A stretch of 64,000 nt of DNA from Cliona cf. orientalis. Taxonomy: Eukaryota; Porifera; Demospongiae; Clionaida; Clionaidae. This document shows positions 1 to 64,000 of this stretch, in pieces; positions within the stretch are counted from its first letter, which is position 1, and each line of letters begins with the position of its first letter. The position numbers and the translations under genes were made by a program. Under the pieces are notes generated by a model. The model was not told the DNA's origin and searched no databases. It saw only the letters and a program-made list of their open reading frames with translations. Where the stretch lies: positions 2,728,001-2,792,000 of the forward strand of contig OZ005695.1 of assembly GCA_963930775.1 (NCBI GenBank). The letters run 5' to 3'.

Positions 1-780
1 GGTAGCACAAAAATCGCCTTATTTCGAGATATAGGCGTCTAAGCGACTCGTAATCACAAGCAATCGATCGAATTCGGCGAAAAACTGGCTTCAGTGTGCG
101 TCAAATCGAGGGATACGGTCCACGAACGTCACTAATAGTGCCTTTTTGTTGGCCGCCGTAGCCACGCCTATCGACAGTGCCCATCAATGCATATGCATAC
201 CAATTGTGCTTTCTGCTCATGCGCACAACTAAGTGGCCAAGCGTATGACTGGTAAAGATCGTCGATGTTCTAAGTCTATAGTGACTGCCCTATGGAACCA
301 AGATAGCTATACTACTATTGTTACAACCAATATAGATAGAAATTCATATCTTTCTAGTCTGGGCTAGGTCTGGGTGCAGAGAGCGCTTTTTCAAGCGTCA
401 CCGTAATCCCCAGTATAACTAAGCAGCATTTCCATCATTTCTCTGAAGTTCACAAGATTATAGCCATGCACCGAAAGTAAATCTATAGATTGCGCAATGT
501 GCGCGCGGGGTACGTGCTCTACAGAGCTCTAGTTTTCAAAGTCGATCCTCCTGTTGTTGGCACATGATCAATTTGCGCATGCGCAAAGGATGCACATACG
601 CAACATTACGTACATTCATAGGACATTAATTATCGCGCCTTTCCACACGCGTGGGAGGCCGAGCGCGCCGGTGATGCAATAGTAGCACAATAGTTTTCCC
701 AAATTTTGAGCACGAGACTAGTCGACTAGACCATGGTCTGATGCAATAAACTATACTAATTAGCAAACTCCAGATCGAGC
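1..780. other. Upstream intergenic DNA, no gene seen
   Basis: No long open frame, RNA gene or clear repeat is visible. The stretch is moderately GC-rich in places, with several alternating GCGC/TGCGCA patches that fit a promoter-proximal region for the gene starting at 842. It may hold distal control elements, but none can be named. Confidence 0.5.
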
Positions 781-785
781 TGCCT

Positions 786-792
786 ATATAAA
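786..792 (+). promoter_or_regulatory. TATA box of the DBH-like monooxygenase gene
   Basis: TATATAA lies about 55 bases before the ATG at 842, so transcription would start near 815-820 and give a short 5' leader. This is the only TATA-like motif in a sensible place before this gene. Confidence 0.55.
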
Positions 793-841
793 CATTACAA
801 ATATATCACTCAGCATCGAGTTTACAATACTAGACAAGATC

Positions 842-3800
842 ATGCAGAGAGCTTTCTGCGTTGCAGCTTTGCTATTCGTCTTGTCCGCTGTGGGGCCGCT
901 GCTCGTTGCAGGAGGTCATGCGGATCTCTCAGAGTCCAAGTACCCATTCTCTCGAGTTCTCTATGACCAAGAAGGCCAGTACTATGGCTTGCACTGGAAC
1001 TTTGACATTGCTGCTAAGACCATCCACTTTGCAGTGAACGTCAGTACTGAGGGATGGGTCGGGTTTGGAGTGTCTCCCACTGGACAGATGCCCGGATCAG
1101 ACGTAGTCATTGGTTGGGTGACTGAAAATGGAAATACATACTTTCATGTAAGTTTTCACAGCTGCATGGGTTATCATCTGCCGCACTGTTCAATGCATGC
1201 AACAATTGTCAGTAGAAGGACCGGCATGCAAATGTGCAGATTAGCTATGCACCAGGCTGGCTCAGATGATCATGTGTGATATTATGAGTCTCATGACTGT
1301 ATCTATCTCTCACCTTGCATGTGAAGTACTGCTTGGCTGATAGGCCAATAATTGCAAGCTGGTTATTCAGGCCTGATACATTCATGAAGAATAATGAGCT
1401 ATATGCTACATTAATTTTAACCGTTATTTATTGCTTAAAGGATCGCTATGCAGAGACACGAGCTCGACCACCCATTGATAAAAGTCAGGATTGGTTTCTA
1501 ATCTCGGGGGAAGAGGAGAATGGTTTTACAATCCTTGAGTTCTCTAGAAATCTCACAACATGCGATACAAAAGATCTTGAGATCAAGGTATTATAGCACT
1601 ATACAGTATACATGTACATGTTGGCTATTACTATTAGTGCATATCCTGTTTTCTTGGAGTACATACCACATTCCCATAGCTAATTATAATAGCTATAATG
1701 TTCCAGATTTTTACATAAGGAGATCCAAGCAGACCATGCATGAGAGTCATAGTTGCCGTGTGCCTGCCCTATAGCCCCCTCCAAGTAGTGGTATCTATTC
1801 TGTCTGGCAATTGGGTGCCGTTTATGCCACTCAGTTGATCCTGGCATATTTATAGGCAATTTTCCCGCTATGGGAAGGGGTTGGGTCATCATAAAGTAGG
1901 CCAATGATGAACAGAGGTCAACTACCAACAAAATAGTTATCTGCCAGTAATTGGGGTGCATTCGACCATGCATCTCATGCACCCCAATCACTGCTCTCAT
2001 TTACCATCTCAGTACCTATATAGAGCCAGTCTGGCAACAATATCTCCAGATATTTCCTATAATATGTATCGTTATTTCGTGTCTGAAATATTTCATGCAA
2101 TAAATTTTCGCTTTAAATAATTTTCGGACAAACGACCCTGTATACTGCATTATCGTTAATATTGTGCATGTATTTTCATACGTTTAATTTTCGCACAAGC
2201 CAGGCTGTCCAAAAATATTTTAACAACAAATTAAAATATTCGCGATTTACGGTATTATTAAAATTTATGATGCTGGTCACGTACAAGAATATGACAGTCA
2301 CGCACTATGCATGGTGATAGTATAGCAAATTGCCTCAATTTGCTACAAAATTTGTACATTATCTGTAGGCCGAAACTGCTCGTGTGGTTTGGAGTTTTAG
2401 TGTTGCTGATCCCACAGATCCCCTCGGGGAGACGGCTGAATTCCATGACCACATGGGCTCACTCAGTGTCAACCTCTTGAACGGACTAACTGACCCACCA
2501 GTGGAGCCAGATGACTTGCGATACTTTGACGTTGTAGTGTCAGATGTAAGCACTCATTAGTTGTAGCTACATGTATGGCTATAATGCAATTGTATACTGT
2601 ATAGCCAATTGATTGATCTTAACTCCACTTTGTGTAGGTGACAATTCCCTCGAATGATACAACCTACTGGTGTGAAAGCACCGAGATAAGCGAAGACCTT
2701 CTCACTTCTACCAAGTACATCATAAGGGTAATAATGAAGAGCTTTCAGTTGCCATGCAATCGGCACTTTATTTGCATGCTTACATGACATTTGTACATTT
2801 GTGTCCTTTTACGCCTCCAGACATCACCTCGGATCACTCCACACGCTCGGAGTTTTGTCCACCACATGCTAATCTATTTCTGCCCATATGCTTTGGACGC
2901 ATCACTGGTTGGTGTAGGAGGACCCTGCAGTGAAGTGCATTCGAACATCACTGGATGTTTGCTTGGACTCTCAATTGGAGCGTGGGCTGTTGGAGGGGAG
3001 GTGAGTATAATTAATAGCTCAGATGAGAATCTCTCTTTAAAATTTGTGATTATATATATCATTTTCCTATAGCTACATTTGGTAGCTAGAGATTAGGGTG
3101 AACTTTTGTTACACATTAGCTTCAAATAAGGGCCTCTACGTAGCTACTTCTCTTGTATGAATTAAACTACATAGCTCTAAATGATACTTCTAAATGAATT
3201 ATTAGCATAGGCGTAGGAAACGGGGGGGGCAGTGGGGGCGCTTGCCCCCACAAGCTGCAAGTAGTGGGGGCATTGCCCCCCCAACCAGAGCCATCCATCC
3301 AATGGTTCACCACATGAAATTCATGAATAAGTGTAGCTATAAGGCATGTTCTGCTTAGCTTACTGCTTACTTTTCACTGAATCTCAGTCAGAAACACTTG
3401 CCTGCCTCCCCTAGGTGCAAGCTACAGCTCCGATAGTGCAAAAATGGGAGTGGTTTGAAAGTAATGTGGGTGTGGTCAAAAAATTCGCGCACGCTACGCG
3501 CGCAACCCTATATTCTGCCCCCACAACCTGTAGCATCTTCCTACGCCTATGTTATTAGGATGCCTAATGTGGTCCCAGTGGTATTGTAGCTAATGGATTG
3601 TAGTCTCAACAAGCAGACAGCAATAGTGGGATGTCAGGCTATCTCAACAATAAATTAAATACCAGATGTGGCAGACTCATTCCCAGGGTTATGACCTAGC
3701 TGAGTAGGATCTGGTATAGGTAAACTGTGAATTCCAAACTCTTAAATCTGCACACTTAGTCACGTACTACTCGCCAGTCTACCAAGAGCTGTAGTTTTGG

Positions 3801-6800
3801 AAATTTAGAGTGCATGCGTGTTATATAATTATATTATGTAAGAATATCTTATAAAGCACTTGAATAGCCACTCAAGATCCATGGCCAGCCAGTAGATGAG
3901 ATCTCTCGGATTTCTTTGTTATCTCTACCAATAGGTTTTACGGTAATACTCTTGGCTGCATGTATGCATCTGCTTCTGGTGCATACCAGATTCAATGAAT
4001 TCAACTGCGTGCCCTATGCATAGCTTCATACCTATAGCTATTAAAATTAATTTTAAGTGGATTCATTCTGCATCCTCCCATACCTGCTAGTGACACTGTA
4101 CTGGTATCCCATTATTTCCCAGCTCAGCAGATTCCATTGGTTCAGGTGCACACCAACCCAGGTGCTACTTAACTCCCTTCGCATGATTCATGTTATCTTG
4201 AGTATATATTATTATATACACCGATGAAATACATGAGGATAATATTGTATAATGTGCCGCATGCCTGTACATGTGCCAAGTCCTGTTATTTTACTTTTGA
4301 TAATTATTATTGTAGGACTTTGTTTTTCCTCAAAATGTGGCGTATCCTGTTGGTGGTCCTGGTGCTCATAGGCACATTGTGATAGAGATGCACTATGACA
4401 ATCCAGACATGCAAGAAGGTATGATTATGAACCTGCTATGAATTTTATTAAATTCATGATGACATTGTACGTACAGGAATCATTGACAATTCGGGAATGA
4501 GATTTTACTACACAAGCACTCGTCGAGAACATGATGCTGGATTGCTTAGTCTAGGCAACAATGTCCCTGGGATGATGATCATCCCTCCCAATGCTACCAA
4601 TTTCACTATTGCAGGACTTTGCACAAGCAAATGCACTAAAACGGTATATATAGTATTATAATCATGCATGCACATAATTATGGTATTAATTTGACATAAT
4701 AATTATTTATGTACACAATCCATCCAAATTATAGTATCTTCCTGAAGGTGGAATCCATGTCTTTGGGATCTTTCTGCATACTCATCTAGCAGGTATGCCA
4801 CTGCTAACGTTGACATCATGCATGGTTCATAGGTATACATATACATAGGCTCCAACTTTTCTTGAACAGCTCCAGGGACATAGACCACACCCACTAGGTC
4901 CGCCCATCATTAACTAAAACTCCACCCACACCACACCCAATAAGATTGAACACAATGCCCGGAATATACTCTCTAGAGCATGAATTTGCAAGCCTAGTAA
5001 ACCTCTGATACTGCAAAAACCAAAGTTTGTAAGGCACTACCACAAGCAGCTTGTTCATTTACCACCAATAAGTGATTAGTTGTAGTACTATACCAGTGTT
5101 TATTCTAGTGTCTGTACCTCTTCCGGGACCAATAATACAATCATAGTAGAGCCTTCCAGGATGCAGGACAATTGCTAAAAATTCGGGGACTGTCCGGAGA
5201 TTCAGATCGAGACAGTTGGAGCCTATGCATAATATAGCACCAGCCTCATCATCCCAATCCCCAAACCAATTTCTAGCCAGGTGTTTATAAGAATGAGGGG
5301 GAGAAGAGGAATTAAAATTGTATTACATGACCGTAGTGAACTTGAGGTTGCAGTTTATGAGTTACATTAAATAAATATTTTGTTTCCCTTGACTATAATA
5401 ATATGATCTGTTTTAACAGGGCGTGCTCTTGAGCTTCAGCATTTGCGCTAGAATACTGATTGTGAAGTGTGGGAAGAGCTGCCCCCGATTGCCTTCAATC
5501 CAAATTATGACTTTGACTACCAACAATTTCTATATTTGCCCAGAGAAATAACGATTCTCCCAGTAAGACTGCATAATTGTTAGCATTAGTTAGTTCAGGA
5601 TGGACGTATGAGTATGAGGCATGCAGCTATAACATGATTGCATAATAATGTGCCATTAATTTAGGGGGATATGCTTATTTCAAGATGTATTTACCAGACA
5701 ACCAACAGAACTACGGTCACCTTTGTGAGTTAATTTAAACAGTCAAGCTTATTAATTTTGAAATGCTAACTATTTTTATTACTTATAGGGAGGTCTAAGC
5801 ACTCGAGAAGAAATGTGTTTGATAAGTCCATACTACTATCCACGTTCAAGCACCTCTCCTGGTATGGATTTCTGCATCAGTGATCCAATTGGTCCTCAAG
5901 CCTTTCAACCTTTTGAGGATAAAATTCGAGCGTAAGCTACAACCTAAACAGTTGTATATCTTTTAAGTGTCATGCTAGCTATGGCTACTTTATTTATACA
6001 AGATTAGTGTATCTGGTGCACACAATGTCATGCATGTGTAACAAGCCAAACTAGCTCTAATCGTGTGCAGCCACTTAGTAAACCAATCCAGGTACTATAA
6101 TAATGATAATGTTATTCTTGTTACAGCTATCTTTTTGATTTAGATCACAGCACAAGCAAACTGCATGATCCATAACAGGAAATGCAAATAAAATTGATGA
6201 CATCACTTCCTGTGACACACAGCTAGCTATCAGGATTCCAAGTGTAGATGTTTTTAATACTTACAGGAGGAATCCAGTAGTTTCCCAGCTATGGGATGAA
6301 GGAAAGATTGTGGAGGGTCTGAACGCCATAAAATGGTCACCTGACACCATCCAAGACCTTGAAAACACTGTTTTAAGTGGTTTGACTGGAGTTGGATGTG
6401 CTAGTGTAAGTTGAATGTGGAGTGACTATACCAGTATCCAATACCAGCGGTTCACATTAATTTTTTGTAGTTATGTAGCTAATATCAGTGCACCTTCTAG
6501 CTGCACGCTATTAAAAGTATACACCAACTTGATCTTACTTTTGGTCAGCTATGTATCAAACTGTGTGCAAAAATTAATACTATTATTAATGAGAGGGATT
6601 GTGCAATGTTAAGTTTGGGTGACAAAACAGTGGCCCTGGTGTTAATAGCTACTAATCAATACTCAATGCATTTCAGTGATGCATTCTCCTTTAGGATATT
6701 GGCTATACATCAGATTACACTCTAACTGGAATCCCTCAACCAGCCTGCTCCTACCAATCCCCAGACCAGTGCACTGGTTTTGTGCCTAAATCCTGCTGTG

Positions 6801-6910
6801 AGAGGCTGGCTGAACTCAGTGAGGCTCCACCCACCATGACTCGGGTGCATTTCCTCCTGGTTGGTGGCTTGCTGCTCATCAGTATGCTCTTCACTGCTCT
6901 AGCTCAGTGA
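842..6910 (+). CDS. DBH-like (MOXD1-type) copper monooxygenase, 13 exons
   Basis: Family of dopamine beta-hydroxylase, MOXD1 and PHM: secreted or membrane-tethered enzymes that hydroxylate a substrate with two copper ions and ascorbate. Exons by splice sites and phase: 842-1147, 1441-1587, 2369-2545, 2638-2727, 2821-3000, 4316-4418, 4477-4643, 4735-4792, 5420-5562, 5665-5724, 5789-5931, 6267-6405, 6695-6910, about 642 codons (human MOXD1 is about 613). Residues 1-27 form a signal peptide. A DOMON domain follows (LHWNFDI, GWVGFGVSP, SDVVIGWV). Copper-site motifs are FVHHMLIY (CuA), GAHRHIVIEMHYDNP and FLHTHLAG (CuB). The tail after SCCERL has a hydrophobic stretch, either a membrane anchor or a GPI signal. 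The true substrate is unknown. Exon 9 carries an in-frame TAG at 5449-5451 just after the HTH motif, although homology resumes at once downstream. It may be an assembly error, an allele or a recent null. Confidence 0.9.
3206..3551. mobile_element. MITE with 7-bp target duplication, in a monooxygenase intron
   Basis: The ends are CATAGGCGTAGGAA and its inverse TTCCTACGCCTATG. TTATTAG occurs directly outside both ends (3199-3205 and 3552-3558), a perfect 7-bp target-site duplication. The interior is GC-rich with GGGGGCA/TGCCCCC blocks and no coding frame. It sits in the 1.3-kb intron 3001-4315; the rest of that intron shows nothing recognisable. Confidence 0.8.
4845..5226. mobile_element. MITE-like inverted-repeat element in a monooxygenase intron
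   Basis: ATAGGCTCCAACT at the left matches inverted AGTTGGAGCCTAT at the right, and a few more bases inside also pair. No coding frame. It explains most of the 627-base intron 4793-5419, which sits just before the exon with the in-frame TAG. Confidence 0.6.
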
Positions 6911-6963
6911 TGAGTTGACTTTCTATTATTGTTGCTACTACTACTGTGACACACTTCAACTTT

Positions 6964-6969
6964 AATAAA
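6964..6969 (+). terminator. Poly(A) signal AATAAA
   Basis: AATAAA lies 54 bases after the TGA stop of the monooxygenase gene, a normal spacing for a short 3' UTR. Confidence 0.6.
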
Positions 6970-7317
6970 ATATAATAGCTATAATGGAATAGAGTGCTGC
7001 AAACGTGTGGAATAGAGCTAGCTAGTTTGCTGTACATCATTATGCATAGCTGTTTGTTTACATTACAACAATATCATTCTAGCTAGGCTGTTATCCATGA
7101 TAAAAATGGATTTCCTTGTCTTCTTTATAATACAATGACCTTTTCAAGCTTATATACAAGATCTACCCTTATTGTTATTGGCACCATTCTATACCATGCA
7201 TGTATATATGCTGGCGCTGGGTATGTAAGTATGGCCTTGTGATGGAAGATAGCAGCAGAGGGTGCCAGGGGGGCAAAGCTATATGCCACTGCTATTTACG
7301 TGATCCTTATAAATTTT

Positions 7318-8397
7318 AGGGCAAGTGGAAACGGAGGAAACGGAAAACGGAAACGGAAAAGCTGAAATTGGGGAATGGTCGTCAATATTGGTTGCGCTAA
7401 TGGCATCTTTTGCGCATGCGCGATATGTTTGGGGCTCTGAGATAGCGCTTCCTTTGACATCCATCAGCTGGATAAAAGATTCCTGGCTTGAGAACTAGGT
7501 GATAGTGTCAAGTAACGAGTGATGGAGGTGTAGTTGGCTGGCTAAGAGCAGCTCATCACCTCCTATGGGCAATAGAAAGAACCCTGTATGGCACCCTGAT
7601 CAGGCACAGATTGACAAACTAATTGTCAGTACTCAGCGGCTGAGAGTCTCTCATCAAGCGATTAGCTATGGCTTGTAATGAGACAGCACATGCACTGATA
7701 TTCAAGGTCAAAATTGGTTCAAAATCTGCTATTATTATCATTCAATTTATTACTCTACTAAGCAGTCAATTACCAAGCAAAAAACCACACTATAACCAAA
7801 AGCTATGACTCCTTGGTACAATTGATGAGCCTGTTGGAGGGCTCACAAAGTAGCTGTACAGTCTGTATCACAACTGGACATCAGTGTAGCACTTACTGAA
7901 TCAGTGACCCTGATATATAGTACTGAGCAAGGGCGTAACTAGTCCATGAACATTGGTGTGGCTGAAGTGTGTTGAAAAGTGGGGGGTGATGCTTAATTTT
8001 GTATATAGCCAAGATTTAGGACCTGGTATTTAGCATTATAATCTTGCAAAAATTGGTGTGGCGAGAGCCACACTCTGCCATACCCTGGCTACACCAATGT
8101 CCAGTAGAAACAAAAATCTTGCCACAGCTGCCATGGCCCTCAAACACTGCTGATCACCTACAGTAATGCCAATTGAGTCATTTGAATATTTCTCAAGGTC
8201 TTCATACTAGCTGCAGAGAACGAACAACATACCAATCTTCATTATGCATGGCCAGATACAAGTTCAATACTTGTCAATGCCATTTATATTTCTGACGACC
8301 ACTACCAATTTTCAGCTTTTCCGTTTCCGCTTCCGCTTCAGTTTTCCATTTCAGCTTTCCGTTTCCGTTTTCCGTTTCCTCCGTTTCCACTTGCCCT
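7318..8397. mobile_element. Non-autonomous DNA element, 1.08 kb, with purine-rich terminal repeats
   Basis: It begins AGGGCAAGTGGAAACGGAGG and ends with the inverse, CCTCCGTTTCCACTTGCCCT. The matching arms run about 60-95 bases and consist of repeated GGAAACGGAAA units. AAATTTT directly flanks both sides (7311-7317 and 8398-8404), a 7-bp target duplication. No transposase frame was seen. A smaller inverted pair, ACATTGGTGTGGC against GCTACACCAATGT, lies inside at about 7950-8102 and suggests a nested insertion. It occupies the gap between the two host genes. Confidence 0.75.
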
Positions 8398-8605
8398 AAA
8401 TTTTATGCTTGATTAATCCCATCATATAATATAGTGACTTTAGTGATAGGATAACTGTGGCATCTACAATACAGCACTAAAATTAAAGCTATTATCAAAG
8501 CAGGTATATAGCTAATATTAAATTTTAAAACTACTATACGTAACTTACGAGCAGCTATAATGTATTCACTACTATAATAATCAACAAGCAATGAGTATAA
8601 TTATA

Positions 8606-11600
8606 TCAGTTACCAGTGCCTCTTAAATTGGCATAGTAGTGCACGATGTGCTTCCAAGCAGCTACTGCTTGGTCCAGCTTGATACTGGCTGGAAACTTGT
8701 CCACTTGAGGGAGCTCGATGCCATACTGTTTAAGAACTGATTGAAGTGCATCCTTTAGTCTGCAAGAATGTAATTGTTGAAGGTGATGCAAATACTATGA
8801 TTGCGCATGATCCTAGAAGAGTAGTATGCACTAAAATGAGGGAGGATACCTCCCTAATCAGTGATACTATCACATACTGATACACAGAATAGTCTCAATC
8901 ACTGTGACATTAGGCATGTGCTCTAACAGGATGCATATGCACTACAGCGGATACATGGGAGACTGTAAGGTCTCTTTCTACTGCCGAAACAATAGAAATA
9001 AACCAGTATACAAAGTAGCTACATGTATGAAGAATGCAATTGGAGTCCTGATCCATATTATGCATATACAGATGTCAGGAAGGCAATGTCGCAAGTATGG
9101 ACTATAATAACTTTCTTTGTATCCCACCTATGATGTAGATCAAAGCTACCGCCTGAGCAGTATAATGCTGGATATTGCCCTGTGGCTAGGACAATATCAT
9201 GATATTACCTTGTGGTACAGCTGACTACTACAGGTACCTGGCCCAGTGGTCAGACTCAGACACCACACTTGTAGTGCTATTACAACAGTGGGGATACAAA
9301 CCAGTTAACACACCCCTACTATATAGTGCTGTATGGAATAATGTACTCGTGCGTAACCACATACAGCCCTCGGGCTTCGCCCTCATGCTGTACGTGGTTA
9401 CTGCACTTGTGCATTATATTCCATACAGCACTAGTAGGGGTGTGTTAACTATAACGTACACAATGCCAAGTAACTGATTCAGAATGTCTTCCCCAGGTGA
9501 ACCAAATTTGAATTCCAAAATAGCAACACAGCACGTAATCATAGTGATAATCATATTATCAATTACTATTGTGGTGCTTCTCATCATAACATGCATTGTT
9601 ATTGTACCAAAACATGCACACCATTTACATATTGAATACCCTATTATTCTCATTTTGTCTTTCACAGTACTGCACGAAAGCAGCACTTCATAGCATACAT
9701 GCAGGTACTTACGGCCGATTGTGCTCCTTCATGGGACAGTGTTTGATGTATGTCTCAATGAACTCATAGAGGGTCCCCAGCAGAAGTTCAGGGTCAAACT
9801 GACCCAGACAACGATCTAGAGCAGCAAATTGATCTTCTCCATCTTCATCCTTAAGCAGCACACGGAGAAACTTGTGGTGGATGGAGTCAAATGGTTCCTG
9901 TCCCCTGAGGCAGAGCTGCCTGGCTAGTTCAACTGCAATGGTCTCCCAGAGGGACAAAGCATGTTTCAGCTGGCAGGATGTCTTTGCCTGAGAAAACAAA
10001 TAAATGAATATGTGGTAAACAGAATTCTGGCTATTCAATGCACAGTGTGCATGTACTTACTTCTTTGCTGAAGTACCTCTTCTTCATTCTCAAGGTCTTA
10101 TCAATGTATTCCCCTAACGGTTTGTCAGCTTTTCCCCCTCCCGAAGAGAGGAAGCCCAGAACAATCTCTACAACATCTAGTGCCTCACGGAGACGATCTG
10201 GAGTAGGAAGGTCAGCAATGATAGCTTGTCTCACCCTCTGTTCCAATTTCTCCTGCATATTAGAATCATCCTCATAAAATATTATTATGGTTGTACCAAC
10301 ATTCTCACCTGAGGCTCCACTTTCTTTCTTACGTCAGCAAAGGTGCTTGTGGTGTAGATATCTCTTTTGTAAATTACTTGAGGAATGTCATCAACGACAA
10401 TCATTGGCTTTCCATGGATGAATCGGTTAAGAATATGCCTCTCTAGAGCCTGGTGGTCATACTTCACATCTTGCCCCTTTCCAAGTTTGAGTGAGTAGTG
10501 GCAGTGGGAGAGGATGATGGAAGGGAGCTGGTGCTCATAGTCCAGGAGGTGGAGGCGATGGAGGTGAGTGATGGGAACCTTGTGCTCACTCCAAAATTTT
10601 AGGGTACTAAGATAATGATAAAGAGAATGTGATAACACTCTGAGTTGGTTAGCCACAGTTAATTTACGTCTGCTCATTTTCTCCCACAAGAGCTCTGCAC
10701 CTCTCAATGAAGTTGTTATGTGTCAGAGTGAGAAAGTCAACCAGAGCAGTAGTGCACACGCCAGCCTCTGAAGTGGTAGGAACAAGGTACTCCATTGTGG
10801 TGTTGTCACTGATGACAGTAACACAGAACTTCTCTTCAACAGGTAATCGGCCTGAAAAAAAATTGAGTGTTGTAAAACAAGGTTGCATAATTTTTGATAG
10901 CTATCTAGCATCACCATGGTTTTTCAGCTTGTGTCCAACGAGAGCCCATGCTGCTTTGACACTGCTAATCATTTCACAGTAGTCATTCTTTGTCGTTTCT
11001 GAATCACAATGAATTGTTTAGAAACCAAACTTGAGCATATCAATGTATATACCATTAGGTAGCTCCTTAACGAATGCCTGAATTGTCTGTTTCTTGACAT
11101 CCTTCCTGTCTATTTGCTGATTGAATTTGTCATAGAGACACTGCTGCAGCCTGGCTATGTCTGGAAGGTACTGGGTGGCACGCAGTTCAGTTTCCTTTGA
11201 TGTGTGTGCATAAGAGTGTGTGTCTGTTGGAGCCTATAGGTACACAAAAGTTGATAGATGAACGTACAGCTTGCAAGAATTCACTGAGGATGGGATATTT
11301 TTCCTTCATTTTTCCCTCTTGCAAAGTCTGTCGGAGATGTTCAAGAGTGATCCTGGAGCGGTATGTCCATAAATGTGGCTCCAGACTTTCTTCTTTATAT
11401 TTTACTTTCTCATACACCAAATAGAAGAGCTGATCATGATCTACATAATTATTATACATAATAATATTACCGTAAATCTGGAAATTTTCATCGTAAAAAT
11501 ATTTTCGTAGTCGATGGTGGCTACGAAAATTAGCAGGCACTATTAATTCTAATGCGGTAAGGGGTCGTTCCTACGAAAATTTTTTTACACGAAAATTTAT

Positions 11601-12255
11601 CATACGATAGTTTCTTTACACGAAAATTTCCAGATCTACGGTATATCACAATCTGCTATGCATAAGTGTGTATTGTATTAACCTTGCTTTTCATCTTTAG
11701 CAACATGGTCTATTGCCTTAGTTAAACTCTGATCAAGGGTGGATAGTACAGGTTGAATGTAGTGATGATTGAACACTCTTTCCCACTCCTTTCGATCCTC
11801 CTTAGTTTCAAGAGAGCTCACTGTTTGTATTGCTTCACCTGATGTTTCAGAGGCCATGGCATGTCGTTGATTTTACTCATGCACATGCAAAACATGTAAT
11901 AGAATGAAACAAACCAATATTAGGTGGGTCCGTTGTAAGAATTTGTCGAAGAACAAGGTGTATGATCATGACAACCTCGTCTAATCCTTTTCTGGTATCT
12001 CTCCCAAGCAGTTCAAGATCCTTATCCAAGTGGGCCCAGAAGAACTCCGGTAAATCCTTTGGCTGTATTTGTGGTGTGATTAAGGTGATAATTGCTCCCA
12101 GAGAAGATTGATTGTTGCAGGTAGCCCATATGAAAGCTGAATGCATCAAAGCTCTCAGAATGCAGACAGCCCTGGCTGAGAGGTGCCTCTCTGGAGTAGT
12201 GTGCGCACGGTTTTCTGGAACTCCAAGGTGATAACCTCTCTTGGTGGTATCTTGA
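8606..12255 (-). CDS. Mysterin coding block 9: C-terminal domain and stop
   Basis: Exons 11915-12255, 11683-11838, 11268-11440, 11053-11194, 10915-10998, 10668-10851, 10309-10606, 10061-10252, 9713-9987, 8606-8759. Conserved anchors are GLDEVVMIIHLVLRQIL, WTYRSRITLEHLRQTL, PILSEFLQA, TTALVDFLTLTHNNFI, DVVEIVLGFLSSGGG, CQLKHALSLWETIA and a tail ending ANLRGTGN. This is the conserved C-terminal domain that follows the RZ finger in RNF213. Introns of about 60 bases separate several exons. No poly(A) signal was assigned; 8405-8605 is AT-rich 3' flank. Confidence 0.85.
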
Positions 12256-13550
12256 CTGCATTAGTATATATAATAGTTAGATACTGTTTAGGTTTGTATG
12301 TTATTTAGAAAACCAAAGGGCTGCATGTAGGATCCAGGGCAAATCAAGAGTTCTACTGAGCCCTGAGGTCTTCTAAATCAGATAAAAACTGACTAAAATT
12401 AGTTTAGATCCTAGCAACAATGCCCATAATCTTGACATGTAAACTGCTGCTTAGCGACAACCATATTAATCATATAGGCAACAATCTTTATGAGTATTTT
12501 ACAGAACTTTTATAAGTGACGTATAATCCGTAAAGTCTGGTTAATAAGCGCACATGCTTATTAAGTGCATATTTTTTAATAAGCGCATGCTTCCTTCCTG
12601 TTGTTAAGTATTGTCTAAAAGACGACAGTACATAATATTCACTGTTTGATCAAGAGTTTTCCATCCTCTACATGGCTAGAACTAGCTTACCAACCTATTT
12701 TTGGATAGCCAGTTGCATGAGATCAGCTATACTCAACACTGTGATGTTCCACTGAGACGGGTTCGGACTCTTGATCTTGACTTCGAAGCAAGTCTCGCCA
12801 AAGAAATCGGCTATTTTTCCAGTTTTCTTCCGGCTTTCAATTATACTCCTATGAACTATTACTGAGCTTATTCCAAGAATCGTTATGTTCATAACTTGCT
12901 AGTTTTGTGATTGAGTGCTCGAACATGCTGGCAGTGGGTGGGGCCAAAACTTCATGCACTCGCTATTAAGCGCACATCGTCTAATAGGCGCATATTTCCT
13001 TACCACCAAGAGTGATAAGCGCATGAACTTATCACAATTTACGGTATGTGATGTTTACAAGCGGATATGGGACAACCTGCTTGGTGTAATCAGATTTTAG
13101 TATTTGTCACAACTAGGATCTAAATTATTATAGTAAATACCGTATTATCTCTAATTTAATGGACATCTCTAATTATCCGGACACCATTTCGAATTATTTT
13201 TTACCTCTAATTACACCGGACAATCAATGAAGTTTGAATTTTTGTTGATCTAATTATCCGGACATCGTTGTTCTAATGCGGACAGCTCGTGTGTTGATTG
13301 GAGACTCTGAGGTGATCCTCTCAGTGGAAAATGGCTAAAGCGTGGTACTGCTCGAGCAAAATTTGCAATTGACAGCTGCTTCTTTGGTGGTACGAAGGAG
13401 GCGAGTTGTTCTCTTTCCCACCATGAACAGGGAGCTCCAGGTACCGTCTCATTTTCTCAATCTCTGCTGCTGTTCGATCGCACCTCCATTTGACCGAATG
13501 TGCATGCGCAGGGTTGCATACAGAGGGGGGGGGGGCGCACTGAGATCTCC

Positions 13551-13584
<34 letters not shown>

Positions 13585-16500
13585 AGAATTCCATAATAAT
13601 ATACATGTAATATATACAGCACAAATAATATGATTGCATACACAAGCAAAAAGAAAAAGTTTGTTCAGCATTATTGTGTGATTTATTTACTAGTACAGTG
13701 TAGTCCACTTAAATCGAATCTCAAAATCCATGAAAATTATTTGAATTAAACAAAAATTTGAATTACAGAGATCCATATAAACCACTGTATAGAGACCCTG
13801 CAATGCTTATTAGTGGAGCATTCAGCCATATATGAAGCTTTAGAATTGTTCTGAGAGTGGTTTAGGTAATAGACACTTATAGTTTCATATCTCAAGGAGG
13901 ATTGTAGTGATCTCCATGTGATCTATGTTCTATATTTATATAAATATGTGTACTTTTGTATGCTAAAGCTAGCTGTAATTTTTCTAATTAAGAGAAACTT
14001 GAAGACCAATTCAAATTTATGTATTAGCTCTATGTAGGGAATCTGAAAGCATTTGAATTAGACGAAAATCCGTCTTAAGCAAATTTGAATTAAGTGGACT
14101 ACACTGTATATACGTATGGCAGCGGCGCATATACATACGTAAGAGATCACCCCCCCCCCCCCCCCCCCCCCCCCCAGAAAAAAATCCTGTATGCAACCCT
14201 GATGCGTGAAAGCGTATTCTAATTCATCGGACACTTCAAACGCCAACTATTTTCGTGTGCTCTAATTATAGCGGACAATTGGCCAAAATAATTATTTTTC
14301 TGGTGTCCGTTAAATTAGAGGTAATACGGTAATCTTCTTATTTTGTTGAGCAATAAACTTACGTGTTTATGAGCTCACTAATGGTCCCTGGTATCCCACT
14401 GTTACCAACTGGTGCCTTGCACACCTTACACACACCAGTGTGATGTGCTCGTCCATACTATTAAATCAATCCTACAGTAAATCATTATCCTGTTGCCATG
14501 GTAGACACTATTAAACTCACATTTCCAATGAAAGTTCTATGACCACTGGGACATTCTGCAAATACATTTTCAATAATAATAAATATTGCATTAATTTTGC
14601 TACTACCATAGAATTGTCCAGTTTTGTCTCCCGCCGTCATAGTTGACTGTAACTCAGTTTGGGGATCCCCTTGCATGGTTGGAAGGAAGCATTGCTACAA
14701 TAATAAAACACAATAATCAATATTTTATGACAGTATAAATCATTCCATCACTATAGAGTAGCACATAATGATCTCCAATTTGGATAGTGAATCATCATGG
14801 ATGTAGCTGAACAATAAAATAGTAGTTGATCAATTCGTCAAGTTTTAAGACTTAGTGATCGTTTTGATATGCCTTAGTATTCTGGCCCTTTATGATTTAC
14901 ATTCTCCAAGGTTGAGCTACTAGATGAGGTAAATTATCAAGGTTTACTACATACATTTAAGAGAGCTGGGTTGTTTAGTGTGTTCACAAAAGGCAGCAGT
15001 ATATCCAGTTTCTGTCGGCCCAAGAACACAGCGACTGCATGTACCACGACCCCCAAGATAGTCCTGTACCGAAGTGGTTGTTGCGGAGACACAACCATCT
15101 GCTCCAAGACCCTTCCTCCCTGCTGGTTGGCAAGCAGTGCCCTGGCTGTTAGTTGTAGCTCAGCTGAGAATAGCGGGCAGTTCTTGATAAATTGGTTCAG
15201 CCTCTCTAAAGCCTATTAAATTGTGTATGTCACAGAGGATCTTTCATTTAGGGAGGGGGGAGCAATGAGTCAATACTACAATCAAACACTATGGATCCAC
15301 CAACCCCGTCCCTGCATAATCATTTTAAGGCCTCCCCAGGCTACATACTCATGGCCATTTTGACCAAAAACTTAATGTTGACGAAAAAGATTTGCAGTAT
15401 AGAGGGGCAGAATAGTACACTATTAGGGGAGGGATATCCCTTAATTCTTTCCTTCAAATTGAACACTGAAATAATATAGAATTCATAAAATTATGCTTAC
15501 ATCATCACTGATTTTGATGGCAGGATTGTCAGTTGTTCTACTGAGAGTGGCCTTTTCATATACTGCCAGTAAGAAATATGGCACATCAGAAGATTTCAAA
15601 GTCTGTAAATATAGTGAAGAGCCAGTACAATAATATATTATTATATAATCCCATGCACTGCTCTAATTCACAGTCAGTATGTGTACTATAATGCTGCAGG
15701 GACCCAGGAAGCAAAACACCTTTATTTATGGTGGTCAGGCAAGGTCCAAGTGTTTGAACACTCGGACCTTGCCTGACCACCATAAATGAAGGTGTTTTGC
15801 TTCCTGGGTCCCTGCAGCATTATACACTGTTAAAAATGGTGTGTTGTTCAACACACTAAATTTTGTGGTCAGATTTCACTAGTGTGTTGTATAACACACT
15901 TGTGTTCCACTGACACACGTAGTGTGTTGCTGGACACACATGTTCACTCAGTACATAGGAAGTGTGCTATCTGACACACTTTAATAGTAGGTGTGCAAAA
16001 GTGCACACTTGTATGTGTGTTATGATACACTCACAGGGGTGTGGGTATGGCTATGGGGGCGGGGCTACCACGATCATTACGTCATTGGGTTAATTACGCA
16101 TGCGCATATTGATTAGCTCTGTAGCAGCTGCTCTCCAGTTTGAATCTTTGGCCAGCTCTCTGACCGTGAAATGGTGATTTCTAACTGCATAAGTGAGTTT
16201 AGTAAGTGGTTAAGATAATATTTGTGTGCAGCATAAGTGGTTTGTTCCCTCTGCTACTCCAAATAAGTACCACCAGTCTTTTAGGAAGCTGTATATAGCT
16301 AGTAGTTGCATGCTAAACTTGCCATCTTTTTCGGTCACTGTCTCTGGACTGGCCTCCCTTTTAGAGTTTACTTACAAGCAAGGGTGGTATTCTAGACTAA
16401 AATATGCTTATAATCCGTTATTGCCCAGATTAATGGCCATAAGAAGCATGGAGCAATCGTTTCAATACCTGAATGAAAAATGCTCTCTCACCCTTCTCTA

Positions 16501-19500
16501 CTTTAGGGCCATATTTATCAACTTAAAAGTTTCTCTCCCAGGCTGCTCCCCGGCACATAAATGATGTAGCTGCTGATGCTATCAAGCTAAGATGTTACAT
16601 TATGCTAGGTAAGCAAGTTTTGTTGATTTCTCTCTCTCTCTCCTCTCTTACTGAGGCTGCTGAGTCTCTTTCCTTCTGTCATGATATAAAGTGCATAAGG
16701 TGATTTTTCTCTCATTGTATGGTACAGCTGCCACCTGCTGCTTGTAATTCTGGAGTGCCATACTACCAAACATGTCGATCTGGTAAGTTCCATACCCAAC
16801 ATCTCTCTCCCTCCCTCCCTCTCTCCCTGCTTCTCTCTCTCTCTTCCTCCTCTTATTGAGGGTCTTTCCCTCTCGTCTAGTGCATAAAGGATTTTCTCTC
16901 ATTTATACCTGATACAGCTGCCACCTGCTGCTTATAACTTCGCCTCCTGTTGCATCATACAACCAAACACATGTTAATCTGGTGAGTTTCACCTCTCTCT
17001 CATGCACGGATCTCTTTCCCTTTTATGCCTATCTCTTTTCCTACTGCTTAAATAGTCTCGTGCCCAGCCCTCTTTCATGCACACGGAGAGAAGGGGTCTG
17101 GATAAACGTGTATAGGACCCGTGACGCCGAGGAATGCATGATGTCATGTATTTCTGGTGTGCGTGAATAAGAAACGCTAATAAATTAACATTCTATTGGG
17201 TACCAAGGGTGTACAAATGTGCACGCGCACAGTCATTAATTTGCATACCATTCATGCCCGCGCAGTCATATGACTTGATCCGTGCATCTGATTGGAGCGC
17301 ACTGTATGTTGCACGGACGACACGAGCCCTATATACACATTTGTCCAGACCCCTTCTCTCCGCGTGCGTGAAAGGGGGCTGGGCACGAGACTACTGCTTA
17401 ATCTGTCCCTGCATACCGTCTGTTTCCATTATCCTTAATTATGTATGTCTATGAATAATCAGGGCCACCCATACAATGTCATGCTAATTCAGCTGGTTGA
17501 GTCAATGTTTTTTTTTTTTTTTCTGTTTGTCTATTCAGATGAAACAACAGCACCAGCAGCAGCAAGATCGTTGTTTCTCCAAAGTTGGGGTGTATAATTC
17601 AACAACAACAAAAGCTTCTGAACAGTAAAGTACTATAGTAATAGTATTACAGTCATATCTTTTGAACAAATTATTTATAATTGTTGTAATATTGTTATTG
17701 GAACCTTTTTTAATATTGAAAATGAAATTTAATACACATTGTTGCATGTTACAGAAGCACACCACAATCCCTACTGAACACACTAAATAAGTGCTGTGCA
17801 ACACACTATTTCAGTGTTGTAGAACACACCAAACAGAGGGTGTTGACTGACACACATTTGGCGTGTTAAATTTAAGTACCTGTACTGACACACCAAAAGT
17901 GTGTCACCACAACACACTATTTTTAACAGTGTAGTACACATACTCCTACAGCCTCATGCTATAATGAGTTATGGTCAGGAGATGATTAGATAACAGATCT
18001 GAAAAATTCAAAGAGGCTGGAGAATATGAAATATCCTAGACCACGATATCACTTGATGATAGTGATCGCAATACAAAGTAACCACACCCAGGTGGCAGCG
18101 ATTCTAAATAAAGGACCCTGCACAGAGATAGGATTGTCTTTGTCCGAAATTTTCAATTGCTACAATAAAACTTGAGCTAGAAGGCTAATCGAGTCTTAAG
18201 GTTGGGACTATATAATAAATTGGATAGAATGCAGAGGCCACACTCGCCTGCTAGAGTGTCTGAACATTGCTGTCACCCGAGGATCGATCTCTTACTCTAT
18301 ACATGTTTCACGAGTACGTGTAATAATAACAATAATACACTTATTGCCATAGTGAAGATTTTTTTCTCCAAGTATTTTGAATTGCTCTAACCCATACTAC
18401 TGCTATGCACTGTTACCATGGCATAGATATCAAGGATGTCATTCTTTCTGGAGTTGGTGGTCCAGAGTCTTTTAGGATCCGTGACTCCGCTAGCATGAGA
18501 GAAATCTGAATAGCTAGTCTATTGATAGCTAGGCTATTAACTAAGGCTATAAACTTTATTAGCTAGGCTCTTGTTACAAAGCTTGAGTGCTGTATACATG
18601 ATAGTTCAACTTTCTCTTGATATTTGAAGTTTTGAATAATTTATAGTAGACCCGTATAATAAAGTTCAAAGCATCACAGTTAACGTATTCTGAACTTTTG
18701 GCCAAATTATATAATTGCCGGTGGTTTGGAGTAGCTAAGAGGGAGTCAAGTGCTGAATATGTCAACTAGGCCAAGAGCAAAAAGGGTGAGCATCCAAACC
18801 AACTACAAGTATATAGGCCACTGATACCTGTCATGTTGAAGATTTGCCCAAATTCCAACTACAATATCAGTTATAATAATTTATTATGCTACTGATCATA
18901 GGTATTTCTGTCATCTCAGTATACTCTAACTGTGAAGCTTAGCCATGCAAATGGTGTGTTATATTGTGCATAATATATGGACTTCTGGTTGTCTTAACTG
19001 GTGGCCACTAAAGCAATATCCAAATACCTGCATTGTTTCTTTCAGGGCATCAACTTGGTTATCATATATGATACCACTCACAGCCTCTCGGAGGTTCTTG
19101 TAGTGATCTTCATATATGGCAAATGGATCCATTAATTTCTCCTATTAAGTATAATATCATATGTATACACATCTATCTTATATGATCTATACTATAGCTA
19201 TTATTGTTCCTTACTTGGATAGGTTTTAGCTGGGCAGGGATGAGCCAGTCATGAACTTGAGCTGCTACTCTGAGGTGTGGCATACCATATTGCCTCACAA
19301 TCAGCTTAAGGAGGTAGACCACAGGTCCCCCCATGTCCTGTTCATCAGTTGGATCAATGCAGTTGACTTTGTGATCTGAGCATAATTTTGCTACAACTTT
19401 GATCAACTCCATAAAATGATGTCCTTTGTGCTGGTCTTTGAGCACTTCTGCAACAACTGAAAGGGAGTAGCGAACCTTAGCCACACCTTCTAGGTACTCC

Positions 19501-22500
19501 AGTGTTGGTGTATCAGATCGATGCCCTTGAAGACTATCATAGCCTTCATTTAGAAGTTTAGTAGCCTCTCCAATAATGCTAGCTAAGTTACAAGTGGGTA
19601 ATCTCTTACATAATGCATCCTAAAGTAGCATTTGACAAGGAATCAAATTTCATCTACACATATGCACACATACAAACCTCAAAACATTGAATGACTAAGA
19701 GGTAGAGATTATGGTCAGTATTTTCTGCTTGGCCATCCACAAGTACATGACAAGATCTATCCAAATAGTCCTTCAAGTGGTCTCTTACTTGGTGCATGCT
19801 AAAATAATTATTATTGTAAGTACAGTGTAGTCCACTTAATTCGAATTTACAAATCCACCGAATAATTTGAATTAAAGGAAAATTTGAATTACAGAACATC
19901 CACTTAATTCGAATTTTGCTCATATGAATGATAATTTTGAATTAAAGGGATAATAGCTACCATACATAATAATAATCTTTACATATTCAGATGCAACAAC
20001 CTTTTTCTTCTTCTCTGGAGGCAGACTGTCCACTCTATCTACTATTTCTAGCTTTCTTTTAACAGTTTAGAACGTAATACTGCTAGATATAGCTACTTCT
20101 GGCTAGTGCAGCTGCACTCAGCTGCAGCCATGTGATGCCCACGTGATCTATTTTCCGTATACTATATGTGCATGTCCGTATACTAGACCTTGTGCATGTT
20201 CTAATTAAGCGAAAGTGCCATTTCGAATTTATGTATTAGCTCTATGTGGGGAATTGGAAAGACTTCGAATTAGAAGAAAATTCGTGGTAAGCGGATTCGA
20301 ATTAGGTGGACTACACTGTACTGGGTAAATAATATATCTTTAAGTTAACCACCTGTGCTCTAGAAGGAGCTGAAGTAAAAATGATCGCACAGTTGGGACT
20401 TTGTCCCCTGCTGATGTATCATCTTTGTAGGGTGTGAGCTCTTGTGTGTGCAGTTTACCCTTTTCCATAAAGACGATATCTAATAACATATTCACAAGAT
20501 CTGGCTCAGGTGCTGCTTGGCCCTTGAAACACAAGCTGGATACAATCTCCATAAAGAATGCACGACAATTTCGTTTGATTTCTTTCCTCTTCTTTTCATC
20601 CCATTCTTTCTCTTTCTTAAGTGCCTTCTCCATGGATTTCAACTGCAGCTGTACCCCAGTTACCGTGCTGACTTTGAGGAAATCACAGCTCTCTTCCCAG
20701 CGCTGAAACACAGTTGTAACCATGAAAGCATAAATATCCTAGCTAGTTCATGGGTGGGGTTATTAATTGGTACTCACCCCACAGAGTCGTCTTGCCACAA
20801 CTTTCAAATTTCCTATATTGGGATGTTTCAGCATTACCTGCTCTACAAAGAGCTGAGTTGCACGTAATCTACTCCATCTTTGTCTATCAGGTACAAATTA
20901 TCATCTCATATAGTACATGCACATGTCAAACAAAATGTTGTACCTGGCTTTGATGATACGCTCATTTTGGGGCTTTAAACTTAGGATTAAATCAATGGTA
21001 ATCTGAGAGAGCCTAACATGGTTAAGCCACTGGGCTAGGTTGGGATTTGGGTTGTCCTTTTGAAGAGGAGGCTCCAGTTTCTCTATCACTTTCTCAGCAG
21101 CATACAAATGGAGAACCTGTAGGCACGAACAAAATTTAATGCTAAATTAAAATTGTTGTCATAATCATTGCACAGGAAGAATAAAATTTACTATTTCTGG
21201 AACATCTTCCAATGGAAGCATTCCCTGCCAGCTGTACATGATACTTGGTGAGTGAGAAACAAGCTGATGAAACCAAAGAATTGGTGACTTGTTCATCCCA
21301 TAGGCAAGATGCAGTGAAGCAATCATCGAAGTTAACGAAAAATTGTGTTTAAACACAGAACAGTGTACAACGTGATCCAATGCATCAGAGACAAGCTGAA
21401 GGAAGATAGTACATGCATGGAATGAACCAAATCACTAATTTGTTTAGTAGATACTTTTATTTCCATAGCTTTGAGATCTGGACTCTTATGCTTGCATCTG
21501 TGTATGCCCATCACAAAATCATGAAGGTATAAAATGTAAAATGCTTCACAGTTGTCCGGCTCCACTGACTTCAGTACTACTCCTACTGGTGTATCATGAA
21601 CATACTTGCATAGATGCTCATGATGCAATTGCAAACTTGCTCCAGGACCTGGAAATTTTATATCAAGTATACAGTGGAACCCCGCTTAACGGACACCCCT
21701 CAATGGCGGACACCTGCGATATAACGGACAATTTTGAATGTCTGAATTGTATTTCAATAATATGTTCAAACCCCCTCAACAGCAGACACCCCGCTATTCC
21801 GTATAACGGACACTTATTCTGGTCCCGTTCGAGCCTGCATAATAGTGAACAACCTCGCATAACGGACAGTTAGGCTACACCAACCATCAAAATCAGTCGG
21901 TTTCAGCGACCAGTAACTACAGTAAAGCCTAAATATGTCTCATATTCTTGCTTAGGAGCTGTCAGTTGACAGAACCCTCATCAATTGGTCTTTATCGTCG
22001 TCCACAGTAGCGCTTTATCACAGCTGGCCGCGATTATAGGAGGGGCGTGGTCAACCCCTAACCACTGAGCTAAGGACACCTCGCTACAGCGGACAAATGT
22101 TTTGGTCCCAATGGTGTCCGCTTTAGAGAGGTTCCACTGTAATACCATCTAACCCATAGATGTACCATAGTATTGTGTATAAGCATCCATGGGCACTCTA
22201 TAAGGTTGCATGGAAACTTACCTTTTGCCAAAACTTCGTGTCCAAAATTAGTGGGTGGCTTTGGGTAAAACGTGCATAGCTATCAATTTCATCTGAGGTG
22301 TTAGAGAATTATACTACAAGACCCTTAGAAGAGTGCTTGAAGCAATGAAGCACTATTCGGCGCGCAAGCACTGAGCAGTACTGCTTGTCCAACATTACCG
22401 CAAGATGCTCACATGGATCCTATAGGCTTCCTATAGCACAATGTCGGAGTGATCACAAGAATGCACATTGCAAGTGATAGTGTAATATCCAGCAGTATCA

Positions 22501-25500
22501 CGTGTGCAATGCTGTGTCAGCATTTTGTAGCATGCAGAGATAGCCAAGAAGCTTCTCTGCCACGCAGTGTACTTTGATCAGTGATGAACCAGTCGTGTTG
22601 TTGGATCTATATAACCAACCATTTATACTTTTTGAGTTGAAAAGAACCCATCACTGTCTCGTTTGGCCATCGAAAGTTCGCCAGGGAGCGAGGAAGGCAA
22701 CAGTGACCGACAAATGGCGCCATAACTCTTGAACAAAGCGTTTTCAGGGAAAGCCATATGGTAAAAACGTTGAAAACACCATAAAGAACCCTATAAAACT
22801 TTGTTTGCGATGTAAAAACGAGGTAGGCAGCTGATTTTGTGGTAACAGACAGACAGATACACATACACACACATAGAAAGACTACCGTAACCCTGCGCTG
22901 AGGGTTAATTAAGGCAAAATTTCACTTGTGATAGCAACTCAATCTCAATTGATGCTAACTAGCATGTTTCAGACACAAGGCTGTCACTGTATACTAATAG
23001 AAACAAATTTGTGACTCTACCTCCACAAGTCAGCTGTTGGTGGTGAATAGGGTCGATGCAAGATTGCCCTAACAGTTGACTACACGTGTAGCTATACATT
23101 CCGTGGAAGTGTCCATTGATCAATAAAAGTGCTCTTTGGCATGCAGATATATTTTTGGGTACTTGCCATTGCATACACATGGGCACTTGCCCAGAACACT
23201 ACGATATATTATAGTCAGTCAATAAGACACACAGCAATATACCAGCTTTATTTTTGGCACTGTCCCACTGAGAATCCACAGCATCTTTGATGAGCCAAAA
23301 GAAAGGCAGTTTACACTTAAAGTCCCGATCCACCATTCGTCCTCCTAATCCTGCAATTTTCCTTCCTTGTGCCATATCAGAATACCTCAGTTGTTGAATC
23401 TGTGGATCCCCAAACATGGCCAGCCAGAATTGAACCAGAGGTGTGTCTCCAGCTTTGGGATTAATATCGTCAAGGTTATAGTTACGATCAATGCTTGCAA
23501 TGATTTTGGCAAAAATTGGGACAACGATTTCATCGATCTTGCGGGCTAGAACATTTCTGAATGTGCCTCCAACCTCAAGATTATTAGAATTCAGAGCTTC
23601 ACTGAGAACCCAGTTAGAAAACTCTGGCTTGTTATTAATAACCTCTCTCTCTTGAAGGAGTCGATATATATGCATCACCAAAATACCATGGAAACTCTGA
23701 GGATCTGTACATTGGAAGAGAAGTAAAATTAGAATAATTTTTCTACACAAATGTGTAAGCTGTAGAGCATTTGCATGTAATACCAGGCATACAAGTTGTG
23801 GTGTACAGCCTAGGAATTATAGCTTACCCCCATAACATAAAGATGCCAACTGGCCCATTAACAGAGTGAATAAGATGCTGAATTGGTTGGGATAAAATAA
23901 ATTAAACAACTGTTGAAGAACAGATAGAATAAACACATGGCCAACATTAAATTTTAATACATGAGCAGCAAGCTTTTAGAAACATTAATATCATGAATTT
24001 GAAAGAACCTTGTCTGATGCTGTATACTATCCAGCATTTCTATTATTACCCATACATTTCTATGGGGATGTTGTACACCACAGGTGGCTGTAAGTGTGTG
24101 CTAGACCTGTGCTATGCAGACTTATAAATAAATTATTAATGCTCTATACCTAAATAATCTGGAGATCTTTGAATAAGCTTGGTCAAATGTGTCACTCTCT
24201 GTGTTGAGCGATCTTTGCTCGAGTTTTCAAGTCTTGAAGCAGCTGCCTGAATGCAACCATACAGTCTTCTGCACTGGCCACTAGGATACTGCCTTTCCAC
24301 TGATTTATGAGGAGTTAGACAGTTGGATTTGCCATCAATACTAGATTCAGTAGTCAAAGTTTCACCTACAGAAGGTAGTGCAGCTGGCTCAATCTTAACT
24401 GTCTTGTGGGTTTGTGGTGAAAAACCAGCCTGGCATCCACTGTTGCCTACTGACTCGAAGTGTGCAGGATTTTTTTGGTAAGCAATGAGGTCTGGTTCCA
24501 TACTTTTGCTAGTCTGGGCTACAGCCAAGCCTGTGAGTGATCCATCATCACTACCTTGTTTCTGAAATATCGTTTGTCGGTGTGGACCAACTACTGTGGG
24601 CTCTGAAGATTTCCTTGGAAACTCCGGTAACTGTTTGATGGGTGATGATCCTAGAGAAGAGCTTTCAGCTTGCAATTTTGGTTGGTATCCCTCCACATCA
24701 TCTTTTACATCAGCTTCTTCATGAGCACTATGCATTGCCACCAATTCTGGTATTATTTGGTGTACCCCTGATTCATTGTCAATTCCTTCATCCTCTACAT
24801 CTCGACTAGCATTACACACCGGTATTTGTTGAGTAGTCCCTTCCTCTAGGAGACTCTTCTCATTGCTTGATTGAGACATTTGCCTTGGAGTCTGCTCCAA
24901 TATTGTACCAAATAGTGGTGCAAGATCATGGATATATTCACCAATAAAAACTTCACTAATACTAGTTTTTATGGCTTGTAATGGTTCAATACTGTCACTG
25001 GAGGTCTGCCTGAGGTCATCAATGTGTGAAGAGATCCAAGGGTTGCCTTGAAAGCCAACAAAAGAGGAAGAAGATATTTGACGAGGTAAGTTAACAATGA
25101 AAAGCACATGTGTTACACTATCCCGGTTCTGAATTTTGTTCGTATTCAATGCATTAACCCGCTCATCGTATACACGGTATCTCGCGCATGCTATGAGGTC
25201 ACCATTCAAATGACCAGAGTCACACTGAATCACCAAGAGACGGGTCTGCTTGTCTTCTTCGTCTCTCTGAAACATGGGACTGTATCAAAGAAATTTTACT
25301 GAAAAAGATGCATAAGGACTCACACTTGAATGAATAAACTTACCCAACTTTGTTGGAAAAATCAAGCTCTGTATCAAACTCTTGAAGAAGAAATGACTCC
25401 ATCTTTATATCAGCAAGAGCTCCCACATTCATTAACTCTACTAGTTCTTCTTGTAACAAAATATGCCCATGTGTGGTAACCTAGTAATCAGCACACACAG

Positions 25501-28500
25501 ATAAATATGAATGTCTGAGCTTTAGATTAGTCTGCAGCACCTGCAAAAGAAGTCCCTCCTTGGTTTCATCACTATATTGTATGTGATGATATACAAAATC
25601 AGCAATAGATTTGTGGTGCTGCTCTGAATAGTATAGCCTCATGAGCTCTTTCTGTTGGTGAGCAAGGTCTGTCATCATAAGACGAACGAGTGAGTCATCA
25701 GAAGCAGTCTGGAGCAGCAAAAACTGGCTCAATCTCAGCACCTATCCATGAATAATATGCAAAACGTAATATTATGAAGATTGAGGCGGATATCACACAC
25801 AAAAACTTGATGGCTTACAGCATCTTTCCACATATCTGAATCTTTCTTTTCCTTTACAAGCTCTCCTGAAGGTATGTCACCCAAAATGCCACTATCAGTT
25901 AGTATATTCATTGAGAGCCTTTTTCTGAACATCTTGAGCTGTTTAGAAGCCTGGAAAACCACAGCAGCTGGAGTATCTTTCTGGAACCCAATGAAAGCAT
26001 GACCTTCCTTAAAGTTTTTGTTTCCACTGTCATCTCTGTAATGTTTGATATGAAACACCATAGACAAAGTAATGGTCTACATCAGATATATGATACCTTA
26101 TTGTCGAATATCTTTTAATCCACACATTGAAGTCCACCAACACTTCCTGCTGCCAGTCTTTCAATATTGACGAAGTCAAAACAAAATGCTTCTCCAGTCG
26201 GTTGATCAGTGGTGTGGGAAATTTTTCATATACTGTGTTCCTCTCGGCAATCAGGATTAATCTAAAATGACCCAAGTAAATAGCTTCATCCCAAGGTCTT
26301 CCCAACTTTCCAGGTTATATACACACCAAAAAAAAACCGGGAAAGCCCGGGAGATATTATAAAATCACATGAGAACATCATAGTCACATCATATTTAATA
26401 AATCTGGGCAAGATAAACCACTGGAATGCTGTCAACCAACGGTTTTCGAATGTCGCTAGACTTATGCACAGCAGTGGCCAAAGGCTTCACAGCAATAAAC
26501 TAGAGCTCTGCAGAATACACAAGTTTATATAGCACCCATGTACCTGTTCAAGTTGACAACCATTACCTACAGCTAGGTTAAATGTGCACGAGTGGAAAGC
26601 ATACAGCCAGCAGTACAGATGATACAGTTGATAGGCATAGTTAATTATAAATTCAATATTTGCAACACTCATGAATCTTACTATCCTCGTCCTCTGTGGA
26701 GGGCTGAGCAAGAGAAATGATCTGGTACACACTGTATGCACAGGTACAAAGTTTACAGGAAAAATACATGCATGACCACAGGAACTGGTATGAGGCTAGC
26801 CAAGGCTATTACCAAACGTTATAAAGCATTATTATATTAACGATTTCGATGGATTAATTGTGCTTACAAGTCCCTGGATCTCAAGATATAGATTTTCATA
26901 TTGATGATGATAGATAAAACCAGTTTGCTTGGGGTAACTACTGAATTGGCAAACGTTATACGCAAGCCTAGGATTGGCTAGACTTGCAACTAGTAGCTTA
27001 GTAGTGGTTATCAGTACCACTGGAACCCACACATGATGATAATTATTATTATTACATGTATGCCGTAGGTTGACCTGAAACATCACATATCTGACATTAT
27101 GCCTTCCCATTTATGTGCGTGTATGATTGAAAAGCTGGGATTGCCTCAGAACAAGTAAATAATTTTAGTTGGTGCCTTACTTGAAATTATTGTGCACTCG
27201 ACACTTCACTCGGTGGGTCTGAAGTCCAAGATCAACATATCTACTATCACCATAGTGCAAATAGTACTGATTTAGCACATCATACAAACTCTCATAGAGG
27301 TTCTCCAGATTGAGCAGGATCACTGTTCGTCCAGTCTCCATGCAAATCTTTATCTGGTTGATGTTTCTGCAAATCTAACATGGAGGCTACAATTATTATT
27401 CTTTCCCTTACATAATTTTAGTTTTATGATGAGCGTGATCTATGCAATATATTGCACCGAAGCCCGAGGGCACTTTGCACCCGAGGACTGAGTGCAATAT
27501 GTCGCCATAGATCCCGAGCGCATGTTATTTATATCCTGAGGAAGTAAATAGTGGCCCCTGCAGTGTTTTATGCACCACTGATTGGTCAATGGCTCCTCTC
27601 CATGGAAACAAGCTGCTCCATAGAATCAAGTTCAACTTTGAAAGTGACAAGACAAAGAATCATCCAAGTCGAACTTGCTGACTATCGAGGTTAGCTGTTG
27701 ACTGTGAGTAGTCTAGCTGCTAGCTACGAGTATTTTGAATAGCTATCTATCTGTATAGCATTTATAGTCCAGCGTCAGTTTGGTCAACAATAGTAGCATC
27801 CTTTTAATTTCTCAATCAAGAGAAGCGTGGTACACTGCACGAACTTATATAGCTAGCTAGCTCTTGCACGTGGCAAGTATCAATTGAATGATTGCTAAAT
27901 TGCATCCTGTGTGGTGTCAATTAGCGCATATATGCTTCCTGTACCTGTGTAAACAGAGTCTGTAATGTGGTCTGTTGGTGTGTATGCACACAGCTAGCTG
28001 GATGCATTTTTAACTATTCCCTCCCTATACCTATTACACTTCATATTGCTAACTGTTACCTCAGTATTGATCAAGTACACAGTACTAGTAGTACCATCCT
28101 AAAGGAATTAATATCACATTGTACACCCTAAGGGGGTCAATATCACACACTCAGCAGTGCGATATTAAGAATATCTGTAATAAAAACTATGTAAAAGGGA
28201 TATAAGCCACAATTATTGATACTAATTGAGGTTGCAATTATCCTTCCTCATTCACATACTATTCAAATTCAAGTATACCTGAGTGTACTCTCTATCTTTG
28301 GGAAAACTACTTCCAAAAAGAATGAAAGGCTTTTGTGAGACAGTATCATCAGCTGCAGATGGTTCACATCCACTAAGGTCCTTTTCCCTGATATAGTGCT
28401 TGAGAATATCCAAAGCTGCATAGTTCTCAGTCAGGAACAGAAGGTAACGGTTTTCTCTATAAAAATGATTAAGCTGTTCTTGAAACATCAATTTCATAAT

Positions 28501-31500
28501 GGATGGATGGTCTTACCCATGAAAGCTTGTCTCTCTTGTATCTAAGCTGGTCTTGATCAGACCAAGCCTAGAGCAATCAGGACTAAGAATTGGCAATATC
28601 TATTCAAGCACTAAATATAAGATAATCGTAAGGAAAATAATTATAAGTACCTCCGGAACTTGCAGATAATCTTCTGGGTTCACTTCTTTCTTAGTCATAT
28701 TCAACTGCTTACAGAATATTTTTAATGGATCCATTTTATCCAATCCTCCAAAGTTTCTCATAATGGAATGCTTCATTTGAGGCCAAGTCAGAGGTAGACC
28801 TCTGGATTTTTTGCACATCCAATATAACATTTTGATCAAGCTGCAGATTCATATAAACATGTATCACACACACGCACACCACATAAAGACCATCAAACCT
28901 GTAGAAGTCTCTAAGACCAAAAAAGTCTCGATTCTGCGTATCACATATAATTTTATAAGCTTGAGCCAGTGGTTTGAAGTATGGTTGTAATTTATCCTTG
29001 ATTTGATCACTGTCCTCTTCACCACAAATTCCTCGAGCACTGAACTCTAGTTCTCTAGTGTCTGGAGTACCTCTGGTCACCATCACTCCTCTGTTCATCT
29101 TGGCAGGGTCCAGGGCCCAGTTGGAGATACCGATGAATGCTACTCTTTGCTCCCTTTCAATAATCTAAGATAATAAGGTAGTAGTTAAAGCTTTAACATT
29201 TCATTCATCAAGCAATATAGAATATACTTGCCTCATCTTTCCCTTTGGCCCCTGCTCCCTCTGTTCCATCCTCCAGCAGTGGGTGTAGAGCTTTGAGGGG
29301 AAGGTTGGGGGAGTCCTCTGCCAGACCAACTTCATCAAGAACGACTACCGACACAAGCTCAGTGGCATCTGATAAATCTTGAAACTTTTTTGCAGAGGTG
29401 AACACCTCAATCACACTCTCTGACGTGGCTAGCTGACTACACTGGTAGGAAAACATTTGAACCTGTTTAAATTTTTTCAATAAGTTGCTACGAGATGTCT
29501 TTCCATGCATGGAATCCTGGATGATAGACTTGGCCAGTGACTTGGAGCTGCCTGGTTTACCGACAAGGAAAAGAGGGATCCTCAGCTCAATGCAGATGGC
29601 CATCATGAACACATTCTCTCTCAGGGCTGCATTTTTGGCTATGTTTGGACCAAGCTCCATGTTGTCCAGCAATACATTCTGATACCTAGCAAAATACATG
29701 CTCAAATTATAGTTGAATACCATATTGCCGCACACATAGCTCTGCGAAAGAAATAGTAGCCGCCCGCATGCACGAATACAATTAAGTGGGTGTGGCCATG
29801 ATATCGATCGCAAGCCATACATGATCGTTAGTCCAAGGAAAAACATGGAAGAAAACGTCCTTGCCACTGATTGGCTTGGTTATACTGCTTATTTCTCAAT
29901 CATTATATCTCAACTATGTGAAGATCTGTCTTGATAAAGCGGGTCTATCATGTCAATGTCACCAAGAGGTATCGTTCCAAATTTAACAAAACCTGCCCTT
30001 GATTAGTAGCCACACTCTAGCAAGACTGAAATTAATAGTAGCCGCGGCTAGTATTTAAAAAATTCCGGTATATAGAAGATACGGTTACCGTATATCAAGA
30101 AATTTATGCGTGCATCTTATTCATGCGTATTCATGCACAGTATAGCCTAGGCGCATGAATATAATTTATTTTAACCACATGCGCCAGTGGTTTACCACAT
30201 GGTCACACACCAATGCATGCTATATAGTGCTAGTGTGTTGTAGCTAGCTAGTCTACTAATTACGAGTTTAAAGTATTTTTAAAATGGAAGCTCTGCCTAC
30301 ACATCAGCAGACTGGAATCAGATAGAGAGAAACAGGAGGCTAACAAGTAGTATTAGCAGTAGTGCAGCTGTAAATTGATACTACAGCTCAGTGCAGTTAA
30401 GGCATGTCACCAGTGAATTTTTTTTACTCTTTTTAACCTAGATTGAGAGCTTGTTCTAGAAGTATTAGAACATGCAGTGCTGTCATTATGGTACTCATAT
30501 GAAAGTTCAATCCTAGTACTATCCCCTTAACACTAAAGCAACTGCAAACAACAAACCAATTAAGTAAGAGGAGCTTCTGAAGTCACGCCCTCCAAACGTA
30601 AGAATCGAGTTTGCCAGAGGGGAAGAACCCCTTGTATCCCGACCTTAACCAGCATGTTGACAATACTAAAGGTGCTCTAAGTTTTTGTCGGAGCGATAGT
30701 GGATAAGTGCTATAGCTGAAGGGTTAACAGCAGAAATGACAAAAATCGGTGTTCGGCGGCCGACGTTTTCGCATGTAATGGCTGATTGACAAACTAAGGC
30801 AACAATCGCTCCTGTAGAACAGCATTAAGCTTGGCAAAGAGTCATTTGATAGTAGAGACGGAAAATTAAACGAACGTTTAGGGGTCTGGCAAGGATTCGG
30901 CGGCGATTTCGAGGCTAAAACTGCGATCATGCAGCCTTTCCGCCGTGGCTTGTATGCGGTTGATATGGATGACGTCACGTTACAAGACCGCTAATTGGCT
31001 CGTAGTCGGGCGCGCACGCAACAAACGGTGACTGTCCTTAACTGCACTGAGCAGTGGTTTACCACATGGTCACACACCAATGCATGCTATATAGTGCTAG
31101 TGTGTTGTAGCTAGCTAGTCTACTAATTATGAATTTAAAGTATTTTTAAAATGGAAGCTCTGCCTACACATTAGCAGACTGGAATCAGACAAAGAGAAAC
31201 AGGAGGCTAACAAGTAGAAGTAGTATTAGCAGTAGTGCAGCTATAAATTGATACTACAGAAGCAATATCCAACCCTGAAAAAATCAGTAAAATTAGTGAC
31301 CCATTTGTGATTCTGATTGAGACACTGTATATAACTAAATGCATGTACTCTGTGCAAGTATCCCAAGGTTGAAATTCGCATGATTTTGATACCATTATTG
31401 ATCAAAGTGACACTGAACCGCATGATTTTAATGCAACACAAATTTCTTGATTTACGGTATATAATGTTATAACATGTACTAACCAGGTAATCTCTTTTAC

Positions 31501-34500
31501 AAACTGTACTTCTCCTTCAGGTAAGATAAGGGGTGCCACAAAATTTAAAGCTATGTGTTTCTCATACTCTTTCCTGTCCTGGAGTCTGGAGTGGTAGCAT
31601 ACACTAACTGCTAGGATCAGTGCTGAAGTAATTTTCCCCAGAGAATCCTTACTAGTATGCTACATGCATATCATTTGTTCATAACACATAATATGTGGAC
31701 AAACTATTTCAACTACTGTACCAGTGGCTTTTCTTTAGCTTCCTTCTGGAAATCTGGTATCCTCTCACAGAAAAATTTAAAGACAATCATAGCCCTCTCC
31801 ACATCGCGAAGACTAACAAAACTGCACTCATCCTATCAACATTAATTTTCAATCAATAATTGCTACTATAACGGAGACCACTTATTTACTTCACAATTTC
31901 TCATGTAGGCCTGTGAAGCAGCCAATACCCTGGCAATGGCCGACACAATTCCAGGATCCTCCTTCAATAGGGTAGGATGTTTTTGCACCTATGCAGTTTT
32001 AAATGAAATCAAGTCCAGCAATCATGGTAAACAAACGTTGCTTACATGGTCACGGACTATGTGTTCAATATATTCATCCTCTGTACCCTTTTTGAGTTGA
32101 CCAAAATCATAGACTAGTGGTCTCATACTGGGAGGGAGGTCCAACACACGATACACAAGTTCACGAAGTGGAATATGACCTATATACAAGCATAAACCAC
32201 CAGGAAATATCAATATAAACTATATATACCTAGTCTCTGCCGAGTCTCAGAGGCTCCCACGTAGAATCCCAAACCAGCTTTTTCCAATCGTTTGATCATC
32301 TTATCTGAATGCCTGTTAAATGATGCAATAAACAATGACACCTCACTGACCTCAGACAATAAACAAACCTTCTATAGGGGTTGCATGCAGCAATGAATTT
32401 CAGATCATCTGAAACTGGTCTTCCATGCAGCCGCCTGTCACAGAGTATCTCCTTAATCAGACCAATGGCATCAGTTGTGTTGGCTTCATCAAAGAATACC
32501 ACTGTGTCCATGTTCATGGCTCTGTTCTTCTCTGCCTCTTCCTCAGCTTCAGCTATGAATTCACTGATATCTTCTTCTTTGGTTCCTCCATGTACCTAGA
32601 ATCATAAATCATATTATAGACTATGTAAACAGGACTGGAAACCGCTCACATGAGCAATAGAACGTGTATGCGCACTCCGCATTATAGTTTGCATCCTTGG
32701 ATAGCCCCATTGCTATGTCAAAAACGACAACCACAGTGCACTTTGACTGATAACGTGAACTAAAAGTAGTTTCAAGCTTGAAGAAGGCTTCTTCCAGAGT
32801 TGAAAGTTCAATTTCTGAAGCCTCTCCACTCAACGCTGTAGTCCCACAGAATCAAAGAAGCAAAAATGGCCGATTTTTCACGGATTAGTCACTCACAGAA
32901 GATAGCGCATCCCTCAAGAAGTGCTTGTTATTCCAGTGTGTCAATACAGTGACTTTGCCCTTACCACCCTTTGTGGCTGTGACCCCTACACGGTTTGAGG
33001 TAGAGTCCTACAAAGCGTTTCCCCGTTGTTTGCTCTAGCCCTGACTTTAACTTCATAGTTGCTTCCCTTGTGGAAATACAAATAGCTTATTAATTTACTT
33101 GAACTGTTACCTGTAACTTTAAAACTCCGAGATAGGAAAGCACCACCAGCAAGTCTTGCATGTAAGCTACGCAGGTACCGTACTCTCACTGTTGTGACCA
33201 GACAAATTTGCATTAATTTCTTGCCGTCTTCGCCATGATCAGGCTATGACTGCCATTGTCATGATCTCTTGTGTCAAGTTTTACCTAGACAAAGGCTTCT
33301 AGTCTGCTTTCTTTGCGAAGTACTTAACTTACTCCAGTGCTGAAATTAATTCCCAAGTTCACAGAGCCTCCACAGAGGGACAGCTACACAAAAGGTCATT
33401 TGCGCCAAGTGTAATGGTGGACCAGGCTGTCAACATAGCTATCTAGCCAATTTTTGATAGGTGGCCTTCAAATTTACATCGACTCCAGCACTGCCCAGAT
33501 ACCTGAGAAATACGATAAATACTTCCTTACAGTCAAAAGAGAAGCCATCTAGGCGAAACTTGATGCACCTTTTTCATTTGTGGTTTGTCTTAGTATGCTC
33601 CATTACTCACGCCAGTGCGTGGGCGAACTGTCACACGTAATCTTAACTTTATTGCTCTTTTGATGCTATAATTTGAATACCAATGCACGATAAAGCCATC
33701 AATGCAACACAGAGTGCGCAGCCATCGTTCTATGCAAATGTATTGCTCACATGAGCAGTTTCCTATCCCATTTACATAGTCTATATGATCTATGCTAGAG
33801 TCAGTATTTATCACATTGTGCAGTATGGGAAGGAAGCCACAGTATAACCTTTAAAATAAGCATATTTCTTGCTTCTCGTCTTTCCCTGGCAAGATCACAC
33901 ATGTATCGAATAAGCCTTGTCTTTCCACAGCCAGTCTCTCCCATGATCACTACTGGAATACCACAACGGAACCTCATTAGAATAGCAAGGATCTTGATCA
34001 GATTGTCTACTGTAAGGACATAGGATTTGTCAGGGTTATGAGTCTCTATCCCCATCACAGTAGCGATTTTTCCTCTCATGGTATCTTCTTGCCAATGGTG
34101 ATAATCTTCGTCAAAATTTACTCTGTTTCTTATCAGCCCAATGTACTGCTGTGGTGTCAAGATTCGAGGTTCAAGTACATTTTGTCTGAGGTCCACTAGA
34201 TCGCCATTGGAATTAATTATGAAGCCAACAAATGTAAAGCTGTAATCTTTATTAAAGAAGATATATGGGTGACAACTGAAAGAAAAAAGTCAGAGTAACT
34301 GCATAGTCTATACATACATTCAACACTCAATGCAATACCTCTCTTCCCATTTTCTACGGGGCTCAATATTGTATTGCTGAAGTTTACTCGTGTCTTCAAT
34401 AGAATATTCTTTTTCATTACCTCTAGCTACTTCTCCCTCCAGAGATGGAGTTGCAAAATCCTAAATATGTACACATAAATTTTAGATCACCAAAACATTA

Positions 34501-37500
34501 TCAGCATAGCCATTAGCTATATACCCTTGACATTTTTATCATAAACTTGACAATGAATCCTTTGAGTCCCGACATGAAATCTCCAATAAATTCTTCATCA
34601 CAAAACACTGATTTTTCACTAGACTTCAGCTGTAAATCCAAAAATTTGACAAAATGATGGACTTCAGACCACGATGGACTCCGAACTCCACACTTCCTAT
34701 TATAATATTACACAGAGATATGCATGCATTATATAATTATGTAGCTCAATCGCTTACTTCAATAGATGTTGAAGACAGTCAGTTATGTTACCCTCAACTC
34801 TCCCTTCGTACTTAAATTGGTCTAACAGATTTGGATTGCTATCATGCCTTCTTAAATACTGATAAACTCTCTGAAATGTGGAGCTCTTAAATTCTTCATT
34901 ATCCATTCCAATCTGTGAGGAACCTGCATACATGGGAAAATGCATAATAAAATATTGGCTGCTCAAGATTTTCATGTGTTTACCCAGGGTAGAAGTTTCT
35001 ATAGCCAATTTTGGACTGACACACTCGACAGTAGGAAAAAGGGACAGTAAATCATTACTTCTTGCTCCTAGATTCATCTCTGATCTCTGTATAGTATTAT
35101 GCGATGACTTTTAAGAGCATAAACATAATATTGAGATAATTCCATGAAACTTACTTTCCTTTCCATAAGGGTAACTTCAATAGTATATAGCTGGCTCATA
35201 TGACGACGCCACACACAACCTTGACTATCAGTTAGTCCATTTAAGATTAGCAGGCTGAACAGGATTGTATCTACCTCTGATAAGATCTGAAGTGTAACAA
35301 TCAATAACCATTACATATTATCTACCACCACCAGAAACCTTACACAAGGAGAAATATCAAAATGATATATTATGCATTTGCACTTTTGGTAGTGCTCCTT
35401 GAGGAATTTTAGGACAATATCACGTGTGACAATAGGTCCATGAATGGGGATGATTACTTGGCAGTCTGCAACCTCACAGTTTGCAATTGTCTTAAGCTTT
35501 TCTGCCATTCTGTGGATGTATAGTGATTTTCCCATGCCAGTTTGTTCAGAAGATACTACCCTGACATTTAAGCTGCAAGGCAGATATATTATTATAATAT
35601 TATATAGTGGCCTTAAACCATACTATAATTCTCAAAAATATTACTTACTTGTCATGGTCTACAATAGAAGCTGCATTGTGTGTAGCTTGGGGAAGTGAAT
35701 CATCAGGTTCACAAAGAAAATGTTTTTTTAAGTATAACTGGTATTCTTCTTGACTGTGCTTAAGGATAAATGATTTCTTATGCAACAGCAATTTGGATAC
35801 TATGTGCGATTTTTCCTCTCCCTCCTTACTACACAGAATCACCAAACGGTAGTCTTGAATTTGTATTACAATATAAAATTAGTAAATAAAATACAGTAAC
35901 TACAGGTATACCTACCTAGCTCTCCTTGAGAGAGTTCCTTCAATGTCCCAACTACTTCATCACAAACCTGATAGGGAAGCTTCTCAGCATGAATCAAACA
36001 AAATATTCTCTTCTTTTCAGGATCACCTATTGCTCTTCGCCATAAAAGATTGATCTATATATTACAAGTACAAAAATAATTGAATAAAATTGAAGGATGA
36101 AGTAGGGATGGCAATGCCAAAAGTACACAAACAAGATTTTTAGGGATAAGAGACAATCACAACCACTATACATACCTACACTTGCTTTTTATATCAGTAT
36201 TACAGACTTATTATTCAAGGCATGCTATACTCGGAGTGTTCTTGACTTACACGTGTGAGAAATTTATGTTCTCCTTATCAGTCATTTTTTATTATGTATG
36301 ATCCCCATGCTACTCAAAAAGCAAGCATAGGGATGTATAGAGGTTGTGATTATCTCTTATCCCTAAAAATCTCGTTTGTGTACTTTTTGGCATTGCAATG
36401 CCATCCCAACTTCATCCTTCAATTTTATTCAATTGTTTTTATACTTGTTTCTGTTCTTGAGTGCAACTATAATACAGTAAGTATAGATGGGAGGTGCTGA
36501 AGTTCGCACGTGCGCGAAAATGTAGTAGCCACGCCCCTTATTAACTCGCCTAGGTGATAAAGCTGTTTCAGGCGGCCAAGTAGCGATGAGACTCTAGTAT
36601 TAGTATAGCTATTATTGATTTTATCGACTATCTTTGTCGATACTGAGCTAGCTGTTATGCCGACTGCTGAGGGCCATGCCACGCCTGTACTTTGAGGCCT
36701 CGAGTCTCCATATCCCAGCGCAGTACTAGCACTGCACACGCTAGCCTCTAGGTTCGCTTTATCGCGCTCGCACTCGCACTGGCCAGCTTGCGCAGGAGAG
36801 CCTAGCGCTTAGCTATGGCTATAGGCTAGTGCTTGGTTTGAGGTACTAGCTACTCAGTGCAGTTAAGGACTGTCTCACCTGTGTTCATCAATGAAATACT
36901 ATGATACACATTTTCAGGAGCTAATACTAGTGCTTGTGTGACAATTGAGTGCTGATCATGATATTGAAATTGAAGCCCAACTCAGTACTTTCATAATATG
37001 AAACAGTAAATTAAAACCACAAATATCTAATCAATTAAGCGGTATAACTGCGATTAACCACGCCCTCTGAAACACCCTTTGTAGTTTTCCAACATGTCAG
37101 ATTTTTGTAGACTAGGTTAAATCTAAGCTGCTTTTCTTAATTTTCACCGAGGGATATTCGGAAACAACATCGTGGTAAGAAAATTATCGCAAAAAACGCT
37201 AATACAGCTACCCTGACGGTAAGATCTTTCGCACACGCCCACAAAGCGGAGCGAGCAGTCAACTTATCCCTTGACAGATCCTCGATAAATATCTCGAAGT
37301 TTAGCTTTCCACCATTCAAACTGTGAAACAATGCCTGGAATAATGTTGGAACTCGCAGAACGCAAAAAAATCACTCAAATGTTGCAGCTATGTGGCTACA
37401 CAGCCGTGGCTTGTACTATGCCACTATCGGGTGACATCACGTCTAACCGCTAATTGGCCACAAATTTGCACGCTAAGTGGCCGTTAGTACGGCGCACGCG

Positions 37501-40500
37501 ATTAGACTTGAGACAGTCCTTAAACGCACTGAGTAGCTAGCGGCGGTGGCGTGCGCCGCTGACTACAGTCACCATGGCAACACATTATAAGCATGCGCAT
37601 TATTTGACAAAATAGCGTATCAGATACACCCTTTTCGTTAAGCGCCGTACACACCCACCATTACGTGACTATAGAGATAACGCAAAACTAGCGTATCATG
37701 GACCTGACAGTGTGCGTTACAAAATGGAGTGGATTTATACTCAAAGTAAGATGAGCAATCAAGGCAGTCTTGAGTTAGCCCTGATAATGAAAAAGAAAGA
37801 AAGAATGATAAATGGCTATTTTTTGAACATCTGGTTCTGGCATGTTGGTCTTGTTAGATGGATAATTTGCTGGAGATTCTGATTTTGACATTTAGAAATT
37901 TCATAAAGTTACCTGTTTTGAAATAATATTATTTGAGTATTTGTAATGTATTATGTATATGGAGTGTCCGGGCCATCTCTACTTATAGAGTCTACTAACT
38001 CTATGACATTATATGTACATTAGATGTACAAAGAATTGCATAAACAGTGCATGATAAGAATGATAATTATGGTCAACATTGCTCAATCACCGATCTCCAT
38101 CTCTCCCCCCCCCCCCCCCCCCCAAAAAACGAAATACCTCTTCAGCAGTTGTGGTAGAGTCACAGACAAGTACTTCTTCTAAAGTTGGTAGTGGAAGGTT
38201 TTCATCGTCCATGTAGAGAGCAAGAACAGCCCTTAAAATATCGTCTATAGTGTAATATAAGTGTTATATTATACCGTAATTCGTGAAAATTTCTTTGTTA
38301 AAATTTTTCATTTTGCATGAAGTGACGTTAATTCCTATACTAACTTATACAGTAAATATATGGCACGTGCTTGAAGTTGACAAAAATAATATGAATATGT
38401 AAGGTCAAGGTTCTCCCATTATGACATATTATATCCTATTTAATTTCCTGTTTGCGTGTCTTCCTGTCTGTGTTACATTAATTTTATACTGTGTATTAGT
38501 CAGTTAGTGTCAGTTCAGTATCTGAGTTGAGTCAGTGTTGGTATGTCTTTTTGCGGTGTGGTGTCATCTCCCTACCATGCACCTCTCTCTCTATGTATCT
38601 CATATGTATAATGCTGCTACTTGAATAATACTATTAATACCTAAACCCTGTGAAGCAGCGTTAAAGGCAGCAAAGCATTATAAATATTTCTAACACAAAA
38701 ACTTTGCAAACGAAATTAATGTGAATTAAAGTAGCTAGCAGTAGTCATGCCATTACAATTATACCTGAAGGAATCACAATCAAATGTGGAGCACCAGGTT
38801 TTAGTCCCTCATTATCAAAGGTTCGTTTAGCAATTACAGATGCTATATATATATATGGAAATATAAACATGACTACTATTTTAAAGCCTGATGAATACTT
38901 ATACCTGGCAATTGCTCACTTAGATGCTTTAACACAACCCCAAGTTGATCAAGAGTCAGATACTTCTCATTAGCCTCATTATCATCATAAATGACAATAG
39001 TTCCACTGATATAAACATACAAGATGATCCATAACAGAGGCTTGATTTCAAAACAAACTATACTCCTACCTTTCATGAACAGGTGGTTCAAGCAACATTG
39101 TACATGGTTCTTCATCTTCACTACCACCTTCCCTTCTTGCAAGGTAGTCCATGGCTCTCAGCTTTGTTCCATACAATTGTACAGCTTTAATGGAAACATC
39201 CAGATCATAATCATACTCCTCAACTAGCTGTTGAACTACTGGATGTGATTCGTTGATAACCTGTTGATGGATAACTTTCACTTTTGGAGCAGTGTTGCTT
39301 ACAAAGAATTTTTGCTTCACTTTACCAGGACTTGCAGCTATATGTATATAAAACAATTACGCTGGATAAAATGCAGCCCAAAACAATAGTGAAGTATTAG
39401 ACATAATAATGTTCAATTTATGTGATATAGGGATGAATCAGCATAATAAAATCAATCCTTCTTAGAGCTAACTCAGGATTGCCTTAACCTCAGTGAACAA
39501 AAATCAACTCTGCGGTATAGTGCATTGTTACATTGGTTTTTAATGAGATATTTGGTTGCAAACTATAATATACCATATTTATTCAAATAGAAGCCGCACC
39601 TCGTTTAGTAGCCACCCTCGAATAGTAGCCGCACACGGAGCTCTGTGAAAGAAATAGTAGCCGCATGCATGCACGAACACAATTAAGTGGGCGTGGTCAC
39701 GATCATAAGCCATGAATGACTGCTAGTTCGAGGCAAAAACATGGCAGAAAAGGTCCTTAGTTCTGCTGCTTATTGATCGATCAGCTATATGAAAATCAGT
39801 CCTGAAAATAGAGTCTATTGTGTCAATGTCACCAAGAGGTGTCGCTCCAAATTAATAAAAACCATCCTCAAATAAGAGCCACCCTCGATTAGTAGCCACA
39901 CTCCAGCAAGGCTGAAATTAATAGTAGCCGTGGCTAGTATTCGAATAAATACGGTAATATATGTTATACAAGCATTAAAAAAACAATGTAATTGAAAGAT
40001 GAAGTAGGGATGGAAGGGTTAACTTAATTAAAAAGTACACAAACAAGATTTGTAGGGATAATCACATACACTATACATCCCTACGCTTGCTTTTCTCGAT
40101 TATCATGCACCTATCGATGGTGACCCACTGCATGGTGCTATCCTTATACTAATTCAAATATTATTGTATGCATGTGGGAGAAATTCACTATCCTCATATA
40201 GGGGGTAGGGGATAATCAGTTTTGATCATCGCATTACTGACTGGGTTATTAGCTTAACTGAATTTCTTGCACCTACAAATCTTGTTCGTGTACTTTTTGA
40301 CCCTGCCATCCCTACTTCATCTTTTAATTACATTGTTGTTTTATGCTTGTTTCTATTCTTTTTTTATTCCTCTTTAGGATAATTCATGCATCAATGCCAT
40401 CTGACATGGTTTTCCCATTAACTCATGTACGTAAAAACTGAGTAGGGTAGACAGACAGAGGTAGCTGCAGTTAACGGATGCCTCGCACATAATTGCATTT

Positions 40501-43500
40501 AGGCCATATAAAATAACTTACTTGATTCTCATCCCTGCCTGTCCCAATTTTTACAGGCCGCCTCAGTCTATGAAATTTATTACTATCGCGCATGCGCAGT
40601 AGCGATCCTTTACCAAATATCTCGAAAATATGCTCCAGATACTGCTCTTTCTAGTGTAATAAAAATAAAATGCCTCCTCCCGCCCCTATTTTTTGGAAAA
40701 AGGTGGATGAGAATCAAGTAAGTTATTTTATATGGGCTTGTATGAAATCCTTCACCACTTGCCATGAGGCAGGGGCAATGTAAGTACTATTCTGAATCTC
40801 ATTTGGTGGGCCAGGGGTGCATCCAAATGGAAGCTACATAGCACCACTCTAAGCAATTGCAACTTCTATTGTCTAAAAGCTATTTTCCAATGGTGGCTAA
40901 GATTCTAATAATTTGCAGACCATACCAAGCCATCAACTTTTAAAGGATTATCATATTTAAGCATAAACCAGAAACCTTTTTTGGAAAGAGGTAGTTATGG
41001 ACAATGTAAGTATTGCGCATTCATATTCTATTTCACACAATTTTTAGATGGATCTTCAAATCTAAAAGCAGGATGCAAGAAGAATGCCTTCTATGATGTG
41101 TTGGATGCCATTTACGTGTCATGTATTCATAATACTTTTCAAGTACAGTGGAATCTGTCTAAAGCGGTCACCATTGGGCCAAATATCTGTGGCTGCATTA
41201 GAGAGGTGGCTGCAATATGCAAAACATAGGGGGTGTGGCTTGTAGGAGAAGGGAGGCCTAAATGGTTGCAAACGCAACTGTGGGCTGCAATAGAGCAGTG
41301 TAGGGTGCTGTAAAGTGCTGGGAATGCCTGCAAGCGCGATTAGCAGGTGGTCTAACAAACCCACAAGTTGTACCTGGCAGCCAAGTGGGGTTTCCCTACT
41401 ATCAACAATAAACTTACTGGCCTCTAAGATTGACTAAGTTTTCACGCTCTAGCGCCTTCTTTCAGCTCTGCGTTAGCGCTCGTGGCGCCACTGACTCCTG
41501 TCACATGACTTCACCATGGCAACATGCACATTATGAGCATGCGCATTATGTGATAAGATGGCGAATCCAACACACCCACTCTCAAAATGCGCTGTACTCA
41601 ACTCACAATTAAATCGCTGTCATGATACCACAAACTAGTGTGCCACAGACGTGTGCGCTACAAAATGGAGTGGATTTATACTCGAACCAGGGTGAGCGGC
41701 CCAGGGAGTCTTGAGTTAGCCCTGGTAATGAAAAAGAAAGAATGAGAAAAAACATTTTCTTCATAATTTTAAAACCAGCTAGTTCAGGCATACCTAATTG
41801 TTTCCATGGATGTTTCAGGGCTTGATAGATAGATATTCTGGCGTAGATCATGAATATGTAAGTGAAAAATCTTAAAAAAATTCTGCTCTGAGTTATTAAC
41901 CTTTTTGTTTTGTATTACATATATGGAATATCCGGGCCATCCCTACTTATAGAGTCTACTGACTCTATGATATAGCTTCATTGCAGGATGCCCTTACATA
42001 TGGATACTAAATACTCTTCTGGAATGATATGGACTTAGATTTCCCACATGGCGGACACATACATCACAAATAAATCTCAGACACTGATTGATGAATTGAA
42101 TTGTAGACTGTGTGCCACTATAATACTATTAAGCACATTCACTATTATTATACTAGAGCTCCATCGAGAGTACATACCCTGCGCACATTGCATGAAGATC
42201 ATACTATAGCACCAACCTGATTGTGATTTTTTATCAAATACATCTATCCTTTCCACCTCTGAATCAGAAGAATCACCATTTGAGGTTACACTTTTTTGAT
42301 CCAGTCCTTCCTCTTCATTCTCTAAATCATGCATGCTTTCGAATTCATCACACCAATCTTGGATATCATACAAATTAGAAGTAGGTGGTAATTGTTCAAA
42401 CGCCTTCAATACCAACAGCTTTGAGTAGTACTTATACTCCACCAGATCAGTCAAAATTTTCTTTTGGCTATCAGTCAAATCACTTTCACTCAGGTGGGGT
42501 TTCTCACTTGGTGTCATGGAAGGCACTTCCATTGCTGTTGGTAGTGCTGTGCAAAGGTCTACATTTTTTATTGGAGCATCACCAGGATCCTCTGTGTTTG
42601 CAAAATCAGCAGGCTCTAGTACTTCATTAGGAGTAAGCAATCGGAGATCCAATAACTCTTTTTTAAGACTACTGATGATATTTTGCACCTTAATTGATGT
42701 CACTTTAGGTGAAATGCTTTCAAGGAGGGCCAAGATTTGTGGATCAACCACTTTAGTAGGGTTCTGGTGCACAAGACCAAGTTCCTTCCTAAGCCTCAAG
42801 AGTTGCAGTGTGGTATAGTAATTTAGCTCATAGTGACGGCTTCGTGATTTCTTCACCTCCTTCCTCCACAAGTAGAGATCCTTCTCCATTTTCTTAGCAT
42901 AAATCTCAAGTTCTTTCACTCTCTGCTCTGCACTTTCTTTCTGAATCATGAATACTTCCTCCTCCTCCAGCTCCCCAGAGTACGCAACTATGTATGTTGC
43001 ACAATCAAATGATACTTTCCAACCTGAATATGTAACATTTCCAGCTTTTTGTAGTTCCAGTAAAACTTCAGCAATTCTAATCACATGTTGGAGGATCTAA
43101 AGAGAATTAAAGGCATTGTATCATGCTATAAACGTGCTAATTGAAGCTGCATACGCCCACACGTACAATTATGAACACTGAAGTGGCAGATGGCTTGTAA
43201 CCTTCCCACCGAGGCTTTCTCTGCATGCAGGGCATTCAACTTTCTGTGCATCGTGTGTATAGGTAATGCAGGCTCTTGATCCTTTTAAAATTACTTATCT
43301 GAGTATTCTTACTTGTTATAGCTATCTATAACTGCAGGTTGCCATCATCTGAATGCAACCATCTTTACACTATATGCCTTCATTCGCCACTTACTTTCAC
43401 AGACTATTATCACATTATCAGGTTTGCCCATACTTTCTGTACCAAATTTAATTGAATTTTTGCACTACTGAGCTCATTAAGAAGCAATTATGCCTGATAT

Positions 43501-46500
43501 GCAATACCTTGAAGACCTAGAAGTAATAATGGTACCTATAAATATAATTATGAGCATGAGCACACACATTTGAATAATGATCCACTTCCATCCTGATTGG
43601 AGCTTTGCTACTCGTAATGAGGACCAGTTTACTCTCCAGGTCGCGGAGCTCATCAAGATTGTAGAAGGTTATGGTAAGAGGCTTATCTCCTGGGTTCAAC
43701 TTGACAAAAATAATGTCACGAATGTTTTGTGACAATCTGGATTGACTGGCAATACCAACTTGGTAGACACCATATCTCAGTATATTCCTCATTTGTCCAT
43801 AAGATGTGACCTCCACTGATCCCTGTGTATCTTTTAACGACTTGTACCAGCCAATATCTTTATTGCAGTCCTCCTGTTGAAACATAATGTATAACATATA
43901 TTGTATTAAATGTTAAATTCCATATAGAAGCCTGCAGAATGCACCAGTAGAGTGACTCCAGCAAAAATAACTTGTGGTATTAATACAGCTGTGTGCATGA
44001 ATGATACAATGTCATGCTTATCTACACTACAGAGCAGCACAGTGCATTCATAACTCATGGTTGACTTTTAAAACTGCAACATATTGTATACTTAGCTTTG
44101 CATCTGAGATATCACTCCACCAAAACATTATAGCTATTAACCCTTGGCGCATATGCAAAAGGTACGGTAGCTAATTGCTCTGTGTGTATTTGTGTTTCTA
44201 TTTAATACCAGGCTAGCTGCTACATAACTGGTTTATATAAGGGGCCGTAGAGACTTCTTAAGGCATTTTCAAGATATTGCATCAACTTTTCATTGAAAAC
44301 ACTTTGTTCAAATGTTATGGCAACATTTGCTAACTACCACTGCCTTCTTTGCTTACTGACAAGCTCTCGGTGGATAAAATTGCTTCATTTCAAGAAGACT
44401 AGTGTTAGTCTAGCAATAGTTATAACTCAACTGACTCATCACTGGTCACAGTATAGGCCATCAACTATGCTTCTTCTACTAGATCTGCTGATCATGCATG
44501 TGGTACTACTGGTGTGCAATCAGTACTAATGTCTTCTTGTGGTCACACTAGATCTAGTTAAGCCAGCAACTATCACTGGTCACAGTAGGCCATCAACTAT
44601 GCTTCTTCTACTAGATCTACTGATCATGCATGTGGTACTACTGGTGTGCAATCAGTACTATTGTATTCTTGTGGTCACACTAGATCTAGTTAAGCCAGCA
44701 ACTATTACTGTTAGCAGGATATGCAAAATTTATCTTTGTATGGTAGTGCTTGATCACTTTACATGTAGGACAACACTCTAATCCTGATCTACTTCAAGTC
44801 GATATATACCATAAAAATTTGGCATAACAAACATATGCTTCTAAAAAGTAGGTGAAACTAATTTCAATCAACTCACAGGTACCACTGCCAAATTTTCAAT
44901 AACTCAGTAAAGGGAATATTATAACTGGCCTGGTGTTGAAAAGACTATGGTACAATATGCAATGAGCAATTACAAGAAGTTTTGGAAGATTCTCCTTCTT
45001 ATCCAGAGCATCCCACACTGATTTACAAGCTTCTTTAAGTTCAGAAAAGCCAGCATCTTCTGGTAAATTGTATATCAGAGATGCAAACCCACCACCAACT
45101 GTTCTCAGGTGAGATAGTCTGTCATGTGACAGGTCTCCCTCTCCACCAGCAGCTGTTGCTAGAGCCACATTTACAAAATTTTGAATTTCGTGAACATCTG
45201 CATTTAAACCAGCATATCCTTGGTAACGAAGAGAAACAGGAATCAACTACAAAGTTTAACCTTTTGTCACTTCCTTTAGCCATTGGACGATGTCCTGACA
45301 TCGGGAAAATGTCTCTAAGCATAGTACTTTACTTGGTTCCTCAGCAATATCTTTCATAAATTTACCAGCATCAATTAGGCTATCATCCACATCCTGTAGA
45401 GTCTGATCCTTCATAGGAGTAGATAACTACATACATACATGCATAATTAAACTTGACAGAGGATGCATGAAGTCAACCTTTACCTGTTGAGATAGTCTCT
45501 CCACTGGTTGAAAATTACCTTTAGACAATCCAAGAGAATTTTTAAGTTTGAGAAAAGTGTCAGCACCTTTCTGATATTGACACAGATTCCAATATTCTCT
45601 AACTCTCTGAGCAGCTTGTTTGATCAGGCACAAGTTCCTGGATTCAATGTCAGAGATTTGAACCATTTTGTCATGTAGCAGCTGTAGTTGCAGGTCCAGA
45701 CAATCACGATAAGGTTGCAAGTTGGTATCAACATCCGAGAGTTTCATACTTTGGTCCACAAGAGATTCAAGAAACTTTCTGCATAGTCCAAGGGAAGGTT
45801 GCCAAACTGAATCATAAATATCATGCAGGGAGAGTTGGGAGTTGTCCGTGGTAGCTTGACTTAATGTTCTTCTCCAAAAACCAAAGAATATTCCACTGTC
45901 ACTAATAATTTGAAACTCTTTAGCGAATTTCGAGAGTGATGCAGCAGAGACAAAGAATTTAAGCTGTATGCAGTCACCTTCATCTCTTATACACATTGCA
46001 CTGATCAATTCTTTATCAATGTCTTTTTCAAGTTCAACCTGTAGTTCTGTAAGTCCTATTATACATACAAACAAAAGTATCATAAATTCGCACATTCAGC
46101 ATTGTGCATGCGCAACATAGTTTTTGATAAACTAATGTACATATCTAGGTAAGTGAAAAATTCAACAAGGAAAAACTAAACAGTTACTGTTCCATAAACT
46201 TCTGAACAAAATTTAATGGTACTTGAAACAACAGAATTACGCAACTATATAAGAGCTCTCCCTAGTCCAGGTTCCTTGGGATATAGTAAGCAATGGCATG
46301 TGTTTGATGGAAGCTACCAATATAAATAATATTACCATTAATGATAAGCCTATGGCAGAGTTCAAACCTGGCCATGCACTTCACTTCTCAATCTCAAGGA
46401 TGATATGACTCAACTGTGACATGCTGCACCAGCATAGCCATGGCTGAGGCCTCCAAAGGACTGTCATTTCCTAAGTTGCATTTCTAAAATTATCATTTCA

Positions 46501-49500
46501 ATCTCTTTATTTTAGCTAGCAGCTAGACTACTGTGTTCAACTATCATGAACTGCATATCTTTGAGCGAGCACTCCAATTAGATAATCATAGCACACCACA
46601 TGGTATTCCAACGCTGGCGTGCAGACTAGGATATCCAAGGTCGACACTACTGATATCTGTTTCTGAATTGATGATTTCTAAATCCTCGCCAAACTAGCTA
46701 TTTCTAAAATTTAATTTCCAATTTCTAAAGTTCTAAATAAGCAGTTTTGAAAGCATGCTATTTCACCTTGATTTCTAGCCTCGTTCCCAGGCCACTCCTA
46801 GTTTGCATGCGACTGGGAGTGGCCTAGGAATGAGGCTTGATACATCCCTGATACACCCCTAGCCATCCCCTCCAATTTGTGAGACTGCCTGTTTGCCCTC
46901 TTAATTTTGTTTACCACCTTTGCATTATGTAAAGAAGGCTTTCCTGTGACCATCAACAATAGTAATGTCTACAGTGCACTTCACAGATAAGGGCGGGGCT
47001 TGTACACACAAAGGCTCACGTTCCTGTGCACATGCACCCTGCGTAACTCCCCAAGTGCTTCGTAGTTTTGAACCTCATGCGAAATACGTGCTACCAGGAG
47101 CATATGAGCCGCCCGAAGGGCGGCGAAGGAGCGTCCGATTGCGTATCAGATACGTTAGGCGAAGTTCATTAGCAATGCTTGACCTTATATGGAGTGGCCA
47201 GCTGCAGGGTATTTCCATTGGTTAAGCTCCATAGTGATAGCACCGCCCGTAGTACACAGTCTACAACCACACTACAGACTAAGTCAATTAGCTAGCACAG
47301 TGTGGCTTGTACAAAAGTAATCTGCTATGCACCGCACCAGCTGCACGTTCCAAATAAGGAAGTGTAGCCTTAAGGACTTCGCCTAACACATACTACAGCC
47401 AACCCTACGGTAGTCGGACGCTCCTTCCCCGCCCTTCGGGCGGCTCATATGCTCCTGGTGCTACACATGCATGCACAAAATTCAAATTTCTTTTAGTTGG
47501 ATAACGAATTTGAAAATTCCAGTATATCTCCTCGATTCTCTTGGGGAGTTACACGAAGCACTAGTGCATGTGCACAGGAACATGAGCCTTTGTGAGTACA
47601 AGCCCTGCCCCTCTCTGTAAAGCGCACTGTAGACGTTACTATCGTGAACTGTCACAGAAGAGGCTTAATCTAATGCAAAGGTGGTAAACCAAATTAAGAG
47701 GGCAAACAGTCTCACAAATCTAGCAAATAATTAGAGGGGCTTGCTAGAGGTGTATCAGGGGCCTCATTCCCAGCCCACTCCCCAGACTAGGAGTGGCCTG
47801 GGAACAAGGCTAGAAATCAAGGCGACTTATAACATGCTTTCAAAACTAGAAATTGGAATCAAACTTTAGAAATAGCTAGTGCAGTGAGGATTTAGAAATC
47901 GTCAATTCTGAAATAGATATTGAGAACACCGTAGTGTTGACCTTGGACACCCTAGTCTGTGTACCAGCATTGGAGTACGACGCGGTGTGCTATATTATGA
48001 TTATCTAGTTTGAGTGCTTGTTCAAAGACACACAGTTCACAACTGTTACAGTTGAATGCAGTAGTCTAGCTGCTAGCTAAAAACAACGGTTTAAGATTAA
48101 TTTTTGAAATGACAATTTTAGAAAAGGAATTAGATGGTCCTTCTTGGCCACCGAAGGTCCTCGGTTCAAATCCTGGCTTGGTCCTGAATTTTCCCTTCCC
48201 TTTTCAATTACCTGTTTATAGTATAACCAAGCCACACCTGTCAAGGCCTCATTAAAAACTAGATGGGGGTGGGCAGTAGTGAAGTATGTAGCTAGCTATA
48301 GGACTTCAGGAGCACATGAAGAAGGGTGAGTGCTGTTTTTGTCCTCTTCTCTAAACATAATCCTACCTTTATAGCTCCTAGGTGCATGACTTACCTCGCA
48401 CTTTGCAACAACATATCTGATGGAATAAGTGGCCAATAACTTGTTTATATTTCTTCACATCCGCATACTCCTCAAGTCTCTTCTTAACAGCTGTGTGTAC
48501 TGATGAGTACGAATATGTTCCATCTTTGCCACTTGATATGGCTGAACAGAGTCTGCGCATTTGCACCGGATGTTGGCTAACTTTCTGCAAATCTTCAATA
48601 TTGATTTCACCACTCTGCAGTTTATCGCACATTCCCTCCAAGCAGCTTTGTGCACATACGCCAGCAATATAATACTCCTTCGGTATTCCTTGTTTGAGGA
48701 CAGGCTTGCTCACTGAAAATAAATTTATGATATTATATTGGACTGTTAAATAAATCTGGGCCCTCCTATAGCAATTTTCAACCAGGGATTGTAACTTGTA
48801 TAATATTATGTAACGGAATATTTGCTTTGGCAAAGAAAAACATTAAAGTTTGTGCTCAAGGAAGAAGCTATTATATCATCAAGTAGTGCATGTAATTTAC
48901 CAAATATGGTGATGAAAATTGGCCACATGTGCCAGCTAAGAAGATCATCAAATGAGATACTCCTAGTATCATTAACATTTTGGTATTGGTTTTCAAGAAT
49001 GCGGCCAAGCAACTTTCCGACCCTTTCTGATTCATGTGTAGCCAATTCTTCAAATTCATTTTGAGAATACTGTGGCTATATTATATACATATCACAGAAA
49101 AAAGTTTGTAATTCAATATATACATATTATAAAATCAAATGCAAGTCACCTTATGACACAAGTTATCAATAGCGCGATAGCCTGCATTCATTACTATGTC
49201 AGCTAGAGCTGGACTGATATCATTGATTTTCTCCATCATACAAACAAGATCAAGGCTCAATTTTGGAGATTCCTATATATAAACAAACACATTTCATATG
49301 CAGGGACAGTACTATACTACAATCTTGTTAAAGAGGTTATAATTATACATCAGGCTCAGGCAGGTCAGAGGAAATGGGGTGGGTTGACAGTTAACTTATT
49401 ATTAGTGTAAGCCGCCACTTACCGTGTACGTAATACTATCACCTGATTTTCAAGCATATATAACCCAAATTACTATATATATATTTAGTAATTACAATGT

Positions 49501-52500
49501 ATTCAAGTTTATGGATACTGCTGAATACGGACATAACATTCTCACGCCATTGAACACAAAGGAAGATAAAGAAAAGGATGATATTACTACCTAGAAAGCA
49601 TGGCAATGTAGCTCTGTGGTAAGTTCAATTGAAACCAGATGAGTCAAAAGCAGTGCTCGGTGTTTAGAAACAGCTAATGACAGCTTTACTGTGCCCTATA
49701 TAGCACGAGCTAGTTATTTTAAGCCATTAGTCACTCCTATAAGATCGTCACTCTTAAATTGTCATTCCTAAGCCTGAGGTGGAGGCTGGTGCATATAATA
49801 CATTCCAATCCTTCAAGTTTATACTATACAGTTGAAACAACTCTAGTGTCGATTTTATGTAATATAATATTCGTGGCTGCCTTTCAAAGAGAGAACAACT
49901 TGATAGGATATTAAGCCTACTGTGTGGGTGGATCAAAGTGCCGCGCACTTCCGCTATACGCCGTAAAGCTGACCAAGGCGAGGACAATACTCATATCACC
50001 CAGGATGTGGTTAGGGCAATACGAGTATTGCCCGGCCGCTCTTGCGCCATGAGCTTTGACATAGAAGCCATGTCCAAAGCAATATCTATGTATGTACGAA
50101 CACATTAGATGAGTGATATGGATGTTTTTGACTGTCTTGACTACTGATTTAATCGCTAGTTTTGTAAGAGGACTCACACTGCAGCTAGCTACTGCCGCCA
50201 CGAAAACGCGTGTACACGCCATACGTAGCGATTGTAGCTTTTTTTTTTTTTTTTTTTTTCAAGGGGACCACACACTAAGTAGAAAAAAATGGTCCAAAAA
50301 CCACCACACAGTCGAGCTGGATGCATAGTAGGGCCATACAATGCAAGCAGGCATCCAAATAGCAATGTATACACTGTTTGGTAAAGGGTCGTCAACGTAC
50401 CCCGCGCGCCCGTAATTTTTTTTATGGGCAAACATTGCAAGTGCATGGCTTCCTATACAAACATATGGGAACACTCTAGGGGGTGTATCTTTAATTTAAA
50501 GGCGTGAATCAAAAATCCAAAAAGATTAAACTTCTTGTTTCGATCCATTCTGCGTGCCCATATCAAAATTATGGTCTGAAATGCTTCCTAGAGCTCTAAT
50601 CTTTTTTCGGTTCTTAGATCTTTCCAAGCTAAACCACAACCTAAGATAAAAGAATTTTATCAAGCAGTAATTAGTTAACGGTATGTCACCATATCCTATC
50701 ATACATGTCTGCATAGGTCAGGTATGTGGTAAGGCAGAAAATCTCAAGTTGCAAACATTGATTACTATAATGTCATAATACTAATGCGTAACATATCTGA
50801 GAGTGACTTGGGGCTTGTATACGTAATCATCCCCTAGTCTAGATCCAACGTAAGGAACATTGCCCATGGAATGTTGTTGGTGTATGTAGACTGCCTTCCT
50901 AGCATCACTGGCAGTGAAAAAAAAGATGGAAAAAAATTGGCCCCGGGTGGGATTCGAACCAGTGCACGCATTTGACACTGGTTGGCAGACACTGAGCTTG
51001 ACCATTGCACCATCTGGACAGTAGTCATTTCCTTCATACTTTAGTGGTCAGAAACTACTACGACTCGTATTTCAAAATTGAAAGTAAAAATCAAAAATCT
51101 GAGACGATTCAATTATTATTTTTGATCCACTCTACATGCTGATATAAAAATTATTGCACAATACCTTTTCCTGTGCTTCGAATGAATTATTTACATTACA
51201 TTACATTACATTACATTAATTACATTACATTACACGCTCACATATTCTTTTATCTTAGGTTGTAATTTCGGTTCTTACTTTTTTTCTACCGTTTAGTGTG
51301 TAATTAGTGTGTAACAAGGAGACCAGAACACTAAGCAGAAAAAAAATTGTCCAAAACCACCACATAGTTGAGCTGGATGCTTAGTAGAGCCATACAATGC
51401 AAGCAGGCACCCTATACTCCAATTTTGACCAAAGTAGGTAAAGGTCGTCACGTTTGTGTGCGCGCGCCTAACGGGGAATCCCCGTTTTTCACATAGCGTG
51501 TGGGCGGAAAACATTGCAAACGCATGGCTTCCCTATACAAACATATGGGAAAACTTCAAAGGGCCGTAACTTCAATTCAAAGGCGTGAATCAAAATTCTT
51601 TCAGGTCAAATCTCTAGTTTTGACCCATTCTGCGTGCCCATGTAAAAATTATGTCCCCAAGTACTCCCAAACCCCCCATGAATTAGTTTAATTATTTAAA
51701 TTCTTTTTTTTTCTACTTAGTGTTTAATTAATTTGCGTATAATACTTTATGCAAACTTAGCATAGGATACACAATAGTTTAAAACTAACTGTTACGACAG
51801 TTTGGATGGTATGACCAAGAGCCTTCTGGGAAAAAGCAGAGGTTGTGGACCAGTTTGAATAGGATGCCTAGCTTCAGCTCAAGTCTCCTATCTTCAAGAG
51901 GTTGGACATCAACCAGTCTGAGCAATTCCTCATAGCTACTGTCCCACTTGGAAGTAGCCAGCTTGCAGGCAAACTTCTGCACCTTTGTCCTTGGCCAGAT
52001 GAGGGTCCCACACTTGACAGGCATACTCGAGATGTGGTCACACATGAGAAAGATACAATTGCTTTAAGGATTCACGAGATGCTAGTCCGTAGAACCGCCT
52101 GTATAGTAGACCCAAAACACGTCTTGCTCTAGCACAAACAGATTCAACTTGAAGAGACCAGGAGAGGTTATCGGTAAGTAGCACACCCAAGTACTTATAG
52201 CTATCAACTTGATCAAGGGAACTCCCAAACAGCTGTAGTAGAGCATCAGGAAGTGTGGGGGATCTTTTGCGTGAAATAACCATGAATTTGCACTTCGACG
52301 TATTAAAACTCAAATAGTTTTCAGTCGACCATTGTTCAATACGACTTATGACCTCCTGCAATGATGCATAATCGGCTTCACAGGCAATAGTGTGGTATAG
52401 TAGAACATCATCTGCAAAAAGATTTAGATGGGATAGTGTGTTGGAAACAACAGCAGGGAGATCGTTGATATAAAGAAGAAATAGCAATGGCCCTAGAACA

Positions 52501-55500
52501 GAACCCTGCGGGACTCCTGACAGAACCGGGAGCAGGTCAGACTCTACACCATCCACCACCACCACTTGCATCCTATTTGAGAGGTAGCTCTTTAACCACC
52601 GAATGATGCAGTCATCAAGACCAAGTGATCGAAGCTTTATCATCAGTGGACGATGGGGTACAGAATCAAAGGCTTTACGGTAGTCAAAAAAGACGGTACA
52701 CACTTCACCTCCATCCTCTAAAGTCTTGAGCCAATCATCAGTGCACTTGATTAGTGCTGTCACAGTGGATCTCCCTTCCAGGAATCCCCATTGCAAATCT
52801 GACAATGCTTGATGTACCTGTAAATGTTGAATAATTAGACCATGGAAATGTCTTTCAAGAAGTTTACTAAGAAGTGGCAATAATGAGATGGGGCGGTAGT
52901 TCGCCAGGGTTGAAGTATCTGAAGCTTTCGGGATAGCAACGATTGCAGATTTTTTCCATTGAGTAGGTAATTGTGCTCGAGATATCGAAAGGTTAAAGAG
53001 TTTAGTAACAGATGGAGTGATACTGGCTGCTGTGAACTTCAACATCCTAGCCGAGATCCCATCAGGTCCATTGGCTTTCGATACATCCAAAGATACCAGC
53101 AGTTCGAATACCTCTTCTTCAGTATAAAGGAGTTCAATTGGAGAAACAATGGAAGACTCTGTCGGAGAGCTGATGGGGAGATGCGAGGTATTAAAGCAAG
53201 AATGAATGAATGAATTTAACAGGTTTGCCTTCTCACGGTCGGTTGATGCAGTTGTATCGCCAAAGGTAAGTGTTGGTATGGACTTTTGCTTCTTATTTAA
53301 GAATTTAACAGCCTTCCAAAACTTTTGGGAATCTTTTGGGTTGAGCTTCCTAAAATACGCCAGTTTAGCAGATCGAATATCAGCCAGAGTTTTATTACGA
53401 GCAATCTTATAATTTTTCTGAAACTCCCAGTTTTCTTCGCCCTTTTAAATAGCAAGTTCCTCTTTTTTATTGAATTAATCAGTGGTTTCGTAAGCCAGGG
53501 CAGGTTACATTTGCTCAATAGGGTGCAATTAGGTATGAATTGGTTCATTATCGACATGAATTGATGCATCCAATTTTCCCAGGTGTCGCTAGCTTGTAAT
53601 TACAATCTGGATCCTTACCACGCACTATAAAACAATTGTACAAAGCCCAGTAAACCTGAAACTGCCTGTTTCAGCTACACACACTCCCCGTTTTACAGCT
53701 AGATCCCTCCAGGCCATACAAGCCAATCTTTTGCTTACCTTAAAAAAAAAAAAGAGCAACAAAGGCCAAAATTTCAGTCAAGGAGTTACTGCAGATGATC
53801 GATAGTCACTGTAGGAACCAAGAGTCAAGAAGCTAGGTAGGATCATCGCTGCTACTAGCGTACAAAAGCACTGCCAGCCACACAGCTGGCTAGCTAGTAC
53901 ATACATTCAAACAGTATGATGTCATACAGTCGCTATGGAGCTGCTGTAGTTGCTATGGTTGTGGTCGGATGACGTCAATACGGGATGCATTGCTATGGTA
54001 ATGTAGATGCGTTGCAATAGTAGGCTTTAAAATAGTTATACCACGCCCCCTCGGGCCGCATGGCCGCATGGGCATGGTATAACTACTACGTATCTGCGGA
54101 TTTGAATAGGGGATATAATTATTATATGATAGTACGTACTGGGTGAGCTCATCGCTCAAGGCCCACCCCTCTGTTCTAATTGACTTGAAAAGCTTACTTC
54201 AACCAATTATTTCCAGCAAGAGCTATATTTGTATGCCAATAACTAATCTAGTAACTTAATGTGACAGTACTTATATATATTGAATAATATGGGAAAAATT
54301 TACCGGACAAAATTTTACAATGGCTCACGCTCTATATTGGATCATAATTTTGCCAACAGCCAGAAGTTTCCTACATAGTCTCGTGCCTAGATCATTATAT
54401 GAAGAAATCAGTCTGGTGCACAAAGTTTATAATCAAATTTTTGGCCTGTTCCTCAAGTGGAGGAATGTTCAATCTGATTTCAGAGTAGATTACTTAGCAA
54501 GCTCTGTACTGTGGTATGGGTGCTAGTACTACTGGAAGCACTATCTAACATGTAGGGCAGGTTACACCATGATTACCTTATAACCACAGAAAAGCAAATT
54601 GCTACTGGGGATATAATAAATTCTTTCCTACTTCTTATAGTCCCTATAATATTATTATGTGAAATGTAGAGTTTTGCTAACTATTTAAAAACACATGTAG
54701 GAAAGGCACATTTACTGTTGTACATGATATTATGAAAACGTACCACATAGTGTATTCGCTTATCAATTATCTGTTTGATTATGCTCTGCCAGTCATCACT
54801 TGTTCGCCGTGTAGCACAATTAATTGAGAGTAGTTCATTCCAGAACTAAATGGTAAAAAGAGTATTATTGCTGCCTTTTAAAAATGCCCAACGTACCACC
54901 AACTCTCTCTCGCCTTGGTTTGTTGTCGCAGTTTTGCAATCATATCTTGGTATATTTCCTCCAAACGAAGATCCACCAACCACATCTTCACGTACAATCC
55001 ACTCACAGAGAGATATCTTCAATTGGTCAAACAACTCGCTTCTGTCCTCCAATTGCCATGTGCTCGTAGTATCTTTACTGGTGACTGCATCAAATTTGGC
55101 CACAACATGCAAGACATATGAAGCAGACTGGCATAATAAAGCAATGGTACTGTCTGAAATAGGTTCTCTCTTTCTGGAATACTCAAAGATTTGATGTGAA
55201 GCCTGCTTTATCACTGAAAGTTCGCTGATACTGTGAGGAGGACAATACTTTATTTAAGGCTAAGAAGTATTTGCAAAATTTACCCAATATTTTTCCCTTG
55301 CAGTGAATCTTTCATACATTGGATATCTGCAGTATATTTCTCCACCTGTAATTACAATAAGAATCCTGCATCCTTAAAACTAACATATAAAGTAATAAGG
55401 CTATAGTAACCAATACTAAGTTACTGTAGGTCCAGGCCAGTGTTTCCATTTTTAATTTGTTGAACTCCATTTGAACGCCAATATCAGCTGGATTTTATAT

Positions 55501-57520
55501 GTTTCAAGTTGGTATGCTTACAATAACAACTCGATAGCATTATATACTACACTTCACTTTTCAGGATGTAATATAATCCAAATGCTTTAAAGCTATAGAC
55601 TATTGGTCCTAACTATGTCATAATCATTCATCATACACCCAACTTGTACTTGGCAGTGTTCTTCCCAAGCATAATGTAAGCCATGACAGGAGGGCATAGA
55701 TTGGGTGTAGCCTGTGCCCACATCAAAGCTTATGGATAAATGCTTCCCCACAACAAAGGAAAGTCTGTATTGAAGCCTTATCGATATCGGGCCAACACGC
55801 CTTAGGCATGCTGGGGAGAACACTGCTTAGGTGAGAACAATTTACCACTCAGTACCTCTTGCTTATCAATTTTCTTTGATGCTCTGATATATTTTGTTAG
55901 CCAAGTAGCAGTCAGAAAGGGAGGCATCCGCTCACAAAGTAGGGAAAATTCAGCCTCAGGTGTAAGTGCAACAAACACAGCAGGAAGCAATGGATCCATA
56001 GAAAAATAAGGTTCAACTTCATCATAGTGAGAGACTACGAAACTGTAGAGATATCAAGAATGTATTATGAAGAAGAGCATGCACTGTAAGTTGGTATTGC
56101 GCTTTATATGTTCCGTGATAGTGGCGTCACAGCACGTAGAGCACGTAGTAGTACAAGGACATGACTTTATGAAAATTGTATGGCCACAAGCATATTAGGC
56201 CTGTGTCTAGGGTAGTCCCTTGGTGGGGTAGTTCTGATCAGTTAAGTGCAGCACACCTGCAACCACTCAGCAAATAGTAATATCCTGCACTGTGCAAATG
56301 AAACGTGAAATCTGTATATACTCACGGCTAGCTATGGTTTGGCTGACACACGTGCAGGATGACGCCACTATTTTGCAGCATAGGCCTTGCTTGCCCTTCA
56401 AAGTTATAATATTATATACTCTTCTTAATCCTTTTTTGATATTATAGAATAGACTCTTAAATTTGCTATTATTAAATTTTATGTAATAGAGAGCTTTCAT
56501 GCTATAGAGTACAGACTCACTTCTCTAGCTTCTTAGTCTTTTGCTGTGCACTTTTCAAACCCAGATCCTGCTCCTTCTCCCACACAGTTACTGTAGTTAA
56601 ATTTAATTCACCAAATGGCTCTGATTGCTTTTTCAGAAAGTGGTACAGAGGTAAAGCTAGCATCCACTCGATAGGAGATACCTCCTTTCCGACTACAGCC
56701 ACTTTATGGTATAAACTATAGAGGTTGTATATGACATCTTCACCAGTACTGGGGGAGGGGAAGAATGTGCATTGTACATACCTCATAACAAGTAAATTAT
56801 TGCAGGTATAGCTACTATAGCAGTATTTCCATGATTAATTTCAGATGATATACCTATCACTTAGACAACTTTTGAGGAATTCATAATCAGGACAGATCCT
56901 TCTCTCAAGGTCAGGCTTAAGAACAATCATCTTAATCAATGAATTCGGTAGACCCATGAAATTTACAAAATTCTTTCTCCAACATGCAAGAATGAAGCAA
57001 GCAGCAGTGAGTTGTTTTCCAGGTTCCCGAAGAGGATTTTCTTCTAGCTCCTTCAATAACGATTTTATCCAATCCCCCATTTGCTATAAATAATATTATC
57101 ATAACAGAATATGGTCGTGTTGCAGTGTGTCACAAACCTCTTTATATCCATTCTTGTCACACACTTCTACAGTAATTGCACGCCAACCAAAATATGTTTG
57201 TATACGAATAAAAAAGGATGCTAATGAATTAAATATATTAATAATGCTGTCAACAAGTTGAATGACATTTGATCCTTGCTGAAAACTGCCTTCACACACA
57301 ATAACCTCGTATTCTTTGAGGTAGGACCATAAGCAGAATACACCCATATCAGAGATACTCATTGGAACAAATTCTTCCACTTCATTTGATCCATTTGACT
57401 GTTTTTTAATTACCCATCCCTTGAGTTTAGTGCTCAATTTTTGTCGCATTGATTTTGATACTTGAGTCTTCTTGGGATAGATAATCATGTCATACTTGTG
57501 ATACACCTTTTCTCCTGGAC
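8606..57520 (-). CDS. Mysterin / RNF213-like giant AAA+ ATPase and E3 ligase, lacking the RING finger
   Basis: Vertebrate RNF213 is a 5,207-residue cytosolic protein with AAA units, an E3 module, a RING and an RZ finger; it acts in ubiquitin signalling, lipid droplets and defence against intracellular bacteria. Here about 70 exons totalling about 15.3 kb (about 5,100 codons) follow the human order across the recognisable regions. Clear matches include MGETGCGKTRLIRYMC and VVFFDEANTTDAIGLIKE (AAA3), VGKPGSSKSLAKSI and VVVLDEVGLAEDS (AAA4), ISNWALDPAKMNRG, LINRLEKH, GPVVYLLKLIVRQYG, and ECPSGHRTFIG with CKVCKAPVG (RZ finger). It appears as one gene, not tandem copies, because each unit occurs once. 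The RING is absent (see findings). Exon coordinates are given in the block entries below. The stop is TGA at 8606-8608. The first recognisable exon is 57138-57520; earlier exons and the start codon were not found. Many introns carry transposons. Confidence 0.88.
9304..9449. repeat. Near-perfect palindrome, 146 bp, in a mysterin intron
   Basis: GTTAACACACCCCTACTA at the left pairs with TAGTAGGGGTGTGTTAAC at the right, and the match continues through most of both arms to a centre near CCCTCGGGCTTCGCCCTC. The RNA would fold into a long hairpin. It is probably a foldback MITE. The rest of intron 8760-9712 shows nothing recognisable. Confidence 0.7.
11468..11643. mobile_element. Small MITE with TACCGTA ends
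   Basis: TACCGTAAATCTGGAAATTT at the left and GAAATTTCCAGATCTACGGTA at the right are near-inverse; the interior is rich in TACGAAAATTT repeats. No coding frame. It lies in the intron 11441-11682 of mysterin. Confidence 0.65.
12523..13045. mobile_element. MITE-like element with CCGTAAA ends
   Basis: The left end has CCGTAAAGTCTGGTTAATAAGC and the right end the inverse pattern ...GCTTATC/ATCACAATTTACGG. Several AATAAGCGCA units occur inside in both orientations. It lies in the same 2.1-kb mysterin intron (12256-14362) as the nested cluster that follows. Confidence 0.45.
13138..14331. mobile_element. Three elements nested inside one another
   Basis: Outer element: TACCGTATTATCTCTAATTT and its inverse at 13138 and 14331. 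Middle element 13509-14201: ends CAGGGTTGCATACA and TGTATGCAACCCTG, flanked by ATGCG on both sides (13504-13508, 14202-14206), with long C runs near both ends. Inner element 13696-14106: ends CAGTGTAGTCCACTT and AAGTGGACTACACTG, flanked by TA on both sides, as in Tc1/mariner-type MITEs. The order of insertion is therefore outer, then middle, then inner. Confidence 0.8.
13552..13584 (+). repeat. Poly-C run of about 33 bases
   Basis: It pairs with a second C run at 14150-14175 (about 26). Both lie just inside the ends of the middle nested element. The apparent glycine-rich frames on the opposite strand are by-products of this run. Its length is likely unreliable in the assembly. Confidence 0.8.
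14363..15602 (-). CDS. Mysterin coding block 8: RZ zinc finger
   Basis: Exons 15501-15602, 14955-15212, 14607-14694, 14521-14555, 14363-14457. They encode FLLAVYEK, ALLASQQGG, FLPTMQGD, then the RZ finger split over two exons: ECPSGHRTFIGN on a 35-base micro-exon and YGRAHHTGVCKVCKAPVG on the next. The C-x3-H ... C-x2-C zinc ligands match human CPNGH ... CIDC. From literature recalled here, the RZ finger carries the RING-independent ubiquitin-transfer activity of RNF213, so keeping it while the RING is lost is meaningful. The intron 15603-19027 holds a large nested transposon. Confidence 0.85.
16728..16982 (+). repeat. Tandem exon-like units, period about 188 bp
   Basis: CTGCCACCTGCTGCTT occurs at about 16729 and again about 188 bases on. 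Each copy follows a CT tract and a (T)ACAG, and each ends ATCTGGTAAGTT or ATCTGGTGAGTT, which look like splice acceptor and donor sites. The intervening CT-rich microsatellites also repeat. Frames do not chain into a protein with the preceding exon-like block, so a spliced non-coding RNA is as likely as a gene. Confidence 0.45.
17056..17390. mobile_element. MITE with long terminal inverted repeats, nested
   Basis: TCTCGTGCCCAGCCC at the left is inverted at the right (GGGCTGGGCACGAGA); the arms extend about 50 bases through GGAGAGAAGGGGTCTGGA. CTACTGCTTAA occurs outside both ends, within 15-base flanks that differ at a few positions; this is an unusually long or secondarily altered target duplication. 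Confidence 0.7.
19028..20702 (-). CDS. Mysterin coding block 7: segment in place of the RING, and post-RING helices
   Basis: Exons 20353-20702, 19678-19798, 19215-19619, 19028-19141. The first opens RWEESCDFLKVSTVTG, then LKSMEKALKKEKEWDEKKRK, a charged helix, and goes straight into CRAFFMEIVSSLCFKGQAA. In human RNF213 the matching SFFVDLVSTICFKDNAPPE comes just after the RING finger. There is no cysteine/histidine array here: one cysteine lies in the opening segment and one at the join. Downstream, LEYLEGVAKVRYSL and GGPVVYLLKLIVRQYG with WLIPAQLKPIQ are strongly conserved. A MITE (19823-20318) lies between the first two exons. Confidence 0.85.
19823..20318. mobile_element. Tc1/mariner-type MITE, TA target
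   Basis: The ends are CAGTGTAGTCCACTTAATTC and its inverse ending GGTGGACTACACTG, with TA on both sides. It has repeated AATTCGAATT motifs. It is the same family as the innermost element at 13696-14106. It lies in the mysterin intron next to the missing-RING exon. Confidence 0.75.
20778..25266 (-). CDS. Mysterin coding block 6: E3 shell up to the missing RING
   Basis: Exons 24150-25266, 23243-23704, 22222-22292, 21455-21648, 21192-21395, 20944-21116, 20778-20883. The large exon starts with conserved TRLLVIQCDSGHLNG, FIVNLPRQ and WISSHIDDLRQTSSD. It then has about 200 residues of serine-, glutamate- and proline-rich sequence before conserved helices resume (YGCIQAAASRLENSS). The human protein has a shorter acidic loop at the same place. 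The later exons are the helical shell, for example GTFRNVLARKIDEIVVPIFA and RATQLFVEQVMLKHPNIGN. The last exon ends VVARRLCG, where the human protein continues toward its RING. Confidence 0.82.
21672..22139. mobile_element. Pogo/Tigger-like MITE, TA target
   Basis: The ends are CAGTGGAACCCCGCTTAACG and the inverse (CGCTTTAGAGAGGTTCCACTG), flanked by TA. Internal GGACA / TGTCC repeats are typical of this class. A related fragment starts near 41145 (CAGTGGAATCTGTCTAAAGC). It lies in a mysterin intron. Confidence 0.7.
22560..22915 (+). repeat. Dispersed repeat family, copy A
   Basis: The unit includes ATGGCGCCATAACTCTTGAA, a GACAGACAGATACACATACA tract and ends ACTACCGTAACCC..GGGTTAA. Related copies are at 44138-44410 (opposite strand) and 60590-61070. 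No coding frame. It fills much of intron 22293-23242. Confidence 0.6.
25344..29685 (-). CDS. Mysterin coding block 5: AAA4 ATPase unit and following AAA-like folds
   Basis: Exons 29232-29685, 28899-29164, 28651-28840, 28517-28599, 28279-28456, 27181-27374, 26097-26261, 25819-26035, 25541-25741, 25344-25480. Walker A is VGKPGSSKSLAKSI and Walker B VVVLDEVGLAEDS, then HPLLEDGT; the next exon gives the sensor-like GISNWALDPAKMNRG. Later conserved strings are RDFFGLRDFYSLIKM, FGSSFPKDREYTQ, RNINQIKICMETG, LYESLYDVLNQYY and PTPLINRLEKHFV. The 29232 exon seems to end at a GC donor (GAG then GCAAGT): the GT two bases on would put the next exon out of frame with an immediate stop, whereas GC-AG splicing keeps the frame into IIEREQRVAFIG. 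Confidence 0.88.
27438..27518. repeat. Hairpin of about 80 bp in a mysterin intron
   Basis: GATCTATGCAATATATTGCAC and the later GTGCAATATGTCGCCATAGATC pair as an imperfect inverted repeat around a CCCGAGG core. The rest of introns 26262-27180 and 27375-28278 shows no feature I can support. Confidence 0.5.
29745..30060 (-). repeat. Dispersed TAGTAGCCGC repeat, copy A (partial)
   Basis: It shares AAGAAATAGTAGCCGC, AATTAAGTGGGTGTGGCCAT, ACCAAGAGGTATCG and GCTGAAATTAATAGTAGCCG-like strings with fuller copies at 39571-39956 and 57727-58010. It sits at the start of the 1.8-kb intron after AAA4. Confidence 0.55.
30086..31459. mobile_element. Nested elements with a 200-bp direct repeat
   Basis: The outer ends are TACCGTATATCAAGAAATT and inverse AATTTCTTGATTTACGGTA. 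Inside, an about 202-base segment (30185-30386) recurs at 31052-31259 with few changes. Between the copies lies an inverted-repeat element, 30387-31051, with ends CTCAGTGCAGTTAAGG and CCTTAACTGCACTGAG. A second member of that inner family is at 36853-37533. Confidence 0.65.
31484..34275 (-). CDS. Mysterin coding block 4: AAA3 ATPase unit
   Basis: Exons 33849-34275, 32369-32595, 32230-32312, 32046-32179, 31890-31988, 31722-31832, 31484-31651. Walker A is GETGCGKTRLIRYMC, near the end of the first exon; Walker B is VVFFDEANTTD in the next, followed by IKEILCDRRLHGRP and FIAACNPYRR, which match RNF213 almost residue for residue. Then come GLGFYVGASETRQRL, PLRELVYRVLDLPPSM and FVSLRDVERAMIVFKFF. 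All residues needed for nucleotide binding and hydrolysis appear present. A 1.25-kb intron splits Walker A from Walker B and carries an inverted-repeat element (32615-33785). Confidence 0.88.
32615..33785. mobile_element. Inverted-repeat element inside the AAA3 coding region
   Basis: TATAGACTATGTAAAC at the left is inverted as TTTACATAGTCTATA at the right, and the arms stay similar for about 100 bases or more (both contain CTCACATGAGCA / TGCTCATGTGAG). Short open frames within appear to be chance. It lies in the intron 32596-33848, between the Walker A and Walker B exons. Confidence 0.65.
34339..38844 (-). CDS. Mysterin coding block 3: first AAA-like units
   Basis: Exons 38765-38844, 38138-38244, 35926-36054, 35649-35854, 35344-35572, 35155-35286, 34984-35077, 34758-34923, 34525-34696, 34339-34460. 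The block matches the human segment that runs through LPLPTLEEVLVC, an RIFCLIHAEKLPYQVCDEV strand-helix, and a degenerate P-loop, SSEQTGMGKSLYIHRM, where the human protein has ASERAGVGKSLYVKRL. Then come STFQRVYQYLRRHDSN, CLQHLLK and PSWSEVHHFVKFLDLQL. It is a structural AAA unit that probably does not hydrolyse ATP, because no good Walker B was seen. Introns in 34461-35925 are short; those at 36055-38137 and 38245-38764 hold repeats. Confidence 0.8.
36064..36447. mobile_element. MITE family B, copy 1
   Basis: CAAGTACAAAAATAATTGAA at the left is matched by the inverse at the right; the arms continue through GAAGGATGAAGTAGGGATGG and AAGTACACAAACAAGAT. A second copy lies at 39968-40353. The CTTATCCCTAAAAATC core is also inverted. 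Confidence 0.7.
36853..37533. mobile_element. CTCAGTGCAG-family element with TAGCTA target repeats
   Basis: The ends are CTCAGTGCAGTTAAGGACTG and the inverse (with one extra change), flanked by TAGCTA on both sides (36847-36852 and 37534-37539). The interior shares strings such as CCGCTAATTGGC and CACGCCCTC with the element at 30387-31051. No coding frame. Confidence 0.7.
37540..38010 (+). repeat. Dispersed repeat family C, copy 1
   Basis: Shared with 41462-41975: ACCATGGCAACA, AGCATGCGCATTAT, ACAAAATGGAGTGGATTTAT, GTCTTGAGTTAGCCCTG, TCCGGGCCATC and TAGAGTCTACT. About 470-510 bases each, same orientation, no coding frame. It lies in the mysterin intron 36055-38137. Confidence 0.65.
38274..38735. 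repeat. TACCGTA-type element with AAAATTT arms
   Basis: It begins TACCGTAATTCGTGAAAATT; a later part, CTAACACAAAAACTTTGCAA, is also found at 58820-58875 as CTAACACAAAAAATTTGC. Both copies share GCTTGAAGTTGAC. The right limit is unclear. Confidence 0.45.
38905..43096 (-). CDS. Mysterin coding block 2: helical segment with two UBA-like modules
   Basis: Exons 42217-43096, 39070-39337 and 38905-39005. The first begins as in human RNF213 (LQKAGN..YSGW, then YELNYYTTLQLLRLRKELGL). It then adds a stretch that the human protein largely lacks. A charged linker leads into DLVEYKYYSKLLVLKAFEQL followed by YDIQDWCDE, and the next exon has VVQQLVEEYDYDLDVSIKAV followed by RAMDYLARREG. Both look like three-helix UBA folds, with the alanine and C-terminal aromatic/leucine pattern expected for ubiquitin binding; this is by eye only. 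The third exon rejoins the conserved part (YLTLDQLGVVLKHLSEQLPG). An acidic run precedes the intron at 42217. Confidence 0.7.
39571..39956. mobile_element. TAGTAGCCGC MITE, fullest copy
   Basis: The ends are TACCATATTTATTCAAATAG and the inverse TTCGAATAAATACGGTA. The interior repeats AATAGTAGCCGC several times. Related copies: 29745-30060 and 57727-58010. It lies in the mysterin intron 39338-42216. Confidence 0.65.
39968..40353. mobile_element. MITE family B, copy 2
   Basis: The arms AATTGAAAGATGAAGTAGGG and CCCTACTTCATCTTTTAATT are inverse and match the copy at 36064-36447. It lies directly next to the TAGTAGCCGC element. Confidence 0.7.
40501..40738. mobile_element. MITE with about 35-bp terminal inverted repeats
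   Basis: CATATAAAATAACTTACTTG at the left and CAAGTAAGTTATTTTATATG at the right are perfect inverses, and ATTCTCATC/GATGAGAAT extends them. The interior is short and non-coding. Confidence 0.7.
41462..41975 (+). repeat. Dispersed repeat family C, copy 2
   Basis: Second copy of the unit described at 37540-38010, with several percent divergence by eye. The short minus-strand frame within it is chance. Confidence 0.65.
43568..57520 (-). CDS. Mysterin coding block 1: N-terminal arm
   Basis: Exons in protein order: 57138-57520, 56854-57083, 56521-56748, 55846-56042, 55284-55345, 54897-55230, 54744-54845, 49150-49272, 48901-49069, 48395-48712, 45484-46055, 45261-45426, 44974-45218, 43568-43873. 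This is the long helical arm of RNF213 before the AAA ring. Recognisable pieces are the segment around SMDPLLPAVFVAL, the stretch from the conserved WQPSLGLCRKFLESL to NFQPVERLSQQ, and FASLIYNLPED. The first exon contains YHKYDMIIYPKK, which could be the last strand of a CBM20-like carbohydrate-binding domain whose first half would lie in an unfound upstream exon; this is a guess. The intron between 45218 and 45261 is only 42 bases. The 5.5-kb intron 49273-54743 is filled with transposons. Confidence 0.75.
44138..44410 (-). repeat. Dispersed repeat family, copy B (reverse)
   Basis: It begins TTAACCCTTGGCGCATATGC and later has GAAAACACTTTGTTCAAATG, the reverse of the family seen at 22560-22915 and 60590-61070. 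It lies in the mysterin intron 43874-44973. Confidence 0.55.
44446..44709 (+). repeat. Tandem duplication, period about 130 bp
   Basis: Two adjacent copies starting ACTGGTCACAGTA and ending AGTTAAGCCAGCAACTAT, differing at only a handful of positions. Short open frames repeat with it but lack other support. It lies in a mysterin intron. Confidence 0.8.
46455..48155. mobile_element. 1.7-kb element made of two long inverted arms
   Basis: The left arm runs from about 46455 and the right arm back from about 48155. Paired strings include TAGCTAGCAGCTAGACTACT (left) with AGTAGTCTAGCTGCTAGCTA (right), CACTCCTAGT..GGGAGTGG, and ATGAGCCGCCCGAAGGGCGG with CCGCCCTTCGGGCGGCTCAT. The centre is near 47300. 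The arms are about 650-800 bases, diverged but clearly paired. No transposase was recognised. It fills most of the intron 46056-48394. Confidence 0.7.
50937..51020 (-). repeat. tRNA-like sequence, probably the head of a SINE
   Basis: Read on the minus strand it has an A-box-like TGGTGCAATGGTCAAGC and a perfect B box GGTTCGAATCC at tRNA-like spacing, so RNA polymerase III could start here. The T-stem and acceptor stem pair poorly, which argues against a working tRNA. It lies inside the insertion 50638-51261. Confidence 0.5.
51193..51235 (+). repeat. TTACA microsatellite
   Basis: Several tandem TTACA units with a short interruption (TTACATTAATTACA). It may be the tail of the SINE-like insertion. 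Confidence 0.75.
51328..51723. mobile_element. Inverted-repeat element, uninterrupted copy
   Basis: The ends are ACACTAAGCAGAAAAAAA and TTTTTTTTCTACTTAGTGT. It shares GAGCTGGATGC.TAGTAG, CAATGCAAGCAGGCA and CATTCTGCGTGCCCAT with the left part of 50272-51299. The two copies are in the same orientation about 30 bases apart. Confidence 0.65.
51740..53590 (-). mobile_element. 5'-truncated LINE (non-LTR retrotransposon) with reverse transcriptase
   Basis: The minus strand encodes a reverse transcriptase: KANGPDGI, NYRPISLLPLLSKLLE, FDYRKAFDSVPH, GVPQGSVLGPLLFLLYIND, LFADD (catalytic, near 52405-52416) and YKYLGVLL. The long open frame is 52038 to about 53230. An upstream linker piece (NLPWLTKPLINSIKKRN) lies in another frame near 53300-53570, and the C-terminal end (DSSYEELLRLVDVQPLEDRR) in another at 51785-52045, so there are at least two frameshifts. 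The N-terminal endonuclease is missing. The clade is of the CR1/L2/jockey group in style, not resolved. It sits in the 5.5-kb mysterin intron. Confidence 0.85.
54033..54084. repeat. Short hairpin in a mysterin intron
   Basis: AGTTATACCACGCCC and GGGCATGGTATAACT pair around CGGGCCGCATGGCCGCATG. It is perhaps a solo MITE end pair. The surrounding 53590-54743 and 49273-50270 show nothing else I can support. Confidence 0.45.
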
Positions 57521-57726
57521 CTACATAAACAAAATTCAACCATAGAAATTTCCTCATTACATCTGTACAGTAGGTAGATTTAGAGCATATTAGCCACAGA
57601 CTAGCCACAATCTAATGCATACAGTTTATCTACATTTCATATCTTTCCCACCCTTCACTTTTAAGGCTCTAAAGAAAGAGCAAAGCTTCTACTTCATTCT
57701 TGTCTAGTCCAGACACTAGGTGAATA

Positions 57727-58010
57727 TCGAATATAAGTGGCTGGCCACACCCCAATTAGCAGCCGCCCTCGAATAGTAGCCGCACATGGAGCTCTGTGAA
57801 AGTAATGATAGCCGCCCTTGAATAGTAGTCACACGCATGTACAAATATAATTAAGTGGGTGTGGCCATGATCATAAGCCATGAGCAATCGTTAGTTTGAG
57901 GCTGAGTTCGAGGTAAAAATATAGCAGAGGACGTCCTTGGCTTGGTTGTGCTGCTTATTATCTCGACTATTCGAAAGGCAGTTCTGGAAAACTAGTCTGT
58001 CCAATGAAAG
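57727..58010 (+). repeat. Dispersed TAGTAGCCGC repeat, copy C
   Basis: It contains CCTCGAATAGTAGCCGCACA, GGAGCTCTGTGAAAG and AATTAAGTGGGTGTGGCCAT as in the copies at 29745-30060 and 39571-39956. Its right end is eroded. It lies upstream of the first recognised mysterin exon. Confidence 0.6.
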
Positions 58011-58135
58011 CAAAAACAAGCACTTTTCATTGGCCTATCTAAACTCTTAATCTCTACTTAAGAAAGGGAAATACCAGAGATATTCCCTGGTGAATATTAT
58101 GGCCGTCACCTAGGATACAAGGCCAATCAGGATAT

Positions 58136-58645
58136 AGCGTAAGTCACCAACTCTCGACCGCCTAAGACGTTCGGGACTGTAACTCAGGCTCTGTATATGC
58201 TATGAACCTCGAACAAACTCCATTCGGTAGATAATTCATTTGTCTATTAAACGATACTTACCACGTATTACTCTCGTTTCTGCAGGTCACTATGAGCAAG
58301 TATGCTAGACCCATGATTTTATGAATTGGTGACCGTTTCCACCTGTTGTCGACCGCCCAGTAATTTGTAACAGCGCCAATGTCGACTGATCGCCGATTTT
58401 TATAATAAATGTGCATGCAAGTAGTAGATACTTAAAATAATACTTTCATCATGATTGTTACTTACTATTATCATAAATATCAAGTTTTTATATCAAGTGA
58501 AACTTTTATATATGCAGGATGCACAAAATCAGTACCATCAGCGGATTCACCATACGTTCATGGCAAAACGCGACCACACCCGAGACCACCGTATAGTAGA
58601 TATCGGTCAACAATAAAAGGTGGTCGACTATTGATGACTTACGCT
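58136..58645. mobile_element. MITE-like element with AGCGTAAGTCA ends
   Basis: AGCGTAAGTCACCAACTCTC at the left pairs with the right end, which reads GACTATTGATGACTTACGCT. Internal CGACCGCC / GGTGGTCG motifs also pair. No coding frame. The following 58700-58880 stretch is a relic of the element type at 38274-38735. From 58880 to about 59600 no gene was recognised. Confidence 0.6.
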
Positions 58646-59604
58646 AGTATCATTAAATATTTTAGATTGTCATTCAGATAGTCCATATACTGTAGTTTGC
58701 AATATTTTCATTGTTAAAAAATTTTTGTTTACGCAAATGACAAAAATTTTGCACAAATATTGTTTACCTTATACAGCGAATATATGGCGCATGCTTGAAG
58801 TTGACGAAAATATTGTTACATAAAAGTTTCTAACACAAAAAATTTGCTAACAAAATTAATGCAAATTATGGTACTCCTTTGCTGATTGACATCCTAGGCC
58901 CACACCATTGTGCATCACACTAACACCACACTAACACTGCACGAGTGCATTGTGCACACACTGTACCATACATGTTGCGTACTGTGTAACTAGTGTGATG
59001 TATTTCATCGTGGGGGCGAGCGTTCATGAGTTTGTGTGTGCATGACACACGTAACTCTGCCGGGCACGAATTATGCAAGAGATATAGACGTCAGCATGCG
59101 CACGTCTCGGATTCTATGGTTCTGGCCGTCCTTTTATTCAACTACTTAGCAATGGACTTGAAATATGAGTTTGTTAGCGTGCCACAAGCTGGAACGTACT
59201 GATAAAGCTACTGTAAGTCTGATCCTTTCGTTTGTCGCTTCTATCCCGAGCTCTCTTTTACCGTACTCGGTCTCTGTTGCTGTCTTCTCTGTCTGTTTTG
59301 TTCCCTCTAGCTAATGTTGGATCCGACATCCTCGTTCTTGGACCTTTCTTCCCGATTCTCGATCTCCTATGACTCTGATTTGAGCATGCACAAATAATTG
59401 GCAAAGAGGCGTGGCCCAATAGAGAGCACGTGTTATTTTCGCGCGCATACTCAGTCAGCCAAACTGGACACATGGACAGACGGACAGACGGACAGATGAA
59501 CTTCCGCCGAACGATCAAATGTGGGGCTCACTCACGCTCGCCCCCAATAAGGCGGCATGTGTCTACTCATGAGCTGTCAATAGGCTCAAGCTGCTAGGTA
59601 AACT

Positions 59605-62295
59605 GGCTCTATAAAAGCCAGTGAGCAAACCACGATATTTATCTCCTCACTGAAGCTGTCTACTCTACCTCAACAGAAGCCGTCTGGATTGAACTCTGCC
59701 ACCCTCAGTTGCTATTCTTTTAAACACTCTCATCTCTGACTAGACTGCGAGATGACCTGGAGAACCATGAAAAACGAGAAGCCAGGTTCAAAGCTAAGCT
59801 AGCACTATCAAACCCATTAGTATTCTTGTTTACATAATGTGTGCATTCATTTTATGCAGCCCTGTACTATCTCATCAGCTGGTCTGAAGATGATGTCATG
59901 TCTGTTGTTGCTGGTCAAATGATAGTGCCTCCTCCAGCTGAAGAGCTCATACCAGGAGTCATGTGTAAGGTGAAAGGCTTCAAGAAAAACCTCTTAAAGG
60001 TTGTGGCAGCAGGAACAAAGGCAGAAATGAACACTAAACTTGATAAAATGGAAGATAGTAGTGAAGATAAAGCCATCAAGCCCCCAAAGAAGAAAGCACG
60101 GCTATAAGGGAAGGAAAATAAAGTTCTCCTACACTCAAACCTTCGAAAAGGAGATCCCAGAACAAAAAGGAACCTGGTAGGTATTATGTTATTTTGAGAG
60201 CATAGTATGTGTGTATGATGTTGTGTATGTGCTGATATGTGTTTGCTGATATTCTGTAATTTATTGTGCTCTTATCTATTTAAAGGAACCATCATTACAG
60301 TTGGGTCTAAAAAGAATCCTCCATAGGCGAGTAGGCTAGTGAAGCTGATTCTAAAACTAGAGCTCTCTAGAGCACAAAATCCTTGGTGCATTGCATGGCA
60401 TTAGCTGCACAAGCAGGCATGGCAACGATAATACAATGATATTATTATATAGTATAGCTTCCCTTTCAATGTTGCACACAGAAAAGGGTATTAAAGGACT
60501 GCATGAACATTGAGGGCTGGGGGTGGGAACGAGGCTAACGTTATAACACAGCAGTGTTGTTCAAGGTTCAACGGCTCACACCTAATGTGCTCCGATCAGC
60601 CAGCTGTCTGGTTGGATCTATAGCTAATCATACATACTACCACTATCATCGGCTTCATCCGTCGAAAGCTCGCCTGGAGCTAGCGAGGAAGGCAGCAAGT
60701 GACCAGCATCAACGATTATTGTAACCGTGCCTACTGCACATACACCGAGGGTTAATAATATGTAGTGCATACCGTATATAGTGCGCGACACACAACGTTC
60801 TATTTATACTCAAGGTAATGCTATTGTTAGTCAGGAAAAGTCAAGAAGCTTAGAATCAGCAAATGACGCCAAAACTGGTGAACAAAGCATTATCAGAGAA
60901 ATCCAAACAATCATGCATTTGGAACGCCATGCATAAGGAACCTTAATAGCACTGCAAATTGGACTCATAAATGAGGTATGTAGCAGCTAGCGTGGAAAAA
61001 GACAGACAGACACACACACACACACACACACAGAATGACTACCGTAACCCTTCCGCATGCGCCAAGGGTTAACTAAGTAGCAAAGAAGCTACCAAGAGTA
61101 CATCTGCTCCACTATCATCCAGAGTGAGGAAGCTACCAAGGGTACATCCCAAGATCTCCCAGCTCCACCATCTGCTTAAGGAGAGGCTGCTAAGCTCCCC
61201 TTTAACTCCCCATCCCATAGAGACACACCAGCAGATGGAGTCCCACCCACGACACTCTTGAATGTACCAAACCAGAATCACACTGGTACAAAAAGTTTTG
61301 ACCAGACTATTTGGAGGCAGCTGAAGATTCACCCCATGAGTCCAGAAGAAGTCTGACTCCAGTCTTTCCCTGTCAGATAGGTAATTAGCAAGCACTACAC
61401 CTTATAATTATCATACAATACAGTTTACAATCATAGTACATATAATGTACAGGTGCACATACACAGATAATTAATTTTGGCCACTGATTGTTTACATGTA
61501 CAGGTTCACTTCTCCTGGAGCTAACTGTGGACGACCATGATGCAAGAATTAAAGCATTAGAAGCAACAGTGGAGAAGCTAATGAAGATTGTGGACTCTAC
61601 AGTCGAAGTCAGAACAACTGCCACAACAGAAATGCACACCACCATCTCCACTTTCTCCAAGATGCCCAATCTGGCAGCAGTCAAGGCAAGCGTCCACCCT
61701 CCCTGCTTATGAAAGCTATTGAAATGAGGAGATCTTCCTTGATGTCGAGTCTTCTCCACCACCACTACCACCACGTACCCCTCCCATCGCTATCAGCACC
61801 ACCTCCGGTACCTCCTAGGTGTTTTACCATGGAGAAGCAGTGTGAGTCCACCCATCCCGACACTGATGCTGTCTCATCACCACTACCAACACAGGAGCCA
61901 TCACTACCCCCAAATCCATCCAGTCAGATGAGTAAGCCAAACTTTGGCCCAACTAAGTCTCTACCTTCATCCTGCATAGACAAACCTCACCCTAGAAGGT
62001 GCTTAATCATTTAGTAAGCCAAGTTGGAAAGATGACAACACTTGCAGTAGTGCTTGCTCGGGAGGCTTTCTTCGGTGACCATGTGATGGGGCAGTGTGCA
62101 GCAAAGGGACATGGTAACAAGCCTGCACTACCCCATCAACAACTAATGGAGCTAAAAGATGTCATCAAAGGTGCCTACCCACAGTACTGGAAGTCACCAC
62201 ATGCGTTCGAGTCTCAGTGGAACAAGTGTACAGATCAGATCAACCAGGCATGCAAGCGAGCACGTAATAAGGCAAAGAAGCGGATTAGTGACTGA
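59605..62295 (+). pseudogene. Decayed gene with BEN-like C-terminal domain
   Basis: Three coding patches in one direction. At 59858-60175: ALYYLISWSEDDVMSVV, resembling the N-terminal module of many invertebrate BEN proteins, then a lysine-rich tail. That frame stops at 60107, but a shifted frame stays open (GRKIKFSYTQTFEKEIPEQK) to a donor-like GTAGGT near 60177. At 61500-61700: a coiled-coil-like stretch, HDARIKALEATVEKLMKIV. At about 62000-62295: VLAREAFFGDHVMGQC, then LMELKDVIKGAYPQYW and CKRARNKAKKRISD, with the spacing of a BEN DNA-binding domain. Two or more frame changes are needed between patches (60.1 kb and 61.7-62.0 kb), so it is probably a pseudogene. A TATA-like CTATAAAAG lies at about 59608. 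BEN proteins bind DNA and repress transcription; the role here is unknown. Confidence 0.45.
60590..61070 (+). repeat. Dispersed repeat family, copy C, with CA microsatellite
   Basis: It has the same layout as 22560-22915: AAAGCTCGCCTGGAGC, GGTGAACAAAGCATTATCAG, GACAGACAGACACACACACA, then GAATGACTACCGTAACCC and GGGTTAA. It lies between the coding patches of the BEN-like gene. Confidence 0.6.
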
Positions 62296-62400
62296 AAACT
62301 GAACCAGGTAGACAGAACACAAGGTAGACTATAACAGTAAAATATATACCATGTCATAATAATAATTATTATACATATTCATACAAGTGTACATGTATGT

Positions 62401-63690
62401 TTAGTATCCTGTTGCAGCACCACTCAGTTCTATCACTTTCATGATAACTTTTTTCAAATGGTTAATGTACTTCTTGCACTTGTCGACTGTCATTGTGTCC
62501 CAAAACCTAATTATGCCAGCGACCAACTCATCTTTTATTTGAGACTTCACTTCTCTCTGATTAAATTCTTTCAGTTTGTGCCACATGTTCTCGGTGGGAT
62601 TTAAGTCGGGGGACTCAACTGGAGTTCTCCAACAATAGATTTTATGGCTCCTGAGAAAGTCGTTAGCATAGATGGATGTGTATTTGGGGTCATTATCTTG
62701 CATGAATCTATGACCCCCCGGAAACTTCTCTTTCAGAAAAGGTAAAGTGTCTTTTAATTGATGTCATAGAACAGAAATTGCTCCATGCTGGCATCAAAAA
62801 TGTAGATGCCACTTCTTTCCTGTTTACTAATGCCTGCCCATGTTCTTTCACCAGATGTTTTGGCCTACATAAATGAATATTAATGTGTAACATAATATTC
62901 AGACAATACAAGTATGTTTGATGTCACAATCATGGGATAATGTGGCTAGTATGCATAAGTTATTCACAGTAAGCTCATATACTCAGAAAACGGCATCATC
63001 TATGTCAACCGTCAGTACATTGCATATGCAGCAGCACGAATTACATACTTTAAACCAATTACTTAGTAGACCACCCCTCGATGCAGGTCAATAGCAGCTG
63101 GTCAAACTCATCACTGCAATGGCGACATTCTTGCTCTACTCGAATGTCATATCTACCACCAGACTATGACAAAGAATAGACCTCGTCCCTTGTTTCACTC
63201 GAGGCTCGGTGGCACGTGGCCTGCCGAGCAGGTCTCTCGAAACATTCGAGAATGCATCTCTATGGCCACCCTTGTTTGTGCACACAACACTGCAATTATG
63301 ACCAACTGTGGGCCTTCTGAACTTGTAACAGAGTGCAGCTTTTATGCCCTCCAGGTTAGAACATGGACTATATAAGAAAAATGATTGTCTGAAATATATT
63401 TTTCGTTGTATATTGTACAATTATTACAACTTGCGTACTTGGGTTTTGGCTTGGATGCATGACCGATTTCTTGGCAATAAATCATCTGTGATTTTCCAGC
63501 TGGATAATACACTCATCAGACCATATCACATCATCGAAGTTATCATCCTGGTTCTCAACAGCCCACACCAATCTCTTCACCTTATTCACTTCCCTGATCA
63601 CCTGGCAGTACACACTTCCTCTGAATGTCCAATCATGACTCCTACAATTATAGAGTATCAATACCGTATGGCGGGTAATTTTGTAGGGTG
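62401..63690 (-). mobile_element. Broken Tc1/mariner transposase (DD34E), split by an insertion
   Basis: The catalytic C-terminal part at 62401-62703 is open: MQDNDPKYTS then SPDLNPTENMWHKLKEF, with 34 residues between the second aspartate and the glutamate. Just upstream (62708-62880) homology continues with frame changes (RPKHLVKEH..GQA). The next upstream homology appears only at 63430-63690: REVNKVKRLVWAVENQDDNF and VIWSDEC, holding the first aspartate, with a stop soon after. About 540 bases of unrelated DNA therefore separate parts that should be adjacent. Cannot be active. Terminal repeats were not identified. Confidence 0.8.
63060..63370. other. Unidentified block inserted in the transposase
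   Basis: This stretch interrupts the Tc1-like transposase. It is more GC-rich than its surroundings, and open frames exist on both strands. On the minus strand a short cysteine/histidine motif (QECRHCSDEF) precedes a stop. I do not recognise it. It could be a captured exon or another transposon fragment. Confidence 0.3.
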
Positions 63691-64000
63691 CTAATTTTTA
63701 TTTTTTTCGTGGTTGACTTGGCAGTCACGAAATTTTCCCACCCACGAAAATAAATTAATGCCTACAGTGATATGGTACTATGCGAGTCCATGATGATGGG
63801 CGTGGTCAAAAACATCGTGGCAGCACGGCCAGCACTTTCCAGTGTTAGCAAGTAACAGTAGCCACTGTCATCAAGCTGATAGCGTCTTTGACACTAATAC
63901 TCTTCTATCTCATGCCTTTTGTCCTTGTCTCTGTAGGTATGGCTTAGTAACAAAGAAGATCGCAAGCGCGTGTATCTATTTCATCATCGCTTGTGCAGCA
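63663..64000. other. Right edge of window, no gene seen
   Basis: It begins TACCGTATGGCGGGTAATTT, which resembles the TACCGTA element ends elsewhere, followed by TTTTCGTGGTTG / CACGAAATTTTCCCAC arms. The matching right end was not found before the window stops. Confidence 0.35.

Follow-up and report, generated by a model that had tools for sequence, protein, structure and literature searches.

The minus strand of the window, by which is meant the whole stretch of 64,000 bases that was analysed (40% G+C, no N, eukaryotic in character), carries a gene which, judging from its sequence, is an animal-type member of the RNF213 (mysterin) family, and which probably encodes a natural pseudo-E3. RNF213 acts broadly against microbes, and its gene is one of the major ones in moyamoya disease. 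In the reading preferred here, to which a probability of roughly 0.57 is given, the protein would be an AAA+ giant that has lost the ubiquitin-transfer chemistry and kept the fold and the motor, working as an ATP-driven motor and scaffold. The features that point in this direction are that the RING finger is absent, that the catalytic cysteine of the RZ finger is replaced by a tyrosine, that the RZ histidine is absent as well, and that the three aromatic E2-docking residues of the CTD are missing or replaced in the modelled exons. The zinc ligands of the RZ finger, the E3 scaffold, and the Walker motifs of AAA3 and AAA4 are kept.

A tblastn search with human RNF213 (3,698 residues, starting at about residue 1510 and running to the C-terminus) gives collinear minus-strand matches that extend over 34 kb, between 43.9 and 9.7 kb. 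In PDB sequence searches the window's own translations match RNF213 chains with best E-values of 4.1e-18, 1.2e-20, 4.4e-11, and 4.6e-30, and the E3-back, the E3-shell, and the CTD scaffold are present C-terminal to the AAA core (E 4.1e-18, 1.2e-20, and 4.6e-30). The only chains other than RNF213, two at E 0.44 with the RZ-region query, were disregarded. The gene ends at a TGA stop codon at 8606-8608, while the upstream limit is loose; weak PDB sequence matches of N-terminal pieces set in at about 49 kb (i-Evalues 0.0064 and 4.7e-05), and more may lie further up. The exons (Table 1) were proposed by a purpose-written splice-aware protein-to-DNA alignment that accepts only GT or GCAAGT/GCAAGA as donors and AG as acceptor and penalises stops, and the clean exon borders are thus partly there by construction. 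The tiny exons in the splice models are alignment filler at low similarity to human and are not claimed as exons.

Table 1. Positions of the features assigned to the RNF213-family gene of the window; a slash marks an exon border.
Feature	Position	Strand	Basis
RNF213/mysterin-family gene	8606..49075	minus	tblastn, splice-aware alignments, PDB sequence searches
TGMGKSL, counterpart of human AGVGKSL, first P-loop of the core	35521..35541	minus	tblastn, splice alignment
AAA3 Walker A, GETGCGKT (human K2426 kept)	33918..33941	minus	splice alignment
AAA3 Walker B, VVFFDEANT (human E2488 kept)	32476..32502	minus	splice alignment
AAA4 Walker A, GKPGSSKS (human K2775 kept)	29538..29561	minus	splice alignment
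AAA4 Walker B, VVVLDEVG (human E2845 kept)	29325..29348	minus	splice alignment
E3-back exon (VLHLYAAEKVIEKLE...IIKA)	20944..21116	minus	PDB search, splice alignment
Upstream intron, 60 bases	20884-20943	minus	splice alignment
E3-back exon with RWSRLRATQLFVEQVML ... VVARRLCG	20778..20883	minus	donor GGG/GTGAGT; tblastn, PDB search, splice alignment
75-base intron, too short for a RING	20703..20777	minus	sequence, splice alignment
E3-back exon RWEESCDFLKVST...CRAFFMEIVSSLCFKG, starts RWEESCDFL	20353..20702	minus	acceptor TTTCAG; PDB search, splice alignment
RZ finger, first half: ECPSGHRTFIGN, zinc ligands Cys and His kept	14521..14555	minus	splice model, PDB search, Pfam
RZ finger, second half: YGRAHHTGVCKVCKAPVGNSGIPGTISELINT, both zinc Cys kept, without general-base His	14362..14457	minus	splice model, PDB search, Pfam
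TAT (Tyr) codon in place of the ubiquitin-accepting cysteine (C4516 in human, C4462 in mouse)	14455..14457	minus	splice model, alignment
CTD exon ending ...KEHNRP	9713..9987	minus	donor GCC/GTAAGT; splice alignment, PDB search
Last exon, CTD: LKDALQSVLKQYGIELPQVDKFPASIKLDQAVAAWKHIVHYYANLRGTGN followed by stop; no Trp at the E2-docking position, docking Tyr = Val	8606..8759	minus	ungapped scan, PDB search

The first P-loop of the core is presumably that of AAA2. The dynein-like AAA core further has the Walker A and B motifs of AAA3 and AAA4, and all four are intact, so that both main Walker pairs are kept as the initial annotation had claimed; the four conserved residues are those mutated in PMC11549300 according to its available text. 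Identity to the human protein is 48-64% per 150-residue block in the AAA core (2410-3159) and 25-40% per block in the E3 half (3760-5207), filler exons being included in these figures. The lower identity of the E3 half could reflect relaxed constraint or merely a faster-evolving module, as the comparison is with human only. It is very unlikely that the gene is a degenerating pseudogene, or that its missing parts stem from a collapsed or erroneous contig. Several functional sites are lost together, transposon-derived frames (RVT_1 and DDE_3) lie upstream, and the exon borders owe part of their cleanness to the aligner, all of which would fit such an origin; yet the collinear tblastn matches are independent of the aligner, long exon frames are open (382 codons at 24136-25284 and 339 codons at 42077-43096), the AAA core is highly conserved, the last exon ends in a stop, and an in-frame, RING-sized gap inside one exon would be an unusual assembly error.

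The Pfam scan of the neighbouring sequence covered 10 of the 121 open frames, or parts of them. A reverse transcriptase frame of 468 residues (52041-53444, minus; RVT_1, E 1e-35), LINE-type by appearance, lies either in an N-terminal intron or beyond the matched part of the gene on its upstream side. Further up is a DDE_3 transposase fragment (62404-62763, minus; E 6.1e-07), perhaps a Tc1/mariner-like remnant. DOMON domains are found in two plus-strand frames at 764-1593 (E 4.6e-15 and 1.5e-10), which represent a neighbouring gene on the opposite strand. The intron after the RING-region exon (19850-20340, minus) contains words such as TTCGAATTAAGTGGACTACACTGTA together with their inverse, a pattern reminiscent of terminal-inverted-repeat elements, and a similar inverted-repeat stretch seems to recur near 13.7-14.3 kb; both were noted by eye, the latter in translations. 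At the moyamoya founder position (human R4810, R4810K in patients) the window has a Gln, YSSIRGFLS in human being opposite KQTIQAFVK (11053-11194, minus).

The RING finger that should lie between the last two E3-back helices is absent from the gene as modelled. The initial annotation had described exons 20778-20883 and 20353-20702 as adjoining across 75 bases with good GTGAGT and TTTCAG sites, and had concluded that this mysterin gene is without its RING; both statements were confirmed. The three E3-back exons (20944-21116, 20778-20883, and 20353-20702) join in one frame with no stops. From LCG to CRAFF there are 53 residues in the window, while human RNF213 has 92 from LCE to CNSFF (3978-4069), and the shortfall, 39 residues, is just what the human RING spans when its outermost zinc cysteines (C3997 and C4035) are counted in. 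Directly upstream of the RING place 28 more residues are absent, the window having 14 where human has 42. The pre-RING helix is present in both proteins (human VMRTLCECKETASKTLSRFG, window VARRLCGRWEESCDFLKVST, aligned by eye), and so is the post-RING helix. The one passes into the other within exon 20353..20702, where the RING would be expected just after KVST at 20664, and there is thus no intron at this point that could hide a RING. In the PDB search with this region RNF213 is matched with a whole-query E-value of 4.1e-18, and the human chain is matched in two stretches that flank its RING part, a strong one after the RING place (i-Evalue 4.5e-14) and a weak one before it (0.39 alone). The human sequence used for the region is identical to the letters of the PDB chain over 187 residues.

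A RING exon hidden nearby was considered and is ruled out by the 75- and 60-base introns together with two kinds of search. A single-frame pattern scan of all six frames, which would miss a RING split by an intron, finds no RING pattern in the window, and the best tblastn matches in the window are at E 0.061 for the human RING (21 columns, 39.7 kb) and at E 0.16 for the mouse RING. The Pfam scan of the spliced protein that had been proposed as a check gives no RING in the joined E3-back, only three weak matches, all under their cut-offs. The aligner weakly proposed a 48-base intron splitting the RING-region exon, and this was rejected because the exon is open throughout. An AlphaFold2 model of exon 20355-20702 alone has a mean pLDDT of 54.1 and is too poor for assessing the helix join.

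Loss of the RING does not by itself abolish ubiquitin transfer in RNF213. The available text of PMC7311170 describes the RING as inserted between the two last E3-back helices, and replacement of mouse residues 3941-3999 by a short linker left the activity wild-type-like. The RING of the present gene is, as far as the exon models go, missing cleanly between the same two helices, close to this tolerated laboratory deletion. It is also reported that loss of the RING only partly impaired ubiquitylation of Toxoplasma gondii vacuoles, while two bacteria were unaffected (PMC11549300, available text). The assumption made at the outset that RNF213 transfers ubiquitin without its RING is thus borne out by the accessible parts of these two papers.

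When it comes to the RZ finger, the claim that it is kept holds for the metal site but not for the catalytic residues. All four zinc ligands (human C4505, H4509, C4525, and C4528) are kept, and the PF20173 profile gives 39.5 bits in the window against a cut-off of 27; the human pieces reach 75.7 and 76.8 bits. Spliced, the finger reads YECPSGHRTFIGN followed by YGRAHHTGVCKVCKAPVGNSGIPGTISELINT, with the junction form YECPSGHRTFIGN/YGRAHHTGVCKVCKAPVGNSGIPG, and its human counterpart in the PDB alignment is YTCPNGHPCSVGECGRPMEQSICIDCHAPIGGIDH. Between the zinc His and the zinc Cys that follows it the spacing is that of human, and the Tyr, whose spacing to both neighbouring zinc ligands is unchanged, therefore sits on C4516. 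Two histidines (AHH) directly follow it. At the general-base position H4537, or after it in that exon, there is no His, and KAPVGNSGIPGTISELINT contains none; the counterpart of H4537 is Ile by ungapped count, Gly in the splice aligner, and a gap in the HMMER alignment.

None of the splice forms tried restores the cysteine. At the Tyr-bearing junction 18 GT/GC-AG pairs were tried, and none of the four that are open and reach CKVC has a Cys between the zinc His and CKVC; three of these give ...YGRAHH... and one drops that part, while four more pairs are open in another frame. At the junction upstream of the finger, four donors, three acceptors, and three frames lead to one protein, readable in two ways. 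Inspection by eye of the minus strand from 24.0 to 8.6 kb revealed no C-x2-C/H word resembling another RZ second half. Among seven single changes tried in the human RZ, C4516Y is the most costly to the PF20173 score (8.3 bits), followed by the four zinc-ligand changes (5.4 to 6.7 bits), H4537A (3.4), and the non-conserved C4511A (3.3), but the comparison is a rough one, the replacement being Tyr at C4516 and Ala elsewhere. The cost of H4537A is about that of C4511A, the His scoring no more than a non-conserved residue. A base error at the TAT codon (14455-14457) is possible, as a single-base change separates it from a Cys codon.

The importance of the two residues is known from the mammalian enzymes. 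In the available text of PMC12075652, mouse C4462 (human C4516) is identified by cross-linking mass spectrometry as the ubiquitin-accepting cysteine, and H4483 (human H4537) as the general base. Activity is abolished when the cysteine is mutated or the RZ is lost, yet C4462S kept autoubiquitination in vitro (PMC12075652). Human C4516S and H4509A gave no ubiquitylation of the three targets tested, as far as the available part of PMC11549300 goes. The initial annotation had read the gene as a natural RING-less, RZ-only giant E3; the first half of this description stands, while the second fails because the RZ catalytic dyad is needed and both of its members are missing, C4516 being a Tyr and H4537 having no His.

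Tyrosine is by general chemistry a poor ubiquitin acceptor, and this speaks against an E3 that is still active through its RZ finger by a changed mechanism, with the Tyr or a neighbouring His as acceptor or with direct transfer from the E2. Neither member of the dyad is left, the E2-docking aromatics are missing or changed, and C4516S already fails in cells (PMC11549300). The autoubiquitination by C4462S means that a non-Cys nucleophile is possible, which argues against a pseudo-E3, and an active ligase would also agree with the conserved zinc ligands and E3 scaffold, with the histidines that follow the Tyr, with the activity of RING-deleted RNF213 (PMC7311170), and with the in vitro activity retained by C4462S itself (PMC12075652). 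On balance such a ligase is considered unlikely.

The CTD provides supporting, but not decisive, evidence for a pseudo-E3, as part of the E2-docking surface appears to be missing and most of the aromatic dock lost in comparison with human and mouse, the only species compared. According to the available text of PMC12075652 the E2-binding site in the CTD consists of mouse F5093, W5097, D5101, Y5106, and E5108, and W5097A and E5108R lose activity. The last two exons of the gene read ...KEHNRP/LKDALQSVLKQYGIELPQVDKFPASIKLDQAVAAWKH.... In the alignment to the human chain, FRPQWSLRD is opposite NRP and LKD with QWS skipped, which places the Trp in a three-residue gap and the Phe opposite Asn. The alignment to the mouse chain disagrees in detail: there the Trp faces an Arg, and it is the Phe that falls into a gap. 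The two alignments agree in conserving the Asp and in pairing the Tyr with a Val. At 5108 mouse has Glu, human Gln, and the window Lys. The E3-shell arginine of the second docking contact appears to be kept (mouse R4617, human counterpart taken as R4674; context KEMR/KEDR). The E3 half is divergent in general, and the changed docking residues may thus be ordinary drift.

The docking Trp was not found in the modelled CTD exons. Of 130 donor-acceptor pairs joining these exons (last exon from 8759) two are open in frame, both giving LKDAL and no Trp. Five of 93 micro-exon candidates in the CTD intron are open and contain a Trp, none with the human spacing, and micro-exons with a Trp are possible. 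The last exon itself was found by an ungapped scan in which a 50-residue human piece scores 38 and the best other-strand control 29. With the docking piece the control (31) exceeds the best minus-strand match listed (29) and the last exon is not singled out, and with the tail piece a score of 36 at 6245 exceeds that of 31 at the last exon. The tiny exons that the first splice alignments gave for the last ~65 human residues were spurious and were replaced by exon 8606..8759.

As a pseudo-E3 the protein would be unable to accept ubiquitin from an E2 and would consequently not ubiquitylate any targets. The ATPase cycle would instead drive conformational change, oligomerisation, and the coating of targets, which might be pathogen vacuoles or other membranes. 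The RZ finger and the RING-less E3 shell would act as structure, and ubiquitin marks, if any, would come from other ligases. The nearest experimental parallel comes from mouse cells, where RNF213 with a dead RZ goes on coating T. gondii vacuoles in the absence of ubiquitin, but not bacteria, while the ATPase-dead protein coats neither (PMC11549300, available text). RNF213 is reported to be induced in activated cnidarian immune cells (PMC13319465, available text). A more tentative proposal, given clearly less than an even chance, is that RNF213 has become, in one lineage of animals, an immune coat or membrane machine that is E3-dead and driven by ATP alone; this would demonstrate in nature that mysterin's AAA motor is of use, and under selection, without any transfer of ubiquitin.

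Innate-immunity genes are often duplicated in particular lineages, and the gene might be a divergent paralogue in an expanded RNF213 family where a second copy with RING and RZ dyad does the E3 work, in which case the lineage has lost nothing. The view is limited to 64 kb of the genome and the E3 half is more divergent than the AAA core, both of which would fit a paralogue, but there is no positive sign of a second copy, and tblastn sees none within the window. Such a family is regarded as rather unlikely, and it is compatible with reading this particular gene as a pseudo-E3. Highly improbable, on the other hand, is that the form without RING and dyad is ancestral and that both were added later toward vertebrates. 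For the RING a late insertion, which the initial annotation had raised as an alternative, is plausible, as it sits between two helices (PMC7311170, available text). Human ZNFX1, however, is described as having the same RZ finger with the Cys/His dyad (PMC12075652, available text), so that for the dyad loss is simpler than late gain. Judging from ZNFX1, the RZ dyad is most likely older than the present gene, which would then have lost it.

Relatives were looked for with two alignment queries in viral contigs (90 and 32 pattern stretches) and in prokaryotic genome contigs (81 and 597 pattern stretches), and tblastn confirmed none of them; the former result applies to viruses and the latter to prokaryotes, and both are silent on eukaryotes. 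No natural RNF213 without RING or without RZ dyad was found in the titles and abstract starts of the open-licence literature, which also gave nothing on RNF213 with Amphimedon and, among the titles listed, none on RNF213 with sponges as animals.

The precise function of the RNF213 ATPase ring is called unknown in the available text of PMC11549300, where it is also stated that no bona fide RING substrate has been identified. The gene in the window may represent a naturally occurring form, related to a known E3 ligase, that functions independently of ubiquitin. A natural homologue with motor and E3 shell, but with neither RING nor RZ nucleophile nor RZ base, would set the two functions apart with no need for engineered mutants, and would serve as a warning that an RZ zinc-finger domain match alone does not imply E3 activity.

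The gene resembles human and mouse RNF213 in the AAA3 and AAA4 Walker motifs, in the scaffold of E3-back, E3-shell, and CTD, and in an RZ finger with four metal ligands. It differs from them in having no RING, a Tyr instead of the RZ Cys, and no general-base His, and in its CTD, where the docking Trp is not found and the docking Phe and Tyr are missing or changed. ZNFX1 has an RZ-type zinc finger too, but is an RNA helicase rather than a dynein-like AAA protein and has kept the dyad (PMC12075652, available text). The laboratory delta-RING mouse RNF213, from which the RING has been cut out between the last two E3-back helices, resembles the gene at this site; that protein keeps the RZ dyad and the CTD dock and is an active ligase (PMC7311170, available text), while the present gene is without the dyad and appears to lack most of the aromatic dock. 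Human C4516S and H4509A share with it a disabled RZ chemistry and an intact ATPase core, but these alleles are single engineered changes in a protein with its RING present, whereas the changes seen here are natural and multiple (PMC11549300, available text).
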